DNA of 41,184 nt from a virus: IMG/VR virus record IMGVR_UViG_3300025151_000097, positions 1 through 41,184 of that record. One strand, given 5' to 3'. Below the pieces are notes generated by a model, which was not told the DNA's origin, did no database searches, and was given only the letters and a program-made list of their open reading frames with translations. This document shows, one piece after another, positions 1 to 41,184 of the stretch. Made by a program: the position numbers and the translations under genes. Every line of letters starts with the position of its first letter. Within the stretch, counting starts at the first letter, position 1.

Positions 1-1328
1 CGGCATTCTCATTGGTCAGTATTTTCTTAATTGTCGGATTTGCGCTCGCCGCGCTGTCGATAGCGTTTGACGGAGCAAACAGTCCTGTTCTCAAAATGAC
101 AGAGGATTTAGGACCGCTTCATGACGCGATGCAGGGGTTGGTTCTTGTCATATCGGGTGAAGGAGATGAAGGCGGTTTGTCAACCGCGCTTGATGTGTTA
201 GCGGCGGGATTCGTTGCCGCAGGTGTAGCCGCTGTTTTCTTAGGAGCAAAAGTTGGTGTAATAATAGGCGTGGCTGTTATAGCCGCGGGTGCATTCCGAA
301 TGATGCAAAATGAATTTGATAACATATATGCGTCTATACTTGTTGCTATCGGTGTGTTCGTGACGCTTATGGGTGTAGTCATGATGGTCAAAGCGGCATT
401 TGTCGCGTTAGCAACAGGGGCTTCTGTTGCGGCGGCTATTGCTACGGGAGCAATGGTAGCGGCAGTAGGCTTGATTATCGGTGGCATAGGCGCGCTTGTT
501 GCTTACGCTATGGGTGCAGGTGAAGGTATCAAAGGTCTTCTTATTGGCCTTTTAGGTGCGCTTCTTGTGTTCGTAGGGGCTGTCATACTTCTTCCGGGTG
601 TCATAACAGCGGCTATTATAGCGGCTGTTGTATTCCTTATTGCCTCCATTATTCGCTATTGGGATGAAATTAAAACAATCTTTTCAACCGCGTGGGAGTG
701 GTTGAAAAATCTCGCGGGATTGGTCTTTTATGGTTTCATTTCTGGCATCAGCCTTCTGTTTGGGGCTATCGTTGGATTGATAACAGGTGCAATCGGTATT
801 GTGGTGGGATTGATTGTAGGTATTTTCACAGCGTTGTTTGACATAGGAAGGTCGTTTGCAGAAGACGTCATCTTTGGGGGAGGTTCGCTTATTGATTGGT
901 TTATCAGCATACCCGGCACAATCAAGGATGGATTTATCAAAGGGTTCAAATCGGTGTTTAATGCGGTTATTGGTATTTACAACGATTTCGCGGATTTTAT
1001 GGTATTCGATATTCCCGATTGGGTTCCCGTCGTTGGAGGTAAAGAGTTCAAGTTACCAAAAATTCCCGAACTCGCGAAGGGTGGTATTGTCAACAGTCCT
1101 ACGCTCGCTATGATTGGTGAAGATGGTCCGGAGGCTGTTGTGCCTCTTAACCGCAAAAACAATCCGGACGGTATTGGTTTAGGTGGTGGTATGACCGTCA
1201 ACATCAACGTTGGTGGTGTAACAGACCGAACAGACAAGAAGCAACTCGCACGAGAAATTGGTGATTTGCTACGCGCTGAAATGACACGCGGTGGACGTTC
1301 ACATGGTAACAGGAGGTCGAGCGTATGA
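1..1328 (+). CDS. Tail tape-measure protein, C-terminal part (5' end outside window)
   Basis: The reading frame is open to the left edge (the codons before the TTG at 12 are in frame with no stop), so this is the C-terminal part of a longer gene. It encodes long alternating hydrophobic Gly/Ala/Val/Ile stretches, many of them possible membrane-spanning helices. Near the end it carries GGIVNSPTLAMIGEDGPEAV followed by VPLNRK, a signature common at the C-terminus of phage tail tape-measure proteins. Such proteins set tail length and are ejected with the DNA. The tail ends in a basic segment (RGGRSHGNRRSSV). Its stop overlaps the next start as ATGA, so the two are probably translated together. 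The order tape measure, tail-tip proteins, fibres is standard for long-tailed viruses. The role rests on the signature, composition and context; the missing N-terminus prevents a length estimate. Confidence 0.82.
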   Translation, partial: AFSLVSIFLIVGFALAALSIAFDGANSPVLKMTEDLGPLHDAMQGLVLVISGEGDEGGLSTALDVLAAGFVAAGVAAVFLGAKVGVIIGVAVIAAGAFRMMQNEFDNIYASILVAIGVFVTLMGVVMMVKAAFVALATGASVAAAIATGAMVAAVGLIIGGIGALVAYAMGAGEGIKGLLIGLLGALLVFVGAVILLPGVITAAIIAAVVFLIASIIRYWDEIKTIFSTAWEWLKNLAGLVFYGFISGISLLFGAIVGLITGAIGIVVGLIVGIFTALFDIGRSFAEDVIFGGGSLIDWFISIPGTIKDGFIKGFKSVFNAVIGIYNDFADFMVFDIPDWVPVVGGKEFKLPKIPELAKGGIVNSPTLAMIGEDGPEAVVPLNRKNNPDGIGLGGGMTVNINVGGVTDRTDKKQLAREIGDLLRAEMTRGGRSHGNRRSSV

Positions 1329-2500
1329 CGAAGATTCGATTGATTCGTAACGACGGCACAGTGATGACTGTTGATGCAACCGATTACAGCATCAACGTTA
1401 CGCGCAGTGTTCCTGTTCTCCCTGTTCCTCTTCTTGGTGAACGTTACGCTATTGACTTGAATATGGTGACAGCCGATTTCAAAATCAACGTTATTCTCGC
1501 GGATGATGATTGTTCCGCAAGTGCGTTTGAAGCAACAGCGGCGAGTGCAACGATTGATTTTAGCGCGCTTGCAAACGCTGATGGTGGTGTGCATCAAGCA
1601 TACATGACGAGCGGTAGTGTCACTGTCGATGACCTCCACGAAAAGTTCTTTGAAATCGAATCAACATACACAGGAGAAAATAGCGAACGTCCTCCTGTTC
1701 GTATCAAGTTTAACAAAAACACGGCTTCGCATACTGCAACAAACACACCATCAACAGTGCATGTTGGTATTCAAGGTATTACAACTGATGAGGCGTTGGC
1801 ATCCGCAGTCAAGACTGCGTGTGAAGCGGCGTCGTTTACACAGCAGTTGACAACCGGTGGTGGTTCGGGTAACTCATTCAGTAGCGCGTTTACTATCACT
1901 GTAAGCAACGGTTTGAAAACAAACAATGCAAAGTTGACGTTTACGCAAACAGAAAAAGGTTCGGGAGGTAACAACGCGACACCTGTGTTTGGAACAGGGT
2001 TTACACCTTACATTCCTCTTTACGAAGATTTTGCAAAAGGCACTGACAAATCTTGTCGTAGTGCAGGTGATAAATTACAAGACCTCATCGCATACGTCGG
2101 CAACGCGAGTCTTCTCGGAACATCGGGTTCAGCCCTTGCAGGTCGCTCTGACCCCGATGACACCAATGCATTGATTGAATCAGACATCAGTCTATCTGAT
2201 AAGCAAACGGCTGACTACATCATCGGCATTCAGATTCCATACAATTCACTCATCACAGGTTCAGCCGCAACCGAAGATTATACGGAGCGTAACCTCATTA
2301 TTGTTACAGGGCGCGCAGATGCAAACCAACAAGATTCGACAGCAAACACACTTGATGTTGGTGTTGAGTTCGACCCGACCAATAAAAAAACAGGCATCGC
2401 GGGAACTGTTGTTGCTATGGCATTCAATTTTATTGCAGGTGAAAATGTGTATGAAGGTTCGTTGACCTTCATGCCTATTGATTATATTTTGGGGTCTTGA
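1325..2500 (+). CDS. Putative tail-tip / distal tail structural protein
   Basis: This 391-residue protein has no motif I can name with certainty. It is rich in Ser, Thr, Ala and Asn with few long helices, as expected of a beta-rich virion protein. The N-terminus starts with a short strand pattern (MTKIRLIRNDGTVMTV) and the C-terminal third has alternating strands ending in LTFMPIDYILGS. It starts at an ATG that overlaps the tape-measure stop as ATGA, and it lies between the tape-measure gene and the giant tail gene. In long-tailed viruses that position is usually held by the distal tail (Dit-like) or another baseplate-proximal protein. That role is inferred from position only; a tail tube or adaptor protein is also possible. 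Confidence 0.45.
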   Translation: MTKIRLIRNDGTVMTVDATDYSINVTRSVPVLPVPLLGERYAIDLNMVTADFKINVILADDDCSASAFEATAASATIDFSALANADGGVHQAYMTSGSVTVDDLHEKFFEIESTYTGENSERPPVRIKFNKNTASHTATNTPSTVHVGIQGITTDEALASAVKTACEAASFTQQLTTGGGSGNSFSSAFTITVSNGLKTNNAKLTFTQTEKGSGGNNATPVFGTGFTPYIPLYEDFAKGTDKSCRSAGDKLQDLIAYVGNASLLGTSGSALAGRSDPDDTNALIESDISLSDKQTADYIIGIQIPYNSLITGSAATEDYTERNLIIVTGRADANQQDSTANTLDVGVEFDPTNKKTGIAGTVVAMAFNFIAGENVYEGSLTFMPIDYILGS

Positions 2501-2501
2501 A

Positions 2502-5500
2502 ATGAGTGTTATCAGTCAGTCATCTCACGCGCTATTTTTCAATGGTGTTACTGATAGCGTTGTTTGTCCTCAAGGTGATTTTACAAAGACAGGATTGAAG
2601 ACTGAAATTTACGGTGGTGTTGCGCGCTCATCCGCTTCTGTATTACAAGATGGCGACGGTCATCGTTTTGCCAACGCTAAAAAGCAAACCCTCACTTCAT
2701 TTACAGTTGAAGCGTGGGTTAGCCCCGACTGTGGTGGAGTTATTGCGAGTAAAGCAGGGTTGTTCGATTTGCGCATGGGAACGGTCAATGCACCCGGTGT
2801 AGCGTCGTTCAAAGTTCAATTGTCAAATGGTGTAACTGCTGTTGCATCAAGCGCGAATAATTATCCAACTGCGGCGGGTTCGTTCATTGCAAACAACGTT
2901 GGATATAACGTAGGGCAACGTGAACTGTATCACATATCGGGTGAGTTCAATGGTCAACAAGTTAAGTTGTATGTCAATGGAGAACTGATGGCGTCGCATA
3001 AGTTGAACAAAAAACACACATGCAACGTTAATGACCAAGACCTGTATATCGGAGGAAAAGGCGGAGAGTATCGCGGTTACATTGAATCTTTGCATTGGAA
3101 AGCCGACGTATCAACGCTTGAAACGCGCGCAAAACCGCTTATGCTTTCTAACAGCACAATTGGGCTTTGGCGATTTGAAGAGCCTGTAAGTGTTGACGAC
3201 ACAATCTTTTACGCAACATCTGACGTGACAGCGGGTGACACAACCATCACTATCGGAACAACAGCGTGTCAGACGCTTTACGAAACAGTAAGTGGTAAAT
3301 CCAACACACTATCAAGCAACTACACGCTTGAAAGTCTTGGTAACTATCAAGTTGCTAACGCGGCACACAGTGGAGGCGCGCAGGTCATCAGCGTGGCTCA
3401 CACTCCATTCAACCTCATCATCAATCCAACAGCCACAGATATGTTGTCCAAATTGCCAAACAACAGTCCACCAGAACGTGTTCGTCTTAAGCAAATCAAC
3501 ACCAACGGAACAATCACTGTTGATAGTATTCACCTCGATTTTGGTGTTTCAAGCGATACAGGTTCGCGCGGTGTTTTACATTCAAGAACCGCCTTTGATG
3601 CGTCGAACAACCTTGCCAACGATTCGGCAATGGTGCTTGTGCGTTCTGATTTGTTGATTGATGGTGAAAGCGGAAAACCATACCAACGCGTAGGCACAGG
3701 TAGTCAAGCGATTGACAGGACAGGTGCGATGGTTATTGATGAAAGTCTGAATGAATTTCATGGATTCCTTTATTCGCGCTCACTTGCTGTCAACACAAAT
3801 AATTTTGCGCCTACATCTTGGACACTCGCTGAACGTTTTAAAACAGGACACACAGGGCGACACACGTTTACACAGAAAGAAGGACATTCATTTTTGCGCA
3901 TGTTTCCACCTGTCCATGAACAAGAAATTACGCGAACAATTGACGGTATATCCGATGACGTGTCGGTCACATTTGCAGGTTCGTATCTCGGTTTGAAAAA
4001 CATAGTGCCAATCAATAGCAAAGTCGCTGTTACGCACACAGCGTTCAACGCGCGCATTGTTCAAGTCAAAACGTCAGCCACAACGAACGGTGTCGTGCGT
4101 AACGGGCTTGCTTCGATTGACGCTCACCGTGATGGTGTTATTGCTATCTCGGTTGATGACATCCAACCATTTTTGTTAAAAGGTGGAGGCATCGGCGTTG
4201 ATTCAACAGATGATGCTCAATACAAAAAACACCTCGCACCCGAAACAGAATCGCGCGTTGCTATTCTTGAAGTGTCGGGGTTGACAGCAGGGTATGTTGA
4301 GATACACTACAACGCAATTGACCTCACAGGAGGTAAGATGGGATTGAGCAACCCTGCTTTGCTTATTACAAAGACTGTTCCAGACGCGGGATGTTTGCTT
4401 AACGGTAAACGTGTAGCCGCGCATATTGCTGATGCTGTCGGTGCAAACGCCACAATTCATGCTCCCGGTGGTGTTATCACTGCTTCATCAAACGATGTCG
4501 GAAACGCGCAAGTAGCAATGAAGCCACATCACCTCGTTGGTGATAACACAGGAGGTATTGCATACGACGAGGATTTAGACGAGTCTTTCATACCAAGCAA
4601 TTACACTCCGCGAGCAACGGGTGATGAGCCACAGAAACCACCACAAGGTGTAGGAACAACTGTTCACCCATCAGCGTATCACAAAGTGCATATTCAACCA
4701 ATGCAACGAAGTGCAAGTGACCCTCCTGTTGGAGAAGCACCAACGCACTATCAAGAAAGTGTTCAGTTTGCTTCACAAAAGGGAGGCGCGTTTGAGATGT
4801 TTGACATCATTGACAATGATAAAGACGGTGACGCTTACATCTTTATTGTTCAACCGAGCAAACGCGAAAGAACAATGCAATTGTCGCGAGTCACTCCATC
4901 AACAGTTGATTTCAACGATTGCACTTATTTTACAATTGAATACGTTCAATCAAACGCTCGTGTTACTTCTATGGAGATAAACGACAGCGGTGCAGGTCGA
5001 TACGTCATTATGGCAGGTGAAGGGTTGATGTCAGACGTTGCTGACCAGACAGTAGCGTATGGTGGTGACGGTAGTCCAGACTCACACATTGTCAAAGAAA
5101 TTCAACCCGGCGCGCCTGTGGTATCTGTTACGCTTGGAGGTGCAGGTCAAGGTGCTGTCAACACAAAACCGACGTGGGACCCTGCTACGCTTTCACGCGT
5201 AGGTTGGAACACACGTCATGACTGCGCCGCGCAAATTGCATCCTTTAGTGGTGTCAGTAGGACAATAGATGTTAATCCGTTAAACAACGTTACAACCGCA
5301 ACTGCAAATTGGGGAACGTATTGCTTCCCTGCAACGGGTCGCGTTTATTTAGAAAACGGTGCGAGTGCTGAATACGCATCAAAAACAGGAACAACGTTTA
5401 CGTTCGCAAGTGGTTCACACAGAGGTTCTGGAAAATTTTTATTGGCGAATGGCAGAGAAGAAGATACATTTGCAAATTGGATAACCAACAGTCGAATTAT

Positions 5501-8500
5501 AGAAGGTGGTCTTGTTCTTCTTGATGAATTGTTTTCATCATCTTCTATATGCGCCGATGGAACAACAGTCAATGACCGATTGTTTCAATCACTCGGCTCT
5601 GTGCAACACGATTATCAACTCGGAACACAATACGCAAGCACACGCGCGCTTGTTGAAATACCTCTCTTCCCTCAACAATTTTTTGAAGACCGTGATGCAA
5701 AATTGTTTCCCGGTCCAGATAACAGCATGAAGTTGCATCTTGATGCAACCATGACTGCGCAAGCATGGAATCCTTCTCCTGTTGGTCGTCGCGCAATCAA
5801 CAGCCCTGCGAAAGATTACGAAGCCTTTGGTCAATATCAATATCAATTAAACAACGATGCGCCTATTCGCGCTACTGTGTTACGATACGACCAACAAGGA
5901 ACGAATACCAACCTACACATTGTTGATGGCCTTGACCGCATCCCTCGTTCTGATTTTAACGACGCAGGTGTAGTAAAGGGTGTCAGCACACGAAGAGCGA
6001 GAAGAGTTGTTTTAGGCAACGGAGAATGGGCGTATTACGAATACAACGGTGGAACTCTCCCATTGGTTTTGAGTGGAAAAGAAACGCATTCAAGTCCAGA
6101 CTTTTTCACGTCGCTTGCTGTTGGTTCACAAATCATTGTTGGTGCGCTACCCAACGGTGTGAACTTTCCACTTACAGGTGACGCTGATTACAATTCATCA
6201 GCACAGGAATACCGTCGCCCATTCTATTACGACCGCGGTAGTGTGATGACACAAGGTGGTAATCTCGATTACGGGTTGCGACAATACGTTAGCGCAGTTG
6301 AATTTAAAGCAGGTCCAACAGCAAACCCACATGCGCCTCGCATTCAATCAGGTGGCGCGCGATTAAAATTGGTATCACATGTAAGCGGTCAAACGTTTGT
6401 GTTTGAAGGCGACTTACCCAAAGGTCATTTACCAACCAATTACGCTTTCGCGGCTGTTCTTGAAAGCACAGGAAGAAAATACCAAATCACTTACAACTCA
6501 ACTACCAATGTCAATCAACTTACTACGGCGGCTCACCCTGTATTGGATAGTGGTGCAACAGCGTTAGGTGCGAGTGACGAAGACGATTTTTTGACTGTCA
6601 TTGGTATTTATGCAATAAACGCTACAACGTTACCACTTAAACAACCAGACGGTATAGCAAACGCAACATGGAACAACCCATACTGTTCGGGTGGTTTGCG
6701 TTACGGAGATACCGTTTGGATGAACATGCACTACACAAACCCTCATGCAATAGAAGGTATGTTCTGCAAATCGCGGGGCGTTCTTAACGAATACGAAGTG
6801 TGGCGGGGATTCAATGGTGGAAAGGGTTCGTTGGGGGTGGAAGCAAGAGATTCTTTACCGCTTGAAAATTTCCTTATTGGCAATACTTGTCTTGAATCTG
6901 CTCGCAACTTTGTTCAACATGTAAACAAAACCATTGAACTCAATTGGACAGAACTTGGACACAGCACATCCGCGCCTGTTGTTGCTTTTCTTGACCCTTA
7001 CCTTAGCACAGAAACACACGCGCGAGTGTTACTTTACGATGTCGAACATGACCGTGAGTTCATTGCATTCCACGACTTGCACATGCAAGTTCAAACAAGC
7101 GCGGCTACACCGACGATTGGTGGGCTTGATGTTGCCGCTGGATTCAAAACACAACGCAAAGATAAAGCCACAACGTCTTCAACAGACGCACAAGTCATTA
7201 ACAGCGTTACTTACAACCTTATCAAAGAAGAAGGAAAGTCGCGCTTTGTCGAAGGAGCGTATGCTCACAAGTCTTGGTGGCTTATGGATGAGTCGTTTTT
7301 GCAAGTAAGCAACGTTGCGCTTAACAAATACAATCGCACAAAACGTCAAACAGACCACACCATCGCGTTTGGCACAGAATCATCTCAATACGGTCAAGGT
7401 CGCGTTCAACAATCAACGGTTGATGTCAATAGCGCACAAACCCAACACGCTGAAACAATCGACCATGATACATCAGAAGCAATCGTTGATGATACAGCAG
7501 GGCATTATCAATTCTCATCCACGTTTTTCGACACACCCGAAGGAACACGCGTCATTTCGGCTTTCCTTTGTTTAAAAGGTAAACGTGCTACAAACAACTC
7601 TCTATCACAAACAAATCGTTTGTCCAATCTTCCACATTGGACAGAAATGGATTTTGTTCGTCGTCTTACTATCGACATGGGTGAAATTGGTTTGCGCGAA
7701 GGTGTAACAGACATTGAGGCCGCCGCTCGTGAAGTTGTTCGTATCATCAATCAAGGTGGTGCGCTCAACGGTCGTAGTAGTCAACGTCGTCCTTCTGACC
7801 AATACCCCGGTGAAGGTGAACGCTTTGACATTAACCGTCGTTCAATATCTGTTGCAGGTAACGATACAGAAGAACCCACAGACGCAACAGCAGTGCATCA
7901 ACATGCTGATTTTGCTGTTACAGGTTCAACGCATGACCCTGCGCCATTTTGGATGGACAATGCGTTTACATCGTTTGACAGAGGTTCTCACATGGGTTAT
8001 CTTCGCGCTCACTTAGGACGTGTTGTTGAAGATGCAAACGGTAACGAAGGATACAGCATTGTTGTTCACAGCACAGTTCCCGGTGCAACAAGTCGTAACT
8101 TTTGTGTTTGGCTCGATAACAGCAAAGGACAGGCTGAATACAAACCACAGTTCCTTATCGGACACGGTGGTCGTTTCCGTAATTTTTACTGTGCGCCACC
8201 TGAAATAGCAGGTGAAAACATGCACCCTGCGCCGATGCCAATCGACAAGAACGGTAAACCGTTTGCTCCAATTACCACACTGCGCGAATACGTTTCTTTG
8301 GATGAAGACTCTGATGAGTTCTTTACCAACCTACATCTTGGCTTCGCTTCTAATTTTAACACATCAACAAGTGACCAAGAAACACCAAACAGTGGCACAT
8401 CCACAGGTCGTGCTTCCAACACAGGTGCTATGGAGTCGTTTGAAAACAGCGGTCAAAAATTCACAATACGCGAAGGATTGCAAATGGGAACTCAAGCGAG

Positions 8501-11500
8501 AGCGCGAGTTAATTTTGGTGGAATTGTAGCGGCGGGTATTCCCGGTTTTGCACCAGACGCAGGTCTATGGGGATTCGGAGAGGATGGAAAAAATAGTGGT
8601 CGGTTTGTGTCTTCAATATATGGCAACTACCTTAGCGCAGGTAATTCTCTTTATGGCACATACAACAGTTATGCACCGACAACACAAGTCAGTGATTCAT
8701 CTGTTGGAACACAATCGCTTTACGGTTTGAAGATGGTTGACCATCGCGGTAAATCACACATACTTCGCTACGTTTACCGCCAAGCCGATACTTCTTTTTC
8801 ACACAAAAATTCTGTTATGCCTAAAACAATTGACGAAGAAACGCTGATTTATTTCGATGACCGTGACATCGCACAGGGTGGATTTACAATTGGCGCAAAT
8901 ATGTGGGGTGTAGGTAGTGACGGCACACCGTTCTTTTACACAGGAACAACAAGTCATCAGTGGCGCGGTAACAAATGGCGCGGTGTTCATACACCAAACG
9001 CGGGATACGCTGTGACTATGGATGCATCAATGGCAAACAATACGCTTGGTATCCATGATGCAAGTGGTTATGGATACCACAATGGCGGTATTTGGCATCA
9101 CCTTCCCGACGTTGATGACGTTCTTGGTTGGATGGGTTTTCCAGACAGCGGATTGGTATGGTTGGCTATTCCGTCAGCAAGAAACCAATACGGCGAAGTT
9201 GGTGTTGTTTTCTCTTACACATCGCGCACACACAATGGTCGAGGTGGACCTCACACATTCTTTGGACTTGAAGGCGTTGACGCTGATGATATGACAGGGT
9301 CAGGAAAATGGTTTGACAGTCAAGACAAATGTGGTCCAACGAGTGTAAGCAATACGCGCGCACCTGTAATTATCAGTCCTCATCTTAATCAAACAACCAT
9401 TGTAACTGATGAGTTGATTGCGGCGGCAACTGCTTACGCGTTTACCGTTGACCCGAATGAAGAAAATCAATACTTTGATTGTTCACATTTGCGCGCACCC
9501 GATGGACGAACCTACGGCGAGATTATGGGCGACAACGCTGAAACGGCTATCAAAATTACAAAATTCAACAACAACAAACAAATCATTCCACTCAAAGATT
9601 TGTTTTCAGTATCGTTGTCGCGTGATTGGGGATTGCAAGCAAGCAACGTTGAATCGCCAGACATTACTGCAACGTTAGGAACAAAAGGTCAGTTCGGTGG
9701 TGTCAAGTCAACTCAAGACCTTAACAGCATGATGATGGATGTTGGGTATTTGCCATACACTTTGCTCAACATCACGACGCGTTATCGAGGTAGCAATGCA
9801 AATACCGCAACGCCAATTCTTGTTGACCAAACAAACAACCCTGTTCCTACTGACGATTGGCAAAAACATTTGCGCGGAGATAAATATACTCGATACGAAG
9901 GCGACCACATTACGCCTTCTCTTGAAGCGGCAACGTATGAAATTGATGCGCAGTCCGGTTCACTCGCTTTACCTGCAACCACAACCTATGATACCTATCA
10001 AATTGAAATACGCGACCCACACCACTTTGCTGTTCTTGGGCGTCAATTCGCATGGCAACTGCAACATGTTGATACCGGTGCAAGCAACTTAAATTATGAT
10101 ACTTCAACCGAGTTCGGTGGTGGCACAACCATTGACGGCTCATGGTCGCCATTCAAACGAATGGACATTCTCGATGACACTTACATTCATTGCGCGGCTT
10201 TGAGTTCAATTGACAATCCAACGAGTGTGGATAAGCATTTGATTGCTTTTCATCACAACGACAGCAAAGGTGACATCCAAGATGAACTTGTCGTTGACGC
10301 TATCATTCAGCGGTTCAAATACGTCAATGACATTCAAGGATTACGTCTTCGCGCAAATCGACGAGGCAATCCTTTGTTGTATTTTAGAGGGGCGCAAGAT
10401 AGTATTGACCATCATGTGCCGCTCTATTTTGGTGGTGGGTTTAGCGGTGTTGTCATGGACATCAACGATGGCTCTCGTATTGACTACACTGCGCATAACA
10501 AACACCCATATTCAAGTGGACCAACGGGCAGTGCAGGGTTGCAAGACATTGGTGAAAAAATGGGTGCGTATGCACTTCTTGACACAACTGCGCTCTTTGC
10601 TATGTTCCCTGCCGCTGTGGTTGCAAATCAACATCGCGGAGAACCTACACCACCATTTGCAAATCAAGACGCAGTTCTCAATCCCGACATTGACGGCAAC
10701 ACCAATACACATACAATACCAAACACAACTTACACCAACGTCAATATCGCTCAACCCACACCTGTTGTTCTTCGTTTTGCTCATCCATACGCGCGCTATA
10801 CAGATTCGACAAACAGCGTAGCGTATTTGGTATTTGGACCGGGTCAAGCCGTTCCTAAGCATTGGTATGGGGAAGGTGTTGCAATAGATAGCGCAGTTGA
10901 GCCATCAGCAAAATGGACTGCGGAGTGGAAAAAATACTGTTCGCTTGATGGAGCAATGGCAACAACGTTTACTCAAGGAAACAAAGCAGGTTACTTTTTA
11001 CCGAACGAGTTAAGCAACGGCACATTGAACAGCGCGGCAAATCAATTTTTACCTCCAACAGATGCATACAGCGCAAACAACGTATTCCCTTACACAACGT
11101 TCCGACATTGGGAGCCGTCATACGGTTCACCAAACAGCGCGTTTAATCAAACAAATTCAAGAGAAGCGCGCTATGTAAGCAACCATTACGGCAGTTCATC
11201 AGCGGCGAGTTATTCAGCCGCTAATGAATACGCGCACCCGTTTTCTCACTACTCTGCGGTTAATCGTTTTGCTACGGCCAATACAAATTTTGAACTCAAC
11301 AAAATCGTGTATCATCTTGATGGTGGATACACAGCGGGTGGTTCGTGGTTTGATAACAGTGTGCGCAAAAATCCACCTCACCCTGTGACTGCTACACTTG
11401 TTAATTCTGTCAACGCAACAGTGCAATACATTGACCGACTTGGACTTAACGCCACAATGTTCCGTGTCGGTTCTCAAGTGCTAACCGATTATGACCACGA

Positions 11501-14500
11501 TTTAAACGCCGCTGTTCCTGATGATGTGTTTTTGATTGATGCGTCGCGTTGTCAAAACAGTGAAGAGTTGGGTGCGGTTATTGCGGCGGCAATTAACACA
11601 TGGCCGGGTCCCGCGAATCTTAAAGCACTCGGTGGTTCGTTCCTTCCGTCGTTCCAAGATGCGCAACGTCAAGACCGATACGGATGGATTGATGTTGGTG
11701 ATTTGTCAGCATACACAAACGCACCTCATGGGCTTGTTTCAGTGGGAACTGCTCTTCCAATGACGCTACCTGAAAACGGTTGGATACGCGTGAGCAACGG
11801 AACAAAATCTTACTACGGGTATTATTCGCATTATGATGTTGCGCAAGGAACGTTTGTTCTTGGACTCAACGCACGAAGTAACACGTTGCGTTTGGAAGAA
11901 GCGGCAGTTAGTGGACCGGGAGATGTAGCCGCTGTTGATAGTGATGCGGGAACGCACACAGTATTTGTTTGGTCGAAAGCAGGTAACTTACGATGGGATA
12001 ACGGATTTCAAAACGCGACGGATACTTCACGAAGCACAAGCGCAACATCGTCGGGTCAAATGTCAAACAGTCCATTTGACCATTATGCAACAACACAGGT
12101 GCATTTCAACGGCGTTACTGACGCTATTGACAGAACGCGCGCTGTTGGTGCAGTCGGGTGGCATGGTGAGCGGTATTCGTATTTTAACAGTCTTAACATC
12201 AGCAACAAAGTTGCGGCTGGATTAGGCGCATGGCATCCAATGATGGGCTTCACACCTTATGGTGCGGCTACTGCTTGTCACAATCCAAAATCAATGGAAT
12301 GGATATTGAAATTAGGAACAGACGCAGGTGTGTCAACTGACAATGCCGAGTCTATATGGGAGCCTAAAACAAATATACACGAGGCTGTCGGTTTACATCA
12401 GCGTCATTTTGTTGTTATCTCATACGAAGGCGATTTACCTATTATCGCGAAGGCTGACCGCAATGGACAGAAAACGTGTGGAGATATGCTTCAACTCAAA
12501 TGGGGTGGGACAAAAGGTGGCACAGTTGTATCGTATCACAACGACCGATTCAATAACGACCGATACAGCGCGGAGTCAAATGCAGGTCCACACGTTGAAG
12601 CAATGCATGACATGACTATGACTGAACCAACAAACGCTGATGCAAACACGCGTCTTTGGACACACGCGGCTTCAACCTCGCTTGTTCAAAGTGAAACCTG
12701 TTTGTATCCAACAGGTGATTTATTCTTTGATAAAACAGAAAATCCAAACAACGAGCAGTATCCAAACGACAATCTGTTTGATTCAGAAACAGCAAAGGTC
12801 GAGATGACAGGATACAGCAGTTACGGAACACACAGAGATGGTATCTATGGATACTTCAAAGGACGAACTGCGGCGCGCAATTTCTTTGCTGAACACGTTG
12901 TGTGGAAGCGGATGGGTGGTGGCAATCTTACACTCCCTGCTCAAAATGCGCGCGGTCTTGGTTCAACACCGTGGCAAGTTCACAAGGTTGGAGATGCATA
13001 TGTGCGCTTTGGAGAAACCATTTATGGTAACGTTCGATTTTCGTTTGAAACAACCAATGCGGTTATGTATCCAATCATACAAGCACAAGAATTAGCGCAC
13101 CCTGCTCTTGCTGAACAACACCCATACGAAGTGCGCAACGCACTTAGCATACCCAATGAAGAATTGCAATTTGGTAAAATGATTGTTGTTGACGATACAG
13201 GTCAAGAACACACGCTTGAAGGTGGTTCACCACTTGGTGTTGTTATTCGCGACTACGAGTTGGTGCATGACCGAGAAAGTCAAGGACTTGCACCTGCGCT
13301 TGCGGGTTCTGGAACTCAACCCAACATGAAAATACAAATTCCAGACCACGATGAAATACCGGGTAACATTCTTGTTCGCGCAGGTTTTGACCGCTTACAA
13401 GCCTATCAACATGAAACAATGGGAAGCGGTGGACTTCAACATCCATCTCAACCAACGAAAACAGTTCAACTCGCATTCCAATCTGATAGCGACCAACCAC
13501 GAACCGAACCGTTTTGGGAACAAGATGGTTATGAACATATCAATCAAAATCCAAACAACTTCCCCGATAGCAACAACGACTTACAATCGGGTAACATACT
13601 TCAAACAGCATACGAACCTCACGACCGCGCGTTGTATTTTCACGTTACAAAAATGGGATACACGCACACCGAGCGAGAACCTATGCGCATCATCAACAAC
13701 GTCATGACGCTTAACCGTCTTACAGTTGATGTGATTGGAACAAACACAATCACAACCAAAGAGGTTATCAATCACAACATATGGAAACAAGACCCAACAC
13801 CCGATGGACGTTATTTTATTACAATCAATGGCACAATCGCGTCCTTTGAAGACCCATTAAACAATCTTGACGGAACAACAAAGGTGTTTGAAAATGTCGT
13901 CTTTGCGCCCGACTTTACCGCTTCTGAAAATGATAGCATCAAACCATCCTATTACATCCCTGCGGGTTCAACACGACAGTTCGCCGCGCGACGTTTGCGT
14001 GACCACGCAGAGGTGAGTGGTAACAGTCCAGACAAAGCACACACCAATTGGTCATCGTTGTCAGCGGGAACAAGCCCTGCAACACTTGTTCGCGCGGCAA
14101 ACAAATTGACACCAATGCCAATTCCGCGCATGGGTCATCACTACGTTATGCCAACGATGGCTATGCTACCGGGTCATCTCGCCCATCCGCTGTATCAAAC
14201 AATTTACAAAGCAAACCGCGCATGTTTTGGTGCTACCGAGTATGATACAACGAAAGACATTGCAAACCCTCTCGTGTGGTTTTCTGGAACGACTGCACCG
14301 AATCCACCAAGCGATATACATGGTGATGGTTTCACGTTGCTAACCGAAACAAAATTGCGCTTTGATGGATACGGTATCGCTGATGATACGGCATCATGTA
14401 ACGCCGTAGGTGGACATCGAATACAACTTGAAACAGGAACAAATTACAACACAGCGTTTCACTTCCCCGACCCTGCTGAAGTAGGCGCATATCAAATTGT

Positions 14501-17500
14501 TATTCAGCCCAATCTATTCAGCAAACAGTTCATGGGAAACAACGAAAACACAGCGTATTCATCAACAGATGCACCAGAAGACCCTTCGGGAACAAACACA
14601 ACAGCGCGAACATTAACCGACCAACTCTTTGCTACGGTCGTTGCAATGAAAAACCGCGACCTTATTCTTTCAGAAGCAACGATGGCTGACGTGCGTGGTT
14701 GTGAAATTTACTTGAACGAAGTCATTTTGGATATTGACCCTTCAACGCGCGAACAATTTACCAACATTCCAATGCTCGGTTTGAGCAACCCGTTTGGTGT
14801 CAACGCTACTTCTTCTGGCGCATTTACGCGTCGCAGTCTTCCGTATCATCCAAACATGTTCCGTCGTTCAACGCCGGGTCAAACGGTGACAATTCCGTGG
14901 TGGAGTGTTGCATTAGCGTCATCGACAATTTTCAGTTCAACTGCACCGTGGAAAGGTTCAGAAATGTATCACCCCGATGATTACTATCTGTTCTGTCGTT
15001 CAACACTTGGAGCGGTCGGAACACAAACAACAATGCTTGGCTACCCATCGCATTACCTTGATGTTTACACAGAATACTTGACATCTCTTACAGCAGTTGC
15101 TACGGTTGAAGACGGCGACCAATCAAATAGCAAATTGTATGTGCGCAACAACAACTTGTTCCCTGTTGCGGGTGCTGATTATTACGCGCAGTATCTTGTT
15201 ATTGTTGATGAAAACGGTGTTGAGCAAAAAGCATCGTATGAGGACAGAGGATACATTAGCGGACTTGGTGCGAGCGGTCCTGTTGTTTTTAACGTGGTGA
15301 CAGCAATTACAAGTGGATTTTGGACAGCGGCAGTTCAAGGTGCAACAGTTCGTATCCAATCGAAACACAACAGAGTTGGCGCAGGTGAATTATACACAAA
15401 TTCCAAAGCGAGTGTTGCTACACGCAACTTACCGCAACTCTTGTCTGGCACGCGCGATACAAACAGCCTACACTTACCCGACGCGTATTTGTGCATGTGG
15501 CACTATAACCTCGGTCGCCCTATGACATGGTTCTCTGATAGTCGAACCAACAAGGGTGATGCGGCGGTTGACAAGAAAGCATACAACCATGCGCCCGAAC
15601 ATTATGAAATGATTCATTACCACGAGTTCACCTACGCCATGAGTGACGGTCCGTTCAAGTTCAGAATGAAAGCATGGAAGGATACATTGGGTGGGTTAGC
15701 AGATACTTACTTAACTGCATCTCTTGTTAATCAAGCAGGGACGGATGGTAAATCGCGCAAATACAATCTCGGTGCATTTTGGCCGGGTGGTCATCGCTTT
15801 GGTGCGCAAATGAGTTCGCTGTCGTTGTATGGCACTGCCGCACCGGGATGGCGCAACAAGTGGGATGATTCCAACATCAAACAGGTGTCTGATGCAGATG
15901 GACTTGTTGTTACAAACGGCGACGTTGAAACAATTACGGACACGCTGTTTACCAAGAGCGTAAAGAAACAAGCGGGTTGGGGTTATCGCATCTCCGTTCG
16001 ACAACCATACAATCGACCTCGTTGGGCTATCAAATCCAACCAAGCATTACGCGACCCACACGCTTACTACCACTTCCAAGCCGAAGGACCATACATCAGC
16101 AGTCAAGCCGCAACAACCCGCATCAATCAACAGTCTGGTAGTGGAAATGTTACGGGAACACAAACAACAACCGAAGGTTATGTTGGTATCATTGAACGTC
16201 AAACCAACGCATCCGCGCTTATCGGAAGCGACCTTAAATTTCAACAAGTGCGATACAGTGATGGTCGGCGCATGACCAAAGGATTCGGTTGCGCAGTGCG
16301 TAACTTCCGCAACCCGACAACAGCCATACGCAAGTTCCATGCTGACCTCCCTGCGGGTCACAAAGCGGGAACAGACGTTGACGACCAAAGAGTCAACCTC
16401 GCACTCGCTCAAGCGCACTACATGATTGATTGGTGGGGTAACACAACGGGTGAAGAAGTTCGTCGATTCCCTGTGCGCGGATTTGGAATTCGACCATCGT
16501 GGGACCCTGAAGATGCATACCGCGCGACAGACAGAACCAAGAGTGCTGAAACCATGTATTCGTCAACAACAGGTATGCAATTTGCTGAAAGTCAAATCAA
16601 TTTCTTTGACCCTGCCACTGCAAAACGTGTCGGTGATAGAGGGGATGGTCGTGGTGTGCGCTATCCAACTTACTTCAATGAAGATATTCTTCAAGACGTA
16701 TCCGAAGATATGCGTCCGTTTGGTTTGGTGTTATCGCATCACACAAGCGAGCCTCCATTCGCAAACGGATACTTGCGTCCTTCAAATTCTCAATTGGAAT
16801 CTTACGAAGTGCCTCGTGGTATCAGCGCAAAATTGGAACTTGCAGGTGAAGATGGTCTGTTAAAACGTGAAGCAAACGTTGGAACAAATATAGAAAAATC
16901 AAATTTCACATTTATGCAAGAACCAATTGCAAAATCAAAACCGCGTATTGGAATAGATGGGATGAGTGTTGTTGAAAACGATGGTGAAATTGCACCACGA
17001 TATGCTATCGCAAGCACAGAAGCAACGAGTGTTCATACCGACCGACAAGTAGGTCAACGGTTTATTCTCGCAGGTGGTGTCAGCACAGCAAACCGCGCAG
17101 TTGACAATCTTAATTTGCATACGCTCAACCTTACATCAGCAAAGCAGGTAATGAAATTCGGAACAACGCATGGTATTCCTCCGTTGGGTGGCACATACAT
17201 TTTGGAGGTATCATCTGATGGTGAATCAATCAGCGACCATGTATGGGGTGCATCAGCCGGTGTGACAACCAATCCATATCAAACAAGTGACCATGATTCT
17301 AAATCTTACAAAACCAACATCAAAGACACCACTATCAAATTCCTTGTTCGACCCGTTCGCGTTCTTGACAATCAACACGTTGAGTTGTTCCGTGATGACA
17401 CAGCGCATGTGTTATCAGCAACAGCCGCAGGTCGCTATGGTGTGTTTGTTTACGATACACCAAACGCACGCGCCGCATTATCGTCTTCCACATACATGCG

Positions 17501-17867
17501 CAACACAAACCCCGCTCCAAACAATCCACCTTACGCACCTGCTTACCTTTTCCAAATATCAGGGGCGGGAGCATCAACAGACGCACCAAAAAGTGTTGGA
17601 CCAAAGATACCGGGTAGCGAAGCAAGTGACTTTACCACGTTGTCAACACAACCTGTCGCGCGAATGATTGTAAGCAACAACACACTTCAACATTTCAGAG
17701 GTGATGCCGCTCGACGCCAATCAGTTCGCACAGACGACGAAGAATTCATACGTCATGATTTCAACGTCCAACCGAGATACACACAATCGCTATACGCGGG
17801 TGACAAATTAAACACGTCATCTCACGATGGTGAAGGTAACAGAACAGATATGGAGGGAACATTATAG
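2502..17867 (+). CDS. Giant tail / host-recognition protein (5121 aa) with N-terminal LamG-like domain
   Basis: One uninterrupted frame of 5121 residues fills 15.4 kb. I start it at the ATG at 2502, 2 bases after the previous stop, rather than at the in-frame TTG at 2478, which overlaps that gene. Residues of roughly 1-225 resemble a LamG/concanavalin-A-like jelly roll: FTVEAWVSP, then QQVKLYVNGELMASHKL, DLYIGGKGG and a closing LWRFEE. Such domains often bind carbohydrate. The rest is rich in Asn, Thr, Gly, Tyr and His, with short beta-strand patterns and repeated NPT/NTNTH-like loops, and no obvious catalytic motif. A module near residue 940 (GRVYLENGASAEYASKTGTT) resembles one near the end of the downstream hub protein (ISGTHAAGAITV to FVSYSGRTATTFTG). 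No signal peptide or membrane helix is seen. Tail tip, side fibre or adhesin is the likely role, inferred from position, size and the LamG-like start. Confidence 0.7.
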   Translation: MSVISQSSHALFFNGVTDSVVCPQGDFTKTGLKTEIYGGVARSSASVLQDGDGHRFANAKKQTLTSFTVEAWVSPDCGGVIASKAGLFDLRMGTVNAPGVASFKVQLSNGVTAVASSANNYPTAAGSFIANNVGYNVGQRELYHISGEFNGQQVKLYVNGELMASHKLNKKHTCNVNDQDLYIGGKGGEYRGYIESLHWKADVSTLETRAKPLMLSNSTIGLWRFEEPVSVDDTIFYATSDVTAGDTTITIGTTACQTLYETVSGKSNTLSSNYTLESLGNYQVANAAHSGGAQVISVAHTPFNLIINPTATDMLSKLPNNSPPERVRLKQINTNGTITVDSIHLDFGVSSDTGSRGVLHSRTAFDASNNLANDSAMVLVRSDLLIDGESGKPYQRVGTGSQAIDRTGAMVIDESLNEFHGFLYSRSLAVNTNNFAPTSWTLAERFKTGHTGRHTFTQKEGHSFLRMFPPVHEQEITRTIDGISDDVSVTFAGSYLGLKNIVPINSKVAVTHTAFNARIVQVKTSATTNGVVRNGLASIDAHRDGVIAISVDDIQPFLLKGGGIGVDSTDDAQYKKHLAPETESRVAILEVSGLTAGYVEIHYNAIDLTGGKMGLSNPALLITKTVPDAGCLLNGKRVAAHIADAVGANATIHAPGGVITASSNDVGNAQVAMKPHHLVGDNTGGIAYDEDLDESFIPSNYTPRATGDEPQKPPQGVGTTVHPSAYHKVHIQPMQRSASDPPVGEAPTHYQESVQFASQKGGAFEMFDIIDNDKDGDAYIFIVQPSKRERTMQLSRVTPSTVDFNDCTYFTIEYVQSNARVTSMEINDSGAGRYVIMAGEGLMSDVADQTVAYGGDGSPDSHIVKEIQPGAPVVSVTLGGAGQGAVNTKPTWDPATLSRVGWNTRHDCAAQIASFSGVSRTIDVNPLNNVTTATANWGTYCFPATGRVYLENGASAEYASKTGTTFTFASGSHRGSGKFLLANGREEDTFANWITNSRIIEGGLVLLDELFSSSSICADGTTVNDRLFQSLGSVQHDYQLGTQYASTRALVEIPLFPQQFFEDRDAKLFPGPDNSMKLHLDATMTAQAWNPSPVGRRAINSPAKDYEAFGQYQYQLNNDAPIRATVLRYDQQGTNTNLHIVDGLDRIPRSDFNDAGVVKGVSTRRARRVVLGNGEWAYYEYNGGTLPLVLSGKETHSSPDFFTSLAVGSQIIVGALPNGVNFPLTGDADYNSSAQEYRRPFYYDRGSVMTQGGNLDYGLRQYVSAVEFKAGPTANPHAPRIQSGGARLKLVSHVSGQTFVFEGDLPKGHLPTNYAFAAVLESTGRKYQITYNSTTNVNQLTTAAHPVLDSGATALGASDEDDFLTVIGIYAINATTLPLKQPDGIANATWNNPYCSGGLRYGDTVWMNMHYTNPHAIEGMFCKSRGVLNEYEVWRGFNGGKGSLGVEARDSLPLENFLIGNTCLESARNFVQHVNKTIELNWTELGHSTSAPVVAFLDPYLSTETHARVLLYDVEHDREFIAFHDLHMQVQTSAATPTIGGLDVAAGFKTQRKDKATTSSTDAQVINSVTYNLIKEEGKSRFVEGAYAHKSWWLMDESFLQVSNVALNKYNRTKRQTDHTIAFGTESSQYGQGRVQQSTVDVNSAQTQHAETIDHDTSEAIVDDTAGHYQFSSTFFDTPEGTRVISAFLCLKGKRATNNSLSQTNRLSNLPHWTEMDFVRRLTIDMGEIGLREGVTDIEAAAREVVRIINQGGALNGRSSQRRPSDQYPGEGERFDINRRSISVAGNDTEEPTDATAVHQHADFAVTGSTHDPAPFWMDNAFTSFDRGSHMGYLRAHLGRVVEDANGNEGYSIVVHSTVPGATSRNFCVWLDNSKGQAEYKPQFLIGHGGRFRNFYCAPPEIAGENMHPAPMPIDKNGKPFAPITTLREYVSLDEDSDEFFTNLHLGFASNFNTSTSDQETPNSGTSTGRASNTGAMESFENSGQKFTIREGLQMGTQARARVNFGGIVAAGIPGFAPDAGLWGFGEDGKNSGRFVSSIYGNYLSAGNSLYGTYNSYAPTTQVSDSSVGTQSLYGLKMVDHRGKSHILRYVYRQADTSFSHKNSVMPKTIDEETLIYFDDRDIAQGGFTIGANMWGVGSDGTPFFYTGTTSHQWRGNKWRGVHTPNAGYAVTMDASMANNTLGIHDASGYGYHNGGIWHHLPDVDDVLGWMGFPDSGLVWLAIPSARNQYGEVGVVFSYTSRTHNGRGGPHTFFGLEGVDADDMTGSGKWFDSQDKCGPTSVSNTRAPVIISPHLNQTTIVTDELIAAATAYAFTVDPNEENQYFDCSHLRAPDGRTYGEIMGDNAETAIKITKFNNNKQIIPLKDLFSVSLSRDWGLQASNVESPDITATLGTKGQFGGVKSTQDLNSMMMDVGYLPYTLLNITTRYRGSNANTATPILVDQTNNPVPTDDWQKHLRGDKYTRYEGDHITPSLEAATYEIDAQSGSLALPATTTYDTYQIEIRDPHHFAVLGRQFAWQLQHVDTGASNLNYDTSTEFGGGTTIDGSWSPFKRMDILDDTYIHCAALSSIDNPTSVDKHLIAFHHNDSKGDIQDELVVDAIIQRFKYVNDIQGLRLRANRRGNPLLYFRGAQDSIDHHVPLYFGGGFSGVVMDINDGSRIDYTAHNKHPYSSGPTGSAGLQDIGEKMGAYALLDTTALFAMFPAAVVANQHRGEPTPPFANQDAVLNPDIDGNTNTHTIPNTTYTNVNIAQPTPVVLRFAHPYARYTDSTNSVAYLVFGPGQAVPKHWYGEGVAIDSAVEPSAKWTAEWKKYCSLDGAMATTFTQGNKAGYFLPNELSNGTLNSAANQFLPPTDAYSANNVFPYTTFRHWEPSYGSPNSAFNQTNSREARYVSNHYGSSSAASYSAANEYAHPFSHYSAVNRFATANTNFELNKIVYHLDGGYTAGGSWFDNSVRKNPPHPVTATLVNSVNATVQYIDRLGLNATMFRVGSQVLTDYDHDLNAAVPDDVFLIDASRCQNSEELGAVIAAAINTWPGPANLKALGGSFLPSFQDAQRQDRYGWIDVGDLSAYTNAPHGLVSVGTALPMTLPENGWIRVSNGTKSYYGYYSHYDVAQGTFVLGLNARSNTLRLEEAAVSGPGDVAAVDSDAGTHTVFVWSKAGNLRWDNGFQNATDTSRSTSATSSGQMSNSPFDHYATTQVHFNGVTDAIDRTRAVGAVGWHGERYSYFNSLNISNKVAAGLGAWHPMMGFTPYGAATACHNPKSMEWILKLGTDAGVSTDNAESIWEPKTNIHEAVGLHQRHFVVISYEGDLPIIAKADRNGQKTCGDMLQLKWGGTKGGTVVSYHNDRFNNDRYSAESNAGPHVEAMHDMTMTEPTNADANTRLWTHAASTSLVQSETCLYPTGDLFFDKTENPNNEQYPNDNLFDSETAKVEMTGYSSYGTHRDGIYGYFKGRTAARNFFAEHVVWKRMGGGNLTLPAQNARGLGSTPWQVHKVGDAYVRFGETIYGNVRFSFETTNAVMYPIIQAQELAHPALAEQHPYEVRNALSIPNEELQFGKMIVVDDTGQEHTLEGGSPLGVVIRDYELVHDRESQGLAPALAGSGTQPNMKIQIPDHDEIPGNILVRAGFDRLQAYQHETMGSGGLQHPSQPTKTVQLAFQSDSDQPRTEPFWEQDGYEHINQNPNNFPDSNNDLQSGNILQTAYEPHDRALYFHVTKMGYTHTEREPMRIINNVMTLNRLTVDVIGTNTITTKEVINHNIWKQDPTPDGRYFITINGTIASFEDPLNNLDGTTKVFENVVFAPDFTASENDSIKPSYYIPAGSTRQFAARRLRDHAEVSGNSPDKAHTNWSSLSAGTSPATLVRAANKLTPMPIPRMGHHYVMPTMAMLPGHLAHPLYQTIYKANRACFGATEYDTTKDIANPLVWFSGTTAPNPPSDIHGDGFTLLTETKLRFDGYGIADDTASCNAVGGHRIQLETGTNYNTAFHFPDPAEVGAYQIVIQPNLFSKQFMGNNENTAYSSTDAPEDPSGTNTTARTLTDQLFATVVAMKNRDLILSEATMADVRGCEIYLNEVILDIDPSTREQFTNIPMLGLSNPFGVNATSSGAFTRRSLPYHPNMFRRSTPGQTVTIPWWSVALASSTIFSSTAPWKGSEMYHPDDYYLFCRSTLGAVGTQTTMLGYPSHYLDVYTEYLTSLTAVATVEDGDQSNSKLYVRNNNLFPVAGADYYAQYLVIVDENGVEQKASYEDRGYISGLGASGPVVFNVVTAITSGFWTAAVQGATVRIQSKHNRVGAGELYTNSKASVATRNLPQLLSGTRDTNSLHLPDAYLCMWHYNLGRPMTWFSDSRTNKGDAAVDKKAYNHAPEHYEMIHYHEFTYAMSDGPFKFRMKAWKDTLGGLADTYLTASLVNQAGTDGKSRKYNLGAFWPGGHRFGAQMSSLSLYGTAAPGWRNKWDDSNIKQVSDADGLVVTNGDVETITDTLFTKSVKKQAGWGYRISVRQPYNRPRWAIKSNQALRDPHAYYHFQAEGPYISSQAATTRINQQSGSGNVTGTQTTTEGYVGIIERQTNASALIGSDLKFQQVRYSDGRRMTKGFGCAVRNFRNPTTAIRKFHADLPAGHKAGTDVDDQRVNLALAQAHYMIDWWGNTTGEEVRRFPVRGFGIRPSWDPEDAYRATDRTKSAETMYSSTTGMQFAESQINFFDPATAKRVGDRGDGRGVRYPTYFNEDILQDVSEDMRPFGLVLSHHTSEPPFANGYLRPSNSQLESYEVPRGISAKLELAGEDGLLKREANVGTNIEKSNFTFMQEPIAKSKPRIGIDGMSVVENDGEIAPRYAIASTEATSVHTDRQVGQRFILAGGVSTANRAVDNLNLHTLNLTSAKQVMKFGTTHGIPPLGGTYILEVSSDGESISDHVWGASAGVTTNPYQTSDHDSKSYKTNIKDTTIKFLVRPVRVLDNQHVELFRDDTAHVLSATAAGRYGVFVYDTPNARAALSSSTYMRNTNPAPNNPPYAPAYLFQISGAGASTDAPKSVGPKIPGSEASDFTTLSTQPVARMIVSNNTLQHFRGDAARRQSVRTDDEEFIRHDFNVQPRYTQSLYAGDKLNTSSHDGEGNRTDMEGTL
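17852..17857 (+). promoter_or_regulatory. Strong Shine-Dalgarno (GGAGGG) inside the end of the giant gene
   Basis: GGAGGG lies in the last codons of the giant tail gene. The next gene's frame is open from 17840, but it has no ATG, GTG or TTG near this site; the in-frame codons after the site are AAC, ATT (17861) and ATA (17864), and the first standard start is GTG at 17933, which has no Shine-Dalgarno of its own. A spacing of 6 bases makes ATA at 17864 the best-placed initiation codon. Confidence 0.55.
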
Positions 17868-19534
17868 CGTTTAGTGTCCCTTCACCTACCAACGCCTCGT
17901 ATGTTGGTCAGCGTCTTGGACGCGCAAAAGAAGTGCATATAGCGGTTGGAGCGATTGCTGAAGAGCCAACGTTCGTTGATAACGCAATTCATCACGTCGT
18001 TTACGAAACAACAGAGGATACAGGAAAATCAAATCAAGTCAGCAAACCAAAACAAGCGGATTTTCAACCAACGCATCCACGTCGTTATCGCATCAGCGAA
18101 GAACAGTCCGCTGTAAGGCTCGCACACACTACGCACGAAGACGCACCATTCTTCAACGGTGAACAAATGAGCGCAACTTCAACTCGTCCTATGCTTCTCA
18201 TTGACACAGAAGACGTTTCTTTGCGATTGCGAACACAAGGTATTGTGTCTGCAAACAAAGGGGCGCAAATCAATCTTGTCAACATGAAGGGGAAGAATTT
18301 GAACGATTATCAAATGTCAATGACGCGCACTGTTTACGCGGGTCAAACGCTTAGTGTGGGATTGCGTAGCACAGATTTGGTTGAGAAGTTGTTTACGAAA
18401 GCGTTGCATGGTTTGAATAGCGTCAGCGCAAAAGGAGCAAGCACGCTATTCGTAGCGCAAAATTTCAACTCGACAGCGTTACCTACGGCTGTTCGATTTG
18501 TTGGACGTCATGACCACAACGTGATGTATTACGACCGATTTGGTAACTTTGTTTACGCGCCTAAAATTTTTAACATCAAAGACCGAGAGTTGGGTATTCA
18601 ACGTGGTGTTGGTAAAACAAAGGCTGACCCAATAACTGACATCGCTAATCGCATAACTGTTCGTGGAAAAGGTATTGCGCTTAACGATGCTATCAGTGTT
18701 GAGGTTGATGACGCAGAGGCGCAAAAGCGACAAGGTTCAATTAAACAGATGAAGGTTAAAGACCCCACTGTCAACAATGAGTCAAAGGCACGAACAAGCG
18801 CAAATCAAATGCTTCGGTTAAATCAAAAAGCACAGGGGGCGTTGCAATCGAACTTACACGCACAGTCGTGGGATTTAGAGCCGGGTGATGTTGTTGAATA
18901 CAATTCAGCAATAGGGAAGGTGCGCCAAGCAATTATTGAATTGGAACACAGTTCGGAAGGCACATCGAACTTTCAAATGATTTCATACGAAGCGGGTCTT
19001 GAGGCTGTCGTTAATGCATTTGGTGACAGCGCGGATGTGGATGACGAAGAAGAAGAGTTGGACCGCAGTCAACAGGTTGTAACAATCAACAAAAGCGGTG
19101 TCGGTAGCAGTCAACTACGAGTGCGCGGTGTATTACGAGTGCGACCTGTCATCAGCAAATTGGCAAGAACCAAAACAAGCGCACTCAACACCGGTTCGGA
19201 TATACACGCAGGTGTGTTGTTGGCACATCGCAACAGTGGATACGGAGCGGGTCGGTCAGCACTTGGGTTTGGTATTACGCCGCGCATCAGTGGCACACAT
19301 GCGGCGGGGGCTATCACGGTCACAAGCACAGATGGTTTTCCAGACAGTGGTCATCTTATCATCGCTGACCAATCGTTTGTGTCGTATAGCGGAAGAACAG
19401 CGACAACGTTCACAGGCGTAACTTTGGTAAGTGGGGCCGCGATACCCGGAACAGCGTCGGAGGTGCGACTACTCCGACCGCGCGCACATGAAATGCGAAC
19501 AACGAAGGGACGTAAGATACGGAGGAAGATTTGA
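17864..19534 (+). CDS. Putative tail hub / baseplate protein, probably starting at ATA
   Basis: About 556 residues if started at ATA 17864, or 533 from GTG 17933. I prefer the longer form because GGAGGG sits 6 bases upstream of the ATA and the 23 extra residues (AFSVPSPTNASYVGQRLG...) look like normal coding sequence. The middle part has features I associate with tail hub proteins: an alpha/beta region around DRELGIQRG, a segment like DPITDIANRITVRGKGIALND, and a helix followed by SWDLEPGDVVEYNS, where hubs often have a 'w.l.PGD.v' turn. An acidic stretch (DVDDEEEELD) precedes a beta-rich C-terminal domain (AITVTSTDGFPDSGHLIIAD) and a very basic tail (TTKGRKIRRKI). Position straight after the giant tail gene supports a hub or tail-tip role. 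No peptidase or lysozyme motif was seen. The function is moderately supported; the start is uncertain. Confidence 0.6.
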   Translation: MAFSVPSPTNASYVGQRLGRAKEVHIAVGAIAEEPTFVDNAIHHVVYETTEDTGKSNQVSKPKQADFQPTHPRRYRISEEQSAVRLAHTTHEDAPFFNGEQMSATSTRPMLLIDTEDVSLRLRTQGIVSANKGAQINLVNMKGKNLNDYQMSMTRTVYAGQTLSVGLRSTDLVEKLFTKALHGLNSVSAKGASTLFVAQNFNSTALPTAVRFVGRHDHNVMYYDRFGNFVYAPKIFNIKDRELGIQRGVGKTKADPITDIANRITVRGKGIALNDAISVEVDDAEAQKRQGSIKQMKVKDPTVNNESKARTSANQMLRLNQKAQGALQSNLHAQSWDLEPGDVVEYNSAIGKVRQAIIELEHSSEGTSNFQMISYEAGLEAVVNAFGDSADVDDEEEELDRSQQVVTINKSGVGSSQLRVRGVLRVRPVISKLARTKTSALNTGSDIHAGVLLAHRNSGYGAGRSALGFGITPRISGTHAAGAITVTSTDGFPDSGHLIIADQSFVSYSGRTATTFTGVTLVSGAAIPGTASEVRLLRPRAHEMRTTKGRKIRRKI

Positions 19535-20001
19535 TGAACGTGTTTTCACAAGCATGGTTGTTTCTCAAACAAGAGCCGTTGTCATTTGATGCACCGCAAG
19601 AGCCATTGTCATTTGATGATGAAGAGCGACATCTCGGTATTGTTGGCTCTCGCAATCTGCGCAATTATCCAGCGTTTGAACAAAAAGTCAACGAGTGGAT
19701 AGATGAAAATGGACAACCACATTCAATTATTTCAGGCGGTCAAAGAGGCGCGGATTCATTTGCTCGCAGATACGCAGAAGAAAACGACATACCGTTCAAA
19801 GAACATCACCACAACACTTACCGACACATGGGTTCTCCGCGCATGTATCATCATCGCAACCAATTGGTTGTCGATGATTCAACACATTTGCTCGCTTTTC
19901 CTTCTAAGCGCGGAAGAGGGACGCAGGTTACAATGGGTATGGCAAACAAAAAAGGAATACCCGTTCAGCATCATTTTGAAGAAGACTTGGAGGAACGATA
20001 A
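19534..20001 (+). CDS. SLOG-family (YspA/DUF2493-like) nucleotide-binding protein
   Basis: 155 residues, starting at the ATG that shares one base with the hub stop (TGATG), with GGAGG 8 bases upstream. Residues 34-41 (LGIVGSRN) and 65-77 (IISGGQRGADSFA) are the two glycine-rich loops of the SLOG Rossmann-like fold, as in YspA/DUF2493 proteins, followed by ARRYAEENDIPF and a VDDSTHLLAFPSKRGRGT segment. Known SLOG domains bind nucleotides or NAD-derived signals and occur in phages and in defence-related genes. Ahead of the domain are about 33 extra residues holding FSQAWLFLK, a motif shared with three other late proteins here, and a duplicated EPLSFD hexapeptide (residues 14-19 and 23-28). Its place inside the tail operon is odd for an enzyme and suggests delivery with the virion or late anti-host action; that is inference. 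Confidence 0.75.
   Translation: MNVFSQAWLFLKQEPLSFDAPQEPLSFDDEERHLGIVGSRNLRNYPAFEQKVNEWIDENGQPHSIISGGQRGADSFARRYAEENDIPFKEHHHNTYRHMGSPRMYHHRNQLVVDDSTHLLAFPSKRGRGTQVTMGMANKKGIPVQHHFEEDLEER
19573..19617 (+). repeat. Short direct repeat in the SLOG gene leader
   Basis: Two 18-base copies of GAGCC[AG]TTGTCATTTGAT start at 19573 and 19600, offset by 27 bases (nine codons), differing at one base. They encode the doubled EPLSFD hexapeptide. A recent slippage duplication, or a repeated linear motif, would explain it. Confidence 0.85.
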
Positions 20002-20348
20002 TGCCAATGCTCAACGCTGTCAAACGACGCTTGGTGGAACACCTCGCAACGCTTGTCAACGAGTTGCATGTCGGTAGCGACGGAACGATTGCAACCTCCG
20101 AAGATGGTGGTGCGCGAACAATGGCACGCATTGTGCCTCGTGTGCAAATCATTGACGACACAAGTATCCTTGTCGAAGGTGTGCTAAACGCATCGCACGT
20201 TTTTGCCAAGCCGATTCAAGAGGTTTACCTGCAATACAAAGACGCGTCCACAGGAGAGTTCGTTCCTGTGTATCGCGCTGACATACACTCACTCACAAAG
20301 AGCGCAGAGAACGAAGTGCGCTTCTCATTCATTTTGGAGGTGTCATGA
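20001..20348 (+). CDS. Small tail-associated protein of unknown function
   Basis: 115 residues. The ATG at 20001 shares a base with the SLOG stop (TAATG) and has GGAGG 7 bases upstream. An amphipathic N-terminal helix (LNAVKRRLVEHLATLVNEL) is followed by alternating beta strands: ARTMARIVPRVQIIDD, ILVEGVLNASHVFA, IQEVYLQYKD, and a closing RFSFILEV. The pattern 'l.E..L......r......i.K...eV.f.f.iev' is reminiscent of short proteins encoded next to tail fibres in many phages and haloviruses. That resemblance is by eye only. No catalytic or metal-binding motif is visible. It lies between two putative effector genes and upstream of the collagen-like fibre. A small baseplate or fibre-attachment protein is the most likely role. 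Confidence 0.45.
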   Translation: MPMLNAVKRRLVEHLATLVNELHVGSDGTIATSEDGGARTMARIVPRVQIIDDTSILVEGVLNASHVFAKPIQEVYLQYKDASTGEFVPVYRADIHSLTKSAENEVRFSFILEVS

Positions 20349-20701
20349 TGAGTCCTATGGAGAAAGCATGGCGTTTGCTCAAAGCACCCGAAGGACCGTG
20401 GTTTCATGGCACGTCACGCATGAACCAAGCCATGCAAGAAGGACTACAACCAAAGGGTCGTGTGCGCTATCCTGACAACACACAAGCCCCAAGCCCTGCA
20501 CTCTTCTTTACCACTGACCCAAAAGAAGCGCGCGGTTTTGCAACGCAGTCTAAGTCAAAACCGAATGAACGACCGGGAGTTGTTCGCGTTCAAAATTTAG
20601 AGGGAAAACCAATTAAGATGGGAGATGGACGAAAACATATAATCGTGCGCAAACCTGTGTTGCGCGACAGATTTGAAGAGGTTGATGACGATGCCAACTG
20701 A
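20348..20701 (+). CDS. ADP-ribosyltransferase-like (ART/PARP-fold) small protein
   Basis: 117 residues from the ATG at 20348; an ATG at 20345 is also possible, but GGAGG at 20336-20340 is 7 bases from the second and only 4 from the first. Residues 18-23 (PWFHGTS) match the 'HGT' strand of ART and RNA 2'-phosphotransferase/PARP-like folds. Residues 24-37 ([14 protein letters not shown]) fit the usual helix and 'GL.p' turn, and 52-65 ([14 protein letters not shown]) fits the 'lyfT.....A..ya' core. A clear third catalytic residue (Glu) cannot be placed; EEVDDD near the end is only a candidate. The N-terminal MEKAWRLLK is shared with other late proteins here. ART-fold proteins use NAD+ to modify proteins or nucleic acids, and T4-type phages inject such enzymes. 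Enzymatic activity is not proven by sequence, and the domain is short. Confidence 0.55.
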
Positions 20702-22709
20702 TAACATTGCTGGACACACAGCCGCGCAAAATACGCTCGGTGAAGACGGGCTACGAGATGGTGATTCTCTGTCACCAACGACGCTAACGAATCTTATTCA
20801 AGGTGTGCATGGTAACGGTATTTTGCGCTACCAAGATGGTGCGTTTGATTCAACACGCAACGAAACAAACAGCGGTAATCAACCCGGTTCAATAATTCGT
20901 GCTTCATCAAGCACACTTACGGTAAGCGGTGGCTTTGTTGTTCTCGACGGCGCAGTGTATGAGTTCGGTGGAGGTGTCGGTAACACAGCAACGGTTGACC
21001 TTAACAGTGGTTCACACGGTAGTGGTGCGCTAACACTCGCGGCCAACGAAGAAGCAATTTACACAATTTACGTTGCGCCAAGCGGTGGTATCAACAAGAT
21101 ACATTACGAAGGTGGAAGCCCTGTCGATACGTCAACAGGACTTTACCCATCGGCGTCAAATCAATATCTCATCAACTACAAAACATTGTCATCGGGTGCA
21201 AATGCGAAGACTATCGTTCTTGCGCACGTTCGTGTTCAATACGTTGGGAGTGGTGGTGGAACAAACAATCTCAACGTTGTTGAAATCAACGACAAGCGCG
21301 TTTTTCTTCAAGGCACAGCCAAGTATCACATTCCTCTTTCAACAGGAACAATCACGAGCGGAGAAATTGTTGATGGTGGTGACGCGGGTATCAACACCAT
21401 CGAGCATCTCAACGCCATCCACAACGAAAACGGAGAACTCGCTGTAACAGATACAATCAACCCGCAGTGGGTTAGTCATCCACGCTATGGCACGCCTAAC
21501 ATCACTACACCACCGGGAGCAAGCGACGCAGGGTATGGACATGGTCCTTCGCGCGGTCAAGACCGTGGTGCAACTCACGCTCCCGACACACTGTATTTTG
21601 CGGGGCGCAATAATGAACAGACAGGACACTACGCTGTGCGTTTGCAGGGTCGTGGTGTTGATGCAACAAGCACTGCCCTAACGACAAACGGAACATGGGT
21701 TATCACGGCTGATGGTGATTCATTCTTCATGCTCTCACCAAACGGTGGTGTGACTATCACACTCAATCCTGAACGTGACGGAAGCGCGAATTACAAGTTC
21801 CCCGAAGGACATATCATAGAGATATGCAACGAGGGCGCAGGTTCTATCGTGTTTGATAATTATGGCGACTCGGCTGACTTAAACGCTACTATTGCTACAA
21901 CAGAACGCGCTACATTGATTTACGAAGGGAATGCTTGGATTCGGTGCAATTATCCCGCAGGGGCGACAGGTCCCGCAGGTCCCGCAGGTCCCGCAGGTCC
22001 CGCAGGTCCCGCAGGTCCCGCAGGGGCTACGGGCGCGGCGGGAGCAACAGGTCCCGCAGGTCCCGCAGGTCCCGCAGGTGCTGATGGTGCTGATGGAGCG
22101 ACGGGCGCGACAGGTGCTACGGGAGCAACAGGCGCGACAGGCGCAACAGGTCCGGCAGGTCCGGCAGGTCCGGCAGGTCCGGCAGGTGCGGCGGCTCCCC
22201 TTCCCGACGTTTTGATGGTGGCTATGCTACCTCCGGGCAGCGCGAACATTGGAAGTGCTAATCCCTATGATGTTGAAATAGGTGACGCCTCATTATTTGG
22301 TATTACGGCAACTCGCGGAAGTTCAATCACTCTTCCCGGCTTAACGGGAGGGGCTACGAATAAAATAGATTTAGCGGCGGGGTTGTATCAAATCACATTC
22401 AACGGTTGGATTCAAGTGAACGCGGCGATAAGTGGCAGTCTTGATTATCAATTGAAAATATCAGAAGACCCTTCATTTGCCTCTTCCAACATTGCGTTTG
22501 ACAGAAATATACAACATTTCGGAGCGAGCGCGACAGTTACACCTATTATTGACCCGTCGCACAGCGTTATGTTCAACACCCAAGTATCAACGTCGATTTA
22601 CATACGAATACATTGTGCTTCAGGTAACGCGCAAACGTGGTATTTACGAGGCGATGCGGCAAGTCAATTAACGAACATTTCGATTTTGAGGGTAAGCGAC
22701 CACGTTTGA
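20691..22709 (+). CDS. Collagen-like tail fibre protein
   Basis: 672 residues from the ATG at 20691, which overlaps the end of the preceding gene in another frame and has GAGGT 8 bases upstream; the earlier in-frame ATG at 20673 lacks such a site. The order is an N-terminal domain ([20 protein letters not shown], then beta strands such as [20 protein letters not shown]) that resembles the fibre-base part of many tail fibres; a central beta-rich region; a collagen-like stretch of about 26 Gly-X-Y triplets (GPA, GAT, GAD); and a C-terminal beta-rich domain of about 165 residues that may be a C1q/TNF-like trimer head. Collagen-like stretches form a trimeric stalk in phage fibres. The last domain is probably the receptor-binding tip. 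Its stop overlaps the ribosome-binding site of the next small gene. Confidence 0.75.
21957..22194 (+). repeat. Collagen-like coding tandem repeat
   Basis: A run of 9-base codon triplets encodes Gly-X-Y. Six identical GGTCCCGCA units occur from 21969 to 22022, three more near 22050-22077, and four GGTCCGGCA units near 22149-22184, with GAT, GAA and GAD triplets between. The near-identity of the units within each block, but a different proline codon between blocks (CCC against CCG), points to recent expansion in two separate rounds. Such tracts change length easily by slippage or recombination. Confidence 0.9.
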
Positions 22710-22718
22710 GGTGATATG

Positions 22719-22871
22719 ATGATATGGTTATGGGCTTTGTTGGCGTTTTGCGCAGGTTTTGTTTTGACATGGATGGCGACGATTGAATCAAATGATTCGT
22801 TCATCATCTTTGAATCAGAAGAAGAATTGCAACAGGCGTGTTGGGAAGGACTACGAAAGGGCGTGAAGTGA
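22719..22871 (+). CDS. Small single-pass membrane protein
   Basis: 50 residues. A tandem ATG (22716 and 22719) follows GAGGTGAT; the second has the better spacing of about 7 bases. The N-terminus is one hydrophobic helix (MIWLWALLAFCAGFVLTWMA), then an acidic, soluble tail (FESEEELQQ) ending in GLRKGVK. Its TGA shares a base with the ATG of the zinc-ribbon gene. Position among fibre and late genes would suit a lysis or envelope-associated protein such as a holin, but a single helix and no family match leave the role open. Confidence 0.65.
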   Translation: MIWLWALLAFCAGFVLTWMATIESNDSFIIFESEEELQQACWEGLRKGVK

Positions 22872-23065
22872 TGGGGAAGTTGAAACAACGCTTGTCGCAA
22901 AAATGTCCGGGTTGTCACGAGGATGTTCTCGCGCTACGACTTGAAAGCCGATACGTTAATGATAGAGATTCGCGTGTCCTCGTTTGGGAGTGTCCACTTT
23001 GTTCGCGCTTATGGAGAGATTCAAGGTTGTCAAAACCCAAATTCAAACATCATGGAGTTGAGTGA
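22871..23065 (+). CDS. Small zinc-ribbon protein
   Basis: 64 residues from the ATG at 22871, which overlaps the preceding stop (TGATG). Two CxxC knuckles, CPGC at about residues 13-16 and CPLC at about 41-44, are spaced as in a zinc ribbon, with basic residues around them (KLKQRL at the start, KPKFKHH at the end). Zinc ribbons of this size bind nucleic acid or proteins. No family is recognised beyond that. It sits directly before the charged 498-residue gene with no gap, so they are likely translated together. Confidence 0.7.
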   Translation: MGKLKQRLSQKCPGCHEDVLALRLESRYVNDRDSRVLVWECPLCSRLWRDSRLSKPKFKHHGVE

Positions 23066-24562
23066 ATGGCGAAACCAAAGAAGGGTGGAATGGTCATTGT
23101 CATCGGTGTCGGTAAACCAAAGAAGGAAAAAGGCAAAGGTGACATCAAAAAGTCGGCTGAAGAAAAAAGAGCGCGCGCACGAGCAATGTCTTTTTTACAG
23201 CAAATGAGAGAAAATCCGAAAAGACTTGATGAGGTTTTAGAAAAGCGCGGTATTGACCGTGACCAATTTGAACGCTACATGAAACATCATGTTGGAGTTG
23301 ACTTAAAACAAGCCATCAAAGAAAGAGAAAACATCCCTCAACACATTGACGATGTTGCAAAAATTATACGCGGTAACAAAGGTCAATTCGACGAACAAGG
23401 CAACTTGAAACCCAACTTGTTAGCGTTACTTGAGCGAAGAAAAATCAACCCAAACGTGTTTAAGCGCAGTCTGGAAATCAACCCATTCATGGATTTTCAA
23501 GACCGTATAGATATGTTGGCGGAACAGGCTTTTGAAGAACGCAAACCTAAACGTCCTCCACACAGGTCAATTGACGATATTGAGGGTGATAGAGATGAAG
23601 CCCCGCCAACCAATGATAACAACGACACCACCGAAGATGACCATGAGTATCCAACAAGTCGATTCGATGCATACCCCGAAGAAGGTTCAAATGAAGAAGA
23701 AAAGTTGCTTGAATTTTACGAGCGATTGTATAGTCACACAAGCGACCCTATGCGTTTCGCAATGAACCAACTGCGCGGTGGAGCAGGTGAGTCAGTTCGA
23801 CCACCACCACCTACAACATACAGATTCCCCGGCGCATCATCCGTAAGTCAAATGCCTTCTTCGTTTGAACAACAACATGCTCCGCCGGGTATGCGCTTAG
23901 GTTCGCCCGACGAGGATGAAGACCCAACGGTTAGATTCGACCCACAGAGCATAGGTGCTGAAACACCGAAAGGCGCAACAGGAAACCCAAGACAACTCAA
24001 CGACCCTTCAAAAGACGCACGACAACTTGGTTCAACACGAACGCTCGCTCGTGATTTCAAAATGTCATCGGACAGCCCAAACGTGATGGATGAAGCGTGG
24101 GCTTTGTTGAAAGGCAATCCCGATATGACAGATACGCATGGTAACACCGTTCACCCTGCGGCGATGAAATACGCCCAATATGCGCGCGCTCTTGAAGACT
24201 CGTTAGAACATGAAGGTGCTGACAGAGGTCCAGCGGATATGGGAATTGGTGTTGATATGCGAGATGATGAAAACGCGGCTCGTTTCAAATCAATAGCGAG
24301 GGCGCGCCCTAACACATTCGTAGGTAGTGAAAGTCTTGATGACCACCATAAATTCGCTCGACGCCGTTCCAAAGACGATGTCCATGAATACATGGGGTAT
24401 CAACACCCATTAGGTCGAGAACATATGCATTTTGGTCCTGACGCTAATATCGAACGAATGCCGCGTCCCGAAGAAACAGACGTTGCGAATATCATGGACG
24501 AAGACATTCGACGATTGAATCCTAAAATGAAAAACATCGGACATTCATCAGGCCGAGTATGA
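23066..24562 (+). CDS. Charged, largely disordered 498-aa protein of unknown function
   Basis: The ATG follows the previous stop with no gap. Residues 1-45 are very basic (AKPKKGGMVIV..KPKKEKGKG..KRARARA). Residues 45-155 look helical with repeated units: ENPKRLDEVLEKRGIDRDQF is echoed by KPNLLALLERRKINPNVFKR. A long acidic, Pro/Asn-rich, probably disordered region follows (EAPPTNDNNDTTEDDHEYP). From about residue 340 a second segment begins with NVMDEAWALLKGNPD, which carries the short motif that two late proteins have at their N-terminus. No enzyme signature is seen. Basic start, disorder and late position would suit an internal virion or DNA-associated protein, or a scaffold. The mid-chain motif raises the chance of a fusion or a processing site. 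Function unknown. Confidence 0.6.
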   Translation: MAKPKKGGMVIVIGVGKPKKEKGKGDIKKSAEEKRARARAMSFLQQMRENPKRLDEVLEKRGIDRDQFERYMKHHVGVDLKQAIKERENIPQHIDDVAKIIRGNKGQFDEQGNLKPNLLALLERRKINPNVFKRSLEINPFMDFQDRIDMLAEQAFEERKPKRPPHRSIDDIEGDRDEAPPTNDNNDTTEDDHEYPTSRFDAYPEEGSNEEEKLLEFYERLYSHTSDPMRFAMNQLRGGAGESVRPPPPTTYRFPGASSVSQMPSSFEQQHAPPGMRLGSPDEDEDPTVRFDPQSIGAETPKGATGNPRQLNDPSKDARQLGSTRTLARDFKMSSDSPNVMDEAWALLKGNPDMTDTHGNTVHPAAMKYAQYARALEDSLEHEGADRGPADMGIGVDMRDDENAARFKSIARARPNTFVGSESLDDHHKFARRRSKDDVHEYMGYQHPLGREHMHFGPDANIERMPRPEETDVANIMDEDIRRLNPKMKNIGHSSGRV

Positions 24563-24571
24563 GGTGCGCAA

Positions 24572-25198
24572 ATGTCTGACCTTTGGTGGCGTATCTTCAA
24601 AATGAAGAAAGAAGCGAAATCACCCAAAGCAGTTGCACATAAGCGCAAATACGAAACGGAATACGAATCCTCCCCCGCGCGTAAGAAATACAGACGGGAG
24701 TTGGAGAGAGAGCGTCGCAAGCGCGGTGTCGCAGGTAAGGGTGGAAAAGACATGAGCCACACGAAAACAGGGAGGATAGTGCCAGAAGACCCACATGCAA
24801 ACAGGGCGCGCTCTCATCCATCTGTTGGTTCAACACTCAAGATGGTCATTGTCAAAGCACCACAGATGAATCTTAGCGGTCACTCCGCTGAATGCGAATT
24901 GTGCAAAGCACCGATGAGTGGTCAAGAAGCGGCCATATCAAACCAAATCTTCGGTGCATCTGTATGCACACCCTGTATCATGAAACAGCAACAAGAAATC
25001 AATCAGCAATACGATATGATGTATCACAGTGAAGTTATGGAAATTGGACCGCGCATTATGAAAGGCTTCCCTGCCAAATTCCCTGCGAACTGCAAAGTGT
25101 GTAAACGTTACATTCAACAGGGCGAAGAGGTTGACTACAACCCACAGTTGGGTGGTATCGTCTGTCCGTATGACTGCGGAAGAGCATATGTTGTTTGA
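24572..25198 (+). CDS. Basic protein with SH/NRAR motif and two zinc fingers
   Basis: 208 residues; GAGGTG at 24561-24566 precedes the ATG. The N-terminus MSDLWWRIFK is a version of the short late-protein motif. Residues 20-90 are strongly basic (HKRKYETEYESSPARKKYRR, ERERRKRGVAGKGGKDMSHT) and contain GKGGKDMSH followed about 15 residues later by NRAR. That spacing recalls the 'GKG..DvdH....NR' element of small HNH-like or DNA-binding phage proteins, but a complete HNH set is not present. Two zinc-finger-like modules follow: CELC with CTPC, and CKVC with CPYDC. It is the last gene of the + strand arm. A DNA-binding virion or late-regulation role is plausible; activity as a nuclease is not supported. 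Confidence 0.6.
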   Translation: MSDLWWRIFKMKKEAKSPKAVAHKRKYETEYESSPARKKYRRELERERRKRGVAGKGGKDMSHTKTGRIVPEDPHANRARSHPSVGSTLKMVIVKAPQMNLSGHSAECELCKAPMSGQEAAISNQIFGASVCTPCIMKQQQEINQQYDMMYHSEVMEIGPRIMKGFPAKFPANCKVCKRYIQQGEEVDYNPQLGGIVCPYDCGRAYVV

Positions 25199-25200
25199 TG

Positions 25201-25335
25201 CTACTCTTCTTCCGAACCTTTGATTGGGATGTTATTCAATTTGCGCACAGTTAAATCAGCCAAATACAGTGCGAACTCAAGAAGTGTCAACACTATGATT
25301 ACTGCAAACAATGTCATGATGAGCGTCACAATCAT
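25201..25335 (-). CDS. Tiny membrane protein after the thermosome gene
   Basis: 44 residues. The ATG (25335-25333) overlaps the thermosome stop as ATGA, the coupling used across this operon. The N-terminal half is a hydrophobic helix (IVTLIMTLFAVIIVLTLLEF), then a short basic segment (VRKLNN) and an acidic end (SEEE). The stop lies 2 bases from the stop of the convergent + strand gene. No family is recognised; a single-pass membrane protein at the end of the replication operon. Confidence 0.65.
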   Translation of the reverse strand: MIVTLIMTLFAVIIVLTLLEFALYLADLTVRKLNNIPIKGSEEE

Positions 25336-26840
25336 TGACCACGCCTCGCAATGATGTCATCAATGCGAAGGATTGAACAGGCTACCTCTGTTGCTGAATT
25401 GATGATTTGCTCAACAAGTGCGGCGGGTTCCCACACACCATGAGCGGATGTATCAGTGATTTCTCCTTCACCTGCAAAGTCAATGTAAAGACCTTCCAAG
25501 TCTGAACACGAGCGCAACTCCATAACAACATCAAGCGGGTCCATACCCGCGTTGCTTGCAATAGCGGCAGGGATAATCTCAAGAGAATCAGCATATGCTT
25601 CCATGCACATTCTCTCACGCGCAGTCATGTCTGGCGATTCAGTCGCATGTTTGCGGATGACCATTGACAACTTCGACATGATTGCTCCACCGCCGGGATA
25701 CAAGCGGTCGTCTTTCATGAACAAGCACACAACACCGAGAGCATCATCAAACGCTCGCTCGTATTCATCAAGGGTTTGCCGAGTTGCGCCTCTGATAATC
25801 ATTGTAACAGTGTCGGCTTCTTCGGCTTCGACAGAAACATAGTCGAGGTCGCCAATGCGAATCGGCTTAATTGTGCAAGCGACACCTGTTTGGTCGTAAT
25901 CTTCGGGAACGTCAGTTACACGGTGAAACGTTGGCACACTTGTAATCCGAGCAATGGTATCAAAGTCACTTTGTTGAACACGGCTTATAACACCAATTCC
26001 TTTTGCGTCAAGGTATTTTGCAACAGCCTCATGCACACCATCGCGAACAATAAGGACGTCACATATTTCAGCAACAACCGATGACACGTTGCTTAGAATT
26101 TGCATTTCTTGTTGACGAATTTGTTCAAGTTGTGAGGGGTCGCTGATTTGCATCTGAACGTCTTCGTAGTTGAAACCGTCAAGACCTCCATCAAGCATGA
26201 GCAGTCGCACACCTGTTTTTCCTTTGAAGTCTGGATTGATGAATGTCTTGTTAAGAACAAGACCTTCGTGGATGTGTGAATGGTTCAAGTAACCACCTGC
26301 TTGTGTGAGTATGCGGACGCGGTCCAATTCACCATCGACTCTTTGAGCGGCTTCGGCTACAAGTTGAGCGGCGTATCCAAGAGATGCTTCAGATGCTTTA
26401 CCTCGTAGCGCAGTAGCGGCTACATGTTCAGCCTTGACATCCACAGTTCCACTTGAAACAGGCATGTTGCGAAGAGCAATACTTGATGCCTTATTGAATG
26501 CGCGCACAATGACTTGTGGATGGATACCTCGCATAAGCAGTCCTTCACTTAGCGCGAGCATTTGACCTGCGAGAACAACAACACTTGTTGTTCCATCTTT
26601 GCATACTTCTTCTTGTGTTTGACTCGCTTCAACCATCATTTGCGCTCCGGGGTGCGCGGTGTCAAGTTCTCGGAGAATGGTAATACCATCGTTGGTTACA
26701 ATGGTTTCTCCACGTTCGTCAACGAGCATCTTATCCATACCCGCAGGGCCAAGTGTTGACCTTACGGTTTCGGCCACTTGCACAGCGGCGCGGATATTGC
26801 TCATTTGGGCTTCTCTTCCTGTCTTTCTTTCTTCTGACAT
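25332..26840 (-). CDS. Group II chaperonin (thermosome subunit)
   Basis: 502 residues, somewhat shorter than the usual 530-550 of archaeal thermosomes. Family signatures run from end to end: TVRSTLGPAGMDKMLVD (26-41), VTNDGITILRELD (48-60), KDGTTSVVVLAGQ (81-93), the apical domain in the middle, IIRGATRQTLDEYERAFDDA, PGGGAIMSKL, EAYADSLEIIPAAIASNAGM and ILRIDDIIARR at the end. The nucleotide loop reads C-K-D-G-T-T instead of the common G-D-G-T-T, keeping the Asp. The DD pair in AFDDAL matches the region of the hydrolytic Asp in chaperonins. Thermosomes form double-ring ATP-driven folding cages with a built-in lid. A viral copy may fold capsid or tail proteins or replace host subunits. Chaperonin genes are, as I recall, reported in magroviruses. 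GGTGA precedes the ATG. Confidence 0.95.
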   Translation of the reverse strand: MSEERKTGREAQMSNIRAAVQVAETVRSTLGPAGMDKMLVDERGETIVTNDGITILRELDTAHPGAQMMVEASQTQEEVCKDGTTSVVVLAGQMLALSEGLLMRGIHPQVIVRAFNKASSIALRNMPVSSGTVDVKAEHVAATALRGKASEASLGYAAQLVAEAAQRVDGELDRVRILTQAGGYLNHSHIHEGLVLNKTFINPDFKGKTGVRLLMLDGGLDGFNYEDVQMQISDPSQLEQIRQQEMQILSNVSSVVAEICDVLIVRDGVHEAVAKYLDAKGIGVISRVQQSDFDTIARITSVPTFHRVTDVPEDYDQTGVACTIKPIRIGDLDYVSVEAEEADTVTMIIRGATRQTLDEYERAFDDALGVVCLFMKDDRLYPGGGAIMSKLSMVIRKHATESPDMTARERMCMEAYADSLEIIPAAIASNAGMDPLDVVMELRSCSDLEGLYIDFAGEGEITDTSAHGVWEPAALVEQIINSATEVACSILRIDDIIARRGQ

Positions 26841-26844
26841 TTTT

Positions 26845-27468
26845 TCACCAACCTATTTGGTATTCCTCAATCAGTCCTGTTTCTTCGTTACGGCCTTTGA
26901 CAAAGCCTTCGTTTCTTCCATGAAGAAACAAGTCATAATTGAGTTGGCAATCTGCGATGCAGTATTTCATAACGTCCAATTCTCGGCCTTCTTTCCAAGC
27001 CAAAGGTGCGTCTATTGAATGCATAATTTCTTTTCCTTTTCCAAGCGTGTGCTTACATAACGAGTCGAGTCCATGACTTTTGCCCGACGCGCTTCTTACT
27101 GACCACGATGTATCAATGACAGTATCGTAACTCTTACTTGCTCTCTTGAGCAATTCACCCGCATAGAACATGTCAAGCGCATCTCGGAGAACGGGGAGGT
27201 CAAAACCTCGTATGTTGTGTCCCACAATGATACCACCACCATCAACATGTTTCTTGAGATGTTCACCCAAGTCTCTTGGATGAAGAGGGTGTATTTGCGC
27301 GCCATCAATCTTTTTCAACGGTGTGAGCAACGCTTTCGTAAACACATGTGCTTGTTCACCATCCCATGTGGCAACAACTGTTGGTTCAAACAAGTGAGTG
27401 TTGTCCCAACCGCCAATCTCATGCGAGTAGTTCGCTGTTTCAATATCGAGTGCCATTACTTTGCTCAC
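26845..27468 (-). CDS. DnaQ-like (DEDDy) 3'-5' exonuclease
   Basis: 207 residues with a GTG start that overlaps the previous stop as GTGA; GGGGG lies 7 bases upstream. The three exonuclease motifs are present: ExoI ALDIETAN (D8, E10), ExoII VGHNIRGFDLP (D90) and ExoIII YCIADC (Y169, D173), which makes it the DEDDy type. The enzyme would remove nucleotides from 3' ends. It is a stand-alone protein although the PolB of this virus has its own exonuclease domain, so it may act in repair, recombination end trimming or host DNA breakdown. It lies between a small coupled gene and the thermosome. Confidence 0.85.
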   Translation of the reverse strand: MSKVMALDIETANYSHEIGGWDNTHLFEPTVVATWDGEQAHVFTKALLTPLKKIDGAQIHPLHPRDLGEHLKKHVDGGGIIVGHNIRGFDLPVLRDALDMFYAGELLKRASKSYDTVIDTSWSVRSASGKSHGLDSLCKHTLGKGKEIMHSIDAPLAWKEGRELDVMKYCIADCQLNYDLFLHGRNEGFVKGRNEETGLIEEYQIGW

Positions 27469-27719
27469 TTCAATACCCCCTTATCTTCTTGCTCACGACG
27501 GTCATACACAGCATCAACTCTTCTGTGTAGCGCGTCCAACAATTTTCTTGTTTCTGTTATATTTTTCAAAGCACCAACCGCAATATCCGCTATAATGCGA
27601 ATTGTTGTTACTGCGCTTGGTAATTCTGCAAAGTCGAGTGCAATATCTCCACCTTCGATAACGTCAAGCAATTCGGATAATGTCTGTTTGTAAAGTTCTT
27701 CTTGTTCCTCTCTGTTCAT
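27465..27719 (-). CDS. Small helical protein of unknown function
   Basis: 84 residues, predicted mainly helical from its pattern (EEQEELYKQTLSELLDVIE, then TTIRIIADIAVGALKNITET and a charged C-terminus). GGAGG lies 4 bases before the ATG, and it overlaps both neighbours, so it is translated with the ATPase and the exonuclease. No motif or family is recognised. Confidence 0.6.
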   Translation of the reverse strand: MNREEQEELYKQTLSELLDVIEGGDIALDFAELPSAVTTIRIIADIAVGALKNITETRKLLDALHRRVDAVYDRREQEDKGVLK

Positions 27720-29146
27720 ACTTCTTCCTCCTTGAATTTAACATAGACTGCGCTACCGACGCGGTGCGTTTTGAATATTTTTTCAACATCCTTGAATCGC
27801 TTGTAAACTGTTGGTTTGCTTTTACCGAGTTGGTTGGCGTATCGGTCAAAGAGTTCGTTCTTGAGAACCCATCCCTCACCTTTACCTTCGATGTCAACAG
27901 TCTTACACGGTTTCATAGCATTCGCCCATTCATCTTTGCGCGCAATCTTTTCAGCGGCTTTTGCTCCGACTTCGACCTCTGACTCCAACCACAAAACGAG
28001 TTGTTCATAGATGTCATATAAGATTTCAGTCGCCATTTCAACGTCATCGCCTGTTACTCTCCATTCTCCATCGAGAGGTATGTTATCGCGTTCGACTCTC
28101 ATTAGTGCGATGTGCGTTGCAAAAACGATTGTGTAGTTGAGGATGTTGGGGATGAATGAACAGACAACATCAGATAGGTGCTTTTCCATACCACGAACAA
28201 GTGTGTAGTATTCTGCTGTTGACGCCATCAGTTGAGGTTCAAAGGATGCATCAATCGTAAACATCTCATGCATAGATGCACGAGCAACTTCTTCTTTGCT
28301 TGATGGGGTAAGTTCATCCCATTCTTCTCGTGTCATACCAACAGTGTGCAATAGGCGCGCTTCTGATTTTTCACGAATGCAAATGAAGTGCAACGCTATG
28401 TCATCAAGAGATTGAACTTCGGTTAATTTGTTTTTGAACACACCGCTCATTCTTCGTTCAGATACCATCTGTCGCATATCGTCGCTCCACGGTCGGTAAA
28501 GCAACAGCACACGTTGAAACAGACCTTTGGTCAAAACGTATTCCTTAACACCGCTTGGTGGAAACGACGTAATCCAAAAAGATACGCGGGATTCTGTTTC
28601 GACTGTTCCGTTCTTCATGTGTTTGGTCAGAGTATTGCTGTGGCTTCCAACAGGATTCATTGCTTGTTGAAGATACAGAATAACTTCCGAGAAAAATTGC
28701 TTTGGGTTTGCTTGGAGAAGAATTGAACCTTCATCAAAGTTCAAACACTTCTTACCGCCGAGCAGTCCTTCGTTCTGTATCAGTTCGTATCCTCCTTCTC
28801 CGTCACTTACCGAGTCGATTGACCCGATGAGTGCGCTGTCAGTTCCGCTTGTAAACATGTCAATGTTCAGACCTGCTAAGTCGGCTACTTCTCCTGTAAA
28901 TTCCCATGCAATCGACTTACCAGACCGCGTCGCTTGTATCCAAAATACATGTATTCGCGGGTCAAGTGCCGAAGCCCATACGGGTATTCGGACATAGTCA
29001 ACAAGGGCTTGGCCTTGAAGATAAAAGAATGATATGAGGCCGGGAACTTCGTTGAAGAACGAAGTCGTCCGGAATCGCTCAAGGTATTCCTTCATCATTG
29101 GGTATTCTTTCACTACTGTGTATTGGTTCCATTGTCTTTGGGGCAT
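27716..29146 (-). CDS. P-loop ATPase, putative replicative helicase with C-terminal winged helix
   Basis: 476 residues. The ATP-binding loop is FWIQATRSGKS (68-78), a Walker A variant. CLNFDEGSILL (134-144) fits Walker B, and FWITSFPPS further on may be the sensor strand. The C-terminal ~70 residues (WVLKNELFDRYANQLGKSKP then TVYKRFKDVEKIFKTHRV) look like a winged helix. This order resembles the DUF3987/MCM-like helicase group that phages and archaeal elements use as replicative helicase. No zinc binding or N-terminal MCM domain is visible. It is the only helicase candidate in the window and begins its own sub-operon downstream of a promoter-like gap. GGAGATGA lies 10 bases before the ATG. 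A packaging or other AAA+-like ATPase cannot be excluded. Confidence 0.6.
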   Translation of the reverse strand: MPQRQWNQYTVVKEYPMMKEYLERFRTTSFFNEVPGLISFFYLQGQALVDYVRIPVWASALDPRIHVFWIQATRSGKSIAWEFTGEVADLAGLNIDMFTSGTDSALIGSIDSVSDGEGGYELIQNEGLLGGKKCLNFDEGSILLQANPKQFFSEVILYLQQAMNPVGSHSNTLTKHMKNGTVETESRVSFWITSFPPSGVKEYVLTKGLFQRVLLLYRPWSDDMRQMVSERRMSGVFKNKLTEVQSLDDIALHFICIREKSEARLLHTVGMTREEWDELTPSSKEEVARASMHEMFTIDASFEPQLMASTAEYYTLVRGMEKHLSDVVCSFIPNILNYTIVFATHIALMRVERDNIPLDGEWRVTGDDVEMATEILYDIYEQLVLWLESEVEVGAKAAEKIARKDEWANAMKPCKTVDIEGKGEGWVLKNELFDRYANQLGKSKPTVYKRFKDVEKIFKTHRVGSAVYVKFKEEEV

Positions 29147-29283
29147 ATTTTTTCATCTCCATTGGGGGGTCGGACAACACTTGGGAATGGTGGTTGGCCT
29201 ATAACCATTTCTCATATTCTTGTTTATCACTATCTTATAATAAAGATAAAATGATTTGATTTTAATTGAAGTTGACATGAGTA
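29147..29283 (-). promoter_or_regulatory. AT-rich intergenic promoter region with a hairpin
   Basis: 137 bases separate two same-strand genes in an otherwise overlapping operon. On the - strand it reads TTATCTTTATTATAAGATA around 29231-29249, with a TATA-box-like TTATTATAAG about 90 bases before the ATG of the helicase-like gene. The same place holds an inverted repeat: TATCTT (29231-29236), a 6-base loop, AAGATA (29243-29248). A run of six G lies at about 29164-29169. The ATG is preceded by GGAGATGA. A promoter for the helicase-exonuclease-thermosome sub-operon is the simplest reading. Confidence 0.5.
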
Positions 29284-29973
29284 TCACCTCTCAAAGCGAA
29301 CTTCTTCTTCGCTTGTTAGGACTTCAATTACTCGGTTGCGCAAAACCTTCCCCATACGAGGAACGTCGCGCAAACAATCACCACATGCGACTTCTTCAAT
29401 TGAACCACATGAATTGATGATTGCTTCAACCATTTCAGGACCGATACCCGGAATGGTGAGTAGCATGTCTTTGCGGACATCGTTTGTTGATACACGTCGA
29501 ATGGCTTGTGCGCCATGCCGACTTGCTTTTTTGTATGTCTTCTCATGAAGAGCGACCATAAACGCCGCCGCTTCACTTGCATTAGGCGCGCGGTAAAGTA
29601 GGCAACCAAAATCGGCTACAACCCTACCGAGAAAACCTGTCATTTGTTTGAGTGCTTGGCTCGCTGTTATGGTGGAACCTCGGTCACGCGCACGATGAAC
29701 ATAACCGCCGATTTCACCCCATACAACAAGACCGTAGTTGCCTTCATTAGCATCCATGTTATCGAGTTGTCGCATCAAGTGACCGTTTCGCATTGAGTTA
29801 AACAAGTCATCAATGCTCTTTGCTTCGATAAGCCAATCACCACATTTGTAATCACCATTAACCAACTTCTGTCGCTCAATACCAATACGAGGGGAACGTG
29901 AATTTGCGCGTCGCTCAATTGCAGAAACAAGTGAACCGCGTTCATTTGTGTCAATAATCATCGGAGGTTTCAT
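29284..29973 (-). CDS. XPF/ERCC4-type structure-specific nuclease with helix-hairpin-helix domain
   Basis: 229 residues. The N-terminal nuclease domain shows the ERCC4 pattern: IIDTNERGS (6-14), LVNGDY (37-42) and LIEAKSIDDLFNSM (48-61). The signature ERKxxxD appears as E50-A51-K52...D56, so the acidic and lysine residues stay and the Arg is replaced by Ala. The C-terminal 171-215 (LLTIPGIGPEMVEAIINSCG, then VPRMGKVLRNRVIEVL) is a tandem helix-hairpin-helix that binds DNA. The layout matches the nuclease half of archaeal Hef/XPF, which cleaves forks and flaps; no helicase domain is attached. The start overlaps the stop of the winged-helix gene (ATGA). It ends the first replication operon. Confidence 0.85.
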   Translation of the reverse strand: MKPPMIIDTNERGSLVSAIERRANSRSPRIGIERQKLVNGDYKCGDWLIEAKSIDDLFNSMRNGHLMRQLDNMDANEGNYGLVVWGEIGGYVHRARDRGSTITASQALKQMTGFLGRVVADFGCLLYRAPNASEAAAFMVALHEKTYKKASRHGAQAIRRVSTNDVRKDMLLTIPGIGPEMVEAIINSCGSIEEVACGDCLRDVPRMGKVLRNRVIEVLTSEEEVRFER

Positions 29974-30212
29974 TCAGACAACCCCCATATGTTTACGTCG
30001 TATGTTCCTTTGGTGATGGCACTTCCTTGACTCTTTGTTGATTCAACTACCATGAACTCTGGATACTTCGCTAAGATGTTTGATAGCGATTTAGGCGTCG
30101 GTGAACTGCGAGGCCATTTTTCTTTAATGGCTGTTGCAATTTGTTGCATTGTCATGTCACCATTTTCTCTCAACACTGTTGTGATGTATCGAACCATTCT
30201 TGGCTGTTTCAT
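29970..30212 (-). CDS. Small winged-helix DNA-binding protein
   Basis: 80 residues from the ATG at 30212, which overlaps the primase stop as ATGA; a longer upstream extension would lie inside the primase gene and is rejected. The pattern MVRYITTVLRENGDMTMQQI, then ATAIKEKW, SPTPKSLSNIL and MVVEST fits a winged helix-turn-helix with the recognition helix at about SPTPKSLSNILAK. It might regulate the replication genes or help the primase or nuclease bind DNA. The fold is inferred from pattern alone. Confidence 0.55.
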   Translation of the reverse strand: MKQPRMVRYITTVLRENGDMTMQQIATAIKEKWPRSSPTPKSLSNILAKYPEFMVVESTKSQGSAITKGTYDVNIWGLSE

Positions 30213-31291
30213 TTTTCCCACCCGAAATCTCCTGTTCCATCCCACAGTTGACAGCGACCGATACATAGACCCTTTCCCATTAGGCTTTCACAGCGTTCCA
30301 TGTAACCGCCATCGACGATTGAACGTATTTGATATTCAGTCACAGACGGGTCATAGTCAGCCCACTGCAACGTCTTAATGAAATCATGAAGAGTGAGAAC
30401 ATGCGCCTCTCTCATTTGCACCGTTGTTCGTTGCACAGGTAGGAAGTTGCGAAGTCGCGAGGCTAAGTAAATAGCCAGACTTGCGCGGCTGATATGTGGT
30501 GGATTGCTTCCGACTTGACATGCCGCTTCCATGAGGCATGGTAGGATTTTGATGCTACCCATCTTTACAGTATCGAATTGAACAGGCTCGCCTGTCACTT
30601 TGAACTCTTTCTTTTGAACTTCTTTGATTGGTAAATCAACACCTTTCTCACCATAGAAATGAGCAGTGTTGCGTGCTTCTTGAGCCAAGTGGCAAATCTG
30701 TTCCCAATCGTTTAAGGTCAACATATCACTTGTAAGCGGAATGCTCCAACGAAGAACATGCTGTTTAGCGTTGTATGAATTAGGCACACGAATCATACGC
30801 GCAGTGTCGAATGGCACAGTCGGGTCCATGCAATACAATTCCATGTCCTTTTTCCATTTGTTAATGACCTTCTTACCTGCCGCTTTGATATGCGACACCT
30901 GCGTTCCAGACGAAGGCAGATGTGTTTTGTTTAGCGCAATCCAAATGTGAAATCCATTACCGCTGAACCATACACCATGTTTGATGTTTTCTTCAAGCAG
31001 GTAGTAATGAAGACGGCGAATTTGTTGAACAACCTCATCACCTTCAACCTCAACCATGTTGCTTCCTTTGCGATACTTCTTGTCAAAGTCCAAAACAAAA
31101 TGGGAGATGATGGCTGTGTTGTATTCAGCACGACGACCGTTGGGTTTGACAGCGCGAAAACCATAGACAGACATATACGCGCATTGTGAATTCTGCAACG
31201 AACTCCAATACCTTTCAAATTCTTCATTGCTGTTGACAATTTTTCTGAACAATCCAACTTCTTTTGGAAAATCAATCGGTAGTGCTTTCAT
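30209..31291 (-). CDS. Archaeo-eukaryotic primase with fused PriS-like and PriL-like parts
   Basis: 360 residues from ATG 31291 (GAGG 7 bases upstream). Residues 1-175 form the catalytic part: FVLDFD (65-70) holds the metal-binding D68 and D70, WFSGNGFHIW (108-117) is the sGxxH motif, and DTARMIRVPNS (162-172) carries the basic and third-motif residues. The C-terminal 110 residues resemble the iron-sulphur domain of PriL: C252 in LPCLMEA, then HISRASLAIYLASRL, TEYQIRS, and C334, C343 and C347 near the end. This places catalytic and FeS parts on one chain instead of two subunits. Its role would be to make primers for PolB. It overlaps the zinc-ribbon gene upstream by 20 bases. Catalytic parts are clear; the FeS assignment is inferred from cysteine spacing. 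Confidence 0.8.
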   Translation of the reverse strand: MKALPIDFPKEVGLFRKIVNSNEEFERYWSSLQNSQCAYMSVYGFRAVKPNGRRAEYNTAIISHFVLDFDKKYRKGSNMVEVEGDEVVQQIRRLHYYLLEENIKHGVWFSGNGFHIWIALNKTHLPSSGTQVSHIKAAGKKVINKWKKDMELYCMDPTVPFDTARMIRVPNSYNAKQHVLRWSIPLTSDMLTLNDWEQICHLAQEARNTAHFYGEKGVDLPIKEVQKKEFKVTGEPVQFDTVKMGSIKILPCLMEAACQVGSNPPHISRASLAIYLASRLRNFLPVQRTTVQMREAHVLTLHDFIKTLQWADYDPSVTEYQIRSIVDGGYMERCESLMGKGLCIGRCQLWDGTGDFGWEK

Positions 31292-31445
31292 GGTCAAACC
31301 TCATTCCCGCAGTAATAGCAAAGTCCTTCAATTTCTCAACGCAATGGGAACAGACTTTCTCTTCTTGTAGTATCTCCCAATACTTACAGATAGGACACTC
31401 AACAATGTTGAGTCGTTCTTTCAAAGATAACCATGTTTCTGTCAT
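31272..31445 (-). CDS. Small zinc-ribbon protein
   Basis: 57 residues from the ATG at 31445, which overlaps the stop of the Cas4-like gene (ATGA). CPIC (17-20) and CSHC (32-35) form a likely zinc-binding pair, with helices on both sides. It overlaps the start of the primase by 20 bases, so the two are translationally linked. It may be an accessory to the primase or nuclease; no family is recognised. Confidence 0.65.
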   Translation of the reverse strand: MTETWLSLKERLNIVECPICKYWEILQEEKVCSHCVEKLKDFAITAGMRFDHESTTD

Positions 31446-32359
31446 TCGCTCACCTGTATTGCATATTTTGGACACAACTCAATCATTGAGCAGTAAGAAC
31501 ATTTGAAGTCATCTTTGGTTGGCGGGAAGTGATTATCGAGATACATCTTGATGAGGTCTTTCATGCGCTTCATCATTGAACGCTCACTGATTTTTTTCAC
31601 TTTCTCGCTCATCCAAAAGTCAGCGGCAGAGAAACGCCACCCCCAATGTGTAACAGGGTAATTGATATTTCTTTCTTTCAAGTATTCGGGGTCGGCATGG
31701 TCAATCAAGAACTTGTAGTAAGCCATCTCTTTTCGCATGTCAGACGCTTTACTATCCTTCCATTTACCTGTTTTCAATTCAAACAACATCATCCCTCCAT
31801 CGACAGCATCAAATACGCGGTCAATGATACCAACGAACTGAACGGGAATCGTTCCATATCCTTCGATGTCCATATCCATTTTGACTTCAAGTCGAACTTC
31901 ATTCGCGAGAGGCATGAATATATCAGAGGCCATCTTGATACGCGCGTTTTCAAATTCCATTAACCAATTCATGTTGTAGTAGTATTCGTCATGGTAAAAA
32001 GGAAAGTCCTTGTTTTCTTCACGACGGTTTTCCATAATCTCCTTTTCAGTTGGAATCAACTTCTTGAGATATTCTGTCATTTCAGCCCCATTCTTTTTGA
32101 GTTGGCTAATGGTCATAATTCGATTTTGCTTTTCAATTTTCTGATAAAACAAATCAAGACCGTTGTGAACATCGTCACCTACAACAAGGTGCTTCACCAA
32201 TTCTTGAGGTCGTGGATAATTGTGTTCAAGCCACATTTGCTGTGCGCACCAACCAAGTGAACCTACGGTTGATTTGCTTACGCGAATAACAATTCCTTCT
32301 TCACCCATTTCAGGTGTCCATGCATAACTTGAGCCGTCTTCGTAAATCTTCACTGTCAT
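31442..32359 (-). CDS. PD-(D/E)XK nuclease of the Cas4/RecB-like family with FeS-cluster cysteines
   Basis: 305 residues. The nuclease core is VQFVGIIDRVFD (D180) and MLFELKTGKW (E194, K196), with EMAYYKFLID as the following QxxxY-like helix and H65 in GDDVHNG as the N-terminal histidine. C38 (LGWCAQQMW) and C287, C290, C296 (CSYCSMIELC) have the order of the four cysteines that hold the iron-sulphur cluster in Cas4 and AddB. Such enzymes trim DNA ends in recombination and repair; in CRISPR systems they trim spacers. No Cas1, Cas2 or CRISPR array is nearby, so a role in viral replication or recombination is more likely. The start overlaps the upstream small gene by ATGA. Confidence 0.85.
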   Translation of the reverse strand: MTVKIYEDGSSYAWTPEMGEEGIVIRVSKSTVGSLGWCAQQMWLEHNYPRPQELVKHLVVGDDVHNGLDLFYQKIEKQNRIMTISQLKKNGAEMTEYLKKLIPTEKEIMENRREENKDFPFYHDEYYYNMNWLMEFENARIKMASDIFMPLANEVRLEVKMDMDIEGYGTIPVQFVGIIDRVFDAVDGGMMLFELKTGKWKDSKASDMRKEMAYYKFLIDHADPEYLKERNINYPVTHWGWRFSAADFWMSEKVKKISERSMMKRMKDLIKMYLDNHFPPTKDDFKCSYCSMIELCPKYAIQVSE

Positions 32360-32499
32360 TCGTATTCCTCCACAATCATTCGATACATTCGATTCATTCT
32401 TTCATTTGTTTTTTCTATTTCTTGATGAAGTCGAACTATTGTATAACCAAAACAAAAGAACAATGTGCAAATTATCATTAAGAAATGAATGTCTTGCAT
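32356..32499 (-). CDS. Small membrane-anchored coiled-coil protein
   Basis: 47 residues from ATG 32499 (48 from the adjoining ATG at 32502). GGAGG is 4 bases from the first ATG and 7 from the second. An N-terminal hydrophobic helix (IHFLMIICTLFFCFGYTIV) is followed by a charged helix (RLHQEIEKTNERMNRMYRMI). The stop overlaps the start of the Cas4-like gene. It may hold a complex at the membrane. No family is recognised. Confidence 0.6.
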   Translation of the reverse strand: MQDIHFLMIICTLFFCFGYTIVRLHQEIEKTNERMNRMYRMIVEEYE

Positions 32500-32645
32500 C
32501 ATTCTTCCTCCGCTAATATCTCAAGGCAATGCTCGCAGGGTGCATTGAGTTCGGGGTCTGTGCTTAGACGCTCATCGCATCGAGGACAGTAGCAGTCGCA
32601 TCCATCAGATTCAACGTGTCCGCAAATCAATTTTGCATCAATCAT
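32499..32645 (-). CDS. Small cysteine-rich zinc-binding protein
   Basis: 48 residues. The ATG at 32645 overlaps the preceding stop (ATGA), and the stop shares a base with the next ATG. Eight residues stand out as metal ligands: C8, H10, then a C-rich block CDCYCPRC (16-23), and CEHC (37-40). The last four-cysteine set (CPRC with CEHC) is a zinc ribbon. Function unknown; one of several tiny zinc proteins in this operon. Confidence 0.65.
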   Translation of the reverse strand: MIDAKLICGHVESDGCDCYCPRCDERLSTDPELNAPCEHCLEILAEEE

Positions 32646-32938
32646 TGAAACGCCCTCCCATCACTGTCAGCCATCTTCAAGTCGTAGTCCATTCTCTTTA
32701 GCGCGGCTTGTTTTGAACGCTTCAAGGAATCAACATCGACTGTGTATAATTCTTCATCCAAGTTCTCAATGGCTATCGAGATAACTGTCGAGGCAGGTAT
32801 CATGAAATATGGCATTCTTGATTTGCTGTTCTTGACACCAACGTATTCAGTAAACATAGCATCTCCAAAGAAGAGTTCACCATGTGCTGACTTAACTTCT
32901 TTCGTTCCTGTTTCAAAGTAAGTTATCTCAACGTTCAT
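32642..32938 (-). CDS. Hypothetical protein
   Basis: 98 residues, coupled by ATGA at both ends. The N-terminal 60 residues are beta-rich (NVEITYFETGTKEVKSAHGE, then TEYVGVKN, YFMIPASTVISIAIE) and the C-terminal part is helical and basic (SLKRSKQAALKRMDYDLK). The strand pattern with an 'IP...V..I' element would suit a small barrel. No family is recognised. Confidence 0.6.
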   Translation of the reverse strand: MNVEITYFETGTKEVKSAHGELFFGDAMFTEYVGVKNSKSRMPYFMIPASTVISIAIENLDEELYTVDVDSLKRSKQAALKRMDYDLKMADSDGRAFQ

Positions 32939-33210
32939 CGCTGACCCACCATTGTTGGAGCATCAATGTTGTTGATGATATACAGTTCGGGGAACATACG
33001 TTGCAGTTCTTGTTGAAGTTCCGCAACTGCGCGTGCTAATTTTGTAGCATCAGCAAGGTCTTCTTCAAGACCATCAAGGCGCGCGCTTGCTATTCCGTCA
33101 AGTTCGTTCACTTTCTTTTCAAGTTCGTCCACTTTCTTCATTAGCATCAAGCGGTCTTGACTAAGTTCGTTTATTCGGGCTTCCAATTTTTGTATTTTTT
33201 CGTTTGTCAT
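32935..33210 (-). CDS. Coiled-coil protein downstream of PolB
   Basis: 91 residues from the ATG at 33210, 5 bases after the polymerase stop, with GGTGAT upstream; the longer open frame would extend into the polymerase gene. Heptad-like repeats fill most of it (KIQKLEARINELSQD, LMKKVDELEKKVNELD), and it ends with a less regular MFPELYIINNIDAPTMVGQR. It probably forms a dimer or larger bundle and may be a scaffold or accessory factor for the polymerase or the clamp. No family is recognised. Confidence 0.6.
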   Translation of the reverse strand: MTNEKIQKLEARINELSQDRLMLMKKVDELEKKVNELDGIASARLDGLEEDLADATKLARAVAELQQELQRMFPELYIINNIDAPTMVGQR

Positions 33211-33215
33211 GGTTA

Positions 33216-35615
33216 TCACCAATATGTTGCGGGTCGTGGGGTTCCAATTGCGGCTTCGACATCCCAACCCATGATGTCAAATATGCCAGAGATTTTCTTC
33301 TCAATCGTTTTGTTGAGAATGGTTTTAGCATCCAACTCAAATCCCTCAAGTTCAGCAGGTTCACGGTAAGCAACCACTTTGGTTGCAGGTAAACCATTTG
33401 GAACGGCTGAAACGTAAGTCCATTGAACAGAGTCGCCCGATACGAACGGGTCATCAGATGCCATGTGTTTGTTGTAGTAGTAAGCGGCCTTCGACGCACC
33501 AGACAGTGTCTTGTAGGATTCAGGATTCGCGCTGATTCTTGTTGATTGGGTGACGTCTTTCAGATTCATTTCTGATTTGCGCACAGGCAAAGCCAAGTCA
33601 AGGACTGCGGCTCTGACGTCACTCTCCGATGCACCGTCACACACAAGATTGAGAACAGTTCCTTCGGCTTCTTTGCTGATAGGTGCAAGACTGCTACCTT
33701 TCATGAAGTTGGCAGTCTTCATTTTACCAACGTCTTCGGGTGGATAAGATACCTTACCCGCATATTTGTTTTTACCTGCCAACAACCAATACGGCATGTA
33801 AGCCTCAAGTTCAGCAATCAATTTCTTATTGCCTGTTGTTTCTTGAACAACATCCGTGATACGCGCGGCTAACGATTGCGCTTCGTCAAGTGGCACTTGG
33901 ATGAAAGCGGAGTCTGTGAAACCGTAAAGCACATTGTATCCCATGTTGGTTGCGACTGTGTCGAGCAAAGCAATACATCGTCGTCCTTCGGAGAGGATTG
34001 TTTCAGCAATATCAAGGTCAGCCCATCCAAATCCAACACTCGCGGTTGCACCATATAGACTCGCCATGACTCGCTTGACTGCGGCTTGGGTGGTGTTCCA
34101 AGCAACACGAACTTCTTTGGTTTCTGCTTCGCGCATTCTTGTCTTACACAACTCACGGTATTCAAAGAGGTCGTCAACAACTTGAGGAAGTATGCCTTTG
34201 GTCTTCTGATTCCAATACGTTCCGTTTTCCATTTCAATAATGCCGGGTCCCGGTCCATCGCATTTTGTTGTCCAACAAAGATTGAATCCTGTCATGAGTG
34301 ATGGATACAGACCTTTGTAGTCAACAACAGCAACGCCTTCGTAAAGACCATTTTCTTTCAAGATGAATTCAGCACCTTGAATGTCTGGCTTTTCAACGTT
34401 CATACGAGATGGGGCTTTCATATCTGTTTTGCGCCCAAGTAATCCACGCATGAAGTTAGACACACTTGTGGATGATTGAATGGATACACCACAGAGGCGA
34501 ACCATTTCAACAGAAAAGTCAGTGACATTTCGTGCTTCGTCAATTCCACGAAGAAGGACGGTGTCGAGCAAACAGTAGTCAACAAATTCTTCCCAATACT
34601 CATACCATCCATTGTGGACATCCATGCCTTCAATCTCTTCGGTCAATTTTGAACCAAGCCCAAGTATCTCTGCAATAGTATTCAACTTACGGTTAGGTAG
34701 TTGACCTCCACCGCTGTCTTTCCATACGCGTTCAAAACCTGTGCCAGATTGAGCAGGGGCGGCTGTATCAAATTGCCATCGACCCGCGATAGGTTGGTCA
34801 TCGAATCGGTATCGCTCTCCTTTCTTTGGATAGCGAATGATACCAATTGGACTCAATCGGTGTGAGCCACCATGACCGTAAATGTGGTCAAGGCGTTCAA
34901 TCATGTGAGGTATGTCAAAGAATGTTCCCGCGTGAGCAATCATCATGTCAGGGTTGCGCTCATTGAGAAACAAAATAAAATTGTCATACATGTTTTTTTC
35001 ACTTGAAAACAATCGCAAGTCGTATTCAACATCGCGCACCTTTCTTTTGATGCAATTGTTTGCACCGTCCGGTAAAGGTCCAATCCAAGAAGTGATTTCA
35101 TCACCGCCGTTCGCATGAGGTTTGTAGGGACAGTTGGTGCGTTCATCAGCCCATGCAAAGACAACGGGTTTGTCAAGGTCGGAGTCGATGACAGCGATGA
35201 CGGTCGTGAAGTTGTCATCACCTGTGTTGCATTCAATATCATACCACCATTTGCGCGGTTTCCACTTCGGCATTTCGGTAAAGTTCTCAACCAAGTATTG
35301 GTCAACGTAACGCATGTCACCTTCGTATGATTTGCTGAACATCTTCGACATAGCAGAGATGTTGTATGGGTTGTTTGTTTCAACCTTCCAAAGCGTAGCA
35401 CCATCAAGACCTTCAAACATTACATCTTTGCGCACCTCTGAATCTGGAAATGAACGTCGCATGTTTTTGATTCTAAAGTCTGGTGTTGCGGTTGGGATGT
35501 AAAAGTGTGGTTTGTAATCCACAACTCGCTTCTCTATCAACTCACCATCTTGGTTACGGTATCGTGTGTAAATGGTCGGTGGACGGTCGTCGTGATAAAT
35601 AGCATCAGCAATCAT
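33216..35615 (-). CDS. polB: Family B DNA polymerase with proofreading domain; variant motif C
   Basis: 799 residues. The exonuclease domain has ExoI YDIE (D126, E128), ExoII AHAGTFFDIP (D234) and ExoIII YCLLD (Y347, D351). Polymerase motif A is VVDYKGLYPSLM with D432, motif B is AVKRVMASLYG with K514 and Y521-G522, and motif C is LYGFTDSAF (564-569), so the usual YGDTDS reads YGFTDS. The second Asp of motif C (D568), the essential one in known PolBs together with the motif A Asp, is kept. The C-terminal thumb region is present and the length is normal. It would copy the viral genome with the clamp, loader and primase of the same operon. The start overlaps the clamp stop as ATGA. No intein or ribosomal frameshift is seen. 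Confidence 0.95.
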   Translation of the reverse strand: MIADAIYHDDRPPTIYTRYRNQDGELIEKRVVDYKPHFYIPTATPDFRIKNMRRSFPDSEVRKDVMFEGLDGATLWKVETNNPYNISAMSKMFSKSYEGDMRYVDQYLVENFTEMPKWKPRKWWYDIECNTGDDNFTTVIAVIDSDLDKPVVFAWADERTNCPYKPHANGGDEITSWIGPLPDGANNCIKRKVRDVEYDLRLFSSEKNMYDNFILFLNERNPDMMIAHAGTFFDIPHMIERLDHIYGHGGSHRLSPIGIIRYPKKGERYRFDDQPIAGRWQFDTAAPAQSGTGFERVWKDSGGGQLPNRKLNTIAEILGLGSKLTEEIEGMDVHNGWYEYWEEFVDYCLLDTVLLRGIDEARNVTDFSVEMVRLCGVSIQSSTSVSNFMRGLLGRKTDMKAPSRMNVEKPDIQGAEFILKENGLYEGVAVVDYKGLYPSLMTGFNLCWTTKCDGPGPGIIEMENGTYWNQKTKGILPQVVDDLFEYRELCKTRMREAETKEVRVAWNTTQAAVKRVMASLYGATASVGFGWADLDIAETILSEGRRCIALLDTVATNMGYNVLYGFTDSAFIQVPLDEAQSLAARITDVVQETTGNKKLIAELEAYMPYWLLAGKNKYAGKVSYPPEDVGKMKTANFMKGSSLAPISKEAEGTVLNLVCDGASESDVRAAVLDLALPVRKSEMNLKDVTQSTRISANPESYKTLSGASKAAYYYNKHMASDDPFVSGDSVQWTYVSAVPNGLPATKVVAYREPAELEGFELDAKTILNKTIEKKISGIFDIMGWDVEAAIGTPRPATYW

Positions 35616-36385
35616 GCTTCCACCCCTTCTTGATGTTTGAGGATGAGCAGGGCATCAACTTCTGTGTGTTCCATAACAAGCGCACCCTTATCTCCCATGT
35701 GAAACAGGATTTCACCGCTTGGCATGAGGTTCATCAACTTTGGTAAATGCGGTCCAAAGACAGTCAAACAAGGTTCCCAATTAGCGGCAAGGTCAATGTC
35801 AATTTGTCGGCTCATTTTTGCACCTCGACTCTGACCTGCTGTGATTGTCATTTCTCCATCTGAAACATTGATGCGAACAGGCGCACTCTTACCAACAACT
35901 TTCGTTAGCGATTCCAATCCACGAATGTCCTCCGTGTTGAGTGTTCCATGACATTGCAATTTAGCGCGGCCAAGAATCGACCACGACTTTTCTTTCGCGG
36001 TAAAGATAGCGACCTTTGCACGTTCCACTGTTTGATAGGAAGTAATGTATTCGGATGTTGGCATACTGAACTCGTCGTTACCGTTCTTTAGCGTGAGAAC
36101 GTTTCCGAGATGTCGTAGTTGAGTAAGTTCTTCTTTACATGATTTCAAGAATGCACCGACTTTCTGAACATCGGGGATGTAAACGTGACCTGCGCGGTAA
36201 CTTTCAGCATGAACACCAATCAAGATGCCGATGCTTTTGGTAAAGTAATGTGTTGCAGTATCAGCATGACCGCGCAGACGCATATCAGAAATCTGACATC
36301 GAAGGTCGTTGACTCCTTCACCAAATCCTGTGATGTATGCGTGCAGTTCATCGTTTCTAAACATGGCTTGAGCAAGATTACTCAT
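35612..36385 (-). CDS. Putative PCNA-like sliding clamp
   Basis: 257 residues, the usual size of PCNA. Similarity by eye is weak but consistent: a beta/alpha pattern through the chain, a middle region like the inter-domain connector (SMPTSEYITS), and near the end FGPHLPKLMNLMPSGEILFH with MGDKGALVMEH and DALLILKHQEG, which follow the order of the last PCNA domain. There is no DNA-polymerase or nuclease motif. Its place directly upstream of PolB and in an operon that also holds an RFC-type loader supports the call. Alternatives are a processivity factor of another type. ATGA overlaps link it to both neighbours. Confidence 0.65.
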   Translation of the reverse strand: MSNLAQAMFRNDELHAYITGFGEGVNDLRCQISDMRLRGHADTATHYFTKSIGILIGVHAESYRAGHVYIPDVQKVGAFLKSCKEELTQLRHLGNVLTLKNGNDEFSMPTSEYITSYQTVERAKVAIFTAKEKSWSILGRAKLQCHGTLNTEDIRGLESLTKVVGKSAPVRINVSDGEMTITAGQSRGAKMSRQIDIDLAANWEPCLTVFGPHLPKLMNLMPSGEILFHMGDKGALVMEHTEVDALLILKHQEGVEA

Positions 36386-36549
36386 TCAAGCCTCACTCCC
36401 GTAAGGATTTCTCCCGTCATTGCAACATGAATCAAATGACATTCATGGCATATCGGTAAGTCGTCGTCTGTTCCAACGGGTTCTAAATTTGCTTGAGAAC
36501 CACATAGGCGCAAGTTGTTTTTCATAATGTGTCTTACTTTGTTAGTCAT
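36382..36549 (-). CDS. Small protein with CxxC knuckle
   Basis: 55 residues. The ATG (36549) overlaps the end of the upstream zinc-finger gene by 8 bases in another frame, and the stop overlaps the clamp start by ATGA. A basic start (MTNKVRHIMKNNLRL) carries C16; CHEC (34-37) and following HLIH may complete a zinc site. No family is recognised; it belongs with the other small zinc-binding proteins of this operon. Confidence 0.6.
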   Translation of the reverse strand: MTNKVRHIMKNNLRLCGSQANLEPVGTDDDLPICHECHLIHVAMTGEILTGVRLE

Positions 36550-36901
36550 TGTCAGTCATCTCCTTGACGAATCGCAAACAGATACAGTCGTGAAATTTAA
36601 TGAATTCCTCCTTTGTGTCTGGATGAATCAAACGTTCTTGAACTGCGCCTGTTCCTTTGCATTGTGAACATGTCGGGTCTGGTTTTGCAACCCATTTCTG
36701 AAAGACACAATCACATGGCTCATTGATGAACTCAACATCGACGCACTCGCCTTCATAATTACGAAGGGGTGAAGCAGTTATCACTTCGCCTGTTCCGTTG
36801 CATACGATACATGACGGGTTGGGAAGATACTCGTGGTCTTCCGCGCTACGTTCAACAGCGTTGTTGTGTGCAGGTGTTCCTGTTCGCTTCCAATCACTCA
36901 T
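36542..36901 (-). CDS. DnaJ-like zinc-finger protein (CxxCxGxG repeats)
   Basis: 119 residues from the ATG at 36901, which overlaps the RadA-like stop as ATGA. Two copies of the DnaJ central zinc-finger motif are present: CIVCNGTGEV and CSQCKGTGAV, with CDC and CIC pairs between and after, giving two C4 sites. There is no J domain. Such stand-alone zinc fingers are seen in phages and archaea and may act as adaptors or bind nucleic acids. A link to the thermosome of this virus is possible but unsupported. Confidence 0.7.
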   Translation of the reverse strand: MSDWKRTGTPAHNNAVERSAEDHEYLPNPSCIVCNGTGEVITASPLRNYEGECVDVEFINEPCDCVFQKWVAKPDPTCSQCKGTGAVQERLIHPDTKEEFIKFHDCICLRFVKEMTDND

Positions 36902-37896
36902 AGTTGCCCCTCTCGTAGTTCGGGTAGTCCAAACCACTGTGGGGATTCGTTCTCCTTTGTGACCATAATTGTTCGACGTTGGTCAAGAAGTTCGGGGTTG
37001 GTTTTGCACTTGACAAATTCAACCTCGTAACGTGTTTCACCTGTTGGTTTGCTGTCTTCTCCGCGCACTTTCTTCTTGTGGAAGTAAAGTATCTGATTGA
37101 GATAGTTGGCGGTATGTTTCTCCCATGCGGCTTTCTTACCGATGATTGTTCCGGACTTATCTTGTAGGTCTTTGAAGTGGGTTTCCAAATAGACGCGCAC
37201 TCCAAGCGACATAAGCGTTCGCGCAATCGTTGTCAATTGGTGGAACCGTGTGGTTCTGATTTGCCAATTGAATCGTAGTCCGACTTGTTCGTGAGGCTTG
37301 ACCTTTGCACCGATACCATCGGGTGCTGTTCCCAAGTCTTCAATGAACATACAGTTCTTTGCAACTTCATCCCATAAGTCAATCGCTGTAAACAGGACTG
37401 AATGAAGACGAGGTCTGTCGCCGGGCTTTGCGGCCCAATCAACAAGCGTCTGTCCAATCTTCATGACTCGGCGGTGTGTAGCAGGGTAGTCAATTGCTTC
37501 ACGAACATCGCCATCTTCGTCAAATGTTTGAAACATAACGTTTGGATTGAGGCATCGAATGTTGTTCGCATGTTCTTTGTGATGAGTGACACGAGTTGTT
37601 TGTCCACCACCATCGAAGTCCAACACAAAGATTACATCTCCGCGCGCTTTTTCTTCTGGCGTCATGCTGTCAAGAACAATACCTGTCTTTCCAACACCTT
37701 CTGGACCAACAAGACCTGCGAGAATCATATTGTTTGGGACGGTTTCACCCGCGCTAACAATTTCATCCCACACACTTTGTGCAATTGGTTGCTTGTCGCT
37801 TTTCTTTTCTTCGACCAATGCGACAGGAACGGTTTCTCCTGTGGATGGGTCAAATTCTTTCTTGGCTTCTTTCTTCAAATCGTTTAGGTTTGGCAT
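36898..37896 (-). CDS. RecA/RadA-superfamily ATPase (Sak4-like)
   Basis: 332 residues from ATG 37896, which has GGAG 10 bases upstream; the ATG at 37905 overlaps the previous stop as ATGA but lies only 1 base from GGAG. Walker A is GPEGVGKT (64-71), a strand-like VIFVLDFDGGGQT follows, and SVLFTAIDLWDE fits Walker B. The rest has helical stretches and RVYLETHFKDLQD near the place of the L2/sensor region. The size and motif order resemble phage Sak4 and archaeal RadA-paralogue ATPases that help ssDNA annealing or recombination. A full RadA core with an N-terminal HhH is missing. It lies next to a putative ssDNA-binding protein, a common arrangement. Assignment to the Sak4 group is inference. 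Confidence 0.75.
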   Translation of the reverse strand: MPNLNDLKKEAKKEFDPSTGETVPVALVEEKKSDKQPIAQSVWDEIVSAGETVPNNMILAGLVGPEGVGKTGIVLDSMTPEEKARGDVIFVLDFDGGGQTTRVTHHKEHANNIRCLNPNVMFQTFDEDGDVREAIDYPATHRRVMKIGQTLVDWAAKPGDRPRLHSVLFTAIDLWDEVAKNCMFIEDLGTAPDGIGAKVKPHEQVGLRFNWQIRTTRFHQLTTIARTLMSLGVRVYLETHFKDLQDKSGTIIGKKAAWEKHTANYLNQILYFHKKKVRGEDSKPTGETRYEVEFVKCKTNPELLDQRRTIMVTKENESPQWFGLPELREGQL

Positions 37897-37901
37897 ATTT
37901 T

Positions 37902-39227
37902 TCATTCTCCGTATTGGGTTGTGGATGTGTCGCCGCCTTCTCCCGCAGGGATAGCAAGACGTGGGACTGCAAAGACACCGAAGGTTTTGATTGCAGGTTG
38001 AAGACCATCATCTGTTGCGCGCACACTCAATCGTCCAAAGACGAGGACTGTGGACTTCACAGCGTATGGTTTCCAACCTTCTTCGGTTGCGTAATCAAAT
38101 GGATGACCCGAATCACCAAGCAATCCATGAATGTAGCATGGTAGGTTCTGATTCATTCCACCGTTGAAGGTTCGCATGAGGTCGAAGGAAGAGATACTCA
38201 TCGAGTAATCGTGACCTGTTGGGTCCCACTCGGTTTCTCGTGCTTCCTTTCGCATGTCGCTGACTTTACCTCGCACAAAGACGAGAGGTCCGACAGGGTT
38301 GTAACCGGGAACATGCTCTTGGCGCGTTTCAAATACTTCGGAAAGCGTTGAAAGGTCGCCAATGTATGCGTTGAGTTCGGGTATCAACTTCGTTGGTTTG
38401 ATAGCGTCACGGATGTGTTCTTCAACAAAATCGTTACCGAAGGTGATTGCACCGGGGAACGAATAGGCGTTGTATGTATCAGCCCATTCTGGCTTGACAT
38501 TTGCTGATTGACTGCGCACCTTCAAAGTGCATTCAGAGAACAGTTGTGGGATGAACCATTCGGTAGGGTCGTTTGATGTAACAGTGATGCGAAGCAAACG
38601 CTGTTCATCCAAGAAGTGTTCTTTCTCGTTACCGAGGTAGTAGTAAGTGCGTTGCCATCGGTAAGGTGTGATTGGTTCACCGTAGCGATTCCATTCAGGA
38701 TTGTTTTGAAGAATGGCAATTGAGAGTCCATGTTCTTCAAACAAGAACCACGGCTTTGCGTCTGCTGATTCTTCGGTAGCAACTGCTCCATCTTTCTTTT
38801 CAAGCATCCATACACCGTTTTCAGTGTAGGCTCGTGCGACAAGACCCTTTTGGACAGCGTCGTCGAGGTCGTTCAGTGCGGCTGATACAGCAGGGGCGCG
38901 CTTTCGTTCAACACCATCTCGGACTTTCGGGTCAACACCCACAAAGTATCCCACAAGTTGGGTTGTGTTTGCTGATGATGTTCCAGACATGACGCGTCGT
39001 TCAACCACAAAGGTTTCAGCGGCATCAATCATAAAGTCATCGTCTTCATCGTTTGGGTTTGCTACACCAAGTTCAGCGACGAGGTAAGAGAAGAACTCTC
39101 CTGTTGCGTCGTCAAGTGTTTTGTTGTGCTTTTCAGCCCACCACTTGAGGCGTTCCTCGACGTCAGGGTGTAGCCCTGCGTTTGTTTGTTCATTGTTTTC
39201 GGCTTCGTTTTGGTTTAGGTTTGGCAT
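37902..39227 (-). CDS. Putative single-stranded DNA-binding (RPA-like / OB-fold) protein
   Basis: 441 residues; AGGAGG is 7 bases before the ATG. The N-terminal ~180 residues are acidic and helical with a flexible Asn/Glu-rich start. The C-terminal half has the strand spacing of an OB fold: PLVFVRGKVSDMRKE, HDYSMSISSFDL, LPCYIHGLL, TVLVFGRLSVRATDD, and IKTFGVFAVPRLAIP. This is what I would expect of an RPA-like protein in an archaeal virus replication cluster, and it is followed by the RadA-like gene. No zinc finger is seen. The call is from context and pattern and not from a clear family signature. Confidence 0.5.
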   Translation of the reverse strand: MPNLNQNEAENNEQTNAGLHPDVEERLKWWAEKHNKTLDDATGEFFSYLVAELGVANPNDEDDDFMIDAAETFVVERRVMSGTSSANTTQLVGYFVGVDPKVRDGVERKRAPAVSAALNDLDDAVQKGLVARAYTENGVWMLEKKDGAVATEESADAKPWFLFEEHGLSIAILQNNPEWNRYGEPITPYRWQRTYYYLGNEKEHFLDEQRLLRITVTSNDPTEWFIPQLFSECTLKVRSQSANVKPEWADTYNAYSFPGAITFGNDFVEEHIRDAIKPTKLIPELNAYIGDLSTLSEVFETRQEHVPGYNPVGPLVFVRGKVSDMRKEARETEWDPTGHDYSMSISSFDLMRTFNGGMNQNLPCYIHGLLGDSGHPFDYATEEGWKPYAVKSTVLVFGRLSVRATDDGLQPAIKTFGVFAVPRLAIPAGEGGDTSTTQYGE

Positions 39228-39238
39228 ATTTTTTCCTC

Positions 39239-40123
39239 CTATTGTGTTTTTGTTTTCTTGTCTTCGTTATACAGGGATGCTACAAAGTAGTCCACAAAGG
39301 ACTCCATTGAGAGCGGCCATGCGTTCATTCTTAGCACGAAATCTCCCCATACGACGAAGAAAGTATATAGTTGTTCCGAAGTCATTCCCACGGATTTGAC
39401 ATGTTGATGAATGCTCATCATCAAGTAGTGAAGTGATGTTCCTTGTCTGACCAATTCAAGCATGGTCTTGTGTGTTGACTGCCAATCACCTGCGGCGATG
39501 TCAAGTGACAACGATGCAATGTCAGTCTGTTCCTGTTCAATTGTCGCGCCACTTAGGTAGTGGTTGGCAATAGCGCGTAAATCCCCGTTGAAGTATTTCT
39601 GCAACACTGCGGGGCTGTCCTTTGGTATGTGACCGTTGACGTCAACAAGGTATTCCATATAGGCGCGGACTTGTTTTTCATTGTAAGGTTGGAATTTGAA
39701 GTGGACACAGCGTGACAAGATAGCAGGGATGACGGACGTGAAATCGTTGCACGTTAGTATCCACCAACAGTTGCTTTTCTCCATCATGCGCTTCAATGCG
39801 TCTTGAGCGGGTTTGGTCATACCTTCAAATTCATCCAACAGGATGAGGCGTGGATTCCACAGCGAACTTGTATAGGCAATCTCTTTGATTTTGTTTCGCA
39901 CTGCGTCAATGCCTCTCTCATCGGAGGCGTTCAATTCGACAAGGTCGAGATTGAAATGTTGCGCAATCAGATATGCGGCGGTTGTTTTTCCAAGACCGGG
40001 TGCGCCACTGAAGAGTAGGCATTGGGGGCTATCACCTTGCCATTCGTCAAGGTAAAACAACGGGTTGTTCGGGTCGTCGTGACCGACGTAGTGTTCGATT
40101 CGTTTTGGTTTGTGTTCGGGCAT
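39239..40123 (-). CDS. rfcS: Clamp loader small subunit (RFC-S-like AAA+ ATPase)
   Basis: 294 residues from the ATG at 40123, with GAGG 7 bases upstream (the ATG at 40129 has only 2). Classic RFC boxes are present: Walker A SGAPGLGKTTAA (39-50), VELNASDERGID (62-73), Walker B LILLDEFEGM (93-102, where the usual DEAD reads DEFE), sensor ILTCND (122-127) and ILSRCVHFKF (135-144) with the SRC arginine finger. The C-terminal third is helical as in the collar domain. The size is near the 310-330 of archaeal RFC small subunits. Together with the putative clamp it would load the processivity ring. No large subunit is present in the window, so the pentamer may use a single subunit or a host one. Confidence 0.93.
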   Translation of the reverse strand: MPEHKPKRIEHYVGHDDPNNPLFYLDEWQGDSPQCLLFSGAPGLGKTTAAYLIAQHFNLDLVELNASDERGIDAVRNKIKEIAYTSSLWNPRLILLDEFEGMTKPAQDALKRMMEKSNCWWILTCNDFTSVIPAILSRCVHFKFQPYNEKQVRAYMEYLVDVNGHIPKDSPAVLQKYFNGDLRAIANHYLSGATIEQEQTDIASLSLDIAAGDWQSTHKTMLELVRQGTSLHYLMMSIHQHVKSVGMTSEQLYTFFVVWGDFVLRMNAWPLSMESFVDYFVASLYNEDKKTKTQ

Positions 40124-40160
40124 TTTCATTCCTCGACCACCACGACAGATTGAGCGCGTT

Positions 40161-40171
40161 CTTTATATATG
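40161..40171 (-). promoter_or_regulatory. TATA box ahead of the clamp-loader operon
   Basis: On the - strand CATATATAAAG gives a good archaeal TATA box. It lies about 40-50 bases upstream of the clamp-loader ATG, which with a start about 25 bases downstream leaves a short leader. GAGG follows just before the ATG. This is the best candidate promoter for the long clamp loader-to-XPF operon. Confidence 0.6.
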
Positions 40172-40195
40172 CTTCAAAATAACGAGGGGTGGATT

Positions 40196-40273
40196 CTTGA
40201 TATTATTATTTTATTATTATAAGAATAATAGAACTTTATCATTATAACAATAAAATGATATTATTGATAATAG
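40196..40273. repeat. AT-rich stretch with three short hairpins (possible origin)
   Basis: Almost pure A/T over about 75 bases. Three inverted repeats follow one another: TATTATT/AATAATA (40212-40218 and 40224-40230), TATCATT/AATGATA (40237-40243 and 40254-40260), and TATTAT/ATAATA (40259-40264 and 40267-40272). It lies upstream of the TATA box of the replication operon, between the small LAGLIDADG-like gene and the clamp loader. An unwinding element of a replication origin, a terminator for the upstream gene, or a regulator-binding site are all possible. Confidence 0.5.
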
Positions 40274-40286
40274 GAACAGGTTTGCG

Positions 40287-40646
40287 TCATTCGGCAACTT
40301 CACCATCAATCATTTCGATGATTTCTTTGATGCGTTCATACGTTGGATTTCGGTGCTTGTAATCCATGAGGCGAATCATCTTGAGCATGTTGTTGATGTC
40401 AGCGACGTGCTGTTTCACAGGAGCGAGTATGCGTATCACCTGTCGAATCGTGTTGGGGTCTTTGATGATTCGTGCGTTGATTCCTTTCGTGGATAACCAC
40501 ATGTTCAGCGCAGGTTCATCCTTTCGTGAAACAAGCACACGCCGTTCAACTCTGTATCCGATTCGTGTGTTTGGTGCGAAGTGGACACTCAATTGAAACC
40601 GACAATCTCTGGCGAGCCATCCGAGAAAGAATGCATCCTCATCCAT
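40287..40646 (-). CDS. LAGLIDADG-like small domain protein
   Basis: 119 residues from ATG 40646 (GGAG 8 bases upstream); the ATG at 40652 that overlaps the previous stop is only 2 bases from GGAG. The start DEDAFFLGWLARDCRFQLSV has the shape of a LAGLIDADG helix and first strand ('..aGflDGDG.f.l.i'), followed by RRVLVSRKDEPALNMWL and INARIIKDPNTIRQVIRILA, which follow the later strand-helix order of these folds. The usual acidic residue at the end of the helix would be in LARDC and is not clearly conserved. It is single-motif and short, so it may be a half-enzyme, a dimer, or an inactive DNA-binding derivative. Identification is by pattern. Confidence 0.45.
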   Translation of the reverse strand: MDEDAFFLGWLARDCRFQLSVHFAPNTRIGYRVERRVLVSRKDEPALNMWLSTKGINARIIKDPNTIRQVIRILAPVKQHVADINNMLKMIRLMDYKHRNPTYERIKEIIEMIDGEVAE

Positions 40647-40648
40647 CT

Positions 40649-41184
40649 TCATCTCTCCATCAAGTCACCGATTTGAATTGCGTCTGATTGTCCAAGCGTT
40701 GTATCAATTCGTGTCAAGTATGGCGCACGCAGTGACTTCGTGTCGTGGTCATATGACAATGCATGAAAGATGCCAATCAACCCCTCGTCGATGTCCATCA
40801 TACCCTGCGCATCATACAATCGTGCGAGTCTGTCGGGTATGTCGTCGGCTTTCACAAACGCATATCCAATTGGGAATGGGTCGAACCCATCGAGCGCGGC
40901 AATCTTAATTCGGATACCCTCGCCATCACGGTATCCTCCAAGTATCAGTAGCGGTAAATCAAACGTTCTTCGTGGCACAATAAATCCTCCAACATTTCCA
41001 CTGTGGAAGTATGGTCGTTCAGCATCTATGAGGCGCAAAACCTCACCCTCCTTCAATGACTGAACGATTGCTCTTAGGTGGGCGCGGTCTTCGATTCGTT
41101 TAGGTTTCGTTGCACGCCTATCTCTATCCTCTTTCCATAGGTTGGGTTCGTGAGCGGTGTGAAGCCACTCAACGATGTTGTCGG
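40649..41184 (-). CDS. Putative ATP-dependent DNA ligase, C-terminal part (5' end outside window)
   Basis: The frame is open to the right edge of the window (178 codons including the stop), so the N-terminus and any catalytic lysine are missing. Motif IV-like SLKEGEVLRL is followed by GGFIVPRRTFDLPLLILGGY, which has the order of motif V and the first OB-fold strand, and near the end by SLRAPYLTRID, like the 'lRfPrf.Ri..dK' of ligase C-termini. The motif V lysine is not obvious. A DNA ligase would complete the replication module. The resemblance is moderate, and another nucleotidyltransferase or an OB-fold protein remains possible. Stop overlaps the ATG at 40652 as ATGA. Confidence 0.5.
   Translation of the reverse strand, partial: DNIVEWLHTAHEPNLWKEDRDRRATKPKRIEDRAHLRAIVQSLKEGEVLRLIDAERPYFHSGNVGGFIVPRRTFDLPLLILGGYRDGEGIRIKIAALDGFDPFPIGYAFVKADDIPDRLARLYDAQGMMDIDEGLIGIFHALSYDHDTKSLRAPYLTRIDTTLGQSDAIQIGDLMER

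Follow-up and report, generated by a model that had tools for sequence, protein, structure and literature searches.

The question raised by this locus is what it means for a viral DNA polymerase to lack the first aspartate of motif C. The window, i.e., the whole stretch of DNA analyzed here, is a 41,184-base virus record, and it encodes a family B DNA polymerase (PolB) in which motif C reads YGFTDS. This reading, first made in an earlier note on the same DNA, is real: Phe566 is encoded by TTC at 33918-33920 and stands in place of the first motif C Asp (D541 in Pfu). The same protein has Asn616 (33768-33770) in place of the minor-groove lysine of the KKRY motif (Pfu K593). The first Asp of YxDTDS and the second Lys of KKRY are usual in PolBs, but neither universal nor defining, and the window PolB has neither. 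Judged from sequence comparison, this paired loss of Asp and Lys looks more like the rebuilding of an error-checking contact than the breakdown of the enzyme.

The window protein matches Pfam DNA_pol_B (E 2.5e-30, 106.1 bits, cut-off 23) and, in its exonuclease domain, DNA_pol_B_exo1 (E 2.9e-8, 33.9 bits, cut-off 23). Its AlphaFold model (mean pLDDT 89.2, pTM 0.81) has the PolB fold, with archaeal KOD/9N-type polymerases as the best Foldseek matches and TM-scores by query of 0.73-0.77 for the first ten. A rechecked alignment pairs Pfu D541, K593, R613 and D615 with F566, N616, G640 and S642 of the window PolB (Table 1). The second motif C Asp (D568), the motif A Asp (D432) and the exonuclease residues D126, E128, D234 and D351 are retained, as the earlier note had it, and both polymerase aspartates expected of a PolB, D432 and D568, are kept in every magro-type row that covers them.

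Table 1. Positions of the polymerase gene, its motifs and neighboring genes in the window.
Feature	Position	Strand	Remarks
Family B DNA polymerase gene, magrovirus type	33216..35615	-	799 aa ORF; Pfam matches, AlphaFold model
ExoI, D126 and E128	35232..35240	-	Kept
ExoII, D234	34914..34916	-	Kept; usual ExoII Asn is Ala229 (residues 229-234: 34914-34931)
ExoIII, Y347 to D351	34563..34577	-	Kept
Motif A, D432-YKGLYPS	34299..34322	-	Catalytic Asp kept
Motif B, K514 to G522	34050..34076	-	K514 and Y521 kept; usual Asn is Ala518
Motif C, Y564-G-F566-T-D568-S569	33909..33926	-	YGFTDS, residues 564-569
E602 and E604	33804..33812	-	Equivalents of KOD metal C ligands E578/E580 by alignment; kept
KKRY place, K615-N616-K617-Y618	33762..33773	-	Alignment to Pfu
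G640-S641-S642	33690..33698	-	Aligned with Pfu R613 and D615; neither residue of this second minor-groove pair remains
ORF directly upstream of PolB	35612..36385	-	Weak sliding-clamp family match, phrog_947 E 0.003
Clamp loader subunit	39239..40129	-	phrog_168 E 1.9e-38
Possible primase	30209..31297	-	Moderate match, phrog_16345 E 4.6e-5
GroEL/TCP-1 superfamily chaperonin	25332-26840	-	Grouped with replication genes; Pfam E 7.8e-119

Besides the genes in Table 1, the minus strand encodes an ERCC4-type nuclease and a PD-(D/E)XK nuclease, and the plus strand carries a very large ORF, a weak phage-tail match and a collagen-repeat protein. For the product of the ORF directly upstream of PolB, a search among solved structures gave no convincing relative. 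A PolB, a clamp loader, a possible primase and a chaperonin, the set that marks Magrovirales, are found together on this one record, opposed to the virion genes. Aoguangviridae and other Magrovirales have a similar gene content (PMC10768690, PMC12999244); they have PolB, primase, clamp, clamp loader and GroEL-type chaperonin in common with the window, and their replication and virion genes also run in opposite directions (PMC10768690). From gene content and the place of the polymerase in the tree, we infer that the virus is of the magrovirus type. This PolB belongs to a marine archaeal virus.

Seven IMG/VR scans yielded 104 distinct magro-type rows, of which 98 cover both positions 566 and 616. 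The last three scans added 155 new loci but just 7 further distinct rows, and for these queries the sampling of magro-type rows has nearly reached saturation. Before the 118-row set was formed, 58 duplicate loci and one locus with no profile match (L110) were removed; 6 of the 118 rows are without motif C. Residue 566 is His in 73 of the 98 rows, Phe in 25 and Asp in none, and residue 616 is Asn in all 98 and Lys in none. Alignment with relatives, the check that the earlier note had proposed, thus shows the Phe to be a clade feature, carried by 25 distinct rows with protein identities to the window PolB down to about 64%. The possibility it had raised of a single-base error among relatives that all carry Asp is ruled out, since no row has Asp and both Phe codons occur (TTC in 16 rows, TTT in 9). 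That note covered the derived Phe state only; the larger family has His, and no examined member has Asp. A search of the available literature for YGHTDS found no mention of it, and a search of genome contigs for chromosomal relatives with an F-clade alignment profile returned 46 stretches, none of them a relative.

No covered magro-type row departs from the motif A Asp, the second Asp of motif C or any of the four exonuclease acids, and R487, K491, K514, Y521, E602 and E604 are likewise invariant. This invariance is consistent with the suggestion already made for the window PolB that activity could persist. Other conserved positions have changed: Ala518 replaces the motif B Asn in the F clade and in 14 H rows, and the ExoII Asn is Ala229 in 100 of 101 covered rows. 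Each of 16 long relatives has exactly one PolB match, these records not being certified complete.

The tree comprises 47 of the 107 rows of our wider set, with positions 566 and 616 removed, and is not rooted by the method. All magro-type rows form one branch (100/100), and the F clade (100/99) is nested within the H rows. The magro branch falls in a 99/99 set together with B5, haloviral and T4-like rows, all of them Asp-type, which is the placement expected of magro group PolBs. In the available text of PMC7544198, these belong to the PolII-like clade, are grouped with B5 and T4-like polymerases as here, and have their own clamp and clamp loader; that text is silent on their motif C and KKRY. 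The nearest groups in our tree, haloviral and haloarchaeal B5 PolBs and the T4-like ones, and the magro type share the same exonuclease and palm motifs, but the B5 enzymes retain YGDTDS and the second KKRY Lys. Because the surrounding groups are Asp-type, the simplest order of changes would be Asp to His to Phe.

The two replaced residues are strictly paired. Among 221 PolBs, 91 have both Asp and Lys, 130 have neither, and none is mixed. The wider set of 107 rows (75 Asp, 13 magro-type, 19 B2-type) shows Asp-Lys in 75/75 Asp rows, His/Phe-Asn in 13/13 magro-type rows, and Ile-Thr (17) or Ile-Asn (2) in 19/19 B2-type rows from Halobacteriota genomes. The label B2-type rests here on missing ExoI/ExoIII and on the conserved motif C His described in PMC7544198. 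Asp-Lys is also found in 21/21 haloviral/T4-like rows, 8 of which are among the 75, and both residues are kept in 3/3 phi29-type rows. In crAss-type phage PolBs, the pair is Asn-Asn in 12/12 (xNTDG with xN[S/N/D]Y; loci L340, L343-L352, L354), where the KKRY place was read in their own alignment and not in one joint alignment; this sample is crAss002 and 11 others of 785 related phage records found by tblastn with the crAss002 PolB. A protein of a Streptococcus salivarius linear plasmid (L342:1544-3589) reads YCAVDS with NINIY, i.e., Ala-Asn with no KxY lysine, but this is a weak case, as the protein is hypothetical, has diverged strongly and matches no Pfam polymerase family. In the magro, crAss-type and plasmid cases, the new partner at the KKRY place is Asn. 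The polymerases piPolB and PolB_SITDG are also without the first motif C Asp; the phi29 query found no annotated piPolB.

The wider set omits L264-L267 and 70 of 80 haloarchaeal B5 loci. By text pattern, 76 of these 80 have YGDTDS and KKRY, and 4 have LHNTDS with KKRY intact and were set aside from the pairing counts. Inteins end in HN, and we read the four LHNTDS rows as intein junctions; if they are real Asn states, they are exceptions to the pairing. One Halobacteriota PolB group (L307-L310) has no readable ExoI/ExoIII, yet keeps YADTDS and KKKY, and exonuclease loss alone is thus not accompanied by the switch.

Magro-type rows do not group with B2 rows, and the two losses lie far apart in the tree with strong support. 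The magro, B2 and crAss-like PolBs belong to three different major clades in the available text of PMC7544198. Two independent paired losses can be counted on the tree, where a sign test is unable to reach 0.05 with two events, and three or four by clade assignment. By these sequences, the switch has taken place in the magrovirus, archaeal B2 and crAss-type phage lineages, and perhaps also in that of a plasmid polymerase. The motif C and KxY of crAss-like and HelPrimPolB enzymes are described as profoundly different in PMC7544198, whose available text does not connect the Asp and KxY changes with each other.

While the residues, their fixation, their pairing and its recurrence come from the present analysis, the salt bridges and metal ligands are taken from published work. 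In the accessible part of PMC5718519, the metals in KOD/9N ternary structures are held by D404, D542, E580 and, via water, E578, and the first motif C Asp is absent from the list of ligands. In Pfu bound to DNA, Asp541 instead forms a salt bridge that orients KKRY Lys593, which hydrogen-bonds the penultimate primer base from the minor-groove side; the same role is ascribed to RB69 K706 and phi29 K498, and further minor-groove readers are Arg613, oriented by Asp615, and Tyr495 (PMC3733885, available sections). By motif B match, Tyr495 corresponds to Tyr521 of the window PolB. In phi29 and human pol alpha, mutating the first motif C Asp alone severely weakens the enzyme, and the first Asp hence matters where the Lys is kept.

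The altered metal binding considered in the earlier note is not supported by these sources, since the KOD/9N metals are not on the first motif C Asp (PMC5718519, in part) and the Lys to which the Pfu Asp is bridged (PMC3733885, in part) is also lost here; the other effects it had named, on fidelity or damage bypass, are likely. Even so, loss of the Asp might alter the metal site and change fidelity in consequence: one paper counts RB69 D621 with D411 and D623 as a catalytic triad, with metal bound "directly or indirectly" (PMC3792054), and the His of most family members might in principle serve as a ligand. We find this explanation unlikely. All KOD/9N ligands in the available text of PMC5718519 have kept equivalents in the window PolB, Phe cannot bind metal, and the concurrent loss of the KKRY Lys is left unexplained. 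For B2, rescue of the first-Asp loss by another Asp has been proposed in print. We sought such an acid among columns that are acidic in 90% or more of 91 magro-type rows but not in Asp-type rows, and none proved both invariant and specific to the palm. Position 577 is Asp/Glu in 88/91, E602 is common to B5 types, and E295 lies in a segment absent from other PolBs. A replacement acid of the kind proposed for B2 is thus not supported in the magro type.

Archaeal PolB2/Dpo2 (B2/G2) resembles the window PolB in having lost both the first Asp and the KKRY Lys. Since Dpo2 lacks the first Asp and performs damage-induced mutagenic bypass (PMC7390963), and B2-type rows show the same paired loss, the virus might carry a translesion polymerase of this kind. 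This is quite improbable. While B2-type rows combine Ile with Thr/Asn and are without ExoI/ExoIII, the magro type combines His/Phe with Asn and keeps all exonuclease acids; with these acids present and no grouping with B2 rows, the window PolB does not have the marks of a B2/Dpo2 member. Moreover, it is the type found as sole PolB match in each of the 16 long records, it sits with a clamp loader, and its paired loss is shared with crAss-type phages. The crAss-like phage PolBs (EpsilonN-like clade in the available text of PMC7544198) have both residues replaced, are phage-encoded and are likely replicative, although they differ from the magro type in being Asn-Asn, in having TDG and not TDS, and in belonging to another major PolB clade. 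In three cultured phages with a crAss-type Asn-Asn PolB, Escherichia phage WildeMaa, Acinetobacter phage Loki and Rhodobacter phage RcHartney, a PolB neighbor is annotated as clamp or beta subunit (3/3). Replication is likely compatible with loss of the first Asp, because catalytic residues are kept, the PolB is the only one found, and the phage enzymes have clamp neighbors.

A further alternative is that both residues changed because fast-evolving lineages diverge throughout, the two positions being functionally unlinked. The independent events are few, and other conserved positions such as ExoII Asn229 have changed as well. We nevertheless give this alternative even less credence, since, of the 64 columns at least 90% conserved in Asp-type rows, magro and B2 share the loss of just four (229, the ExoII Asn; 566; 616; and 642), three of these belong to the published minor-groove pairs, and 0/221 rows are mixed, with Asn as the new partner in magro, crAss-type and plasmid proteins. 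Within the magro family, motif C and KKRY are tied together a second time by the co-change of residues 564 and 618 (Tyr/Tyr 61, Ala/Asn 36, Phe/Tyr 1), and residue 619 is Phe (59) or Val (14) in His rows and Ala (25) in Phe rows. At residue 640 (Pfu R613), the 98 magro-type rows have Ala, Gly or Ser and never Arg, and residue 642 (Pfu D615) is Asp in just one. In the 75 Asp-type rows, the 640-642 pair is R-D in 70, R-S in 3 and K-N in 2. This second pair is not strictly coupled, being R-S in T4-like rows, K-N in two haloviruses and mostly Q-S in B2. In the magro type, two of the three published minor-groove contacts are thus lost together with both anchors, and Tyr521 stays.

That the polymerase is degenerate or inactive is hardly credible: B2 was formerly called inactive on account of a similar substitution (PMC7544198, available text), but here the frame is open, the catalytic residues are invariant in all covered rows, a second PolB is absent in 16/16 long relatives, and one residue is fixed across the F clade.

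Instead, the window PolB is probably the active proofreading replicase of the virus, in which a charged minor-groove check has been dismantled or rebuilt and Phe566 has become fixed in one clade. From the kept residues and the lost contacts, we infer both the activity and a changed checking of mismatched or damaged ends. In ordinary PolBs, the first motif C Asp would anchor the second KKRY Lys by a salt bridge without being needed for the metals, and the anchored Lys would enter the minor groove of the newly formed base pair. In the ancestor of the sampled magro-type PolBs, Asp to His and Lys to Asn may have been replaced together, and later, in one clade, His would have given way to Phe as Ala took the place of Phe/Val at residue 619. 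Also lost in the magro type is the second minor-groove pair (Pfu R613-D615). Polymerization would persist, with new base pairs read via neutral Asn/His contacts or mainly by Tyr521, and checking might have become looser, or have changed in kind while staying just as strict. Counterweights to this explanation are the few independent events, the inclusion of the first Asp in the RB69 triad (PMC3792054), the impaired phi29 and pol alpha mutants, the loose coupling of the second pair, and the change of ExoII Asn229 to Ala, by which other active regions are seen to have changed too.

The more general claim could as easily fail as hold: that the first motif C Asp is a sensor anchor and not a catalytic ligand, that PolBs undergo a recurrent two-residue switch, that magroviruses lack the second reader as well, and that Phe is the end state of a path. 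The switch is defined here as Asp-Lys to His/Phe/Asn/Ile with Asn/Thr, whereby the newest base pairs lose their charged reader in the minor groove. Loss of the first motif C Asp has so far been read as inactivation or, in B2, as need for a replacement acid, and strict pairing with the KKRY Lys is a simpler and testable reading. If true, the PolB that replicates magrovirus genomes inspects ends in another way. The pairing also bears on copying-error control and damage tolerance in viruses abundant in ocean and gut, and it makes available natural polymerases that differ in the state of one contact.

Two further genes of the window deserve mention. A single open frame of 5129 aa on the plus strand (2478-17867) takes up more than one third of the window. 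On the same strand, a 678-aa protein (20673-22709) contains collagen-type triple-helix repeats (Pfam Collagen E 8.4e-13) and is perhaps a virion fiber.
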